Both the position numbers and the translations under genes were made by a program. A stretch of 64,000 nt of DNA from Capitulum mitella. Taxonomy: Eukaryota; Arthropoda; Thecostraca; Pollicipedomorpha; Pollicipedidae. Location: NCBI GenBank assembly GCA_030062745.1, contig CP099841.1:24059398-24123397 (forward strand), written 5' to 3'. Below the pieces are notes generated by a model. It was not told the DNA's origin. It saw nothing but the letters and a program-made list of their open reading frames with translations, and ran no database searches. Position 1 is the stretch's first letter, and each line of letters opens with the position of its first letter. Positions 1 to 64,000 of the stretch are shown piece by piece.

Positions 1-3000
1 TGACTCAACTGCCCCCAGCGGGGGGGGGGGAGGGGGACGTTGATAATGGTATGCAGACGTGGTAATGGCATGTTGGCTATCCTTCCATTGCCTTTAACAT
101 CTCATGTCCTTGCCAGTTTTTTCTTAGTAGTTCATGTTAACTGGATGATCCGTTAGCTGAAAGAAATCTTTTGTTACTGCAGACTTTGGTGGTAATGAAT
201 TGCCCTTTAAATATTCCAAAATTTTGGGGACTTCGCATCTTGTTTGCTGCGTCAGGTGACCTGATTGTACTTGCAGGCCGGATTTTTCAAGCGAAGACGG
301 CCGGAGGGAGCCTAGTGACGTCACACAAGGAGATTCTGTCTCTCATGAAGAGTCGCTGCCCCACTCGCTGTGCCCTGATCTCGCAGCACGCGACCCCGAA
401 GGCTCGCCGCCACCCTGTCCGCCCGGGAGGAGCCTGCTCCGTGCCATAGCGTGGCCACAGGCGCAGCGTGTCGCGCGTTATCTAGTCAGGAGTGCCAGCA
501 CTGGCGGGCCGGCGGGCTGCCGCCAGGCGTCACCGCCGCGCCGGCCGCCGCAGACTCGAGCTGTGAACCGTCTCTGCGTCACGGACAGTCACGGTCGATG
601 GAGTGGTCCCGTGAAGCGTCACAGCTGCCTCGTGATGACTGGTGCTACTAGAACCTTCATGATGGAGGCCCACATCAGTGTGTGTCTGAGTATGGATGAG
701 TTAGACAAGTGGGTATTACTAATTTTATACGGTGCGATGCTGCAGTAAGCGAGGGCCGCGGATGATGTGCGTCAATTCGCCTGTAACATGGTGTGGAAAT
801 ATTTGCTGAAGTGCGAAATATAGTTTACATTTATTTGTACGAGCTGGTGTTTTTTGTTCCAATAATTTCTTTGACCTGTTAAAATTTGGACATGCATTGC
901 ATATTAGCTTTTTAACCCTTCCCGTAGCAGTGGTCAGATCTACCTTCCCCGTACCACGAGGGTGTCTGAACACACCCCCTTCCCCTCTCTAATTCGCGAA
1001 CTATGCATCAGAGGAAAATGGAAGATACATCATTATTGAAAAGCACTTGAGTAGAGATCAAATTCGGTAGCATTTTGAAAAACTGCCCTAAATTTTACGA
1101 AAATATGGCCCAAAAATCGAAATTCAGGCCATTTGTTTTCATTAAGGCTCAGCAACTGATTCATATTTTTCCTCAACTTATACTTAACGCGACAGCTAAG
1201 AGCAAGCCAAACAACCTTTCTTAAGTAAGGTTACATCTTGGCTTTCAGCACAAGTCAGGTCTGAGCAAGTCATCGTTCCAAAATGGTGCATTTGCAGAAT
1301 GTGCATTCTCTTTTTCTCCTTACTGATCAGAATGTTTTTATGGCTAATTTGCTTTTAAGAGGCTGCTGATGAGCTACTTAGGCACACTGTAGGTACCCAA
1401 GTAGGATTTCAGTTTGTACCAAAGTTCAACCGAAGTCAGCTAAGGTCAAATTTTGAAATGATGGGAGTCGAAATATTTAAAATTTTAGCGGGGTATACGA
1501 GGCAAGTGTAATATTTTCTAGGTCCAGGAAGGGTCAATGGAGGCTAAGAAAGGCCATATGAGGTCAGCCACCAGCCGACGTTCTCCGATCCCACTTGATG
1601 CGCCTGCCGCGAGGAGGAAAAAGTAAGGAGCAAGTGGCCATGAAGCTATTTTCTTTTAATGAAATCTTATTCTAGCAATTTACCTCTGACATTGTTTGTA
1701 CACATTGCAGTGATCCATTCAAGGCCACAACAAGCTCTTTGGGTGCATTGCTCAGGTCAAAAGGGCCATTGACCTCGGATGGCCAGAGGTGACCTCGTTT
1801 TTTGTCCTACAGTGTGAGATAAAATTATTTTGGACCATAAATTCGAATTCAGCATCTGTTTTAACCCCATAGAGCTGCAAAACACTAATCATGGGCAAAA
1901 GCTTGGGTTTACGACATGCATCCATGTTGGTGGGTCATTACCTGAGCCAGCGAGTGCTCTGGTGATATGACAGTAGCACAAGTGAGAGGTACATGCTGTT
2001 GATAATATGTGGGCACCGCAATCCTGTAAATGTCCGTTCAAATTTAGAGAAAGCCTCCAATTAGGGCTAAAACTGACCGGATCTCAGGTCATTGACCTAA
2101 AAGCCTTCGGAAAACTCGAAACATACAAAAAGTACCCTCTGTCCCATGTTAGAACTTCTACAAGTTTTAATGAACTCGTTCCAACCCCAAAAAAGTTACA
2201 GGGGATCAAAGTTTTTTGGAAGTTGATTTCTTTGACTTACCCTAGATTAGCAACCTGACGTGATCCGGACAGAAATTTTTACAGGATATGTGCAATGAAT
2301 GATGAAAAGGATACTTTAAATTTGGCGGCTCCATGTTTTTCTATGTTTCCACTGTGGTGGAAAAACCCGAGTGCACGTTCAAACATCCTCCTGATAAGGG
2401 GCGCGAGTTAAGCGAGCGCAAACTTAATTTTCTGCTAAGAAAACATTTTAAGGGGAACTTAAAGAAATAGTTGTATACGTAGTGTATGCTGCCCAATTTT
2501 CGCCACCTTTTCGAAGAAGAGAACTTTAACTGTAACTATGATACGGCAAAAATTGTCGTTCCATTTTCATACATCTTCTTTGGTCTTTTGACTACCTGAA
2601 TATCTAGCGTTTTAGTGTTTCTTTGCCTGTTATTTTTTTATTGAATGTCTAGCAAGACGCTGCAAAAGTCACCATTACGCCAACCCTGCTATATTTGCGC
2701 TATTTAATATATGGCGCCGCCATAGAAATAATACGAAGCCCCAGGTGCTTTTGTGGCGGCAAATATTGTAATGAACCACCTTCATGTACATCATGCACAG
2801 TTCCCTTTGTCGTTTTCCACCAATACTTCCCAAAAAGCGGCTAGAGATGCTCGGACCCCGACAGGATGCTGGGCAAACCCCATAAAGGTACACAGGCACA
2901 TCTGATGGGCTTGGGGTCCGTGCCTCTCCTGTGATCCGAAAAATGATCCGCTCCTAAACCTGAAAATAGAAGTTCTGCGTTTTCTAAACGTTGAAGTAGG

Positions 3001-3570
3001 ATCACCGAAATCATAACCTTGAGGGGCGTTGATAACATGGTGAATGAGAAAAAATGGTGTTTTTACATAAACTTACAGCGTGGTCAGCGGAGAGCTGAAC
3101 GAGCTCCGTGGTGGTGGAGTGTTGTGGGAAGCAGCCTTCCCAAGGAAAGTGTGGCAACGCTTCTGACTCGCTCCTAAGGTGTCCCCTCTGCAGCCGAGAT
3201 CCCCCATCTGATTATTTAACCTACCGTTGTCGGTGTGGTGGGAAGGGGAGGTCGTTTAACGTCCCCTGGCGCATTTCTTAGACATCTCCAAAAAAAAAAT
3301 GAACGCGGCATCCTGAAACTTTCAGTATCTTTTCTTACATCACTTGGGCACATACTGACAAACATTTGCAGACGAGATCATTTTAAGTCACCCCTTGATG
3401 ATATTATAAATTCAATCATATTTTGCACTTCAACGCCCAGTTTTACTTCGCCGCCGTATTGTCGACGTTTTTACAGTGTATGGTGACTGGCTAGTATGAC
3501 TGACTGGTGACTGGTGACTGGTGTGGAGACATCGACCTTTGCAATGATGTGCAACATTCCGTAAAAATGT
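1..3570. other. Non-genic, repeat-derived stretch
   Basis: No convincing coding region was found. The stretch holds a G run near position 21, a GC-rich patch at about 280-620 with no recognisable product, and AT-rich DNA with scattered AGGTCA/TGACCT words (for example around 1755-1795 and 2085-2100), like those in the transposon remnants further on. A TTAACCCT word near 915 resembles the ends of the piggyBac-like elements seen later, but no partner end was found. It is probably old mobile-element debris. Confidence 0.5.
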
Positions 3571-3578
3571 GTAACATG
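3571..3578. repeat. Left 8-bp target site duplication of the hAT element
   Basis: GTAACATG lies directly outside the left terminal inverted repeat. The same eight bases lie directly outside the right end at 7252-7259. An exact 8-bp duplication is the signature of hAT-superfamily insertion. Confidence 0.85.
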
Positions 3579-4539
3579 CATAGGTGGGCATCGTTACTAA
3601 AAAATGTAACTTCGTTACTCGTTACTCCGTTACTCAGAAAAGCTGGTCCGTTACTCGTTACTCCGTTACTCTGCCTTAAAAAGTAACGGAAGTTACCGTT
3701 ACTCCGTTATTCCGTTACTTTTGAAATGCAGTGAAAACCGAGCGAACGCGGGTTTTAAGTCTTTTATGCTGCTTTGTGGTTGTAAAACGCATTCCATATA
3801 CAAAGGGAAGAAACAAAAAGCGCTTACCCCAAACACTCCGCTAGCTGCCCACTGCCCTCACCAGCCGTTGTAGAGTCGGCGGCGCCGGGACAACAGCCGC
3901 GGCGGGTATTCTACCACTGTGTTAGCCACAGTGTTCAAACCAACGAATTCCTTTCATTGTCCGCGGCGCCGACGGAGCGGGAACAACCGGCGCTGGAGCG
4001 GACGCATGCAAAATGCGACGAACAGCGGACATCTATCGACTGGGTTTGATCCACAATGCCTCTCGAAGTACCCGCCCTGAACATAATGGTCTCCGTTCAG
4101 AGCTCGTTTCGGTCTCACGAACTTCTTGTTTTGTTTTGAAATTATGTGTGTGTATTAGTTTGTGTACGAGCGCGTGCGTGGAGGTAAGATTCCTGATACC
4201 CCTGACGTTTTTTTTTTTTTTAATACCAAACGACGAAGGACTAAAAAAAACATGACTTATATGGATTTTATTATTGTGAAATAAAAGACTAAAAAAGGTG
4301 CTTTAGTACCTCTTCAGCACCCTTGAAAAGACAAATTACCTATAAAAACATGGTCATAAGTAAGATGCAACGGAGGATGTTAGCCGTTCACAAGTGGAAC
4401 ATTTTGGAACGATGACGTGACCTGACCTGACCCCTGTGAAAAGCCAAAATTGGTATCAATGAATTCGCTATTGTCTTACGGTTCAGTATATGTCGCTTAA
4501 GTTCAGCTTTTTAGGGACAAGGTATTGTGTCTATTTACC

Positions 4540-4800
4540 TCATTTCAAGGACGTGTTTTGACCTTTCATGGCGTCTGGTGGCCTCAAAATTGATCTGAGG
4601 TCAAAACTCTTGAATGTTTTCGTCTCAGTTTGACAAAACCTTTCCGCCGGTGTTTTCCTCTTTTCCGTGCGATATATGGGAGCCGAGATCCTGGGAGGTG
4701 CGGAAATCCGCGCCCCCCACCTCCGGCCGGGCAAAGGGCATTCTGAGCTCGGCCGGAGAAGGGTTAAAAACACTTCATTTAACCCTATTCCCTGTGGGGG
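4540..4800. repeat. Fragments of piggyBac-like element ends
   Basis: A right-type end finishing in AGGGTTAA (about 4765-4772) lies about ten bases from a left-type end starting TTAACCCTATTCCC (about 4782), followed by a G run. The same end sequences bound the complete element at 25528-26744. Here the outer partners were not found, so these look like truncated neighbours nested within the hAT element. Confidence 0.5.
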
Positions 4801-5596
4801 GGGGGGCAGATTCTGCTACCCGTGTCTTTTTGCTTGTCGCTCCCACACTGTTTGCCGCAGCGCCACAAGATTTTCTGGCATTTCATGGAATTGATACACA
4901 CGTGTTTTGTCAACATTTAAAAAAAATAGGTCCCGAAGAGGCCGTTCCAAGCCCCCGTTTTCGGCGGTAATGTGCTGTACGTGAAGCTGCAAAGTTGTGC
5001 GGTTCACTATCGTGACATTTTGAGTAGAAATAAAGATCACTGACTGATTTATAAAGTCATACACATCCTAAACAATGCGTATGCACACACATTTTCAGGC
5101 AAACGCACACCCAGGTACTGAAAAAATGGGGGAGCACACTATTGTGCTTATGGTGCCCTTCCAATTTTGTTTACCTGGATCCACCTCTGCGCTACATATA
5201 AACTTAAACTGGCTTGCTAGTTGTACATCTGATGTTTATATCACCCAAAACAAACAAAAACAAAGGAAATTTCTTATTTCAAAAATCACCCTTCTTGCCC
5301 TCCCTGGAACTGCCTATGGTTTTGTATTTTAAATTCCAGCTTTCGGTATATAAAAGACTTGACATTCCAAGCTGAACCGTGTTATTCCCATGAAAATTGA
5401 TTGGTAAACACGGCCGCAGTGACCTTTCAAAAATCCCGAAATTTTGGAGTTTGTTTGCCCCACGTCCTATTTTCGCAATTTTTGAGTTTTTGGGGTCCAG
5501 AATTGGAGATCTCGTTGAAACATATTAAATGGCATTCATCCCATCAACATTGGACGAATGAATCTCGAGATCTCTGGGAGGGCGGGGAGGGGAGGG

Positions 5597-6137
5597 GGCA
5601 GAATTGGTAATCTTCACCTTTCGGCCAATGCATATTTTTCGAAGGTGCAAAAGTGGCAACGGCTCATATCATGTTTGAGTTTGGGTCCTCACTTCTGCGT
5701 CTACAAAAAATAATGTGTCAGCCGAAAGGTGTTTCGGCCAGTTGATATTTTTTTCGGGAACACAGAAGTGGTAACTCGAATCGCATGGACCATGTAGCCT
5801 GTCCTCCAAGTTAAAAATGATTTAACCTAACCTAGCCTAAAACCTACTGTATGGTTGCAGGGATTGCCCTAGATGGGCATGTAAAACTAATTTTTTGTGA
5901 GGTTCAATTTGCCTGTTTTTTGGTTTGGTTAGCTCGTATCGGCTGAAGGCAAACATGTGTCAACTGAATCAAAATTCAAGAGTTACCTAACCAAGTCAGT
6001 TTACAAACCCAGTAGGGGCCAGTGCTTAGAAAAATACCTGAATGGGCTTAATTGTTCACACAACTTGTGTTGCCACTTCCGCGTCTCCAAAAATTACGCG
6101 TAAGCGTCGGCCGAAAGGTAGATTACCGTAGATCTGC
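5597..6137. mobile_element. Fold-back MITE nested in the hAT element
   Basis: About 65 bases at the left (GGCAGA, then GGTAATCT, then CACCTTTCGGCC, ending AAGTGGCAAC) reappear as an imperfect reverse complement at the right end. A second, inner inverted pair sits around 5690-5780 (TCTGCGTCTAC and CAGAAGTGGTAAC, with CCGAAAGGTG words). There is no coding capacity. The size of about 540 bp, the nested palindromes and the absence of a product fit a fold-back MITE. No clear target duplication was identified, so the superfamily is unassigned. Confidence 0.6.
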
Positions 6138-6305
6138 CCCCAGGGTAATGTGAATCTCACTGCCTGCAGAGAATATGGTTAAGGCAAATAGTCCAAGCAA
6201 TAGTCGACAAGCTTCATAATTATGCTTCACTACTGACAACTTATTGTGCACATTCTGTTCTCACCTGGAAATACCGTAAATAATGCTTCCTCTTGATATG
6301 TGCCT

Positions 6306-6539
6306 TTAGTTTGAAAGGCTACTCTTGTGACTCTTGATTATAACCTCTTTCGGTCGGCACAGGACATACGTAAAAATGACGTTTTTCCCCTCCTCCTTAA
6401 ACTGAAAGTACGTTTCTAGATGTGGCCATGGATGACCCAGACCGGGCTCGTTTTCTGCCTCCGAAGCTGAGGCACCGTCGGACTCGGAGTAAAAGTTTTC
6501 GACCTCCAGTGGCGGCGTAAAGACACCTTGATGGGACAT
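6306..6539 (-). pseudogene. Relic of hAT transposase N-terminus (BED-finger region)
   Basis: An open stretch of 77 codons reads leftward from an ATG. It begins with an acidic, serine-rich leader and then has a segment with the order aromatic-Cys, basic residues, and KSSLSN just before the stop. This order resembles the BED zinc finger of hAT transposases, in which a serine/asparagine-rich helix is followed by a basic HxxxH segment. Past the stop, another frame continues with basic and histidine codons, so the finger is broken. The first expected cysteine also appears to be replaced. The position inside a hAT element supports the reading. The homology is by eye and could be wrong. Confidence 0.45.
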
Positions 6540-7251
6540 TTTAGTGTCAGGTAGTTAAAATTTCAGGCCAGTCAAGAATCAGTCACCACTCCATCGCCCC
6601 ATGGACATCACAGATCCAAGGCCATGGCGGCAGTAATCATGTGCTCAACAGCCTTGAGTGATCTTGGCGGGGAACCGTGTGGCGGCGGTAAGCAATCCTT
6701 GACTGACTTGAGACAACATTGAAAACTGCCGTCAGCTGGCTGATCCAGTATAAATGACAATAACTTTGATATCTTTTAGCCTGAAAAATGACGACTGGTT
6801 AATTTCTCATTTTAAGTCATATCAAACTTACGCATAATTTAATACTTTTGTCCCAAAAGAGACCAAAGTCAGCTGGCCTTTACACTGAACCATTGCCGCC
6901 AGCTTGCCGTCAACGTTTATCAGCTGACGAATATTGTCAACAAGTCGACTCCGCGATTGTCAGCTGAGTGCGCGCCCAGCCGCGCTTGTATCGCCGCACG
7001 CTATTGGGTGTTGGCTATTCAAGTAGCCAATGGGTGTGCCGATGCAAATAAAGCCGGGCGTTGTCTATAAGGAGTTTAAAAAGTAACGGAGTAACGGACC
7101 AAAAAGTAACGGAGCAACGGACCACAAAAGTAACTTCCGTTACTCAGTCCGTTACAGTAAAATAAAAGTAACGGGTCCGTTACTCCGTTACTAAAAAAAG
7201 TAACTTCGTTAGTAACGGAGTAACGGAGTAACGGACCAGTGCCCACCTATG

Positions 7252-7259
7252 GTAACATG
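7252..7259. repeat. Right 8-bp target site duplication of the hAT element
   Basis: GTAACATG immediately follows the right end of the hAT element and is identical to the copy at 3571-3578. Confidence 0.85.
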
Positions 7260-7770
7260 GGACGAACCAACTTGTAGGGTAGGGTTGCGTATTTTTGCTT
7301 TTTTTTGAAAACTGTAGTTCGCCAAAGCCTTCCCCATGATTTGGCTCATTAAAAGCACAAACAACGCTTTTAACGCCATTTGCGGATCGCGTATTAACCT
7401 GGAAAATGCTAGTTTTTAGTTAGATTGGGACCACCAACAGTTCCGTACTGAATAGAGATAAATGATCAAGTACTCATATTTTCTGATTCCTGTCAATGCA
7501 AAAAGTCGGCTGGTGTACTTCCCAAGTTCGAAGGGCATTTAATTGAGACGTTAACTCACCTGGAAGCTGACATGTATTCGACTCACGCACAACATGCACG
7601 TGAACAGGGAGCGTTGAGTGTCTATTTATTAAAAAATATTTTTGAGGTGTGCCGCCCTCGTATTCCCCCGGAGATGAACGCGCGGCTGGCGGCGGCGACC
7701 CGCGACATCAGTTTCCTGCTCGCGTCCAATATGGCTCTCTGCAACAAATAAGACAATTGGTTCTTGACTG

Positions 7771-8193
7771 ATGAATTTAGCCTTTACAGCCGATGAACCG
7801 ACAACAACCAGGAATGGGAAGCCTCTAAAGGCTACCGATTCCTCGAAAGAACAAAGTATGTTGAAAGATGAACAAAGATTCCTCGAAAGAACACAATTGA
7901 CAGCACCACCTTCTCTCAGGTCAGCCACGGACGTATTCTTAATTGATCAGCCGTCTCCCTCGATCGGTGGCCCCAGATTGCCAACCACACGCCAAGTTCT
8001 CCAGTGCCTCCAGCACGCAAAGCAGAGAGCTTCTGACAAGAAAGCCACGTTCAAAGTCACCGTGGAAAATTATCGGACGTTTTGGAACATGCCGCGAATA
8101 AATACGGTCAAGATACAGAAATGCGATGGAAAACTGGAATTACTGTGGGAAGAGTGGGGCTCGCTGGAGAAGAGTAAGAAGAGCCAGTTATAA
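7771..8193 (+). pseudogene. Unidentified transposon-type protein fragment, left arm copy
   Basis: An open frame of 140 codons carries the segments PPSLRSATD, QPSPSIGG and LPTTRQVLQ, then a region with FKVTVE, FWNMPR and C-x3-LELLWEEWGSLEKSKK. All of these recur in the right arm copy on the other strand at the same spacing. Conservation of protein words despite DNA divergence shows that the arms once encoded a real protein. The pattern LPTT-x-VL, then a tryptophan-centred helix, then a lysine-rich end reminds me of a dispersed arthropod family linked to transposons, but I cannot name it. No intact start or upstream context is evident. Confidence 0.4.
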
Positions 8194-8417
8194 AGGTAAA
8201 GGAAGATAAAGGCAGCATAGGCAAAGGAAGCAAAAGGCAGATAAAGGTAGGGGAAGAAAAACCAACAGGTCTCAGACGATGCCAAGAAAAAAGATACAGT
8301 TTGATGAGGACCAACGGGCCCACATCAGGCAACGATGAGTGGGAACGACGAAGTGTTTCTTGCCAAGAGGCAATGGCAACTCTCAAGACATTTAACCTGT
8401 GTGTCATTAACTACCTT

Positions 8418-8787
8418 CTCGCTCTTCTACAGAGAGTGCCACTCCAACGACAGGAATTTCCATCTCTCTTTCGCAATTCCGTCTCTTGGCCGTCTTTGCA
8501 CGCGCCATGTCCCAAAACGTCAGAACATATTCCACTGTGGTTTTGAAAGCTGCGTTGTTGTCAGGAACTCCCTGATTGGCATGGAGGAAGTTCTGGAGAA
8601 CTTAGCGCGTGGCTGGCAGTTTGACGCCACCGATCGAGGGAGAGGGCTGACCATCTGAGAGTAAGTCCGTGGCTGACTTTAGAGAAGGTGGCGCTGTTGA
8701 TGGTGCTTTCACACGTTGCTCTTTCGCCGTATCGGTAGCCTTCAGAGTCTTTCCATTCCAGGCTGTTGTTGGTTTATCCTCTGTAAA
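8418..8787 (-). pseudogene. Unidentified transposon-type protein fragment, right arm copy (broken)
   Basis: The minus strand repeats the left-arm protein: KATDTAKEQ, PPSLKSATD, QPSPSIGG, KLPATR. A TAA at 8602-8604 then sits where the left copy has CAA (glutamine). After the stop the same frame resumes similarity (VLQNFLHANQ, FKTTVE, FWDMAR). A later frame change is needed to keep matching the SLEKSKK end, which also contains a stop. The nonsense mutation and frameshift make this a decayed copy. Confidence 0.5.
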
Positions 8788-10548
8788 TGGTACACTCATC
8801 AGGCACGGACAAATCGCCTTAGTTGTTCCACGGAGCCACACGTAAACAGATCGCAAAAGTCGACTGACACGAGCAGAAAACTGATGCCGCGGGCCGCCGT
8901 CGCCGGACGCGCGTTCAACTTCAGGGGAATACCAGGGCAGCACACCTCACACTCTTCCCCTCTATCTGTCATTACTATGACGTCTTTCTGCCCACTTATC
9001 CCATTACTGGTATCCCCGATCCCGACTCAGATTTTCCGGCCCACCAACGCCGCCGCCGCCGTCAGCACCTGTGACACAAGCCGTTCAGGGAGCACAGAGG
9101 TACGTGCAGCCCCGGGGTACGAGGGCGGCGCACCTCACAACTTTAATAAATAGATGCTCAACGCTCTTGCTGAAATGGCAATGTCTTGACACTTCTTAGT
9201 CATTTCTAGATATGATGTTCTTGTTTTTCGGCACTAGGTCAGGTGCATGTTGTGCGTGAATCCAATACAGGTCAGCTTCTAGGTGAGTGTAGATTCTAAA
9301 CTGCGTGTCCTGCGAACTTGAGAAGTGTATCAGACAACTTTTTTCCTTGAGAGGATTCAGAAAATTTGGCTTCTTGATCAGATATGTCAGTGCGGCAAGA
9401 AATTGCTCATGGGCTCAGTCTGAGTAAAGCTAACATTTTTAAGATTGATGTGCAACCCCTAAATGTTGTTCAGTTTTGATGAGAATCTCTGTGTGTTTCC
9501 AATGAACGAAATGATTGGGAAAAGCTTTCGCCAGCCACAATTTTCAAAAAAAAAACTCAAAAATACGCCGTCCTGTGGTAGGGTTATTCACAGAGGTGGC
9601 AGATGGAATTCACTAACGTGCTCGTGGTACTCAGAGTATCGAACTATAAAATATTACAATAATGCATGTGCAAGGCAATTTGAGCAAATTCAAGGTACTT
9701 TCCTGTAGCTAAGTCGATTTGAAAATGTCTTTTTTTAGGATCTCCATGTCATATGGACCAGGAAATGTGCATTTCATGACATGTTAGAACGAATGTCAAA
9801 TTTGATCCAGCCTGTCACCTTGCATTTGTATGACCTAGGGTCAGATGGCACGTAGAATATGAAACTAATTTGCCAGGAAGATATTGCCGCGCCAATCTTA
9901 GTGTCGGTATGCTTTTCCTTATAATCAAGTGGCTCTGGGACAATAACGAACTTTTTCGTATTTGACCTGATCTGTGAAACAAAGTATGTGCCACGGGACC
10001 GCAAATTCCGGCGTTATCGACTGCCGTTTAAATCAGCCGGATTGGGCAATTGTTTTCGGAGATAGGCTGGGAAAGGGCATTAAACGCCCTTCCCCATCAA
10101 CTATCAGCACCCATTTACCTAGTTTTGTCCCGACTGCGCTACTGGCGCAACAAGGCCCGGTAAATGGTAACGCAAAAAAGACAATAGTTGTACCACAACA
10201 AGACTAGCCGTGGATGAAAAAACGCCCACATGTATCAGCTCTTTATGGTCAAATAGGCGGTCTAATTCTACAAGAGAGGCACTATAAAGAACAAATTTTG
10301 TTTCACGGCATTGGTGGCACAATTATACACGGGTAACATAAACCAAATAATCGTTGCAAAGTTGCAGTAAAACTTCACGGACTCACCACACGTCCGTGAC
10401 ACTGCCGGAGAGGAAGAGGGAAGGACAAAATCTGCAGGCATGCCATTGCTGTCAGCAAATATCCTCTGTCTGGCAATCAGCTGTCTTAATGAGAAGATAA
10501 TGGGGGGGGCACAATTAAGTAGGCTGGCGCTCATTGGGCAGTTTCCCC

Positions 10549-10550
<2 letters not shown>

Positions 10551-10598
<48 letters not shown>

Positions 10599-10602
10599 AT
10601 AT
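10551..10602. repeat. (AT)n microsatellite
   Basis: An alternating TA/AT run of about 50 bases is interrupted by two TATG units near its right end. Confidence 0.95.
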
Positions 10603-10801
10603 TCGGCTGGCAAGCCTCGCCCGTTCGTGATCACTTCGCTCTAACACTGCTAATCGCTCTTGAAGGGCATTCCGCGGACCTTCGGCAGCCACAGTGCGGA
10701 TGCGGACACACGGTGGACATCGGAGCCCTATCAGAAGGTAAGCGTTTCAGTCCCCTTCATTTCTGCCCACTGTTCTTCGCCCGCCGGCTTTCAGTTTGCG
10801 C

Positions 10802-10924
10802 CCATGCTAAACACCCGTGGTCTTCAGATCAGGCCAATATCAAAGACACGTGATCTTCAGATCGGACCCATCCTAAAGACATGTGGTCTTCAGATCGGGC
10901 CCATGCTAAAGACCCGTGGTCTTC
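10802..10924. repeat. 33-bp tandem repeat, about 3.7 copies
   Basis: The unit contains the words CTAAAGACCCGTGG and TCTTCAGATCGGGC and recurs four times with a few substitutions. Confidence 0.85.
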
Positions 10925-11639
10925 TTTTCCGAAAGTGGCCCGAGATTCCTTTCAGACTGCGCCGTTCTTCCTTTACCGTTTGAATTCTTTTCTCTGGATT
11001 TTTCCCATTCGTTTCCAATTGGCCTCCTTGATTTTGTTTAGATTGGGTCACGTACATGAAGTTCAGTCTGCATGGATGACCTGGGTGCGGTTTTTAAAGA
11101 GGGCTCAGCTGTTTCAGCCCGTTCATTTTCCATTGGTCTTTGTATTCAATCCCTTCCAACTCACTCTGAAATACCTTTTCCCGCTTACTTATGCTATTTG
11201 TGTCCAGTAGAGAAGCGTCAGAGGGGCCAACTCACCCCCCCATGGTTTCCAAACACTGGCTGTTAGGCAACTGAGTTATTAAAAGACAAAAATCTTTAAC
11301 GCAAAAAGTAATGTACATCTCGTTTTCTAAACATCAAGGTGTGCTGTTTGGTGATGCCAGTTTCCTCATGTTTGCAATAACAACAGCAGCAAAATGTTAA
11401 TGGTAGTATTAAGCCTTTTAATTTTAGTTTTGATTACTCCTACGCTGCTACGGCTACGTATTACGCAGCATTCTTATTTCTTTGATGATCGTCCTTATCT
11501 GAAAACATTCTTGCTTCCAGATAAATATGAAAAAAACTTTGACTTTTGGCGACAACGCTACTTTTTCATGAACGTCTTCACGAACTTATAAAAAAGGAAA
11601 AGTTTTGGCCGTCTTATAGGATGCTCAGATTCAGCGATC

Positions 11640-12450
11640 CTTCTGCACAGCCTCTCGACAGTCACAGTCTCACTGCCATGAAGTGTGCCATTTTGGTTCT
11701 GCAACAGTCAGGTTGATGGTACCTCATCAAAGATGTTGATCTGTGCCATGGTCCCAAATACGCAAGAATTTGGGATGTCTTGAGAGTCCCGGAGAAAGAA
11801 TGCATTGGAGACGCTGAGTCCGTGACCACCGCAATGATCATCAAAAATTGTTGCCTTTGAAATCGCCAGGAACTAAGAGACTGCATCAAGGCGGATCATG
11901 ACACGATGATTCAGACCTGAAAAGCTTCGAAATCTAAAGACGATCCCACGAATGATGCTGAAGAAAAATCTGTTTTGCTTTCAGCACCACTGATAGTTTT
12001 CTATATTTCAGAATCAACTGGCAATCCTCATTTCCATTGTTTTGCAATCCCGTAACATTCAATACGCATCAGGAGCTACTGTTATGCGACCTACGCCATT
12101 CACATCGCCGTCAGCTAATTCCCCTCAGTCTGACATTCTAGCTCTATGAGAGAACTGCTTGGCATACTTTGCACGTAAAGCGATACTTCTGTCGATCCAA
12201 GATCGAATATCACGTCCGCCCGAGCCTGGAGCGGACCAGTCTATCCTTGCCAGTTTTATGGACCGTTTATGTTCACCTGTTTGGTGCCGCGGTATGGGTG
12301 GTTTCATTGATCCGCGTTACACATCGCATGTCGTCTCTGGTATTAACACACCCAGATTGTTTCCTAATGGTAGGCCATGTGCTATGATGAGTCGCAAAGT
12401 ATCAAATACACAAACGTGATATGGGTTTGCTGTCTTGGTCGAATCCTCCT
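11640..12450 (-). other. 3' flank of astacin copy 1, shared with copy 2
   Basis: This downstream DNA matches the flank of the second astacin gene (about 19790-20603) over several hundred bases with substitutions and small gaps, for example around 11990-12400 against 20100-20540. It therefore belongs to the duplicated unit and probably includes the 3' UTR. Short open frames here are also only nucleotide-conserved and carry no recognised product. Confidence 0.6.
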
Positions 12451-14367
12451 CTAGGTAGCCTCGCTGTCGGACGACGAGTTCTCGTTTTCGGATTCATCAC
12501 TGCTACTTTTCGAGCCAGTGGTATGATCATCGATATCATCGTCCTTGCTTGGTGGCGCATCGGTGTCTGCCACTTCCGTCGGTCTCTGCTTTTTCTTGAC
12601 GAAGATGAAGGCCACTAGACTTGCCAGTAGCAGCAGCATGACAACGGCGATGCCAATACCGATACCGGTTAGTGTTCTGGGAGCGCTCATAGGCGCAGAG
12701 GACGGTGAATCCAACCCATCGTTCGTACCGTTTCCTCCACTGCCTGGCTTACCCTTTTCTGTGACTAGCATTTTCGCCGGATTCGGCGAAAACACCACGT
12801 CTGCCTTCATCTGAGCGAACTGGACGGTGAGCATGGGATCGGACAAAGCCGAACCGATATGCGCTCGGTAAATCAGGTCCAGGTGATTGCTCTTACTCCG
12901 GAACATCGGCCCATCCGGTTCGTTGTTGGCCACGGAGGACAGACATTCGGTTCGTAAATTGCCTAACTTTGAAAGGCCCCACATTAAGTTAATACCGTTC
13001 AAGCAGTCCTTTTCATGAATATTTTGCACGATAAATCCAATACTTCGTTGTAGTTTTGCGAACTTATCCGCGCTTTGCTTGACATTGATTGACACCTGCG
13101 TTTTCGCATCAGGCCCGTGGGCTATTATTGTGACAAACTGATAATACTTAAAGTCATCCAGAACTGCATCAAGCTTTTCGGGTGAAAATTTATGGTGAGA
13201 TAGATCTATTTTCTGCGATTTCGCTATTTCCAAAATTATTTTTGCTTTTGCTAAACGAGGAAATATTGGCCCTGCTTTCTTTTCGCATGCTGCACCAGAA
13301 AATGCTTTTGGACACTTGCAAGCACAATCCTTGTTTAAGTAGCCTAAATTTTGGCACTTCGGTGGTTGTTTTCCATTGCTCCCGCAGGATTTAGCCCAGA
13401 CTTTATCGCAACCATATACAGTATTGAGGCTGTACAGGTCGTAGTGAGACTGCACCATGCCAGCGTTTCGATGATAATCAAGCATGTACTGGTAATGCCC
13501 ATCAGTGGCGACGAAAATGGGGCGCATGTCATCGTCGCCGAATGCCGCCGTCGCGTATTGCATTAGAGACATGTAATCATAAGGTACTGGCAAGTCCACC
13601 ACTTGACCCTTGGCACATCGGCCTCCTTGCGACCAGGTACCGGATAAGTCCTTACCCTGCTTGCTCTTGTCTAGTGGTACCTTAAAGTTTTCGTTTTTGA
13701 CGAACATGAACTTATCGCGATCGGGACGGCTTTGTTGATGGTTGAAACCAAGAGCATGACCGAATTCGTGCGCTGCTGCCACCAGCTCACAGCCATTGGG
13801 CTGGACGGACATTTTCTGAGGGGAATGACTGTGTTTGAACAAGTTTCCAACCATGGACCAGCAGCCACCGTAGTTCCCAACGCAAATTGAACCGTGGTCA
13901 AATTTCTGACTGCAAGGTGCGGCTGGCAGCTTGTGAAATTGTATGCATGTCGTGTCGCTCCAAGTTTTGACTGCAGCTTCGAACACTTTTTGGTCAGCTT
14001 GCGTTTGAGTGTCGAAGAAATACCACGACTCGGCTACACCATTTGCCCTCCATATCTTGGGTCCCGCAAGTACAGGCGTTTGCCGACTTCCTGGCGTTTT
14101 TGGCAAAATCTGCTCGGGGAAATAGGCCATATCTCCGAGGAATACCAACGGAGACTCACCGGGAAAGTCCCGAACATTAAAGCCGCTTGCTCGCATGACG
14201 TTTGCCATCTCTTCGTTGGTTAAATTGTGTTCTTTTTCATCGCTTGGTTGTTCGTAACTGGATTTTGCTGCTGGCCATTTCAGTCCTTTGGAAATCTTCG
14301 CTGTCTCTTCGTGGTGTGGAAACTGAAGCATTACCAAAAGAAGCGTTGCAAAAGCAGAATTATTCAT
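12451..14367 (-). CDS. Membrane-tethered astacin metalloprotease, copy 1
   Basis: This single open exon encodes 638 residues and is an M12A zinc endopeptidase by motif. Order: a short hydrophobic signal segment (about 5-16); a prosegment with the aspartate-switch motif FLGD (76-79), which in the family coordinates the zinc in the zymogen; a catalytic domain (about 105-320) with zinc motif HEFGHALGFNHQQSRPDRD starting at His200 (Glu201 catalytic; His200, 204 and 210 as ligands) and Met-turn SLMQY (Met269, Tyr271); an EGF-like module (cysteines 338, 348, 350, 352, 361); and about 170 residues I do not recognise. A transmembrane helix (about 568-590) is followed by KKKQR and an acidic serine-rich tail. 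It likely cleaves proteins at the cell surface. Two usual residues differ: Gln for Glu after the third His, and Gln for His in the Met-turn. It has no introns. The start is the first ATG before the hydrophobic segment, matching copy 2. Confidence 0.93.
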   Translation of the reverse strand: MNNSAFATLLLVMLQFPHHEETAKISKGLKWPAAKSSYEQPSDEKEHNLTNEEMANVMRASGFNVRDFPGESPLVFLGDMAYFPEQILPKTPGSRQTPVLAGPKIWRANGVAESWYFFDTQTQADQKVFEAAVKTWSDTTCIQFHKLPAAPCSQKFDHGSICVGNYGGCWSMVGNLFKHSHSPQKMSVQPNGCELVAAAHEFGHALGFNHQQSRPDRDKFMFVKNENFKVPLDKSKQGKDLSGTWSQGGRCAKGQVVDLPVPYDYMSLMQYATAAFGDDDMRPIFVATDGHYQYMLDYHRNAGMVQSHYDLYSLNTVYGCDKVWAKSCGSNGKQPPKCQNLGYLNKDCACKCPKAFSGAACEKKAGPIFPRLAKAKIILEIAKSQKIDLSHHKFSPEKLDAVLDDFKYYQFVTIIAHGPDAKTQVSINVKQSADKFAKLQRSIGFIVQNIHEKDCLNGINLMWGLSKLGNLRTECLSSVANNEPDGPMFRSKSNHLDLIYRAHIGSALSDPMLTVQFAQMKADVVFSPNPAKMLVTEKGKPGSGGNGTNDGLDSPSSAPMSAPRTLTGIGIGIAVVMLLLLASLVAFIFVKKKQRPTEVADTDAPPSKDDDIDDHTTGSKSSSDESENENSSSDSEAT

Positions 14368-14830
14368 GTCGTCCGAACACTGATTTAAACATTTCCAGTC
14401 AGTAAGAGATATTTGCCAGATAGCAAAACTTTGCCTTTAGGCATAGCGCCAAAAATGTAGACAAATTTGGAGTACGCACAAAACTGGTTGCACGAAAAAA
14501 AAACCTTTCGTTACATGCAGCCCAGGACCTACATGACGCAAACAAATGACTATTGGCAATTTGTCAGTTTAACACTGCAAGCAAGTCTCAGGTTAAATTC
14601 ATTCGTCTCAGCAAGTCCGGTAAAATGAAACATTAGTCTCGAGCGTTTCGCATATCGCATCCTCTGAAAAACCAAGACATTTGATGCAACCTAATTTGGC
14701 TTACGCAACGTCGTGGCGTTTGGACCGGCCCATAATAACTGGCCGAATTCCTGGCCATTTTCTGTGAGACCCGACATTTACGTTTCCAATGCCGATAGAA
14801 GACTAGATTCTAAGATGCTCCGCGGACTTC
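14368..14830 (-). promoter_or_regulatory. Conserved 5' flank of astacin copy 1
   Basis: The DNA upstream of the start codon is alignable with the flank of copy 2 (22527-22830), including TTTGCCAGAT near 14410, GTAAAATGA near 14620 and GTCTCGAGC near 14637. The region probably holds the 5' UTR and promoter. I saw no clear TATA box, so the transcription start cannot be placed. Confidence 0.45.
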
Positions 14831-17800
14831 TTACAGCAGACTGGGTATTGATTTGCAAGGACAATTAAAAGACAATGATGCTTCGTGGCGCTTCGATCGC
14901 AAGCTGAATGAGAAAAACGTGAATAGGGATGGATGACATCCCATTCATTGTTCATTTACGGGTACGAGCGTATCATGATTTAATTTGAGAGCAGTATAGT
15001 ACTGTTCTCTGTACTGTCAAAGATCTCCGTCCGTTTCCCGATTCTCTACGTAATTTTACATTGTCTGAATATTTATTTACCGTTTAGTGTCTTAACTCGC
15101 GTCCGAGTGGCAGTCGGCGCCAATCGTGCTCGACTGGGAGGGAGGGGTGACCGCCCCCTCCAACTCACGACCGTCTGGTCGCACGCTAAAACTAAACACA
15201 CTTTTGAGAAGCTCGTGACAAACAGAGCTCGAAACTGGTCTCATTTTTAGTTTTGGATAATATGTAAGCATATAAATATAGATAACTGCTTGAAACCGAG
15301 AAACGGCTTGGATGTCATGGGCTGCGATTAATAAAGTCAAGGTAAGGGCACTAATGAACAGGTAGAAGTACGCAGATGCCGATACACGCCTAATTTCTCT
15401 GATCTGTTTAATGTGTACGCCTAAACGTTCAGTTAAAGAGACGGCGATTTTCGTGCCGACTGCGAGCGGACGCCGCAGCCGAACGCGATATGAAGTTAAC
15501 GGGAACTAATTAAATGTTTATTTTAGCAACATAGGCCTTTCCATGCAATATTTCTTAATCCTAGTGGTTCTTGTGATGGTCCCTCATGCTTATGTTTGGA
15601 GAAATTTCAGTAGTTATCAATGTACGCAATTGGCAGAGCTTTATTCGCGAAGGTATGCTTATTTACAAAATGTGCAGTTTTTTTTTAATCTTTTTGAACT
15701 CTTCGGTATTAGTCGAAACTGTGCAAGTCAGTTCTGCCATTTTCTACCCGCTCGAGTTATTCATCGTTTATTTTTTGACGATGCATTTTTGCTCATTACA
15801 GTTATTCGTGGCCTGACCTCAGGTCAATGGCTGGAAAGCATTAATACTTTGCTCATTTGTCCATTAATGGTACATGGATTTGTGCATCACCACACACCAA
15901 AAATGTTATAAAAAATTCCGCCAAGTTCCGGAAAATGATGTCATGTCTTAAAAATGGAGTTGACTTTAGGTCAATGACTCGTAAAATTACAAAAAAATCT
16001 GAGATAGCACATTTGTTGCATTCCGAAAAGGTTACAGGGCCATAAACTTTTTTGACATAGGCTTATTTGACCTGACCTAGGTCATAGACCTGACATGACC
16101 CGAGTTCATAACCTTAGCACAAGGTGTAACAATAATTAAGCAAAAGTTACACAAAATTTCGTGGCGCAGCGTTCGTTTGTTCTCTCGCAATCTTGGAAAA
16201 ACCTTAGGGGGCGGGCAACAGCCCATCCCCCAAGTCGGGGGTTGGTTAATACATGTTGTAATACAGGTTAATACATCATGTAGCACACATTTCATGCATT
16301 CAGATGGTTAAATCTCTAGTACTGAAAAGATTAAGGTATTACGTGTTACGCAACCAAAATTTCTCAAGTGTTACTTGTTCATGAACATACAGTTCGAGCC
16401 TTTTTGTTGGTGACAAAGTCTGCGGCACACCAAGTATGTTTTTAAATTGTTCTCTCGTCATTTTTTGTACTTAGGTGTTAAAAAAAAAAAACGTAAATGG
16501 GGTTTTCCAAACGCTTGAGCTTCACAGTCAGATGTCAGAGTTAACTAACGATCTGTCGATCGCCCATACAGTATCTGATGCAGAGGAAAGGAATTCTTGA
16601 CTGGAATGGGAGAGTCGTGTTCGACAACGAGCGGTAAGAATAATGTAAGAAGTGTGCCAGGGAGAAGGGTAAAAAAAAAATGAAGAATGTGCTTTAAATT
16701 ATGGGATACCCATTTCTTGCTAAATCCTTCATCTGGAGTCTGAAGGAAATAGTATGGAAGCGCACATGCTACATGGTTCGTGAGATAGTGGACGAAGGAA
16801 AAGCGTAAGCCATGGCTACCTGTCTGTATGTTTAAGGGACGCATCTGTTCATATATGTCTATTCACGAGTCAGAGCGTTCCCAGGGGCGCTTTGATCCGT
16901 GCTCGAGAGGAGCACTAACCCACCAGTATAACCATGTAAGAGAACATTTTTCTCCAGACTTAAGTGCTATTTTCCACATTCTCTTTTCGTCCAAAGCTGG
17001 CAAATACACTACTGAACTGCTTCATTGGCGCTTCCCGGCAATAGCGCCAGATTCATTGTGCAGACAGGACTTTTACTTACACCATGGGCAACGCTACCAT
17101 GGGGCACGTGGAACACCAGTGACCCACGATCATTCAGTTGTGGGGTGCTGACTATACCCAGTACCCCACCATAGTCGTATCTTGTGAGATGAAATACTAT
17201 ATAATTTATATAAGTGACAAGTGTTGTATTGCAAAGGTCGTAAATCGTAAACGGAAATGGCCCAAATCCGGGAAGGAGTTTTGAGGGAGTGGTGTCTCCT
17301 TTCAAGACGTTGTTATCTGGGCTGCGCCCCCAGCACAGTTACAATACATTGCGCCGCACCTGGCTTACGCCTAAAGTAACACAAATGATTGTCAAAAACA
17401 TGCAGTCTCTCTCGTGCATCCATCTTGTGTAACAGGCTTTCACAAAGAAAACAACTTAATATTTGCAGAAAGCGAATTACTATGGCAACCTCCCTTTTTG
17501 CCTAAAACTTATAATATTGGAGATCATTTATGGGAGCGCATTGCCTCAGGGGGTCGCGTTGGCCCGCTCTATACTCTATTTGATATTGCCAGGTCTTTCA
17601 ATAAAATATGAGATTGGATCTTGAACCCTTCTGGATTTTTTTTTGTTTTCTTGGATGGGTGGGCTTGGACACTCAGATGGATTTACTTTGGGATCTGTAA
17701 TTTAGGATCTGAATATTAGGACTCCTTTTGGGATCGGGTTGTGCTGGTATGTGATACCGTCATCAGCCAGACGAAGGCTAACATTTTCAGGGCCGGGGGC

Positions 17801-19789
17801 TCATGAGCGTTGTTTTGCGATAGACACCCGCTACGGTTTTCTGAGGATCACCAAACAACGAAAACACGCGCAGACATGAAACTTTTGTACCTTTTCCATT
17901 GTCATTTTTACACCGTATGTCAACTGTCAAACGTAAGGCCACCTCAGGCCATTGACTTGGGTCAGGTCAAGGGGAGCCATGTTCCAAAAAACCAAAATGA
18001 CACACCGTTTTGTGAAATGTATTAATGGACATGAAACTTGCCATGTTTCTGGAAAATGGCAAATGGAACAAGTCTGCTATTTCGAATTTCGGAAACGTCT
18101 TGGTCAATGACCTTAGATCAGTTTATCGTTCCGTTCCGTTTTCACGTTTGCTACGAAGATAGTGTGTCTGAAGGGACTGCTTCTGTAACTTTAAAGCTTC
18201 AGCATATGCCTTGATCATTCGCACGTCCTTTGCACACGCAGTTGCACCTAACCTAACCTATGGCCTGTTTGCTGTGACGCTTTATACTGAATTGACGGCC
18301 CACAATCGAATATAATTCATCGGTTTACGGTCCTGGAATGTTGACTGGTAGTCATATGTACTTCGGGACCACTAATATTAGGCAAAAACGTACTTGCCAA
18401 GGATGACCAAGTTCCATTTGACCAAGGATGACCTGATTTGACCTTTTGAGGCATTATGCTTGTTTGCAGTGTGAACGAATTCTGATATGGCCTCAAGAGA
18501 TAAGGGCTAAACCCATACTCACTTTCTATACGGCTTGTGTTCGGTAAAATAAAAATCCTTGTCATCGCCAAAATAGCTTCCCATCAAACATTAACTGTTT
18601 TCATTTCATTGCTTGCGGTCCGGCATTTGTACGCATTACGTGAAGTTTACTTTGTGGCACTGTTTTCATGATGTTGAAGGCATATTCGTATCATGTCTTG
18701 ATCAATAGTAATGCGGTAGAGATGCAATCTTTCTTCTAGTTTAGCCCATGCCGTTCCAAATGTGCTTCTTTCTTTCGGTGGGACTTTGGTTCTAGAAATC
18801 TTGGGGGAGAGGTTCTCATGAATCTCTCCAACCCGGCACGGCGAAACTGGATCCGGAGATGGGCCCGGCGAGGGTTCAGGAGTAGTGGATCACATGGATT
18901 ATGTATTCGGTCTAGTATTCCGTGTCAAGCCAGTGTTCTATTTTTAGGAAGCAAAGACGCCAATAAGTCTGTATTTGCCAATGCTAGTTTCGCACTGCTA
19001 AATATCAGATTTAGCGATACATTGATGCCGAATGACGGTAGTTGATTCTGTAGGGAACATTTTCTTTTTTCACTAATGATGTCACTTTAGCTCATTGGCT
19101 AGGTTGGCCTTTGGATGGGTTTTAGCAATCATTGTGGAAAAAAACCGATCTGTAAAATACATTTGGGCGCCAAAGTCTAATCAAACTTCTACACAATAGA
19201 GTTCCGCGAGGGTTTCATCTACCTTGCAAATTTAGGTGGCTCTAACCACGCTGGTTTTCGAGATCTTAGGGAAGGGGTTCAAATAACCCACCCCACCCAC
19301 CTGCGCCATTCATATCTGACCGGCCACCTTTGTGGGTGTTAGTGGAACCTCCCTCTCTCCATTGGATGAGACCAACCATTTTACATCGGGTCTGCGCCGG
19401 ACGGACAGCACGTAGTCCTCAAAAGTGCCGCGACGGACGAACCTGTGAGCTTTAAAAGGCCCAGTCCAGCCATCTCAGTGTGCCTGAACGAATAGAGGTT
19501 GTTCTGCATGACGAAAGGGCTCGTCCTAAACGCGAAACGGTTTCGACAAATAAAATGGGTTATTCCATCTGCGGCTCACGATCTACAAATGGGACCCTGG
19601 ATGCATGTGCAACGAAGAGGTCAGGACCAGGCCAAACCAGACCAGGCTTGTAAATATTCGTCTGAGGCTGAAAGTGGCGAGATGTCTCAGAAAGAGCCTC
19701 GCACCTAAAGGCCAGTTTCTCGGCCACCAGAATAGCAATATGCCAGTGTAAAAACGGCCGCCGAAGCTTCTGCGCTCCAGGACGTTCGT
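14831..19789. other. Spacer between the astacin copies, no gene seen
   Basis: About 5 kb carries no supportable coding region. It contains several TGACCT/AGGTCA-rich patches (15815-15835, 15960-16095, 17935-17975, 18395-18450), one including the palindrome TGACCTAGGTCA at 16073-16084. The C-rich/G-rich hairpin near 16205-16245 looks like a mobile-element end. A few CCTAA words at 18248-18262 resemble the arthropod telomere unit but are too few to count as a telomeric tract. Confidence 0.5.
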
Positions 19790-20603
19790 CCAGGTGCGTT
19801 CGACAGGCGGTCTTTATGATCCAGCTGTGTCAGAAAATTGAGTTCAGGGAAGAAATCTATGCACATGCCCTATCCAGACGGTGCGGTGCAACGTGAGAAG
19901 AGGGCTCCTGTTCCATTGAGGACATCTTGCAGTAGCTAAAGTTCAAGGGACATAGACGTGCGCAAGCGACGCAGATAGACAATAATGAGTCCCGCGGAAA
20001 GGATGCACCCGAGACACTGAGCTTGTAAACGCCGTCAAAGTCACTAAACAACAAACTCTGGCCTCGAAGTCTGGCAGATCTAAAGACGAGCTCGCCAGTA
20101 ATGCTGAAAAAAACTTTATTGCTTTCAGCCGTGCTAATTCTTCTTTGTATTTCAGACTTAACAGGCAATACTCAGTCCCGTTGTTTCGCAATCCCATGTC
20201 ATACAATGTGCATCAAAAGCTACTGTTATGCCACCTATGCCATGCGCATTGCCAGCACTTCCTCTCAGTCTAACAGTCGAGCTCTGTGAGAAAATTGCGC
20301 GGCATACTTTGCATCGGTTTGCATGTGAACCGATACTCCTGTTCGTCCAAGGTCGAACATCATGCCCGACCCCGGGCCTATGTAGCGGACCAATCTATCA
20401 CGTGTCAGTTTTATGGACTGCTAATGTTCACTTGTTCGGCGCGGCGGTCTCGGTGGTTTCATTAACTCGCGTTGCATATCGCATGTCGTCTCAGGCATTA
20501 TCACACGCTGATCGTTTCCAAGTGGTTAGCCATGTGCGACGATGAGTCACAAAGCATTTGTCACAAAAGTGATATAGGTCTGCTGCCGAGGTCGGATCCT
20601 CCT
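19790..20603 (-). other. 3' flank of astacin copy 2
   Basis: This is the counterpart of 11640-12450 and probably contains the 3' UTR. An AATAAA on the minus strand at 20115-20120 lies about 490 bases past the stop codon. Confidence 0.55.
20115..20120 (-). other. Candidate polyadenylation signal of astacin copy 2
   Basis: The plus strand reads TTTATT, so the gene strand reads AATAAA. The aligned place in copy 1 lacks the signal, so copy 1 must use another site if it is expressed. Confidence 0.4.
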
Positions 20604-22526
20604 CTAGGTCGTCCCGCTGTCGGACGATGACTTCTCGCCTTCTGACGAGTTCTCGCCCTCGCCCGAGTTCTCGCCTTCGTCCTGTTCACTGCTGCCCGTC
20701 GAGCTTGAGCTGTCTGCCGCCTCCGCCAGTCTCTGCCTTTTCCTGACGAACAGGAAGGCTGCAAGACCTGCTAGTAGCAGCAGCGTGACGACAGCCATGC
20801 CGATACCGATTCCGACACCTCCGCTGGCGCTCGTTAACGCAGAGGCCACCGCATCTGGATCATGATTGGTACCGTTTCCTCCTCCTCCTCCTCCTCCATT
20901 GCCTGGTCTCTTCGTGGCTAGGAATTTCGCCGGATTTGGAGAAAACACCACGTCCACCTTCATCTGACTCACCTGAATGGTGAGCTTGGGATCGTAGATA
21001 GACGAACCGATACACGATCGGTAAATCAGATCCAAATGATTAGTCTTACTCCGGAACATCGGCCCATCCAGTTCGTTGTTGGCCACGGAGGAGAGACACT
21101 CGGTTCGTAGGTTGCCCAGCTTGGAAAGGCCCCACATTAAGTTAACGCCGTTCACACAGTCTTTCTCATGGATATTTTCGACGATAAAACCAATTTCCTG
21201 TCGCAGTTTTTCGAACGCACTCGCACTTTGCTGTATAGTAATCAACACACGCGTTTTTGGATCAGGCCCGTCGGCAATTATTGTGAAAAACTGGTAGTAC
21301 TTAAAGTGATCCAAAACTCCATCAAGCTTTTCAGGGGAAAATTTATGATGAGATAAATCTATTTTCTGTGATTTTGTCACTTCGCGCACTGTCTTCGCTT
21401 TGGCTAAGAGGGGATATACTGGTCCCGCTTTCGTTTCACATGCTGCACCAGAAAATGCCTTTGGACACTTGCACGTGCAATCCTTGTTTAAATAACCTAA
21501 GTTCTGGCACTTCGGAGGGTGTTTTCCATTGCTTCCGCAGGATTTGGCCCACAACTTTATCGCAGCCATATACAGTGTATTGAGGCTGTACAGGTCGTAG
21601 TGGGACTGCACCATGCCAGCGTTCCGATGATAATCAAGCATGTACTGGTAATGCCCATCAGTGGCGACGAAAATGGGGCGCATGTCATCGTCGCCGAATG
21701 CCGCCGCTGCGTACTGCATCACAGACATATAGTCATAAGGTATTGGCATGTCCACCAGCTGATTCTTGCCACATCGGGTCCCCTGCGACCAAAACCAAGA
21801 TAAACCTCTTTTTAACTCATTCCCACTCAGTGGGAACTGGAAGTTTTCGTAGTTAACGGCCATGAATTTATCACGGTCGGGCCGACTTTGCTGATGGTAG
21901 AAGCCAAGCGCGTGCCCGAATTCGTGCGCTGCTGCCACCAGCTCACAGCCACTGGGCTGGACCGACATCTTCTGAGGGGAATGGCTGTGTTTGAACAAGT
22001 TTCCAATCATGGACCAGCAGCCACCGTAGTTACCAACGCAAATTGAACCGTGGTCAAATTTCTGACTACACGGTCCGGCTGGCAGCTTGTGAAATTGTAT
22101 GCATGTCGTGTCGCTCCAAGTTTTGACTGCAGCTTCGAACACTTTCTGGTCGGCTTTCGTTTGAGTGTCGAAGAAATACCATGACTCGGCTACACCATTC
22201 GCCTTCCATATTTTCTTAGATGATGAAATTACAGTTGTATACCGACTTCCGAACACATTCGGCAAAACCTGTTCGGGAAAATAGGCGACATCTCCGATGA
22301 AGGCCAGCGGGTACTCACCTGGAAATTCCCTAACATTAAGACCTCTTGCTCGCATGGCGCTTGCCAACTCCTCGTATGTCAAGTTATGTTCTTTTTTGTC
22401 GTTTGAGTGTGCGTGAAAAGATTTTGTTGCTGGCCATTTGAGTCTATTGTGGACCTTCGCTGTCACCTCACGTTCTACAAAGTGAAAAAATATCACAAGG
22501 AGCGTTGCAGCAGCACAGTTATTCAT
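20604..22526 (-). CDS. Membrane-tethered astacin metalloprotease, copy 2
   Basis: This intronless gene of 640 residues is a paralogue of the gene at 12451-14367, in the same orientation about 8.15 kb away. It has the same order: hydrophobic signal segment, prosegment with FIGD (77-80), catalytic domain with HEFGHALGFYHQQSRPDRD starting at His201, Met-turn SVMQY (Met270), EGF-like module, unrecognised region, glycine-rich stalk, transmembrane helix (about 568-591) and an acidic tail of Glu/Ser repeats. Residues around the active site are nearly identical to copy 1; the stalk and tail differ most. Between residues 318 and 325 a local compensated frameshift replaces the copy 1 sequence VYGCDKV with LYMAAIKL and removes the cysteine near the end of the catalytic domain that astacins normally pair with an early cysteine. 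The frame is otherwise open. It is likely an active surface protease, but the disulfide change makes this less certain than for copy 1. Confidence 0.93.
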   Translation of the reverse strand: MNNCAAATLLVIFFHFVEREVTAKVHNRLKWPATKSFHAHSNDKKEHNLTYEELASAMRARGLNVREFPGEYPLAFIGDVAYFPEQVLPNVFGSRYTTVISSSKKIWKANGVAESWYFFDTQTKADQKVFEAAVKTWSDTTCIQFHKLPAGPCSQKFDHGSICVGNYGGCWSMIGNLFKHSHSPQKMSVQPSGCELVAAAHEFGHALGFYHQQSRPDRDKFMAVNYENFQFPLSGNELKRGLSWFWSQGTRCGKNQLVDMPIPYDYMSVMQYAAAAFGDDDMRPIFVATDGHYQYMLDYHRNAGMVQSHYDLYSLNTLYMAAIKLWAKSCGSNGKHPPKCQNLGYLNKDCTCKCPKAFSGAACETKAGPVYPLLAKAKTVREVTKSQKIDLSHHKFSPEKLDGVLDHFKYYQFFTIIADGPDPKTRVLITIQQSASAFEKLRQEIGFIVENIHEKDCVNGVNLMWGLSKLGNLRTECLSSVANNELDGPMFRSKTNHLDLIYRSCIGSSIYDPKLTIQVSQMKVDVVFSPNPAKFLATKRPGNGGGGGGGNGTNHDPDAVASALTSASGGVGIGIGMAVVTLLLLAGLAAFLFVRKRQRLAEAADSSSSTGSSEQDEGENSGEGENSSEGEKSSSDSGTT

Positions 22527-22830
22527 GTCGTGCGAGCAAAGGTTTAGGTGCTCGGATTTAGTATGGATATTTTGCCAGATGATGAAAGCTCACTTTTCTA
22601 CATGATCCCAAGAATGTTGACAGTTTTGAATTAAGCACATCCTTAGCTTAATGAGAAAAACGTCAATGACGAAAACAATTCGCTGTTGCTGTGGGTAATT
22701 TGTCTAGTAGAAATTGGTAGTCAAGTCCCAGTTAGTTTCGGCCTGTGTTGGCCGTGTCAGCAAACCCAGTAAAATGAGACGTTTGTCTCGAGCATTTGCT
22801 ACATTACACCCTTTGAAAAGCCAAAACAAT
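22527..22830 (-). promoter_or_regulatory. Conserved 5' flank of astacin copy 2
   Basis: This is alignable with the upstream DNA of copy 1 (TTTTGCCAGAT near 22570, GTAAAATGAGAC near 22770, GTCTCGAGC near 22787). The duplication therefore carried the likely promoter with it. Confidence 0.45.
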
Positions 22831-25523
22831 TAGTCCACGCTCAGGCGGCCCATTCAAAGTCAATGGAAAGTTGAAACATTGTCAGGCAGCTTAGAAGTGA
22901 GTTCAGCATGGTGCAAAATTTAGTCCGGTAGAAGAACGATTCTGCATGTCAGAAATGAGCAGATTGAGGTAGATTTTAAATGCATGCTAGGAGTTTCTGT
23001 GGATGTTGATCCTGTCAATTAACCCTCACCGGACGAAGGGGTGGCTGTCCCCAGAGATTTTTCCCGAGATTGCTGGCGAATGGCCGACGTCACAAACCTG
23101 ACTTTTACTTTAGTCATGGGCGTAGCCAGAATTCCTTCCTGGGGGCCAAATTGGATAAGGGGGCCCTCGTAACCAATGAGGGCCCTCGCTGAGGGCGAAT
23201 CAAGGATTTCGTAATGACGGGGGGGGGGGGGGTGGAGGTGAAAGATCAGCGCGATGCCCCCTTTCTTGCCCTTCAGATATGAAAAATGATGTAATTGTGC
23301 TTTTTTACCATAGAAAATAACCGAAAAAATCAAACGCGCCACTTTCTCTGAGAATGTTCTGCGTTTTGCTCCCGAACAAAGTAGCCGAAATATGACAAAA
23401 ACGGCGAGGTTTGAGGCGGTTCTGTCTCTTCCTCCATTTGAAATGTCGTGTCTATATCTAGTCCAGGAGCCCGTCTGTTCCCCCCCCCCTCCATCCAGTA
23501 GCTTCTGGGGATTTTTTTGTCAGCTTAGTTTAGGTTCCCTCTTGCAGTTACAGGGACACTTTTGGTGGCCTCGGACGGCCTGCCGTGCCAGAGCCCTCTA
23601 ATGGTCTCAGGCTCCTTTTACACTTTCACGTGTCCCGCGGGACGCCTCAGCGCTCCTTTGGCAGTTTCAGGGACACCTCGGACAGTCTCAGGGATCCATC
23701 TGGCAGTTTCAGGGACGCTTACGCCATCTCGGGCTCCCTCGTATCGTCCCTGGGACGTTTTTGCTGTCTAAGAAGCCCCCAGGCGCTACAAACGTCACTC
23801 TGACGTGACAGAGGCGCCTCTGGCAATCCTCTAGGTCCTTTGGCCGTTTCAGGAGCAGTCTGGACGGCTCAAGGTCTAGTAGTTTCAGGGACTCCTCTGG
23901 TCGTCTCAGGGGCCCCTATTGCTATAGACTTCTAGTTAGCAGTCTCAGAGGTCTCAGTCTCAGTCAGTCTCAGTCTCCAGCAGTCTCAGTGGACCCGCTG
24001 TGGTCCTGGGTAACCCTGTTATCGTCCCTGGGAAACATTTTTTGCCATCTCAGGGGTCCTCTGACAGTTACAAAAGACCTGGAAATTTCTGGGGCCCTGT
24101 GCAGTGTCATAGGCCCTCTGAACGTCCCCGGTGGGCCCTATGGCTGTATCATGGGTTTCCTTTGTTACCTGTGGTATAACTGGCAGTCTTTTAGAGTCCT
24201 TTTAGCCGTAACAAGGAGATTTTGTTGTTGCTCCAGAGGCTTCACTGACAGTCTCAGGGGGACCTTGTCCGTGCCAAGAGCCCACTTATTACACTCGGGG
24301 ACCCTCTGGCCGTCCAGCGCCCCCATAAGGCCCAAATACCGTCTCGGAGGCCCTCTTGTCGTCTTTTCTTTCTGTAGTCCACTCACCTTTCACTTTTTCA
24401 CCTTCCTAGTCCGCGACACTGCATTTTCTTTTTCCGTAATTGAGACGTTTACGTCAGGCTCTTTTTGTCGTGGGAACTGAAGGAGAGGAGCACTCTCGGT
24501 CGTCTGATAATGGGCGGTGAACTTAAAAGCCGTCTCCTGCAGCGCAAACCGCCACATGACTCGCACAAAATTTCCAAGGTCATGCGAGGAGTCAGATGCG
24601 CGTACGTACGGGGGCGTTAGTTGTTTGTGTGTCAAAATTGGCCTGTGAGGCAGTGTCGTCGGAGCCTATTTGGAGATGGGGCAACGTGATTTTTACTTCT
24701 TTTCTTTCCATGCACCGCCATAGGGTTATTGCTAAGTGTTGCCCAAAGCTGGGGGGCGGGGGGAGGGCAGCTGCCCTTTCCCTGCCACCCGGTTCCTACA
24801 CTCCTGCTGAAGTGCCTCCCAAAAACTTGGTCTAGGTCCGCTCTGGAGCAAAAAAAAGGGAAGCGAAAATTTGGTATGATACACAAGAAGAATAGGTAGG
24901 AAAGTTCACCAAGTTTAATAAAGCTGCTAAAAAAAAACACAAAAAATGGAAACGGCGAGCAAAAAAAAGGGAGCAGCTTCTGAAACTCCCCCCCCCCCTT
25001 CCCGTACGGGAATAGGGTTAATAAATCCATGGCGGGATCCACTAATAATCTGAAGGCTAAAATCTGGACGTTGGACTAGGCTTTGTCCAGTAATATTCAT
25101 CCAAAAATGTCAAAAATAACGAGAAAAGAAGAACGAAAGTACCAGTTATCAGGAAATACTTAAGTTCGCCACAAGCATACCATGTAATTTACATAACATT
25201 TACGTGAATGTAAGAGGTAACCTTGTTGCATGTGCCTGAGACTCCTACAGGGCGGTTGCTGCCGTATCCAGCACATGACTTTCTTGGCGGCCTTTTGCTA
25301 GCGTCACGTGATACTGGTAAGGGAAGCCTGATATGCATTCCCTGCATGTATCCCAAAATCTTAACTTTAGACATTATGAAATATCAATAGAATGCAGGGT
25401 TGAAATGGGCATTGCGGTTGCAGTAGCTAAGGTACAAATAGGTAAAAGTTCATGATGTCAGATAAAAACGAAAGCAAATGAATTCATCCTTTATTTCGGC
25501 TACGGGCCTTCCTCAGGGATTTT
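22831..25523. other. Non-genic stretch with repeats
   Basis: No gene was found. The region contains a degenerate minisatellite (23570-24370), long G and C runs (23220, 23477, 24987), and near 25007-25022 a piggyBac-like right end (CGGGAATAGGGTTAA). A possible left partner TTAACCCT near 23022 is too short to prove an element. Confidence 0.45.
23570..24370. repeat. Degenerate minisatellite of CTCAGGG(A/G)-type units
   Basis: The words CTCTGGCAGTTTCAGGGAC and GTCTCAGGG recur at irregular spacing of about 25-35 bases. A compact run of CAGTCTCAGT words lies at about 23946-23990. Open frames across the region come from the repetition. Confidence 0.7.
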
Positions 25524-25527
25524 TTAA

Positions 25528-26744
25528 CCCTATTCCCGGCAGGGGGGGGGGGGGGCGGAATCCGCCCCCCCTCGGGTTTTTTGCTTGCCAATTCCAGGCT
25601 TTTTAACGCAGCTTCACGAAACTTGGTGACTTTTCCTAACTATTACTTCTACGCGCCGTGACAAAATTTCGAAATTCTATTTTGCTCAGGGGCGGAGCCA
25701 GGCAACGTTTTTGGGAGGCACCTCAGTTCATTTTTGGCCATGTTGAGGGTAAAGGAAAATGTCTGCCAAAAACAGAGTTTTTAAGATAGAACTTGAAACT
25801 TTATATGAATGTATAGCTAAATAGTTGGGCAATGTGCATATGTAATTTTGTTTATCTGAGGTCACTTTACAAGGTCAGGTCAAGGTCAAAAGTCAAAATT
25901 TGTTTTTTCGCAATAATTTCGGCACCGTTTTTTCAAATGCCAAACCCGGAATACATATGACATAGAAAGGTGTCCTCTACTTGTGTACCAAGTTTCAGCT
26001 TGATATCAGGTCGGGTCACGGAGCTATGATCTAAAATGTCAGTGCGCGTACCCTATATCGCAAAAGCCAAAAAATGAATTTTTTGGAATAGAGTGAATTC
26101 AATCGATTAAAAACGTTTACAGATAATATTCAATGCACACGACATCATTCCAGGTGACCCCAAGGTCACTGGAGGTCATTTAAGGTCAAAGGTCACAAGT
26201 TGATCTGAAGAACGTGTGATCATGACAGTTTCCCCTTTTTTATGTCCCTGGCACCGTCTATACTAACATTATACAAACATTGTAATGCGATTTGTACTTC
26301 TTTCGCATAACATGACTAGCAGAAGCTAAAAAAGTGTTTTGACCTCTTTTGTTCATTCCGTTATTAGAAAACTAATCCTCCTATTTTTGAAACCCTGTGA
26401 ACGCCCATGAATTTTCTCAAAATTTCGAATTTGCATATCCATGGTAAAAGCCCTATTCATAATCTCTCGATTCATGCCAGTTTCATCGAAATCGGTCCAT
26501 AAACAACGGAGTTATAAGAAGTCAAAAAGTACCCCCCATTTTGACATTTTTGCCCCCCTGTATCCACAAATTTCAAAATGTTGAAAATTTCTTTTTATAA
26601 AAATGTAGTTCACGTGACGGCAAATCGATTGCCGTTTGTTGCGATGAAATCGGATAAGTAGTTCTCGAGATCTCAGGGGGGGCCGAATCCGCCCCCCCCC
26701 CCTGCCGGGAATCGGCCATACCGTCTAGCCCTCCGGGAATAGGG
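25528..26744. mobile_element. Non-autonomous piggyBac-like element with TTAA target duplications
   Basis: Left end CCCTATTCCCGG and right end CCGGGAATAGGG are inverted copies, and each is directly flanked by TTAA (25524-25527 and 26745-26748), the piggyBac target site. Inside each end is a long G/C run with the words CGGAATCCGCCCC and CCGAATCCGCCCC. The remaining 1.2 kb has no long open frame, so it cannot move itself. It contains clusters of AGGTCA half-sites. Solitary ends of the same family occur near 4765, 4782 and 25007. Confidence 0.8.
26152..26195 (+). promoter_or_regulatory. Array of nuclear-receptor-like half-sites
   Basis: Within 44 bases lie AGGTGA (26152), AGGTCA (26163), AGGTCA (26173), AGGTCA (26183) and AGGTCA (26190). 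The spacers are 5, 4, 4 and 1 bases, so the array contains DR4, DR4 and a perfect DR1. Known nuclear receptors bind such direct repeats, with spacing setting the partner. A second cluster lies at 25872-25888. Whether any receptor uses the site is unknown. Confidence 0.4.
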
Positions 26745-28894
26745 TTAAGGCGTCACACAGAAAGTGACGCATTAAAAAATTAACGTGTCCGTCAAGGAAA
26801 CGTGCATCCATAGGCGCGGGAGCCATGAGGCCAGGGGAGCTTTGGTCCCCCTCCTAACTTTTCTGAAATTTAACACTGACCATATGGGCGTTGACTGGAA
26901 AGAACTGAACCAAAATGCTCCCCCCAGCTGAAGAGGAGTTCCCTGGTCCTGCGTGCATCCATCGCAACGAAACACCATCAAAAGCGATTCCAAATTATTA
27001 CGACCTCGATGGCCAACGACTAATGCATAAATACGATCAAAACTACATTTTAACTATCTACATGTATTTAACTGACGGCACCAGGCGCCAGGATGAAATA
27101 TCGGTGTGCCTTTTCATGCATTGCTTCTTTTTCAGAAAATTCACCCCAATGCTCTGCTAGGGTGCTCTGGGACCAGGCAGACCAGACCACCAAGCAGTAG
27201 TTTTTGCATGGATTCTGATTCCTACACCTGATCGCAGAATTCCTGGGTAACGGCATAATTTTGAGTCGAAATTTTACGTGCCGACATGAATGACGCGGTC
27301 GCTTGGTGGCCAGAGTCTCCCTCTGTAGGTCAGTTGCCAAGTGACCTGCGGGAGAAATAGCAATCGCCGAGGCCGACTCGACGCCACCTTGCCAGGGTGG
27401 GGAGCAGTGACAGTCGCTGTACCATCTGAGCTGTCGACACGCCAGCCTTTTTATGCATAACTTGTTTATGAAATAAAAAGATATTTATTGGTGCGTAGTT
27501 TTCAGAACACTTGGCTGTTGTGTCTTTCACGCCGCGTAGACTCTTGTCACTAAAACACTTGTATTCCGACGGTACTGCAGGCAACGTCGAGCGCTGCGCT
27601 CTGTCGAGGAAACACATTGCATGCGGAAAGTCGTGTAGTTTCGTCTGGTACCGCCCGCACATAGACTATCCGCAGCCGGCTCGGCGCGCGTAAACCTGAA
27701 AGTCTTTTTCGGGCGATGTATCAGCTGGACCTTTTGGCTGTGCCGCTAGCGCGCGGTGAGCACCAGACACGACACCCCGGCCTGCCAAGTATGCTATAAC
27801 CATGGGTGTAGAAGCCAGAGGTAGGGGAAGAACGGAGGGGACATGTCACTCCCCACACTTTTTGGCCGGCGGGGCGGGTGTTCCCCCTTATACCAATGGA
27901 AAAAATACTTGAGTACAGAAAAATTAAAGAAAACGACTTAGTTCTTTAAATCTGACACTCGAGAGCGGCCGAAATCGGGGGGGGGGGGCGTTTTTCTTTT
28001 CTTAATCAACCTCCAGCCGTAACCCCTTCCTCCTTCCCCCACTTACGCGCCATGTACAGATCAGACAATCCTCGTGGACTCGGCAGTTTCGCACGGATCA
28101 CGTAACGCTTGCATGCTGCAGCGTCCATTCGTCAGGTCAAGCGCTCCCCTCCCCTACCTGCGTGGTTCAGGTAAGCCTCACATACTCGGCACCCCGAACA
28201 CGCCAGGCGCCGTTTCCCCCATAAAGACCTGAAAGAATTGGCGCCCCGTTATAAACCAGGGACGTCTATGAGAAAGGCACGTGGCGCCTGCCTAGTACAG
28301 TTGTTCGTCCTTGCAACTACATGCCAGGGGACACTGTTCGGATCAGACAACCTTCTGGCCGTCATGTCATCATGTAGTCGGAGCTCCCCTAGGGACGGAT
28401 CACGATCGTCAGCTGCATCTTACATGCATGACGCCCGTTTACAACTCATTACAAATGTAAGTTAGCCATCAATCCCATCCCTTAAATAGACGGTGCCTCC
28501 TTTTTGTGGTGTCAAGTGACGTACGCCGTCGCATCCCCCTTCGACGGCGCCGCCCTCGCGTCTCGTCGTCCGCCGCGACAGTCGTTTCCGGCGGCGCCTA
28601 CACCTGCGTCGCTGCCGTCGTCCTGAGAGCCGCTCTCCGTTATCGCCTCTCTCGGTGGCGCGTACTCCGTCCGGTAGCTCGGCAGACGGCAGCTGTTCTA
28701 CGTGGCGGGAGCTGATGTCGTGTCCCCCGTCCACTTCGTCGGACTCTGGGCCGGCGAGAGCGACCACCGTACCCACTTGTTACAGCAGGAGTAGCGTCTT
28801 GCCCACAGTCTCCTCTCTTGGAACTCTCTCAGCTGTCCTCCAGCAGACTCCCGCAAGCGGTGTCCAGAGTCTTACAGGGTGACGTTCCGCGCTG

Positions 28895-29100
28895 GGGCAA
28901 GCAAATCCAGGCGTGGGAGGACAGGGTGGATCCAGCGGCTCCGTATAGGGAAGGGGGCAAACCAGAATTTCCCCTGGGCATGGATGATAGGTCAGCGAGT
29001 CGGCGGCCGGGGGGACCGAGGAAGACGCTGGGCGTGGGTTGGGTTCGGTGTGCCCAGCGACTTCAAACTCTAGTTGTATAGCTATACCCATGTCTTTTTT
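28895..29100 (+). repeat. Dispersed repeat, copy A
   Basis: Shares ordered blocks with 32625-32880: ATCCAG-GGCTCCGT, GGGCAAACCAG, TTTCCC(C)TGGG, ATGATAGGTCAGC-like, then GACGCTGGG, CAACTTCAA-like, TCT(A/G)G and CATGTCTT. Two diverged copies, one in a PRUNE intron, point to an unclassified mobile element. Confidence 0.6.
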
Positions 29101-29924
29101 AGGGTGGCAAATGGCTCTTTGCCTCCCTCCAATCGTGGGTGGGGGGGGGGCATGGCCGAGATGAACCCTACCGGTTCCACCAGTGTGCGAGGATTTTGCC
29201 CATTGTCTCCGCCGGAGTCAAGTTAGCTCCGGAGGCAGTGAGAGGTCCGGCGTGTCTGCCGCTGTTATTATCATCTTTAAGCCATTCTGGAGTGTGCCCG
29301 CCATTCGACGGCTGATGCGGCACTACCCGGATGTGGCGGATGCCGATGGTTTGTACGACTGATGTCTCTCGCCAGTTGCAACGGGAGTACTGAACGGACG
29401 AAGATGTCCCGCATCGCTGCTATCGTCCGCCCCGCCGTGGTCGAACCCCAAGATGACGGCGTGAAGGATTGGCACCAGCACGTTTCAAAGTTCGGTCGCC
29501 ACGTGCACGGAGTTTTATGTGACATTTCACAGCACCGCACCACGCCATTGCCGAGTGAAGAGGCGCACATAATAATAAATCCCATTTTTCACGTATTATT
29601 TTGCGCAGGAGTTTAAAGGTAGCACGTCTTAAGAGTTTGGCCCAATCTGAAATCAACATTTAATATATGTGTGTTTGCTATCTGTAAATTTCAACACAGC
29701 CTTGCAGGCTTTCTTGTACGTCATTATTTGAAACAGCTTAATTTCTTCGAATTCAGTGTGCTTTAGCTAGCTAGACTAGAAACTGAATTACAAAAGTGTA
29801 ATATACGACATAAATGTGTGTACGGAGCAGCATACTAAGAAAAAACTAGCATCATGGTTTGTCGACAAAATATTGCGCATTCTGGTTCTTCACGTCGCTG
29901 ATTTGGGTCTATATCACTGTTTTG

Positions 29925-30070
29925 AGCTGTGGACATTGTGACCATTGGATGTTACAAACCTTGGGCATTATGAGCTTTGGATGTTATAAACTTTGGACAT
30001 TATGATCGTTTTTGCAGTTTTGGATGTTATGAACATTGGCTGTTTGCTTTGGTTACTTTATGAACTTGAT
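29925..30070. repeat. Short AT-rich minisatellite
   Basis: TTTGGATGTTATAAAC and TTGGGCATTATGAGC words alternate about five times at a spacing near 28-30 bases. Confidence 0.6.
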
Positions 30071-30383
30071 ATTATGAATGGTCCCCGCTGATTTTACTGA
30101 CAGTGTAACGTATGAATGGGATGTAGATGTGCACGTTCTGTGTATAGTTAACCGTAGAACGATGTGCCTACATACATTTTTCGATGCTGTGTTTGGGGAT
30201 GTGTCGTGCGGTGACTTTTTCTAGACATCTATGTCGTGTTTGGAGACACGATGCCGAAATGATTTGGTAGTCGTTTCATAAAGGAGTGGAACTCTTGTTT
30301 GGAAGACTTGTCCCGAGAGTGGCGTACCCGTAATTGGAGCCGAAGGGAAAACTGCTCTGCACAACTGGGAAAATCGAGCCAAT

Positions 30384-30419
30384 ATGATCAGGTTTCTGCA
30401 AAAGTCCAAGGATGCATTG
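30384..30419 (+). CDS. prune: PRUNE exon 1 (start codon)
   Basis: ATG at 30384 opens MIRFLQKSKDAL, which fits the short N-terminal helix of PRUNE proteins, followed by a GTAAGT donor. An A at -3 favours initiation. If the transcript starts upstream of about 30240, two tiny upstream reading frames (ATG at about 30251 and 30260) precede it. Exon end phase 0 matches exon 2. Confidence 0.75.
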
Positions 30420-33400
30420 GTAAGTGGAACAATTTAAAAGCATCTTACTGCAGCTGTGTCAAGGTTCCAAAAAGTTTGGTCTAATGTGATTCATTTTTTG
30501 TAGTTTTGAAGGCTGGCAGTCAGAGCGAAAAAAATGTCATTGGCCATGATGGCATTGACCCTATTGTGCACTCATTGAGGAAGGATTGGCCTATAATACA
30601 GCTCGTTTTTGTGATGCTTGCACATAACATTTTGCCTCAGTGCAGTCTGATCAGTTACACTGACAATGGAAGTCATACTTGAATAATGGTCTGTTGCAGG
30701 GAGTTGGTAACATTTATATCAATGCAGAGGTCCATATGTCATAGATAACTTAGTACTGAAGCTCTCCTCATCAGTTAGATTGCTCTTTTATTGCCAAGTC
30801 TAGGTCTTAATAACATCCTTGGCCACTGTCAGTGAGCCAGATGTGTGGAACATATTGCAGGAGGACAGGTTTGTCAGAACCATGGATTGACTGATTACTG
30901 GGGCTAAGGAGTGCACCACCTGTGAGGCCATATGGCACCCAAAGTCAGAACCATTACTGGCTGGATCTAATATATTGTTTATGTAAATATGATAGGAATC
31001 AAGCAATCATTGTTTAGTTTGGTCAAGCAAAATGGCAATATGTAAGGAAGCAATTAAATAGAATATAGTGTGAACCAGCATAGCAGATGTGCTTGATCCC
31101 ATTTTCTAGAAATCAGTAGTCACACATTTGTCATTGCATCAGGTAACAGTTTGTGTGAGAATACAGTGTGTTCAGAATGTAATTCTGTTCTGTCATTTCT
31201 GCACAATTTCCTTTGCAGGGCCAGTTGTCTCCAAGCACAAGAGTGCATGCTGTTCTGGGAAATGAGGCATGCGACCTGGACTCAGCAGCATCGACCTTGG
31301 CTTATGCCTACCTGCTGGACTCGATGGATCCAGAAACACTGGTCTTGCCAGTGCTCAACATTGCGGAAGATGAATACCCTCTCAGAACAGAAGTTGCCTT
31401 CTTTTTCCATAAATTGGGCATTGCCAAAGAGCATCTGGTATTCAGGTGATTACTTTTATTTGGCAGAGCCTATGGTTTGTTCAGGTATACTCAGTGAACA
31501 CTTGCCATTCTGATGGGTGACAGTTATTGTAACTCATTGTTATTGCAGTTTTAGAACCAACTGACTGCTCCTGTAAGCCTCATCTACCAAATATTTATCT
31601 GATAATGGTCTCCATTGTTTTTTTAAATACACATATATCTAAGGATTGTATTGCTGAATGACTGTATGTGCATCAGGTTTAAAAAACTGGCTGGATGATT
31701 ATGCATGAAATGTGTTCCTTTTATGAAGTGCATCAAGGCACATAATTGCATCTGCTTCAGCCTGTATGCCTTGAATGATGATATTCCTGCTTTATCAGTG
31801 CATCTAGCTTTCTATTCCATGTAGAATTAATTGATGTCTTTGCAGAGCAATTGGCAAGCTTTATTAGTGCATCTAGATTTTTGTTCTATGTGTAATTATT
31901 TCATGTCTTTGCAGAGTATTTGGCAAGCTTTGTCAGTGCATCTAGCTTTTTGCACCATGTAGAATTAACTGATGTCTGCAGAGCGTTTGGCAACATCAGA
32001 CTTCATTTTGAAGTTGTAGATGAAAAAACATTGTCCCATCAGCTTGTGCTTATTTGTCTTTTTTCATCTTATTTGTTAGCCAGACACACTTTTTCAACTC
32101 AAATGATGACCATAAAAGAATGGCAATAGGAACACTGGTATTTTCAGCAGACTGCAGGCAGTTTTGTGTGGTACCAGCAGCACCCAGCTGGCGGCCGCGC
32201 TGCTGGCTGCTCCGTTCCTAGCGGCCGCCGTAACGCCGCCCGACCGCCGTGACACCGCCGTGACGCCGCCTGACCGCTGTGACGGCGTGTGCCGGCAGGC
32301 CGGAGGTGGACCTGACCAGCCTGCACCGGGAGGGCCGGCTCCTGCTTACCCTGGTGGACCGACACCGGCTGGACGGGCCGGACGCGGCGCTGGCGCCCAC
32401 CGTCGTCCAGGTGCTGGACCACCACGAGCCGGACCGGCCTCTCTCCGGTTAGTGGCGCCCGTCGCCGTCGTCCGCACTGTCGACCGCAGACCGAGCATCC
32501 CTCTGCTGCAGTGTTGGAAACCTGGTTTTTCTTCCTGATGTCATTGTACAAATTCTCTTCTGGAGTATAAAATGTCATGCGTTTATGTGGGAAACATGGA
32601 CTAACTAAGTGCTTTGCAAGCATACGTGGCCAGGAGGGGCGCATCCAGTGGCTCCGTTTGGGGGGGGGGGAGCAAACCAGTTTCCCTGGGTCTACATGGT
32701 AGGTCAGCAGAGTCGTTAACCGGGGGGGGGGAAGGCGGCTGGCCATGGGTTCGGAGCGTACTTCAGCGGCCGAGTATGACTGGTAAACCATCAACGGAGG
32801 GGCGGGGGGGGGGACGCTGGGCAACTTCAATCTCTGGTTGAGTAGGTATATTCATGTCTTGTGGGGCAGGGACAAATGACCCTTTTGGGGTACAAATTTT
32901 TTCTTGGAGTATAATTTTTTGGTGCTCCTTGACACTAGATAAGGACAGTTTTTCTAACACTGCTCTGCTGGGTCATCAGTCGGGACGGGGGACCCCTCTG
33001 TCGAGCCATCGGTCGGGACCGGGCGCCCCTCTGGCAAGCCATTGGTCGGGACTGGGAACACCTCTGGCGTGCCGTCGGTCGAGAGCGGGTACCCCTCTGG
33101 CGGGCTCTCGGTCGGGGCTGGGAGTCCCTCTGGCGAACTGTCGCTCAGGACTGGAGACCCCTCTGGCGGGCTGTCGGTCGTGACAGGGGACCCCTCTGGC
33201 GGTCGTCGGTTGGGACTGAGGGACTGGACCTCGTCGGTGGCATCTGCTGCGGCCGCTGGAGGCAGAGTGGCCGGCTGTGGGTGATAAATGTGCTGAGCCG
33301 CGCAGAGTGGAGGCCAGACGGGCACGACGCCATGCGCGGTCATTGGAAACTCTTCTGGCCACTGCAGTTTTTACTCCCAGAAACTCGTCAGGGTCGGGAA

Positions 33401-36400
33401 AACTAGAGTCGAGCCGAACGCCTTTGGTATGAAATAGAAAGTTGCGTTGTCAGCTTTGCACTTCAGGACCAGTTTGAGGGAAGAAACGAGTCGTTCTATT
33501 GCATTCATACGTTTTTATTTTGAATGGTGACTTACAGTGAGTTACTAAGATCATTTCACATGCTCATGGCATCCGATCAAAGACGACCTTTTTAGGGGGG
33601 GGGGGAGATAGGACATTCAGGCCGCGTCGCTTAAGTTCTCTCGGTGTGTTGACTGTTTTATATGGGTAATGTTGCGATATGCTGTGACAGCTTTGTTCTG
33701 TGGATCGGCTCACCTGTATAGGAAGCGGAGTGTCCGTGAAGTCAGGCTTATCGCAGACCTTGACATCTGCGTACTGGAGAAGTGTCCGACTGCCGAATGT
33801 ACCTAAAAAGGAGACGCTTGTTCTGTATCAATTTTTTATGCCCAGCAACTGTGCGATAGTGGGTTGGGTGATATGGTATCGGGAGAAATTGAAGAGTGGC
33901 GAGAGAGGATGTGAGCCGCTGAGTGCGAGTGCTTTCTGTCCTCCAAAACTGCGATGTTCACTGTCGTCGGCGGCCACCGGGCGGAGCCCTTGTGGTGAGC
34001 TCAGTCGGCTGCTTACATCCTCATTACGCCTCGGCACCGATCGAAAGACCAGCCGTGGGCATTTTGGCTTACGTTTTGTTGATTTTTTTTACTTCCCCGT
34101 GGTACCGGTCGCGGCCTGGCTTTCTGTTGGCACTACTGATGTTTTCTGACCTGTGTTACGGGGTTCTCTGCTGACTGACTCGGGCTGCGTGCAGTGTGTG
34201 CGTGAAGTGTGTTCCCGTCCTCCCGTTACTGACCGCCCGCAGGCTGCCCGGAAGTGTGTTCCCCGTGTTCCCGCCGGCTGCCGGCCGCGCTGACGCTGTC
34301 CGCGACGCCCGCAGACGACGTCACCATCGAGCCGGTGGGCTCGTGCTGCACGCTGGTGGCCGAGCGGCTGTTCCAGCTGAACCGCAGCCTGATCGACCGG
34401 ACGACGGCTGACCTGCTGCGGGGTGAGCCGTCCTCGGCCGGTGACGGACCGGCCCGCCAGGCCACCGCCGGCCGGTGTTTATCGAGCTCGGGAGGGGGCG
34501 ACCTCGTGCTGTTGGTCCGTCGCCTCGATATGTGCCTGGATGGTTCCCGCTGGTTGCGCAAACATGTGTGGGTTAGCTTTCCATGACGGTGATGTTTACG
34601 TGTACTTCGGTCCGATATGTTGAGCTTTTTAGACGATGGGCTTATTTGTGGCATGGCTCGAACCTGCAGCGATTATGACCGTGATGCAATCACTCGATGC
34701 CCTGTGCCCTCGCTTCTGGTCTGGTCTGGCCATCTGATTGCAAAACACCCTTGCGATGGCTTCCAGTCTCCAACGTTCGAGCCGTTTCAATCCCCCTGGG
34801 TATATTTTAAGACTGTTTAAAATTCCTGGGACCACTGCGGTTGACCTCTCACGAGATGGCGCGCCTCTGCCTGAGCAGGCACCATCCTACTGGACACGGT
34901 CAACATGTCGGCTGCCGCCCAGCGCGTCACCGCCAAGGACCGGCTGATGGTGTCCTTCCTGGAGCCGCTGTCGTCAGGTGGGTGTCGCCAACGAGTCCAC
35001 GCCGGCCGCTGGGAAGGCTGCTGGGAGGGTGACGGTGCAGAGTGGAAGTTGGATGGATCGATGGGAGTGATGCATGTTCGTTGTCCGTAAAATGGCGTTT
35101 GATGTTTTTTTTTTGGCAGCTTCTTGCAGCACTTTCGGACATCACGCCAAACAGAGTCGTTTTCCCCGAGGGCCATTTTGCCTATGGGTCGATTCTCTTG
35201 TTCGGGTGATTGTGCACCGGAAGAAATCATTGATTAACATGAAACGGTGTTGATCCACATGGTGGCCGCTGTCAGAGGGGTTTCTACAAACGCAATTAGT
35301 CTTGTATTATTCCATTTCGTGTTAATTGAAAGTGCTAAACAAAAGCTAAGCTTTTGGGGTAATTAGTGCAGTGGAATTAAGCTTCGAATAAGAGTACAGC
35401 GTAATGTATATTTTCGTGGACAAGTGTTTTTATTGATTTTCTTTTCGGTTCCCCGCTCGATTTGCAAGTTGTCATGCTCATTGATCTCAGCACCCATCGC
35501 CACCCGATGTGAAGTGGTAAAAAGTTTCGTTATCCGCACCATAATTATTTTTCTGGTGAAATTCATGCGTTACCAAATGTCTGCGACTCCAGCGTTAAAT
35601 AACACTGCATCGACCACACACAAGCCACGCCTTTTCCGCGCCACCGCATGGAGCTGGATCCGGTCATCCCTCGGTTCACACGTCGTCTTATAATGGGGAT
35701 TGCGGCCCACGTTGGAGTCGTCAGGCGGGTCCGTGGTCTGCCTTACCCTCCGCTGTCCGATCACTGCTGGGGCGCGCGGCAACCGTGCAAGCCGTGCCCG
35801 CTCTCTCTCGCGCACTGTCACCGTCCAGGGGCGTGGCCGTGCCCAGTGGGCCCGCTGTGGGCACGCGCCGCTCTTTCCGTGGCGAACTGCGGCATGGCGC
35901 CGCCGCCGACGGCGGGACACGCTTGCTCCTCATGCGGCTGCCAAATGCGTCTGTTGTAAGGCGGCGGACGGGGCCGGTTTTTCCTGTCTGTGGTGGAGTG
36001 GCCGGACACGGGACATGTGCTGCGTGAGGCCACACTCGCCCGCGGTGTGAGTGACCAGACACGGGACATGTGCCGTGTGAGGCCACGCTCGCCCTCACTG
36101 CCTGTGGAGGAGTAACCAGAAGCGGGGCCGGCGCGGCTCGACGTCATCCTCTGACCGGCCGGGACGCTGGCTGGCGGTCAGTATTTGGTGCGGCGCCGTG
36201 CGGGGCGGCCCGACGCTGTGGCGTGAGGCGAACCAGGCGCGCTGTGGCCGCATCTCCGGACTGGAAGAGCGTGAGTTGCTGTCGAGATGCTGTCGCGCGA
36301 TGCGCTGTGGGGCAGTCACGGTGGTCGGGACGCTGGGGAGGGTCGTTCCCGGCTCTGGTCGCCCAGCTGGTGTAGCCCCGAGGTCCAGGGCGTGTGCTGT

Positions 36401-39400
36401 AACGGCATCGGACGTATGGCGTGGTGGGCGACGATGCCATTTTAGCCTTTTGGAAAGTAGATACCATTTGCGACGGGGTAGCCATTGACAAAAGATTTCG
36501 GCCCTTTTGTACGTTTCCTCTATTATTCCTCTCAAAAGTGCGTTTTCGTGTTTCGGATCGCGATGTGATCGCCTGCTTACTCTTTGTGTGGTATCGTCAT
36601 TAATGATGTTTGCTAAAAGCTTCTTTGATGTAGAGCATTGCGGTGCTGTTTGTTTGGCTTTGGCCCACCCAGACGTCTTTTTTTGTTAACGTTTATCGTC
36701 ATTGAACAACCATGGCTTAGTAGGTCAACCCAAACAAACAATTATCTTCATCGACTTTAAGTTCTGAAATCGCCCAGATGCTGATGTCTTAGATATATTA
36801 AAAAAAGACAGCGACAGGCATGTATTTTTGAAGTTGTTGCTGCGAAAGAATTTGTTCTCGGTTGCATGGCATCTGCGTTTTCATAACGGATGCATGTTTC
36901 TTTCATTGGTTTTCAGAAAGTGCCGTAAAGTTTTCACACTTTATGGCATCCTCAGAAGTCGTCAAGATGATAAGTTATTGAAACCTTCATGCATCGCGAA
37001 TTTAATTCTTCGTTCGCGACAGTCAGTTATGTCAGTCTGTATGTGTTGCAGCTGAAATTATATTTGCTTCTTCTTGTCTCGTGGTAAGAGCAGACTCACT
37101 CGATGACTTGACGACGCCTTACAGGTCGTTTTACAGATGTCGGCCGTGCCATCGTGTTAGCGTTCCGTGTCTGGAAATTCCTACCCCAGTTTCGGGCTGG
37201 GTGGCCCGCACCAGTTCCGCCTGTTCCTGAGAATTCATATCCGCACTTAGCGCTCGGGTGTGGTTTCAGCCTTCTCTTCCTTGTCGTAAGCTGTGCCAGC
37301 ACTGCATTGGTGAATGATATTCGCGTTTGGTGGCGCGGTATGTGCAAAGTTTGGACGACGTTAGCTGTACGGCATTGTTGCGGCCTTGGTGGTTAATATG
37401 CAGCGAGTCCGGTCGAAATGCTGACGTCGTTCTTACCCGTATGTTTATTCAGCTTATTTCCGCATCTTCACGGGCGTCATGGGAATGAGGCCTTGAGTTT
37501 CGGCCTTCGATAGGCCGCTTCCTCACATCTGTTCGGCGCGTCCACCATGCGGTAGTATTGACACGTCAGCCATTAGACGGGCCGGGCCGGGCCGCAGCTG
37601 ACCTGCCTGTGACCGGTCCTGTGTACGTCTGCGGCTGACCCGCCTGTGACCGGCCCTGTGTACGTCTGCGGCTGACCCGCCTGTGACCGGCCCTGTGTAC
37701 GTCTGCGGCTGACCCGTCTGTGACCGACCCTGTGACGTCTGCGGCTGACCCGCCTGTGACCGGCCCTGTGACGTCTGCGGCTGACCCGCCTGTGACCGGC
37801 CCTGTGACGTCTGCGGCTGACCCGTCTGTGACCGGCCCTGTGTACGTCTGCGGCTGACCCGCCTGTGACCGGCCCTGTGTACGTCTGCGGCTGACCCGCC
37901 TGTGACCGGCCCTGTGTACGTCTGCGGCGCGTCCCGGCGGATGTCGTCACCGGTCCCAGTGTAAACAGCGCGGCCGGCCGGTGTCGCGGCGGCCCCGGCC
38001 CGGCCATACAAGGGGTCGCCGCCGCCGCCGGACGGGCCAGTCGTGCCGCGAGCAGCAGCCGCCGCCGCCGTGCGAGAGCCCCGCGCCGCCTGACCGCGAC
38101 CCGCACCGCCGGCAGGCGAGGGCCAGAACCAGCTGTTCGACATGCTGCAGAAGGCCAAGGGCGACGTCAGCCAATTGAGCAGCTTCGAGCTGCTGCGTAA
38201 GGACCAGAAGACTGTTGAAGGCGGCGGCCTGCGGCTGGTGGTCTGCTCGGTCCCCATGCTAGTCAAGGTGAGGTCGGCGCGCGCAGCGCCGCTCGCACCG
38301 CCGCTCGGCCGCCGGATGATGTTCATTCCAAGAGTTGTGTAACCTGTTTGACATCTTACCTGAACGGCGAACGTCGGGGTCAAACAGTCGTGGTGTAACA
38401 CTGGGAAAGGCCTGTCTCAGTACAAGGTGTTGTGTTGTATTTTTTTTTTCATTGCCGGCAGTCATGTATTCACGTACTGTTTTTCCATACCTTAGAGAGA
38501 ACCAAGAACTGGTTTTTCCTTGGAGGATTTCACCATTGCCATCGCAGTCAAACCTTTCAAGTTCTTTGCTACGTACATCTGAATATCTGAATATGCTAAT
38601 TCTGGAAGTGCGGCGACATACATGTTGCATCACCATGTTGAAAGGACTCTCACACTTCGTGTTACTGGTATCTGTGATACGCAGCTGGTCGAAATGTAAG
38701 AAACAGTTCTCGACGAACGGGCATTATCTTAACATGTTTGACGTTGTTTGCTTTACCTGCACATTTACTCCTGCGTTTGTCGTCTTTTGGTTCTTTCACA
38801 ATGGGTTCCCATATACTCTTCTGTCCCGTGTTTGTTTCCATTTGTTACCTTTTGTTCTGTTCTAAGGGTTGCCGCTTATTCAGTCTTGTCATAAAATGTC
38901 GTCATTGTTCTATGCATACGATTGGAAGTCGCCGCCGTGGCATAGTGGATAAGACCAAACCAGAGAGTCCGATGTGTGGCAGGCACTACATTCGAGTTCC
39001 AAAACGGGGAACTGTATTCGGCCTGATGCTGAAAGTCAGCCGGTCACGGCCGGCCATTTCGTGGAGTGTCGGTGATCCTCCAGCGCCTTCGGGTTTGGTG
39101 TCTTGGGCAAAATTATTCCGGTTTTGGAAACTCGTTGGTGACGGGTCAGGGTCCGGCAGCAACCTCCGCTTCGCATTTAATCTGATACCAACGCCGCCCA
39201 CGTCGTCATGTTTTGATTATTATTTTTATTATTGTTATTATTATTATTATAATCATTGTTATTATTATTATCTCTATTGTTTCTTTTATTACTGTTATTA
39301 CCATTAACCGGTTTTGGTTATCTTGTACGTTTGTTTGGACTGTAGCGTAAACCTGTCATGGGTTGCCGATACAAAAATACTTCCCACTGAACATTCGAAA

Positions 39401-42400
39401 TGGTTTCGATGTTGGCAGTTCTTTTCGCACATGTCGGGTACCGTTCGCGAGGTTTCCGGCCTGGTCTGCTGACGTTACGTTGGCCGCGTCTGGTACCGGC
39501 AGGATTACGCGGGCGCGCCGGACGCGGTGTCGGCCTGTAACCAGCTGTGCCAGTCGACCGGCCGAGACCTGGTGGTGTTGATGGGCAGCCAGTCGGCCGG
39601 CGCCGAGTTCACCAGGGACCTGGCCGTGTTCTCCGTCCGGGACGACGTCAGGGACCAGGTCAGAACTGAGGGACGTCAGGGACCAGGTCGGAGCTGAGGG
39701 ACGTCAGGGACCAGTTCAGAACTGAGGGGAGTCAGGGACCAGGTCAGAGCTGAGGGATTGGAGGGAGGGATGTCATGGAGCACACCAGAACTAGGGAGGA
39801 CGGCAGAGGGGAGGGCAGCGCATACATTGTTGGGCACTGCTGAAGATTATGCGGATACATAAAAGGATAGCAGGCGATGGCCTCGGCCAGATTCTGGGAA
39901 ATGGGATATGAGAGAGGGAGCGATCAGTGTGCCATATGCCAAGGTCGTATTCGGGGAGGGGAGGGAGGGAATAGGACGGCTGATGCAGACTGAACTGGGA
40001 GAACAAGGAGGGAAAAGGGGCGATTGATGCAAACTCGGGGAAAGAGGGAGGGAAGAGGACGACTGGTTAGGACTCGGGGAAGACAGAGGGAAGAGGACGA
40101 CTGGTGCAGGCTGGGGGAACTGAAAGGGAGAGGACGAGTGGTGCAGACGCGGGGAAGAAGGAGGGAGGAGGACGACTGACGACAGCAGACTCGGAGGAAC
40201 TTGAAGGGAAGAGGACGAATGGTGCAAGCTCGGGAAGAGGGAGGGAAGAACACAGTCTAAGCTGACTGCAGTGGCGAGAGGACAAAGATGGAGAATGGTT
40301 CAGTCCGGGGTTGAAGCTGCGAGGCGATGGGTGATAGTAGTGCGTGTTTGTCCAGCTCGTGATACTCATCGCTCGTGTTGTGATGAAGCAGAATAATTCG
40401 CAGGACTGGAAGGTCTTTGCGTTTCCGATCTGTTCCTCGTTGGAGACGAAGTGACGGCTGGTGGCCAGATTTGCTCGCTGCGTGAGGGGATGATGACACC
40501 GCGTGCGTCCCCAGATCTGCACGCTTGTTGGAGGAGGCGGTGACGCCCTGTTTGGGTCTGACCCGGGTGACGTCCCCACACGCGCGTCTGGTGCTCTACA
40601 CGCAGGCCAACGTGGCGGCCTCCGCGGAAGGCGGTGCTGCCGCTGCTCAGGAGCCATCTGACCGGCGCAGGTCGGTAAACTGACCGCACGGGAGGGGTCC
40701 ACTGTGGCCAGGTCCTCCTTAACGTGCACGCTGCGGCCTTCGGGTGGATTGTATGCTATGGTTTGACAGAGTCCTAACTAGTTCCCGTGCTGTGACGAGT
40801 CATTTCTTGTGTTTGTGTTATATTTTCGTTGGTATATGCATGTTTCTAGTCATGAAATGTTGAGCTTGCTTTCATTTTTGGCGTGTTGCAGTGTCTGTCG
40901 TGGTAAGAGAATACAGCATTGTGGCTTCAAAGGAATGCTGACTTTGGAGACTTTCTCAGTGGATATCGCATACAAATAGCGTTTGCAGGAGCACATTGGA
41001 TTGTTAACCATAACCATGTTCTGGCATGACGTCTGTGCCATTTTGCCACGGCTTTTTTGGCACCATCCTTATGTATCCTTATATATGCCATGGAAAGCTG
41101 TTCCAGCACTTGCACATGCGGGGTAAAGGATGTGCGAGTTTGCGAAACAGAATACAGTTTCGGGACAAATTATTCAGGCTAGAAATGGATGCACTTTCCC
41201 GACTGAAAAATACTTCATGAGAACGGCGGAACTGAAAGCGCGAAACAACAAGAATGCCTTTACATTGCCACGCTCTGATGAGCATGCCCGCTGTAAGTGG
41301 GTGAGACGCAACGGACGGGTGATGAGCGGGCTGCCGGCGGTAGTTTTCACGGTCCGTGTCCCGTGCGGTCGGTCGTCTGGTCGGTGAGCTCCGGTGGGTC
41401 TGCCGGAGGGTGATGATGGGCGCGCCTCGTTCCTGGAACGGGCGGGCACCAGCGTCCATCACTGACCCGTCACGCCGGCCCCGACTGCCCGCCCGGCTGG
41501 CATTCCAGTCACGTGATGACCAGATACACAGTGTGCTCCGTCCGCCTCGTGTCCGCCGCGAAACAGCTTTGCCGCCCTCTGTCGGCGCGCCGAGCCGTCG
41601 CTCCCGCGCGGTGAGCGGCGTTGCGCGGCCGTGGGCGGCTGCCGGCTCGCAGCGCGCCGCCGGCCGGGCCGACAGAGAAGGTGGCGGCCTTGAGCGGTGC
41701 CGCCCGCTGCACCTGTCTCCGGCTGGACGGGTCGGAGGTTGGCCGCTCGCCAGCGCGGGGGCTCGGCCGGGGACGCTCCGGTCACGTGCGAATGGCGCTC
41801 CGCCTGCTCGGTCGTGCACCGTGCATGCTTTAACAGCACGATACATTTCTAGGTGGGGATGTTTTTTGTGAATTAGTAGGAGTTTCATTGAATTGCGGTC
41901 TTTTGGCTCACAGAATCAGAGGTCTGTTTTGCTGGGTATGCAGGGATTTACCACTGTGGGGCATGTGACCTCTGAGTGTTTTTGTTGCTGTCAGTGTCAG
42001 TGCAGAGCAGTCGGCGGGATCGTCCGTGCCACTGTCGCCCCTTGACCGGGCCGTGCCGCAGACGGTTCCGGAGAGCTGTCGCCGGCGGGCCGGCCGGCCG
42101 CCCGCGGGCCGCCGCCGCCGCTGGCCGCCTTCAGCGGGCTCCGGGCCGAGCTGCCGCCGGACGTGCGGCCGCCGAACGGCGTCGACCTGGGCCTGAGCGC
42201 GCAGGCCGTCACGCTGCTGGAGCCCACCAGCACGGTACGTCGCCGCCCGGCGCTGTCTGCCGTCTGCCGTCTGCCCGGGACGCCAGGTCGCCGCTGGGGG
42301 TCGGCGTGGTCTGATATATGCACGTTACTGGGACGGTGCGGTGTTGTCATTGTTCGCGACGGTGCACCTCGTAGCTGTGGTGGTCTTTTACGTGTGGAAA

Positions 42401-43344
42401 GGACGGTGCAGACATGGTGGTCTTTCTGAACTATGGATGCCATCTTGTCTTACAAGCTGTTCCATTGCGAGCTTGCCAGAGTGAGCCACAGGCCAGATTT
42501 TCCTTAGCATATGTCGCCGCTGAAGGCTTACGCTGTTTGTGTAATCGAAGTGGCCTCGAGCCTTTTTATTTGTTTGTTTTTTTTTGTCTGATAGACTGCA
42601 GAGGGCTAATGCTGTTTGACAAATGTCGCCGATGCATTATCAACATGGCTGCTTGGTATTTCTGATGTTTGACAGCATTTTCACTTCCGTCGCTGCTATT
42701 TTGTGCTCATCAACTTCGCTTCTGGATAGGCGCTCAGTTTCTGCTTCACGAGCAGGGGCCATGCTCTGCGTTCCACCGCTCCCTCATGGTATCGCTGTCC
42801 TCGGCGACGTCCCCCCGGGAGGACGCGGCCGCCTATGCTGTTCAGCCCCGATCCAAGCCGCAGCGGTCGGCCGTCACCTGACCGGTCCTCCTCTGTCCCG
42901 CACGGCGGCAGCTCTCCTAGCCTGACCGTAGCAGTGACCGGGCCATCCCCCTGTGTTGCGCAGGGCGGCAGCTCGCAGAGCTCGGCGTACAACTCGGTGC
43001 CGTACACGCCGCAGAACAGCGTGGCCGACTCGGACTCGATCGCCGACGTCTCGCTGCCGTCGTTCAACTCGCGCGAGCTGCTGCAGCGCATCGAGCTGCG
43101 GCGCGGCCCGCTCGGCGGCTTCGAGGGCGCCGACGACATCGGCGCCTACCCGTTCACGCCCAAGAACAGCTTCGTCGAGAGTAGCCTGGAGACGGCCTAC
43201 CGGCAGATGAACATCGCCGAGCTCGACTCGGACATGATCCTGCAGAAGGTTCACGAGAAGAAACGCAAGAGCAACCTCTTCGACGACATCACGGAGGAGG
43301 ACGGTGGCGGCGGCGGCGGCGATGGCGGCGGCGGCGGCAGCGGC

Positions 43345-43375
<31 letters not shown>

Positions 43376-46300
43376 GTGCGGTCGGCGGCGGCCCGGTCGA
43401 GGACAGGTGAGACGGCCTCTCGCAGTAGTGCTCGCCGCTCGCATGGATGTGCCCGCTTGGCTGCCGGCCGCCGCGCGCCGCTGCCGCCCTCTGCCGGCCT
43501 GCCGCGGGTCGGGGGCGCCGCCGGGTCGGAGCCGCCGGCCGTGGGTCGTCGGGACGTGCGGGTCAGGGCCCGCGCTCCGGGGGGACGAGACGGACGAAGG
43601 TGTCGCGGGTGCCCGCTCCGACGGGCCCCAGCACTCGTGTAAGCGCTGGCTTTGTCCGGGCGGAGTCGGTAGAGGTAGGCTGCTCACCCCCGCTGCGCGC
43701 CACTGGTCTGGGACGGGGCGGCGATGCTGGTCGCGGCACGCTAGAACAGTGCGTCCGGCGGAACCGGCACTGGCCTGAACAGTCTGCGCTGTCATGCTAC
43801 AGTGGTTTTGAGTGAACTTTTTCCCTGGAACAGTCCTTTTGTTTCGACTCGCATCGGAGTTGGCGAGTGGGGTATGAATGAACGCCAGTTTGTTTGCAAA
43901 CGGCTGAATGAGTTATCAGCATTGCCACCTAGTTTCAGATGACCAACGCGTCTTCCAACTGGGATAGTGGCCATCTTTTGTTTCGTCGTACTTGCATCTT
44001 TGATTCACGTGGCGTCAGTTGGGTAATCGTGCATAAGCAATATATTACGTGTGACGTACGTCGAACGCACTTGGAGCGGCCAGACTAAGTTTTTCTTTTC
44101 ATTTATGTGACGCTACCTTGCATGTTATCACTGTGTTGCTGTTGCCTTGGCTTGTTTGGAATGTTTTACTCGGCTACCCTGTTTTGTTATGCCACTGGTC
44201 AATATACGTGCAATAGCCCCTGGATGTCGCGGTTTTATGTTTTCGTGCATCCGTTGTTGAATGCGAGTGCATATGCCGGATCGCTCGTATCTTTTCGAAG
44301 CCAGAGCTGTGGAAGTCGATGGTAACGAGTTAATTATCCTCAACGATGAAGTGCACGGTATACAGAGCGGGCAGATGGGCGCTAGCGACTCCTCGGGACT
44401 ATCGCCCGTAGGGGCAGAGTATCTACTCTGAAAGTCATGTGCTCAAGTTGCCATCACTTTGGCCAGGGCGTCAATGTAATCCTCCGGATATGACTATCGC
44501 TCGCACGCGTTTCCGCCGCGCTCGCGCTGCGGGCGGTGCCGACGTCCCCTTGTCGACGGCAGGTGAGTGCCTCGTCAGATGGGCCGGTTATCCCCCTCGC
44601 GGCCGGAGCGTCCCCAGACGTCTGGGAGCTGCCTCGCTCAGCTTGCTGCGGCGCTGGTCACAGCCGTACGTCCGGCTTGAGCCGAGCCAGCCACCGAGCG
44701 CATCTGTTCTGGGAGGTAGTGTGTGGGATTACCATAAGCTGGAGCGGATGAGCACCGTGTGGGATGAGAGTAACCCGTCTGCATGCACGTCGCGGTCTTC
44801 GTAGTAACGTCACACTCATTTACGTTGGCTGTCCTCATGATTCCTCACATGGCTGACGAACTCGACCTGCATCTTGCGAATTCGGGCATTCTGCTGCGGC
44901 CTAACAATGGAAACGATGGAAAAGGCCTTAGATACTTTTGAAAAATGCGTTCACTAATCGTGCTTCTGTCCAAGACTAAAGCAGCCCCATCTTGCAAGGC
45001 GATCCGCAGATCAGAGTACAGTACGATGAAAAGTCTTGCATTTGTATGTTTGTTTGAGTGGGGATCCTTTAAAGCGACACTGTTGGGTTCACCTCAGGTT
45101 AGCGGCACGCTGAGCAATGTGCCCGACCTGCCTACCGCTCTCTCATTCCTTGTTTGAGGCGCCCCGGTGTGAAAAACTACTGCCCAGGCCGGCGCGTGAC
45201 TTTTCAAACAGCTGTCTATGAATAGAAACGAACCGCGATCACGTGCTCTGATGAACCGGACGAGAAGCATGAAGATGATGTCCACTTCTTCCCGGGGTCG
45301 TTCCACCTTGTGGTACCGGAAACTTGCGCCGCTCGTGCCGAGTGCTGCGCGTTAATTCGAAACCGGACCGACGGGTCCGGCTCGAAAGCCCACGGGCCTG
45401 CGGCGGGGTGACCGCTGTCGCCGCACCGTGTTTGTCCGCTCCACGTGCACCGTCTGGTCCCGGCTGAGTCACAGCGTGCGATGTCTGGGCGAAACCATAT
45501 GAAAGATTTTGCCTGTAACAACGCCGGTCGGAACGTGGACTTCTCAGGAACGACTCTGAGGTTTCAGATGACATCCCACGCCAGACTGGGAGGAGAGTCG
45601 CTGCATGGATGCTTGCGTGTCGTATGGTGTATGGTGGCACCTTTTCCTGCGGGCAACTGACACCTGCTCTGACATTTGGCCGCACTCGCTTTTGCCTGGT
45701 TCATGGTGGAAGGGACTATCGAGGTAACGTGGGACTTGTTTCTTTGTGGTCCGTTGATTATTAACGGTGCGATTAACCGCTGGGATTGTTAATGTCGCAC
45801 CTGGTCGGTCGTTGTCGCTTGGCAACCGGTGAAACACCCAGCTGTTCTGGGGAAATCACTTATAGTTTGCACCTATGTCGAATGTGCTATTTTTCGAACC
45901 GAAAAAAGTAGCGTTGGTAACTTGCGTTTTGGCACAGCATGGCTGGAATATGACCGACTGGTAAATCATCGCTCACGCTTTAGAGTTCACTTACACTGAT
46001 ACCTCGCTTTACTCAATCCGGCCTCTTTGTTGTCATGCCGGGTTTTCCTGGCGTTTACCTGTTTCAAATTCCCCATCAGACTTGCGGCTTCCTGTCGGTG
46101 CGCTCCGGTAGAGTCCGGTGGAGCCGGTAGACCTCGCTCGGAGCCCGTTGATTGGTCGGCGGCGTCCAGCGGGCGCGGTGGGCGGCCGGGAGCCGACCGT
46201 TGCCAGTCGGACGGGTGCCGTGCGGGCGGGTGGGTTGTGGTGCGTGGCTGTGGAGCGGGGAGCGGCTGCCAGCCGTGTGCCGCGTGCTCTGGAGGTCTGG

Positions 46301-49300
46301 AGCTGTGGAGTGTAGCAGGGGCTCGGCGGAACTGCGCTGCCTGACTGACCCGCACGGACAGCCGGACCGCCGGCCGGCTCAGGTAATACCCCGCCCGGGG
46401 ACGGGTTCACGTGAAGGTCAGAGGGGCGCCGCCTGCCACCTGTGACGTCATGTGACCCCGGTGAGGCGGCGGCCGGCCGGGTCGGTCACGGTCCGCGGTC
46501 ACTTGCGGCGGTCACGATGAAGCGCTGCGGTCACGATGACGCCCGCGGCCGAGCGTGTCGGCTCGCCGGGTAACGGCTGCGTACGGGCGGTGACGGGCGA
46601 TGACTGATGGCGGGGCGGGGGGTGACTGATGACAGGCGCTGTTGACCGAGCCGAGCTGGAGACTGCCGATTGCCGGCTCGGTCGGAGTGACGTCCGTACC
46701 GTCGCCGCAGAGTGCACCGTCCGTGACGCGGGCAGTGTCGTCGCACGCAGTGCGGTGTCACCGCGGCACCCGGGCGGTGTCACCCCGTCACGCTGTATGT
46801 GCCGTGGCAACAAAGGCAGACGCCGCTTTGAGTCCTCGCCGTATGGCCAGGCGATAACGACTGTATGTGCCCGCTAACTGCGACGAAGATAATGAGACCC
46901 CAGAGAAGGGAGTGTTGACGTCGTGGCTGAAGCTTTTTGTCTCACACGGCCGACCCGCGGACGGGCGTGAAGCGGCCTGTAATGGGCGACAGCGGGGCAT
47001 AACAGCGCGTCCAATTCCTCAATCATTTATGGAGTTTTTACGGCACCTTGGATGAGATCTTTCGCCGGGCCACTTGACTGCTGTTAAAAACCTGGGCGGT
47101 GAGCGCGTCACAAAAACGTCTGCCGTCGGCGAGAGGTTCAGGTGGTCGGTCTAGGACCGTCGGAACGGTCCAAGGCCAGCCCGTGCAGCGCGCATCGCTG
47201 GCGTGCAGTCATGACCACCACCATGGCGTGAGAAGCGTGATTGTGGCGAGCCTGCTGCCCGCGGACGGAGAGGGCCACAGCCGAACCCGCAGGTGTTCCG
47301 AGGGCAGTTGCCAGTGTTGGAGCTGTTGGCGGGTATGGTGAACTGAACGTGGCATTGTCGGCGGGCGTGAGCGTGTTCAACAGTCCAGTCGATAGCGATA
47401 AAAAGTTGATGGCGCCTTGAGCCCGGGTTTCGAGTCACGGTTCCCTATTGTCGGCACGTGGAGTATGCATTGCCACAGTGCCATGTGAAGGTACAAACGC
47501 AGCTCCCAGAAGCGTTAAAAGACACGCCCATTTCGGATGGAATTTGAAGGCGTGCACCAGCGAATTCAATCGGTAAATTGCGGTCATCAGTTCAGCAAAG
47601 GCTTTCAAAGCGTCAAGCTTTCTCTTCATTCTGTTTGGACCACTCTGTCATATACATTGTCTCGGAACTCTGAATTAACAGACGTTAGTCGTGACGTTCA
47701 CCGACTGCAAAAAAGACATTAAGCATCTCCTGGCAGAATTGGAAAGCTTTGGTTGGGTCTTATGAAGGAGGGCGAGGTGCTCGTTTAGACCAACCGTGGT
47801 GAGGAGCGGAGCTCGTGCCTCGTGAAAACACGGGCATCGTTTTCTCAAAATAATTGAGCCCCAGCAATGGGTTTGGCCATGATTGTAGGATTGGAACACA
47901 TTCCAGTACGGAAAAATGAATTCATCGGACCCTTAAATGTGACATTGGCAACGTATTTACAGTACTTCATTTTGTAAAGCAAGAAAACATTTTGACGGGT
48001 CAAGACATTGGTATTGAATTCCATCCCCTAAATTTCATTTGGTAGGGAAAGCTCTGTAAGTGCGTTTTCCACAGGTGCGTTTTCGTGATCAAGACAAACG
48101 CGTCCAAGACGGGTACTGGAGGTAGAAAAAGATCTGTCGCCGTCAGCCGGCAGCCCATGCTTTTCCACAGCATGCTCGGGAATGTCGCCAACTGCTGGCG
48201 TGTTGTCGTCTTGGTCGAGCCGCGGTCGCAGTAATAAGTCCCGGGGGATCGATATGAACGGACGGACTATGGGCGATCGTGGAGACGCGGTTCGACATAA
48301 AACTCACCGTGGGACCTTACTGCGGCGCGACATGCATTCGGAACTGCCGTCTCCCGCCGGTCGGCTCACGTGAGGCGGGCCCGGCAGTTCCAGCACTGTT
48401 GATCCGATCTCGGGCGCCCAGGTGGCCGAGCGCCCGAACGCCGAGTTCGGCGGCACAAAAGAGGCCGGCCGGTTCGCGCCGCCCCGCGCGTGGCGGACCT
48501 GCTCGCCTGGCCTGACGGCTGCCGGGTCAGGCGTCCCGGCCGGCAGGCGGTCCCGACTTGCCGGCGCCGATCCCGGGCCGGTGCCGGCTCGGAGCGGCCG
48601 TGGGCGGCGCGTCTCTGACGGGATGAGCTCCGGTCCGCCGCGCCTCCCGCCGAGCGTGGCCACGCGGAAACGTAGCCGGCTCCGTCCGGCCCGGCCCTGA
48701 GCCCGCACCGGGGACGTGGAGCTGAGAGAGGTGTCTGACCGGGACTGGAGGACCGGGGACGTGGAGCTGAGAGAGGTGTCTGACCGGGACTGGAGGACCG
48801 GGGACGTGGAGCTGTGAGAGGTGTCTGACCGGGACTGGAGAACTGGGGACATGGAGCTGTGAGAGGTGGCTGACCGGGACTGGAGGACTGGGGACATGGA
48901 GCTGTGAGAGGTGTCTGACCGGGACTGGAGGACTGGGGACATGGAGCTCAGAGAGACATCTGAGGCATCTGAGCGGAACTGGAGGACCGGGGACAAGGAG
49001 CTTACGGAGGCATCTGAGCGGAACTGGAGGACCGGGGACAAGGAGCTTACGGAGGCATCTGAGCGGGACTGGGGGACCGGAGGCGACAGGAAAGCATTGT
49101 ACCGGAACTGATCGACGTGATTTATATCAGAAGCAGTGAGGCTCTGGCCATCCCCAGGAATTCCTGATGAGCAGCCATGCGAAGGACTGTTATGGCTGGC
49201 CGGCGCCTGTTGTTGGTAAACTCCCCTCTAAACACACTTGTCCAGGCGGCCCATTACGTCGATCTAACGTCGGGAAGCTGCATTGGCTGGGCCGTATCGG

Positions 49301-52300
49301 GACGAGCCGCGGCACGGTGTGCTGAGCGTGCCGTCCTGCCCGGCTCTGGGGCAGAGCCGCGCTGTCCCGCTGACGTCGCCTCCCTGTTGCAGACGCAGCC
49401 GAGCCGGACCGCCCGCGGGCCAGACGAGGTCGCGACCCGCCAGCCGCCCCCGAGCCGACGTGGTGAGTGCCCGATCACGTCCGGCGCGACGCGGCCGTGT
49501 CGTGACCGTTCGGCCGTCACCGTGCCGGCGATTTCCGTCGCCACCGGCGTCGGCCGGCGGCCGCGTGTCGACTGGGGGCAGGAAGTGGGGAGACGGCGGC
49601 TAGGGGAGGGTGTGGCACGAGCGGACGCCGAGCTCGGGTGCGGTCGATAGGGATTTGCGTCAGACACGGTTCGGGAGCACGATGAGTGCATGGGATGACA
49701 CGTGGGATGGGGGATTGCCGGGGCTTAGTCGGCTTTGCGACGTTGGAGGGGACGAATGATGCTCCCAGCTCGCCGCAGAATGCTATTTGGATAATCCTGT
49801 TCACCGTATTACGAGCTCAGGCGAGCATTCAGGCGTTTTTGAGATGTCATCAGTGAGGAGCGCTGGGAGAAAGAAGCCAGAGAGGCGTCGTTGCGGTTCG
49901 TCTGACCTACATCGCTCGCTGGCTGCGGCTGGCTCGCGGCATTCTTGCATAAGCCCAGTGTTGACTGCTCTTGCCGCCGGCTGCCATTACCGTGCCATTT
50001 CGGTGGCCCGGTGCCCGTACCTGTCGAGGCCGAAGCCAGATGCCAGCCGCTAATCCGGGCGATCGGGGATTGCCGGTCTGCCAGCCATCGTCGGCGGGCA
50101 GATGGGGCGATAGTCTCGCCGGCCCGTCACGGCTCGGTCCCGGCGGGCGCTGCGGGCTGGCGGCGGGGCACGGCTGAAGCCGGACGACGCCTGGGACGAT
50201 GACGAGCGTTCTCCGGGCGCTGGAGGTGCCGCCGGTCACGGCATGTGTGGTGGCGCCGACGGCCAGTCAAAAATCCAGCTCGGGCCCAGTCATTGAAGAC
50301 TCAGGTTTTGTTTCGTGATGTCTAGATCTGCTCGTCATGTAGGTACAACTACGACGGTGCCCAGCCATCATGGAGCGCTTCCGTGTGAATCGAGTCTACT
50401 TTGTTTGGGCGAGGATCTCGCCTTCACTCTCACCTGCAACGCGTGCCGTGAACCATTGTGGTGCTTCTCCGCCGACCGGCCGGTGCTTCAGCGCGTCACG
50501 CGCTCGCGTGCGACCCGACGGCGGCTGCCGGTCACGGCCGGCCGGCCGCCGTGTCGCCCGGCCGCCGGGGGGCGTCCATTGTCCGGACGCGGTGACCTTC
50601 CGTGACCTGTCGCCGGCCGGGCCCGGTCGGCGCGACCCCATTAGCGGTGATGGATCGGCCCGCACCGCTGCGGGTTCCGGCCGGGCTTGGAGCGCACCGG
50701 CGCGGGTCGACGCCCGTGCAGAGCCGGCGCGGGACGCGACAGTCATTCCTGGCTCCATAGGGGGGCTTGCTGCACTGATCCGCCATCTGGGGACGCTGCC
50801 CTGACCCGCCGCCGGTGGCCGGGTCGCTCGGTCCGCAGATGTCCGCCCCCGCGGCCGCCGTGACGGGCTGTCGGGCCGGAGCGGCGGCGTCAGTGCCGCC
50901 GATTCGGCACGGTCCGCCGCCGCCGGCCGTCGGAGCCGGGGTGGCCGGACCGGCCGGCCGGCCGTCAGGGACGCGGACGACGTGACTAGCAGGACAAATA
51001 CTAAAGACAAGGGCAGATATAAAAGGCAAAGCTTAAAGCATGGTTGCGGGAAGAGCAAGAGGTCTCAGACCAGTGCCTTTTCATTAGTTTCGTTCGTATG
51101 TGGGGAAGCACCTCTTGTATAGCTCGTAATCTATTCGCATATATAGAACTTTCTGGCACCACGTTGTGGGTATTTCTTCTATCAGTTGGATTGCTATTAT
51201 TCATCACTGGAAAAAAAAAAACAACTTATTCCAACTTACTCTGTAAATGCGACGCATCGAACCGTCGTTCGGGCGCGATTTGCATTTTTTTAGGTGACGC
51301 CAACATCAGCCTTGCCGACTACGCCAGAGTCCTTCCGTGGAGGCCTCCGGCCGCCGCCTTTGGCTCCCGGACCCGAGCTGGTCGACCCCCACCTTCCCCC
51401 TGCCGGGATCCCAGGACCATCCCCTGGTCGGCCCGGAGCTCCAGGATACCGGCGTGCCCCGTTGACGCCTTGGAGCCCTCGGTATCCCGGGACCGTCCCC
51501 TGATTGTATCCCGGGACCGTCTCCTGATTGTATCCCGGCCCTGATTGTATCCCGGGACCGTCCCCTGATTGCCCCGGAGCCCCACCCACCACACATGCCG
51601 GGATTCCAGGGCAAGGTTGGAAATTTGGTCTTTGTTCCTGGTGTCGGACTATAATTTTTGTTTTGGGGTACAGAATTTTCCAAAGAGTAACACTGTTTCC
51701 ACTTGGCGTTCTTGGTGTAATTCAGTCATTACATCATACCTGATTCTTCCTGAATGGAGAAAGAGTCATTGGCTTACAGTTTGAAATTTTGTAAACATGG
51801 TTCCTCTGTAGCTTCTTTATGAAGGCAAGTCACACTTCTGGAGTACAAAATGTTTTTGGAGTATGTATTTTCTGGTGTTCTTCAACACCAAAAAACAACA
51901 CCTTTTCCAACCTTGTTCCAGGGCCATCCATTGGTCACCTTATGAGCTTCATTCGTCGGCCGAACTGGGCCACGCCCGGGACCCTCTTGAATGACGGTCA
52001 CGGCCGCGTCCGGCCGCGGCGCGTTTTGCGGTTTGCCGCCGCCCGGTGACGTATTGTGCGCGGCCGACCAGCCGTGTCGGCCCCGTGCCTGACTGCCGGC
52101 CGCCGCCGCCGCCGCTCGGGCCCGGCACTTCCGGCGGAGCGCGGCGGCCCGCGGCCGGCGGCCGGCGGCTGGTCGACCGGCGGCCGTGATCGATGTCGTT
52201 CCCAGCTGAGTCGGCCTCGCTCCACGCACGGCGGCGGCCGCAGTGTGTATGTGAGTGGAGTGGGGGGGGGGCGGGGGGCGGCGGGGAAGTCCGAGCTTGA

Positions 52301-55300
52301 GGGTCCACGCGCGTTCAATGGCCGGAACCCGGCTTCGACGCACGGTTATCGAGCTATGCGTGCGGCGTTTACTGACATGGGCCCGCCGGGTCGCCGTGTG
52401 GTTTGGGTGCTTGACCTCGGATGCGTTCTTCGTCGCTGGCGCTGTCCCGATGGGCTCCAGGTTCACCACCTGAGTGATATTCGGCCGCCGTGCGGTCTGC
52501 ATGCGGTCGGGGCGGCCGAGCTGGGTCGTCGTCCGTAGGTCGGCGGGCCGTTCGATGTGGAGCGCGGTGTCGGCGGAGGCGGCGGCGGCTCCGGTTTATC
52601 TGCTGCCTGATTACTGTATCGATCCTTGTCAGCGGCGCTAACGGCCACCGCTCCTCTGCACGGCATTATCGGGTCTGGGGCCGTGTGTCCGTCTGGGGAC
52701 GTCTCCGGCCGACTGAGGCCAGCTGGGCGTGGCTTTGATTGTCTGTGGGCTTCTGTGGGTGTCTGGGGCCGTTTGGGTGTGGTTGAGGCCATTTGGGAAC
52801 GTCTGGGTTCGTTGGGACCGCTTCGGGCCGTCTGGGACTGTCTCGGGCTAGCTTGGGCCATCTGGGACAGCTAGGGCCGTCTGGGCTCCTGCCGTCTCGG
52901 GTGAACGTCACCATCAGGTATGCCTCTGCCGGTCAGCAGGTGGTGGCTTGCGGCGGCTTACGACCAAGGCATGCTGAGACTGGGATCCGCCATTTTTTCC
53001 ATTTCCTTCCATCAGGATCAAGCTAATGGAAATTGTTCCGAGCCTGAGTTTACCTTTGCTCGCCGTGGTATCGTGCGGCCGTAAACAAGTCATCTTCTGA
53101 CGTCGACTAATCAATTATGCATGGTAACGTACAGTGAATCAGTATTCAGCGGATTTGGTTAGGAATTATCGTGCGTGTTTGGTTTATGCGATTGCCCATT
53201 GTGTACTCGTAAATTTCAAAGCACGACCACATGGGTGTGCTGCGTGGATTTTAATTAAGGGCAGTCTTTCATTACGCTGGCTGTCCGTCGTTCAGGCCCA
53301 TGAATACCGGGGTCCAGCCACTGGGGCCCAGCTTCCCACCGGTTGGAAGAGCTGCGAGTCAGACTGGACACGGCCGTCCTCTGGCTCTTATGTCCTGCCC
53401 CTGGTGGCCCTCTGCGAGGAGTCCGACGGGACACGGCTGGTGCGGACCGGACACGGTCAAGGTGCGGCTCCCGCGGGGTTCAGATCGGTCCCGGTGCGGC
53501 TCCCGCGGGGTTCAGATCGGTCCCGTCCCGGCGTGGCTCGCTGCGGAGGTCAGTCCGGTCCCGGCGTATCTCGCTGCAGGGTTCAGTCTGGTCCCGATAC
53601 GTCTCGCTGCAGGGTTCAGTGTGGTCCCGGTGTAGCTCGCTGCGGGGTTCAGACCGGTCCCGGTGTGACTCCCTGCGGGGTTCAGTCCGGGCCCAGTGTG
53701 GCTCCCCGCTGGGGTCAGTCCTGTCCCGATGTGGCTGTCTGCGGGCGGCCGGCGGGCACGCCCCTGTTTGTTCCTGTCCGGCCTGCTCCGTGTGGGCAGC
53801 GGCGGCACGCCTGCGTCTGACCGGGCCGCCGCCGCCACCGCCGAAACCCTGCCGGCCGGCCCGCTGCCGCCGACTCAGCGCCGCTCCAAGGCCGGCGGGC
53901 TGAGCCGCTGGCCGGAGCCGGTGCGGCGCCTCTGAGCCGCCCGGCCGCGCCGCTCCGTCGCCGCTCCGCGCTCGGACGTCCGGCCCTGGTGTCGCGATCG
54001 ATGTCCGCGGCCCCGTGTCGGGACGGAGGCGGCGCGAGCCGGGCCGGCAGCGGCCGGGTCTGGCGGCGGACAGGGAGCTCCGGTCCGCCGTCCCGCGGTC
54101 AGGCCGAGGGGTGCTACCGGCCGGCCGGCCGGCCGAGTCGCGCTGCGCTTTTTGGGACGCCATTTCCGGCCGGACGTCGTCCTACGGTATCGTCCGCGCC
54201 GGCGGCGGCCGAGCGGCTCGAGGCGGCCGTGCGTCCCGGCGCGCCCGGCGATAAGGAAGGGCTGGCGCTGGAGCGGAGCCGCCGGCCGCGCGGTCGGCGC
54301 TGCCCGATTGGGGCCAGGTCCAGGTCAGGACCGTCGTGCTGTGGTCGCCCTCGGTCCGGTCGTTGTCGGCCGATTGTGGCTGTCCGGGTCGTTCCGCCTT
54401 CTCTTTGCGGCCCAGCTGGGTTGTTGGCGCCCATTTGGAGTGTGTGGGAGTCGCCGTTTCCGCACGATGTTGGTGCCCGTCGCTCCCAGGTGACTGATTT
54501 AGTTAAGTTTGGCTGTCAGTTGTAGAATGTGGTCTGCCCCGACGTTCAGTTTTGCCTCGTCTGACGACCGCCTGTCGACTGCGGTCCAGCCGTACCGCCA
54601 GCGTCTTATCTCGTCCGGTCTGACCCGCCAGCGGACGGCCTCGTTTGGCCTGGCACGCCTGCTGTTGTCTTCGATCCGACGCCGACTTGTTCCGTCCCCA
54701 CGGCTCGACGCGGCTCCGATCCGAAGACAGGGCGCCGCTGCGGCCGGCCGGCCGGGCCCGGCTGCACCGCGCCAGAAGCACTTGCACTTTTCCGGCGTCT
54801 CGGGCGTGACCGCGGACTGTCGAAGGGCGTCGGCAGCTTGGTCGGGCGCCGGCCGGGCGCGGTGCGCCGTGTCGAGGCGGCGTCCGGGGCCCGCCGCCGC
54901 CGCCCGGCCGCCCGGCCGGCCCCGGGACGGCGGCCGGGCTCCCATGGCGCGGGCGCCGGGCGGCGTAACGGTGTCGTAATGACGGCCGGCCGGGTGCAGT
55001 TTCCGCGGCGGCGGCGACCGGTCCTTTGTGCCGCCGGCCGGCGGCGCACCTGTCGCCGCCGCTGCACTGTGACGGCGCCCTGCAGGGTCGGCCGCCGCCG
55101 GCCGTCCGGAATGCGGCGCCGCGGCGTGGGAGGCCGACCGGACGGCTGTCGGCCGACCGCTGCGCGCGGACGGGTGCGGCGTGCGGCGGTGATCCCCGGG
55201 CAGGATGCTGTCTCGCCTGTCCCGATGCCGTCTTGGATATGAGCTTTATGAAGGGTCAAAATCGTGAGATTTGTCGGGTAGAAACGGCGGCAGATCTGGT

Positions 55301-58300
55301 CACGGAACGGCCGCGGATTTGCGGGCAGAATCTGATGTCTGATCACTGTACGGCTCCGTGACCAGTCTCCGGCGGTGCCGTGACACCATGGAGGGCAGAT
55401 GCCGGCGATTGGGACCGTTGCCGTCGACCCCTGGCGCCCGGGCGGCCGCCATCTGGCTCCCGAGTCGGACGGCTCCGGCGCGGCGGACGGCGGCGCCGGC
55501 CGCGTGGCCGGGCCCCGCTGTCCGAAGGCGGCGCCGACAGATGCGCGCGGGTGCTATCCCGATCCGTTGGCGGCCGCCGCAGCTGTATGGAAATGAGCCG
55601 CGCTAACGGGAACGCCCGCCGGACGCGGCGCTCGATCGGCTCTGGTCGTCGCCGGCGCGCCGCACGCCTGCTGCCGGCACGGCCGCCGCCAGGGTGGTCG
55701 GCCGCCCGAGCCATGCCGCCGTCGACGGCTCGGGTTTGGCGGCGCCGTGTGGCGAAGACGCCAGCTGGGGAGGCGCTGCCGGCCGCCGCTGTCCGGAGAC
55801 GGCCGGCCTCGTCGGTGCTGGGAGGGTGACGTCACGACGGACGGAGCGCTCCGGCTGAACCATCACCTGGCCGCGACTCAGCCGTGATATGGCCGTGACC
55901 CAGCCGTGACCCAGCCAACTGCCAGATGACTGTGACCCAGCCGGCGGCGGCTGAGCGGACAACTCGGGAGGCTGCGCGGGCCGGCCAGTGAAAGTGGCCT
56001 GACCTCTCCAGTGTTCCCCGGGCGCCGCGGAGACAAACACTCGGCCGCCGCCGAGGGCGCCGGGCACGGCCGCGGCCTTTCACCCGGCTGCGGCGGTCAC
56101 GGCGCGCCGGAGCCGCCGCGGCCGGCACCGGTCACAGGGTCCCTCCGGCACCGGTCATGGGGTCCAGCCGGGAGTAGGCACGAGGTCCCGCCGCTCAGAC
56201 GGCCGGGTCAGCCCCCGCCGGCACCGCGGGGCGCCGGTCGGCCGCCGTCGCCGTCTCGTTCCGATGTCCGCGGGGGTCGAACGGGGCACAGCGGCCGACC
56301 CGGCCCGGGCGGTGTCGGATCGATCGCTGACCCGGCCCAGCCGGTGTCGGGTCGATCGCTGACCCGGCCCGGCCGGTGTCGGGTCGATCGCTGACCCGGC
56401 CCAGCCGGTGTCGGGTCGATCGCTGACCCGGCCCGGCCGGTGTCGGATCGATCGCTGACCCGGCCCGGCCGGTGTCGGATCGATCGCTGGCCCGGCCCGG
56501 CCCGTGTCGGGTCGATCGCTGACCCGGCCCGGCCCGTGTCGGACCGATCGCTGACCCGGTTCGGCCCGTGTCGGACCGATCGCTGACCCGGCCCGGCCGG
56601 CGGCCGCGCGCCGTGGGAACCTGTCGGCCGTGCGGCCGCGGCCGCTGCCGGACGTCCCGGCCGGCTCGGCGTGGGACCGCGCCCGGCCCGTCAGAGCTGC
56701 ACTCCGCCGCCGGCGACGGCCCGATTGCGGGCAGACCTGAGCCGCCGACGAGTCCGGGCCCAATTACCTCTGAACAGTACTGTCGTGGGGTTGTGTGTGC
56801 AGGTGTGGGTATTCTGCATTCGCAGCACGCACATAGCTGGGTGTTTAAAAAGAGCGCCGGTGGTGATTTTGCCTCACCGTCCTGATGATGACTTACTTGC
56901 GAGGCATTCGTTACGATGGGTGGTCGTTGCTCGAATTCACACCAATGCTTTCTTGGATATGGTTAACGAGTGCGGGTGTCGTGCTCTTCACGTGGACCAT
57001 GCTGTCGGGCGCACCGGCCCTTGAAATCCTGGATGTTGCTTGTCATCGCTCTGGTGACTCCGTGAGTGTTTGCTCTCTCCTCCCGCGTCGTGGAATGCGG
57101 CCTCCTCGCTGTTCATGAATGAGTACGCTGAGCGCGCGCTGAAAGCGGACCTGCGGTATCGTGCCGACTCCGCGCCGGCTGTTTACGCGGTATGGGAATT
57201 CCGCTGACGACGGCGCACCGCCGCCGGCGTATCCTGGCCCGAACTGCCAGTCAGCGGCGGCGGCGGCCAGTCACACGCAGCTCAGCCGGGCCGGGCCGGC
57301 CGTCCGCTGTAGCTGGGTCACTGTGTGCCGATCGGCGCGGCCCGGCTCGGCGGCCGGCCGCGCGCGATTACGCTATCTGGTCGGCGGCGGCGGCGGCGAG
57401 TCCGTCGGTGGTGGGCCCGCGCTGCGCCGGCGCTCGCCTCCGCCGCCGCCGCCGCCGACGGGGCCGTGCGAACCCGAGCCGTCTGCAGGGCGGCGATAGT
57501 GGGAGCAGGTGCGCGCGCCCGGCGCTCTCTCCGCCGCTCTCGGCACGGCCGGAGGCGGGCCGGCGTCTGGCGGCGCGCCGGCGCTCGGCAGCCGGTATCG
57601 GCCGACAGATTGCCCGGCGGTGTGACCCTGGCAGTGACGGCTCCGGTCAGGTGCGCGGGAGGGTCGCGGCCGGCGCCTGCAGTGGAGGCGTCCCGTACAG
57701 GCGGCGGACCGGGCTGCGGTGTGCTGGCAGCCGCTGTCGGCGGAGCGGGGGTCACGGCTAGTGCGTTATGACTGGCTAGTGCTCAGAGTCGGCGTCCCCT
57801 GGTGGCGGATCCGGGTTTAATTGGTGTCTTGGTGTTTGTCGGGTGATGTTTCAGGACGTGATTGAGAAGAAACCACATTGGTGATGTGTTCTCTCGGTGC
57901 AGGCATCGCCGACGTAACCCTTACTGAACCAAATTTCATGGCTAATGTTTCATCTTGTGTCAAGAGACAGTGTTCCTGGGACTGAAGTTTTAGTATCAGA
58001 CCATTTCGTTTTGCCGTTCAAAGGAACTATGTCCCAGGAGTTGAGGTTCAAACAATCTTGCATGAACTTGAACTGAGTTGTACACTGCCTCCTAATGTCC
58101 GCATCGTTTTGTTGTTTGCCAGGGGACGATGCGGTCGGACCGTGGCCCTGGTTTTGGTACCGCTGACCCGTCCCCGGCCGCCGCCGCCAAGACCGGATCG
58201 ACAGACAGTCTGGAGGAGGCGCCGCCCACCCCGCAGCCGGTAGCGACTCAGAGAAGCGGTGAGTGTTCCGTACCTGGCGGCTGTCCGCGGCTGTCCTGCA

Positions 58301-61300
58301 GAGGGTGTTTTGTACTGGACGGCAGTCCGCTGCTGTCCTATAGTGGATGGTCTGCAGACATGTGCCGGGATCTCGATGGAATGCAGGTTATCCTCGTTTT
58401 GCGTCGAAATGTAAACCGACCACGGTAAGTGTTGTGTCACCTGGGCACCGCTTTGTTCCGGAGGGGCACGACCTTTCCGAGCTGACGCAATGACCCGCCC
58501 AGGTCAACGAGAAGTTGCTTACAACACGGGGATGACCTGCATTCCGTTGGGATCCAGTCACATGTCTGATGGTCTGTATTGGGCGGCCGTGTGCTAGTGT
58601 CCTGTTGTCAGTGGTCTGTATGGGGCGGCCGTGTGTTAGTGTCCTGTTGTCGGTGGTTTGTATGGGGCGGCCGTGTGCTAGTGTCCTGTTGTTAGTGGTC
58701 TGTATTGGGCGGTCGTGTGCTGGTGTCTTGTTGTCAGTGGTCTGTATTGGGCGGTCGTGTGCTGCTGTCCTGTTGTCAGTGGTCTGTATTGGACGGTCGT
58801 GCGCTGCTGTCCTGTTGTCAGTGGTCTGTATTGGGCGGTCGTGCGCTGCTGTCCTGTTGTTCAGTGGTCTGTATTGGGCGGTCGTGTGCTGGTGTCCTGT
58901 TGTCAGTGGTCTGTATTGGGCGGTCGTGTGCTGGTGTCCTGTTGTTAGTGGTCTGTATTGGGCGGTCGTGTGCTGGTGTCCTGTTGTCAGTGGTCTGTAT
59001 TGGGCGGTCGTGTGCTGGTGTCCTGTTGTCAGTGGTCTGTATTGGGCGGTCGTGTGCTGGTGTCCTGTTGTCAGTGGTCTGTATTGGACGGTCGTGCGCT
59101 GCTGTCCTGTTGTCAGTGGTCTGTATTGGGCGGTCGTGCGCTGCTGTCCTGTAGAGAGTGGTCTGTGCGTGGCGGCCCTCCGGTCGTGTTCCGTTGTGAG
59201 TCCGTATCCGGCGGCCGTCAGCTCACGTCCGATTCCTAGCGCCCGTTAATCTCCCCTGTACTTCCTCCGGAGAAGTTTTGACGTCAGCCCGCCGGGCGCT
59301 CGTCGATAATTCAGGGCGCGGCTTGTTCAACACTCTCACTGCAGTTCGTTCTGCTTGAAGAGAGGGCCAGACCGCGGCTCAGGCGCCGCTTGGCCTGTAT
59401 TTTTGGGTGGCAGTGTGATGGCGGCAGACGCCTGTGGGTTTTTCAGAAAGGAGTTGTCATGTGACCGTCGATCAACACGTGCTGTTCTATCAGACTGCAG
59501 TGAATTTTAACTGTATGCGACTCCCTGTCCTTCCTGTTTGCAGTAGAGCGTATTGTCATCGGATGCAATAGGTGGGAGGAACGTTAGATGTGTTTTTCGC
59601 AGCTTTTCAGAGTGTCTGAATATTTCATTTTTGCGTCACCAAGCACTCAATGCCGTGAACTTTCACGGATGCTTTGATGCTTTTACTCCTGGGTTCGCCG
59701 AAATTTGGGCTCCATTTGCCGCCAAATTGTCGATTTTACGGCACCAATACCCAGATAGTGTTTGGAATATCTTGGCCGGTACGGGCACGCTCAGCTATTT
59801 CAATCATGGCGGGCGGTCCTATTTTTGGCCGGCGGACGGCATTTCTCCGCCATTATCGCGATGGACTCCGTCGGAAGCGTCCACCGCTGGGAAGGCGCGC
59901 CCGGTCGCCGCTGCCGGCCTGTTTTCTCTGAACATAGCGTCACGCGCCGGCCGCGTCCGGGTCTCGGCTCCTGACGGCGCGGACCCCGCTCACGTGCCGG
60001 CGCCGGCCGCCCGCTGCTGCTGGAGCGGCGCCGGACGGTCCGGCCTCTGCTGACGCCACCGTCGCTGCTCGCAGCGGTCGCCAGTGCTGGCGTCGACGGC
60101 GGCTTCACCAGCGACCCGGACGAGGACACGGCCACCTTCAAGTCGGCGCTGACCTCGTCGGAGGCGATCCGTCGCCGCGGTGAGTGCCCGCCGGCCCGGC
60201 GCCAGACTACGGGCACCGCCGCTGCATGCTTGTCGTTCGTTGCACGACTGCCGTCGTTTTTGCCGCACGCGTATGCGCCGTTTTTGTGGCTGCCGCCCTC
60301 GTTTGTCGCCCCGCGCCGGTCGCTGGTCCTAATGACCGTCCGCCGTGCACGATCCGCCCTGCTGCGCTGACCCTTGACGTTGTCGCCCGCCCAGAAGACG
60401 CGCCGGCCATGAACGCGGCCGGGGAGGTGGCCGCCGAGCCGGCGGCGACCCAGCCGGCGGCCGACCCGGCCCGGCCCGGCGCTCCGCCGCCGGAGCGGGC
60501 CGCGGACGCGGCCGCCGCCAAACTGTGGCGCGGCGGCGACGGCCGCTCGGTGCGCGACATGCTGGAGCACAGCCTGGCCGGCGACGAGTCGACGCGGCTG
60601 GGCAGCGGCAGCCGGCTGCAGAGCAGCGGGCCCGAGTCGCTCGGGCCCGACTCGCTCAGCCTGCCGACGAGCGGGCCCAGAGTCGCTCAGCCTGACGCCG
60701 CTCGAGGACGACTACTACGAGGACTTCACGCTGCCGGGCACACACGAGGCGGTCATGTCGCGCCAGAAGAGCTTCCGGCGCCGCGTGCGCGCCGCGCCCG
60801 TCACCGAGCCGGACGCCGACCGGATCGAGCGTTTGGTTCGGGCCGGCGAGCTGGAGCGCCACGGCAGCATCCGGCGGCGGCTGGTGGCGCCGGCCGCGCC
60901 GGCCGCCGCCAGCCCGGGCCGGTTCGGCCGCGACCTGCGCGAGATCGAGGAGCTGATGGCCGAGGACGGCGACCAGGTGGCGCTGGACGAGCTGCCCAGC
61001 CTCGGCCCGGTGCTGGGCTCGTCCACGCCGAAGACGCCCGGCGACCAGCCGGGCTCACTGCCGCCGCTCGACGAGCCCCTCAGTCTGGAGAACAGCGCCC
61101 TGATGCGCATCATCCGCGAGTGCCTGGACACGGAGAAGCTGAAGGACATCTACACCATCAGCGGCCGCCTGCAGGACATCCTCACGCAGGAGGACATCCA
61201 GGAGATCCTCGAGCACAGCGAGATGTACGCCGAGCTGCTGGGGGAGGCGATCCTGGCCGAGTTGCGCAGCTCCATCTCCGAGTCGCCACCTCGGCCGGCG

Positions 61301-63926
61301 GCCGAGCCGTCCCCGGCCGCCGGTCAGGAGCCGTCCACGGCTGCCGCCCAGCAGCTGCCGACGCCCGCCCCACGCGGCAGGACCACGCCCAGAGCCGAGC
61401 TGAGCTCAGACTCGGAGACGGACGAGGCAGGTGGCGCCGGACGCAGGATCTCCGTGGAGGCTGAGGTGAGCCGCGACGCCGAGCCGCCGCCGGCGCCGGC
61501 ACCGCGGAACACCATCACCGTGGAGGCCGAGGTGAACGCCGAGCCGGACTCGGAGCCGGAGCGGCCGCCGGCGGTGTCGCCGCGGCTCCGGATCGCGGTC
61601 GAGCCGGCGATCGGCGCCGACCCCGAGATGCCGCACGCCGACGGCCGCGACGGGCCGGCGTCGCTGCCGACGGCGCCGGCGGCCGGCGGCGCGGCGGACG
61701 CGGGCGGGGCGCTGTGGCGGAGCGGCTCGCTGCGGCGGCTGGCTGGCGCCGGCCGGCCGCCGGTGGAGGCGCTGTTCGCCGAGAGCGGCGCGGCGCCGGC
61801 CGGCCAGCGCCGCCTGCCGGCGCCCGCCATCAGCCTGGAGGACTCGGAGCCGCTCGGCGGCGACAGCGTAATCAGCTCGCCGGACCGGACCGCCGCCAAG
61901 CCGGCCGACGCCGACAGCGGGGTCAGCGAGGGCGCGCCGGCCGACTGGCAGCCGAGCGGCGACGACTCCGTGTTCCTGGAGCAAGCGCTGACGCCGGGCC
62001 AGAGCGCGGCCCGGCCCAGCCCGCAGCGGAGGCCAGGTACGGTCAGGCGGGACGGCCGGGGTCAGGTCGGTGCCAGATGGCGCACAGACGCGGGGGACAG
62101 GTATGGCCCGGCGGCTGGGCGCATGTAGTCAACAGGTACGGTCCGATAGGCGGGCAATGGAAGATATGGTGAACAAGTACGGTCCGACGGGTACGAAAGG
62201 TGAGGTCGGAGGGGTGGGGGGAATGAAATGTCTTAGAATGGACGGGTGGGATTTCTGCTGAAGGGACAATGTGTGGTTGGCAGTGAAGGTGTGTGTGTTG
62301 CAGTCAGGAGCGGTCAAATGTCTGGGAAAAAGGTATCCTCTGTGTGACGCGAGGTCTGGCACTGAATTTATTTTCTGGCCTCTTTTTCGACGCATTAGCC
62401 AGGATTGACCATTAGCGTCGTAGTCGGAAGTCGACTAGTCTTGTGCCAACTCGTGTGTCTCGTCAGGCGTCAGTCGACCGTCTCTCGTCCGGCACTGGAC
62501 TGGGGGTATTTGGGTCACGTATGGCCGCTGACAGCTCGTGGCCGACCTTATGGCCCGGGGCGAGGTCGGGTCACATGAATCTGCTGAGTCCCCGGCCGTC
62601 CAGATGCCCCAGTCTGAGCTGAGGGCGGGAAGGGTGTAAATGGTGCTCAGTGATATCCTGTAGGATGAAATATCAGTGGTGAATGGATTATCCTTTTTCG
62701 TCGAACAGGTAAGATCCGAGAAGACTTATTCCTCCGTTTAACTGATCTGGTGGCAGTGTGGCCGGTCACAGGTAATACCAAACGGTAAGGCATGCATTGC
62801 TTTCAGCGTATTGTGCCTGCTTGCTGTTGTCATTGTGCATGCAGTGTCGTAGGAACGCATGAATCAGTGCCATTTGGACAACGTTGCTTTCTGAAGCATT
62901 TATTTAGCTACTTTAGCTTGCCTTCTGTTGTTGGCGAGAAATGAACTTTGTAGTAACCTGGTTATGGTAACCGAAAGCAACCAAGCCTTTGCAAAAGTGG
63001 TTTAAACACATTGTCAGTATTGGTAATGTTGTTATTTGAACGTTACGGTATATCTTTGTATTGCTGTCCGTGTTTTGGGCGCCATTGTTTATCTCATTCG
63101 GAAGATCTTGTCTTCCTTGTCATCATTTCCCATCCTTTCTCTGTTTTGCAATATGCTTCTGCTCCTTGCTTCAGTTCATCCCATGCCTTCCACACACCAC
63201 TCAGTGACATGCACCATCAAGCTGTCAGCCGGTCATGTTTCACTGCAGACAGTGCCACAGTCTTTCGACTCGGGTCCATTAGCTACCGTCTCAGCCTGTC
63301 GGTGTCCCTGGCTGGCGTTTTGACGCCGTGCGGTCGCAGCCTGTTGGTGGCCTCCGTCTGACACAGCCTGACCTGACTCGTCCTGACCTGACACGGCCTG
63401 ACCTGGTCCAGTTTGACCTGCACGCCGTGACCTGGCACGTCCTAACCTGGTATGGCCTGACTTGACCCTGCTTAACCTGACCTGGCCTGACCTGATACTG
63501 AGTGGCCTGACCTGACCCGGCCTAACCTAAACCGGCCTGGCCGGACACGGCCTGACCTGACGCGGCCTGACCTGACCCAGCCTAATCTGCCCCGGTCTGA
63601 CCTGACCCAGCCTAATCTGCCCCGGCCTGACCTGACTCGGCCTAGTCTGACCTGGCCTGACCTGACCCGACCTGGGCCGCTGACGTGCCGTCGTGCGCCA
63701 CCAGAGCGGCCGGGCAGCCTGAGCCAGCGGCGCCGCAAGAAGATCAGCGTGTCGGCGGACGTGCTGGCGGACGAGGACAGCATGTCGGCCTCCTCGGTCA
63801 GCCAGCTGGACAGCGACACCGAGCCGGTGACGCCCACAGACGGCCTGGTCACCTCGGACCTGCTGGACACGCTGACGCCCGACGACATCGAGACGCCCGA
63901 CGAACTGGAAGACAGCATACTGGAGC
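30384..63926 (+). CDS. prune: PRUNE-family protein (PRUNE2-type DHH phosphoesterase fusion), 15 exons placed, 3' end outside window
   Basis: Exons at 30384-30419, 31219-31445, 32299-32447, 34315-34422, 34879-34977, 38116-38267, 39503-39658, 40515-40670, 42062-42234, 42964-43406, 49393-49462 (weak), 58123-58258, 60075-60179, 60395-62036 and 63705-63926 have matching splice phases, giving about 1290 residues so far. The first eight encode the DHH and DHHA2 domains of PRUNE, a metal-dependent cytosolic phosphoesterase relative of exopolyphosphatases. Motif I NEACDLDS, motif II LVDRH, motif III LDHH, motif IV LLDTVNM and LLRKDQK are visible. The rest is a long disordered region ending in an acidic TPDDIETPDELED segment like that ahead of the BCH domain in BNIP2/PRUNE2 proteins. 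I infer the BCH domain lies past 64 kb. Exon 8 needs two single bases removed and exon 14 one to stay in frame. Confidence 0.85.
31219..31445 (+). CDS. prune: PRUNE exon 2 (DHH motif I)
   Basis: Acceptor TTTGCAG, donor CAG-GTGATT. It encodes VHAVLGNEACDLDS, the metal-binding motif I of PRUNE, then LDSMDPETLVLPVLNI, PLRTEVAFFFHKLGI and HLVF, strands and helices typical of the DHH domain. It ends in phase 2; the split codon is completed by exon 3. Third-codon GC is 39 of 75, about half, unlike the next exon. Confidence 0.93.
31789..31992. repeat. 69-bp tandem repeat in PRUNE intron 2, about 2.9 copies
   Basis: Units start at 31789, 31858 and 31927 (GCTTT-TCAGTGCATCTAG). Each contains ATGTCTTTGCAGAG or a close variant, so each has an acceptor-like TTTGCAG. 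Confidence 0.85.
32299..32447 (+). CDS. prune: PRUNE exon 3 (DHH motifs II and III)
   Basis: Acceptor CGGCAG, donor CCG-GTTAGT. It encodes EVDLTSLHREGRLLLTLVD, then RHRL, then VVQVLDHHEPD. The aspartate of LVD and the DHH triad are the metal ligands expected of the family. Vertebrate PRUNE1 has DHR where this protein has the canonical DHH. Of 49 full codons, 46 end in G or C. Phase 2 in, phase 1 out. Confidence 0.92.
32625..32880 (+). repeat. Dispersed repeat, copy B, in PRUNE intron 3
   Basis: Shares ordered blocks with 28895-29100 (see copy A). The blocks are separated by longer G runs here. Confidence 0.6.
32969..33215. repeat. 33-bp minisatellite in PRUNE intron 3, about 7-8 copies
   Basis: The unit is CCCCTCTGGCGGGC-x-GTCGGTCGGGACTGG-type. 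Its length is a multiple of three, so open frames run through it (a Pro/Glu/Gly/Ser repeat on the minus strand). No gene is implied. Confidence 0.9.
33216..34314. other. Remainder of PRUNE intron 3
   Basis: No further feature stands out apart from a G run at about 33596-33605. Open frames on both strands have no recognisable product. Confidence 0.4.
34315..34422 (+). CDS. prune: PRUNE exon 4
   Basis: Acceptor CCCGCAG, donor CGGG-GTGAGC. It encodes DVTIEPVGSCCTLVAERLF, then NRSLIDRTTADLLRG. The GSC-x-TLV-x-ER segment is a conserved helix of PRUNE proteins following the DHH motif. Phase 1 in and out. Confidence 0.92.
34879..34977 (+). CDS. prune: PRUNE exon 5 (DHH motif IV)
   Basis: Acceptor TGAGCAG, donor TCAG-GTGGGT. 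It encodes TILLDTVNMSAAAQRVTAKD, carrying the motif IV aspartate, then LMVSFLEPLSS. Phase 1 in and out. Confidence 0.92.
34978..38115. other. PRUNE intron 5
   Basis: About 3.1 kb. The only clear structure is the 36-38 bp minisatellite near its 3' end. GC-rich parts between 35.7 and 36.4 kb show long open frames on both strands that reflect base composition. Confidence 0.45.
37590..37925. repeat. 36-38 bp minisatellite in PRUNE intron 5, about 9 copies
   Basis: The unit contains CCTGTG(TA)CGTCTGCGG and CTGACCCGCCTGTGACCGGC. Units with TGTACG are two bases longer than those with TGACG. It ends about 190 bases before exon 6. Confidence 0.92.
38116..38267 (+). CDS. prune: PRUNE exon 6 (DHHA2 start)
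   Basis: Acceptor CGGCAG, donor AAG-GTGAGG. It encodes QLFDMLQKAKGDVSQLSS, then FELLRKDQKTV and LRLVVCSVPM. LLRKDQK is the hallmark of the DHHA2 domain of PRUNE and family II pyrophosphatases, where these basic residues contact substrate phosphate. Phase 1 in, phase 0 out. Confidence 0.93.
38925..39310 (+). mobile_element. tRNA-derived SINE candidate
   Basis: TGGCATAGTGG at 38938-38948 fits the polymerase III A box, and an imperfect B box (TTCGAGTTCC) lies at about 38991-39000. A unique-looking body follows and a TTA-rich microsatellite (39220-39305) forms the tail, as in many SINEs. The B box is off by one base, so the promoter may be dead. It lies in PRUNE intron 6. Confidence 0.5.
39220..39305. 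repeat. (TTA)n microsatellite
   Basis: ATT/TTA triplets with occasional G or C interruptions cover about 85 bases. Confidence 0.92.
39503..39658 (+). CDS. prune: PRUNE exon 7
   Basis: Acceptor CGGCAG, donor CCAG-GTCAGA. It encodes DYAGAPDAVSACNQLCQSTG, then RDLVVLMGSQS and FTRDLAVFSV. It aligns with the PRUNE DHHA2 region in order and length. The last 15 bases and the donor are repeated downstream (see 39644-39742). Phase 0 in and out. Confidence 0.88.
39644..39742 (+). repeat. 28-bp tandem repeat built from the exon 7 splice donor
   Basis: GACGTCAGGGACCAG (exon end) plus the first intron bases recurs with ends at 39658, 39686, 39714 and 39742. Copies one, two and four are followed by GTCAGA or GTCGGA; copy three has TTCAGA. 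Because 28 is not a multiple of three, a downstream donor would change the frame. Confidence 0.9.
39930..40250. repeat. Purine-rich minisatellite in PRUNE intron 7
   Basis: Units of roughly 37-40 bases contain GGGAGGGAAGAGGACGACTGGTGCAG-type sequence and ACTCGGGGAA, about eight times with variation. Confidence 0.8.
40515..40670 (+). CDS. prune: PRUNE exon 8 (DHHA2 end), two +1 insertions
   Basis: Acceptor CCCCAG, donor GCAG-GTCGGT. Family similarity runs through three frames in turn: ATC TGC (IC) from 40515; then after one extra base at about 40521, RLLEEAVTPCLGLT, SPHARLVLYTQANVAAS; then after one extra base at about 40624, RKAVLPLLRSHLTGA. These pieces align without gaps to the C-terminal DHHA2 part of PRUNE. 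The exon is 156 bases; removing two gives 154, which fits phase 0 in and phase 1 out. Read literally, it hits TGA at 40659-40661. Confidence 0.8.
40671..42061. other. PRUNE intron 8
   Basis: About 1.4 kb of mixed AT-rich and GC-rich sequence. Long open frames on both strands at 41.2-41.9 kb have no recognisable domain and are attributed to composition. Confidence 0.4.
42062..42234 (+). CDS. prune: PRUNE exon 9
   Basis: Acceptor GCCGCAG, donor ACG-GTACGT. It encodes GSGELSPAGRPAARGPPPPL, then AAFSGLRAELPPDVRPPNG and DLGLSAQAVTLLEPTST. It has no domain and begins the linker after DHHA2. A TGA in this frame just upstream fixes the acceptor. Phase 1 in, phase 0 out. Confidence 0.7.
42964..43406 (+). 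CDS. prune: PRUNE exon 10 with duplicated TPxNS motif and Gly/Ser tract
   Basis: Acceptor TTGCGCAG, donor ACAG-GTGAGA. It encodes AYNSVPYTPQNSVADSDSIA, a helix SRELLQRIELRR, a second motif YPFTPKNSFVESSLE, a helix YRQMNIAELDSDMILQKVHE and basic KKRKSN. A (GGC)n tract (43303-43390) codes for glycine with scattered serine. TP-x-NS followed by an acidic residue also occurs near the C-terminus of vertebrate PRUNE1. Phase 0 in, phase 2 out. The frame stays open upstream to about 42835, so the 5' boundary is slightly uncertain. Confidence 0.8.
43407..49392. other. PRUNE intron 10, no nested gene seen
   Basis: About 6 kb. The 45-bp minisatellite at 48709-49085 is the only strong structure. Many open frames of 100-150 codons lie on both strands, but they are composition effects: none shows a domain, signal peptide or codon pattern like the exons. 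Confidence 0.4.
48709..49085. repeat. 45-bp minisatellite, about 8 copies
   Basis: The unit contains GGGGACGTGGAGCTGAGAG and GTGTCTGACCGGGACTGGAGG. The 45-base period keeps all frames open and creates a Ser/Pro/Leu repeat frame on the minus strand of about 245 codons, judged spurious. Confidence 0.93.
49393..49462 (+). CDS. prune: PRUNE exon 11, weak candidate
   Basis: A pyrimidine-rich acceptor (CCCTGTTGCAG) and a strong donor (GTG-GTGAGT) bound 70 bases. Entering in phase 2 and leaving in phase 0, it exactly bridges exons 10 and 12, which otherwise do not fit. The peptide is Arg/Ser/Pro-rich with no domain. Another frame looks as natural, so the call depends on phase alone. Confidence 0.45.
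51478..51575. repeat. 24-bp tandem repeat, about 4 copies
   Basis: TGATTGTATCCCGGGACCGT with CCCC or CTCC recurs, one copy being shortened. Confidence 0.85.
52740..52885. repeat. Degenerate GTCTGGG repeat
   Basis: GTCTGGG(A/G)CCGTTTGGG-like words recur every 10-30 bases. Confidence 0.5.
53440..53745. repeat. 33-bp minisatellite, about 9 copies
   Basis: The unit contains GTGCGGCTCCCGCGGGGTTC, AGATCGGTCCC and close variants. The period is a multiple of three, so long open frames cross it. Confidence 0.9.
56295..56600. repeat. 32-bp minisatellite, about 9-10 copies
   Basis: The unit is GTGTCGGGTCGATCGCTGAC followed by CCGGCCC(A/G)GCC(G/C). Each copy carries an inner GATCGATC or TCGATCG palindrome. 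Confidence 0.93.
58123..58258 (+). CDS. prune: PRUNE exon 12
   Basis: Acceptor TTGTTTGCCAG after a T-rich tract, donor AGCG-GTGAGT. It encodes RSDRGPGFGTADPSPAAAAK, then TGSTDSLEEAPPTPQPVATQ. It is low complexity with an acidic TDSLEE motif typical of the PRUNE2 linker. Phase 0 in, phase 1 out; phases fit exons 11 and 13. Confidence 0.65.
58565..59165. repeat. 42-bp minisatellite in PRUNE intron 12, about 14 copies
   Basis: The unit is TGGTCTGTATTGGGCGGTCG followed by TGTGCTGGTGTCCTGTTGTCAG, with GCGCTGCTG variants and one 43-base copy near 58860. The 42-base period makes a plus-strand open frame of 226 codons (VCIGRSCAGVLLSV repeated), which is not in frame with exon 12 and is judged spurious. 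Confidence 0.95.
59166..60074. other. Rest of PRUNE intron 12
   Basis: No further repeat or gene recognised. Confidence 0.4.
60075..60179 (+). CDS. prune: PRUNE exon 13
   Basis: Acceptor GCTCGCAG, donor CGCG-GTGAGT. It encodes GGFTSDPDEDTATFKSALTS, then SEAIRRR. No domain is recognised; an acidic patch is followed by a basic end. Phase 1 in and out. Confidence 0.75.
60395..62036 (+). CDS. prune: PRUNE exon 14, large disordered exon with one +1 insertion
   Basis: Acceptor CGCCCAG, donor CCAG-GTACGG. It starts EDAPAMNAAGEVAAEPAATQ and reads to SGP at 60678; one extra A at about 60679 must be dropped to continue ESLSLTPLEDDYYEDFTLPG, MSRQKSFRRRVRAAP and on to the donor. An internal copy of the same DNA at about 60624-60641 lacks that A. 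Removing it makes 1641 bases, which fits phase 1 in and out. A helical segment (SALMRIIRECLDTEKLKDIY, ILTQEDIQEILEHSEMYAEL) near the middle is the only part that looks folded. Two ITVEAEV/ISVEAEV repeats follow. Read literally, the other frame stays open to 61464. Confidence 0.8.
62037..63704. other. PRUNE intron 14
   Basis: About 1.7 kb. The last 320 bases are a TGACCT-rich tandem array (see 63360-63680). The rest shows nothing recognisable. Confidence 0.45.
63360..63680. repeat. TGACCT-rich tandem array, unit about 15-17 bases
   Basis: CCTGACCTGACCCGG-type units recur about 20 times with substitutions, ending about 25 bases before the exon 15 acceptor. Confidence 0.9.
63705..63926 (+). CDS. 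prune: PRUNE exon 15 (pre-BCH acidic segment)
   Basis: Acceptor CGCCACCAG, donor GAGC-GTGAGT. It encodes GSLSQRRRKKISVSADVLAD, then EDSMSASSVSQLDSDTEPVT and TPDDIETPDELEDSILE. A basic RRRKK followed by an acidic TPD-rich segment is what precedes the BCH (CRAL-TRIO-like) domain in BNIP2 and PRUNE2 proteins. Phase 1 in and out; the gene continues past the window. Confidence 0.85.
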
Positions 63927-64000
63927 GTGAGTGAAGAGCGGTGGTGAGAAGGAGTGGGGTGTACGGGGGTGCGAATATCAGGCGGTAGTGAGGGAGAGGA

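Follow-up and report, generated by a model that had tools for sequence, protein, structure and literature searches.

Exon 8 of a PRUNE-type gene in the DNA of Capitulum mitella carries two one-base frame changes, and the extra bases responsible are very probably insertion errors of the assembly. The window, i.e. the whole stretch of DNA that was analysed, is 64,000 nucleotides long. Provided that the plain exon borders are used, both frame changes are shown, as are the misfit in phase, the coding character of the middle and last segments of exon 8, and further extra bases in other coding stretches of the window.

The PRUNE-type gene and its domains

The plus strand of the window carries the PRUNE-type gene (DHH and DHHA2) of an animal, of which nine exons were traced, each with AG and GT borders. 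The exon numbers are those of the present analysis, and the tracing begins at exon 2.

31219-31445, plus strand: exon 2, with the motif GNEACDLDS; open, with AG/GT borders and a GC3 of 0.52, inside the PPX1 alignment
32299-32447, plus strand: exon 3, with the DHH motif; GC3 0.94; borders, codon model and PPX1 alignment
34315-34422, plus strand: exon 4, with GSCCT; borders, codon model and PPX1 alignment
34879-34977, plus strand: exon 5; borders, codon model and PPX1 alignment
38116-38267, plus strand: exon 6, where DHHA2 begins; Pfam DHHA2 30.7 bits on 38094-38267
39503-39658, plus strand: exon 7, DHHA2; phase 0 at its end; donor within a 28-base tandem array
40515-40670, plus strand: exon 8, end of DHHA2; two frame changes
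42062-42234, plus strand: exon 9, 173 nt; phase 1 entry
42964-43406, plus strand: exon 10; phase 0 entry; glycine-rich end

In Pfam, the DHH domain (PF01368) of this gene scored 35.0 bits. The score for DHHA2 (PF02833), the C-terminal domain of PRUNE/PPX1-type phosphoesterases, exceeded the curated cut-off of 27 bits both as assembled (47.8) and when exon 8 was read in three frames (57.4), the three-frame reading covering positions 2-125 of the 126 in the profile. The DHH and DHHA2 domains were aligned with those of yeast PPX1 (PDB 2qb6) over residues 12-344 of the 350-aa joined reading to 40670 (E 5.8e-19). This alignment covers both the GNE.xDxDS and the DHH motifs, as expected for the N-terminal DHH part of the PRUNE/PPX1 phosphoesterases. 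Unlike the distant yeast PPX1, the gene continues into exons 9 and 10 and has a glycine-rich end in exon 10.

The BCH domain, which marks PRUNE2/BMCC1, gave no Pfam match in five stretches between 42961 and 63916, and the gene may leave the window; the coding stretch 63704-63916 presumably resembles the acidic part that precedes a BCH domain. No relative of the upstream part of DHHA2 was found among the pattern matches in genome contigs (86) and viral contigs (15).

As to the composition of the region, exon 2 (31219-31445) has a GC3 of 0.52, and the values for the remaining intact exons (32299-43406) are abruptly higher, at 0.88-0.97. Beyond 32 kb, the GC content of the window rises from 0.44-0.49 to 0.55-0.70, and G exceeds C and T exceeds A on the plus strand. 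Tandem arrays lie in the GC-rich half at 37597-37928 (a 37-base unit in 9.1 copies), 48707-49080 and 58570-59218. The window contains no tRNA genes, and no Rfam families at the gathering score.

Exon phase and codon usage in exon 8

Exon 8 is bordered by AG before 40515 and GT after 40670, and its length of 156 nt is 0 mod 3. The six exons ahead of it comprise 891 nt, or 297 codons, and are stop-free with an end in phase 0, and exon 10, read from its first base (phase 0), places the start of the 173-nt exon 9 in phase 1. Because the preceding exon ends in phase 0 and exon 9 is entered in phase 1, the length of exon 8 must be 1 mod 3. The preliminary description had stated that the phases fit only with two bases fewer; the misfit of 156 nt bears this out, but the border phases taken by themselves permit either 154 or 157 nt. 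The order of the frames, 0, +1 and +2, led to the choice of two single extra bases, and the true exon of 154 nt proposed earlier is indeed the one selected by this order, the codon path and homology.

The codon-usage test uses no homology and assumes that exon 8 is entered in phase 0 at 40515; its codon frequencies were trained on seven other exons of the same gene (385 codons). Frame 0 contains a stop inside exon 8 and has a GC3 of 0.62, compared to 0.88-0.97 in the seven other high-GC exons. For the middle part of the exon, the scores in frames 0, +1 and +2 were -46.2, -3.7 and -91.1 bits, and for the last part they were -21.5, -18.3 and -0.1 bits, respectively. The best codon path runs in frame 0 to about 40524, in +1 to about 40621 and in +2 to the end, and scores -0.3 bits in total, compared to -44.3 bits for a single two-base step (44 bits worse) and -67.1 bits with no step. 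None of 500 simulated intact exons showed a gain equal to that of exon 8. A stricter penalty of 12 bits for each step again yielded these two one-base extras, whereas calls were made in 0 of 300 simulated intact exons of 156 nt. The two zones are as follows.

40519-40526, plus strand: first extra base, frame 0 to +1; codon path 40524
40620-40627, plus strand: second extra base, frame +1 to +2; codon path 40621

Both positions are good to a few bases, and the exact bases cannot be fixed; in this sense the extra bases placed earlier at about 40521 and about 40624 stand as two one-base extras, of which the first could in principle be bypassed by weaker splice sites. Neither site sits in a run of three or more equal bases, and therefore these are not typical homopolymer errors. 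As a test for another intact copy of exon 8, a codon scan with a threshold of 12 bits found no plus-strand segment between 39661 and 42073, a weak test in that the broken exon 8 was missed too.

Homology across the three frames

No single open frame runs through the end of DHHA2, where three frames are read in turn. Relative to the DHHA2 profile, the gene as assembled has its last third out of frame, and the match stops at profile position 87. The Pfam DHHA2 score was 48.5 bits with exon 8 omitted and 47.8 bits as assembled; frame +1 over the whole exon gave 50.0 bits, and frame 0 followed by +2, as well as +2 throughout, gave 48.8 bits. When frames 0, +1 and +2 were read in turn, the score reached 57.4 bits and the match extended to position 125 of 126. 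Essentially the same effect was seen in phmmer searches against the PDB, where the as-assembled protein matched yeast PPX1 with an E of 0.011 and the match stopped at the start of exon 8, whereas the joined frames matched it with an E of 0.00046 and the match extended through exon 8. The earlier claim of family similarity through three successive frames is thus confirmed by both the rise from 47.8 to 57.4 bits and the PPX1 match.

The joined exon 8 and PPX1 have in common the pattern Q-NV-A-(S/T)-RK-V-P-L. Because PPX1 has no residue between S/T and R, one extra base is favoured over two missing bases at the second site.

The individual pieces were less informative in Pfam. No family was matched with an E of 1 or less when the joined exon 8 (50 aa) was searched by itself, and DHHA2 was matched neither by exon 7 alone nor by the middle-frame piece of exon 8 alone, exon 6 being the sole single piece to match; the last-frame piece of exon 8 gave a weak LRRNT match (E 0.12) and no DHHA2. 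A search for a second intact copy of exon 8 with tblastn of the two pieces in the window gave self-matches and otherwise nothing better than E 0.084.

Frame changes elsewhere in the window

In the other high-GC exons of the PRUNE-type gene, a frame change was called in none of the seven, and exon 2 is open, so that decay spread over the exons, as expected of a pseudogene, was not observed. Under the codon model, exon 2 scored -105.5 bits with no step and -101.4 bits with three missing-base steps; these steps were dismissed as a misfit of the codon model, the GC3 of this exon being 0.52.

A further extra base was found in a coding stretch downstream.

60394-62035, plus strand: long coding stretch of about 1.6 kb, from codon usage; one extra base at about 60679

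This stretch scored -505.3 bits without a step and +196.4 bits with one extra base, and calls were made in 0 of 40 simulated intact stretches. A near-copy of the sequence at about 60679 begins 45 bases upstream and is without the extra base. Among 29 candidate pairs for an intron at this position, the best donor had 5 of 9 consensus matches, compared to 6-8 in nine PRUNE donors; no good intron explains the frame change. The stretch had no accepted Pfam match, and its coding status is that given by codon usage and the open frame alone.

Testing of ten high-GC segments with a total length of 3,294 nt gave three called steps, each of them an extra base. Exon 2 aside, all frame-changing differences called in the coding sequence of the window are extra bases. 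Further insertions in nearby coding sequence, as expected of insertion error, are present, namely that at about 60679 and a weaker, compensated pair in one of two astacin genes.

12454-14436, minus strand: astacin copy a, intronless; Pfam Astacin 106.8 bits
20607-22589, minus strand: astacin copy b, its paralogue, intronless; Pfam Astacin 107.3 bits; +2 and +1 extra bases

The two copies are of 661 aa each and are identical in 472 of 664 columns (71%). Relative to its sister, copy b has +2 and +1 bases, 26 columns apart, after which the frame is restored, and the remaining five gaps have lengths divisible by three. The compensated shift sits at the end of the astacin domain, where a tyrosine-glycine-cysteine end, aligned with a cysteine of meprin, is retained in copy a and lost in copy b. 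The family cysteine suggests that copy b gained bases, rather than copy a losing them. The Astacin score of copy b is not below that of copy a (107.3 vs 106.8 bits). Elsewhere in the window, an inverted pair of about 71% identity, perhaps a mobile element, lies at 7287-8181 and 8415-9568.

Cause of the frame changes in exon 8

Exon 8 would be a normal coding exon of which the assembled sequence holds two single extra bases, introduced by base-calling or consensus error and surviving polishing; the true exon would be in frame and the PRUNE-type protein whole. We infer a technical cause, and that the extra bases are absent from the real animal. Real decay should also bring deletions and substitutions, whereas insertion-biased sequencing error leaves extra bases. 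Assembly error is favoured because all called changes, exon 2 aside, are of the latter kind, because of the phase misfit and the codon path, because the DHHA2 and PPX1 matches run to the domain end once the frames are read in turn, and because the stretch around 60679 and astacin copy b also show extra bases, with the other PRUNE exons open. The simplest cause named in the preliminary description, long-read insertion error, is accordingly best supported as far as insertion error is concerned, and its long-read origin is suggested by the insertion bias. In PMC8445201, indels are described as the most frequent long-read errors, which bring frameshifts. The window resembles the long-read assemblies described there in having frame changes at more than one place in otherwise coding sequence, here read from the assembly alone.

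Several observations speak against assembly error. The two putative errors are clustered, lying within some 100 bases of each other in a single exon. Weaker splice sites offer a bypass of the first, with 3-4 Pfam bits lost, and neither site sits in a homopolymer. The astacin b pair adds up to +3, the total expected under selection if the change were real, and the Astacin score of copy b is not reduced relative to copy a.

Within the assembly-artefact reading, the consensus of two merged alleles may be considered, in which reads are misaligned where the alleles differ at neighbouring positions, with extra bases as the result. For a collapsed diploid assembly, PMC8445201 attributes apparent frameshifts to allele merging as well as to long-read indels, but per-base error explains an insertion-only pattern more simply. 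Allele merging is a minor possibility, whose share is contained in the high probability given to assembly error as a whole.

A recent loss of function in the animal, in which the insertions are carried and PRUNE is truncated in the last third of DHHA2, finds its evidence in the frame-0 stop inside exon 8. In contrast, the eight other traced exons are open, the codon usage in seven of these being that of a functional gene, and the extra bases in 60394-62035 and in astacin copy b would require several independent recent changes. Pseudogenisation is thus disfavoured, and we consider it unlikely. Somewhat less likely still is that the insertions are real and fixed, in which case the animal would recently have lost the DHHA2 end of its PRUNE-type protein and kept the catalytic DHH part, a naturally occurring loss of the phosphoesterase half.

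Splicing offers a way round the first change. The earlier description had named transcripts with both extra bases, joined at other splice sites into a different, open protein, as the outcome that would overturn its reading; a GT-AG search of the sequence yielded two weaker joins that bypass the first change with exon 7 intact and none that bypasses the second with the conserved stretch intact. Nine GT-AG joins from exon 7 lead directly into the middle frame, so that no extra base is needed at the first site, and seven of them shorten exon 7. The joins from donors 39674 or 39686 to the acceptor at 40487 keep exon 7 whole and the reading open, and the IC pair is replaced by 17 or 21 residues. 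If the second change is also read through, their DHHA2 scores are 54.6 and 53.5 bits, respectively, compared to 57.4 bits for the plain join. Donor 39686, with 6 of 9 consensus matches, comes near the plain exon 7 donor with 7, and donor 39674 has 5. A 28-base tandem array of 4.1 copies (39644-39757) spans the end of exon 7 and its donor, so that a copy of this donor is present in a shifted phase.

PPX1, however, lacks the 17 or 21 residues that stand where the plain join has two, the alternative joins cost 3-4 Pfam bits, and the plain sites fit at least equally well. The second change persists under this reading, since each of the nine GT-AG pairs able to span it, at distances of 34-127 nt, takes out some of the conserved stretch or reads it wrongly. 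Splicing was thus rejected as a bypass of both changes. That real splicing accounts for the first change, with the second alone an error or mutation, is improbable; an extra base is the likely but not the only reading of the first change, and the second is firm.

Programmed ribosomal frameshifting at both sites is scarcely credible, as nothing but the frames themselves supports it and we know of no precedent for two programmed shifts about 100 nt apart.

Implications

The observation in exon 8 is a real one about the assembly and is not a biological novelty. Such errors can be exposed without reads from the phase of the exons, their codon usage and a near-copy within the sequence. If three extra bases per 3,294 nt of high-GC coding sequence are typical, many genes in the assembly would be mis-annotated. 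An uncritical reading of the window would yield a truncated PRUNE and lead to a false gene loss in comparative work.
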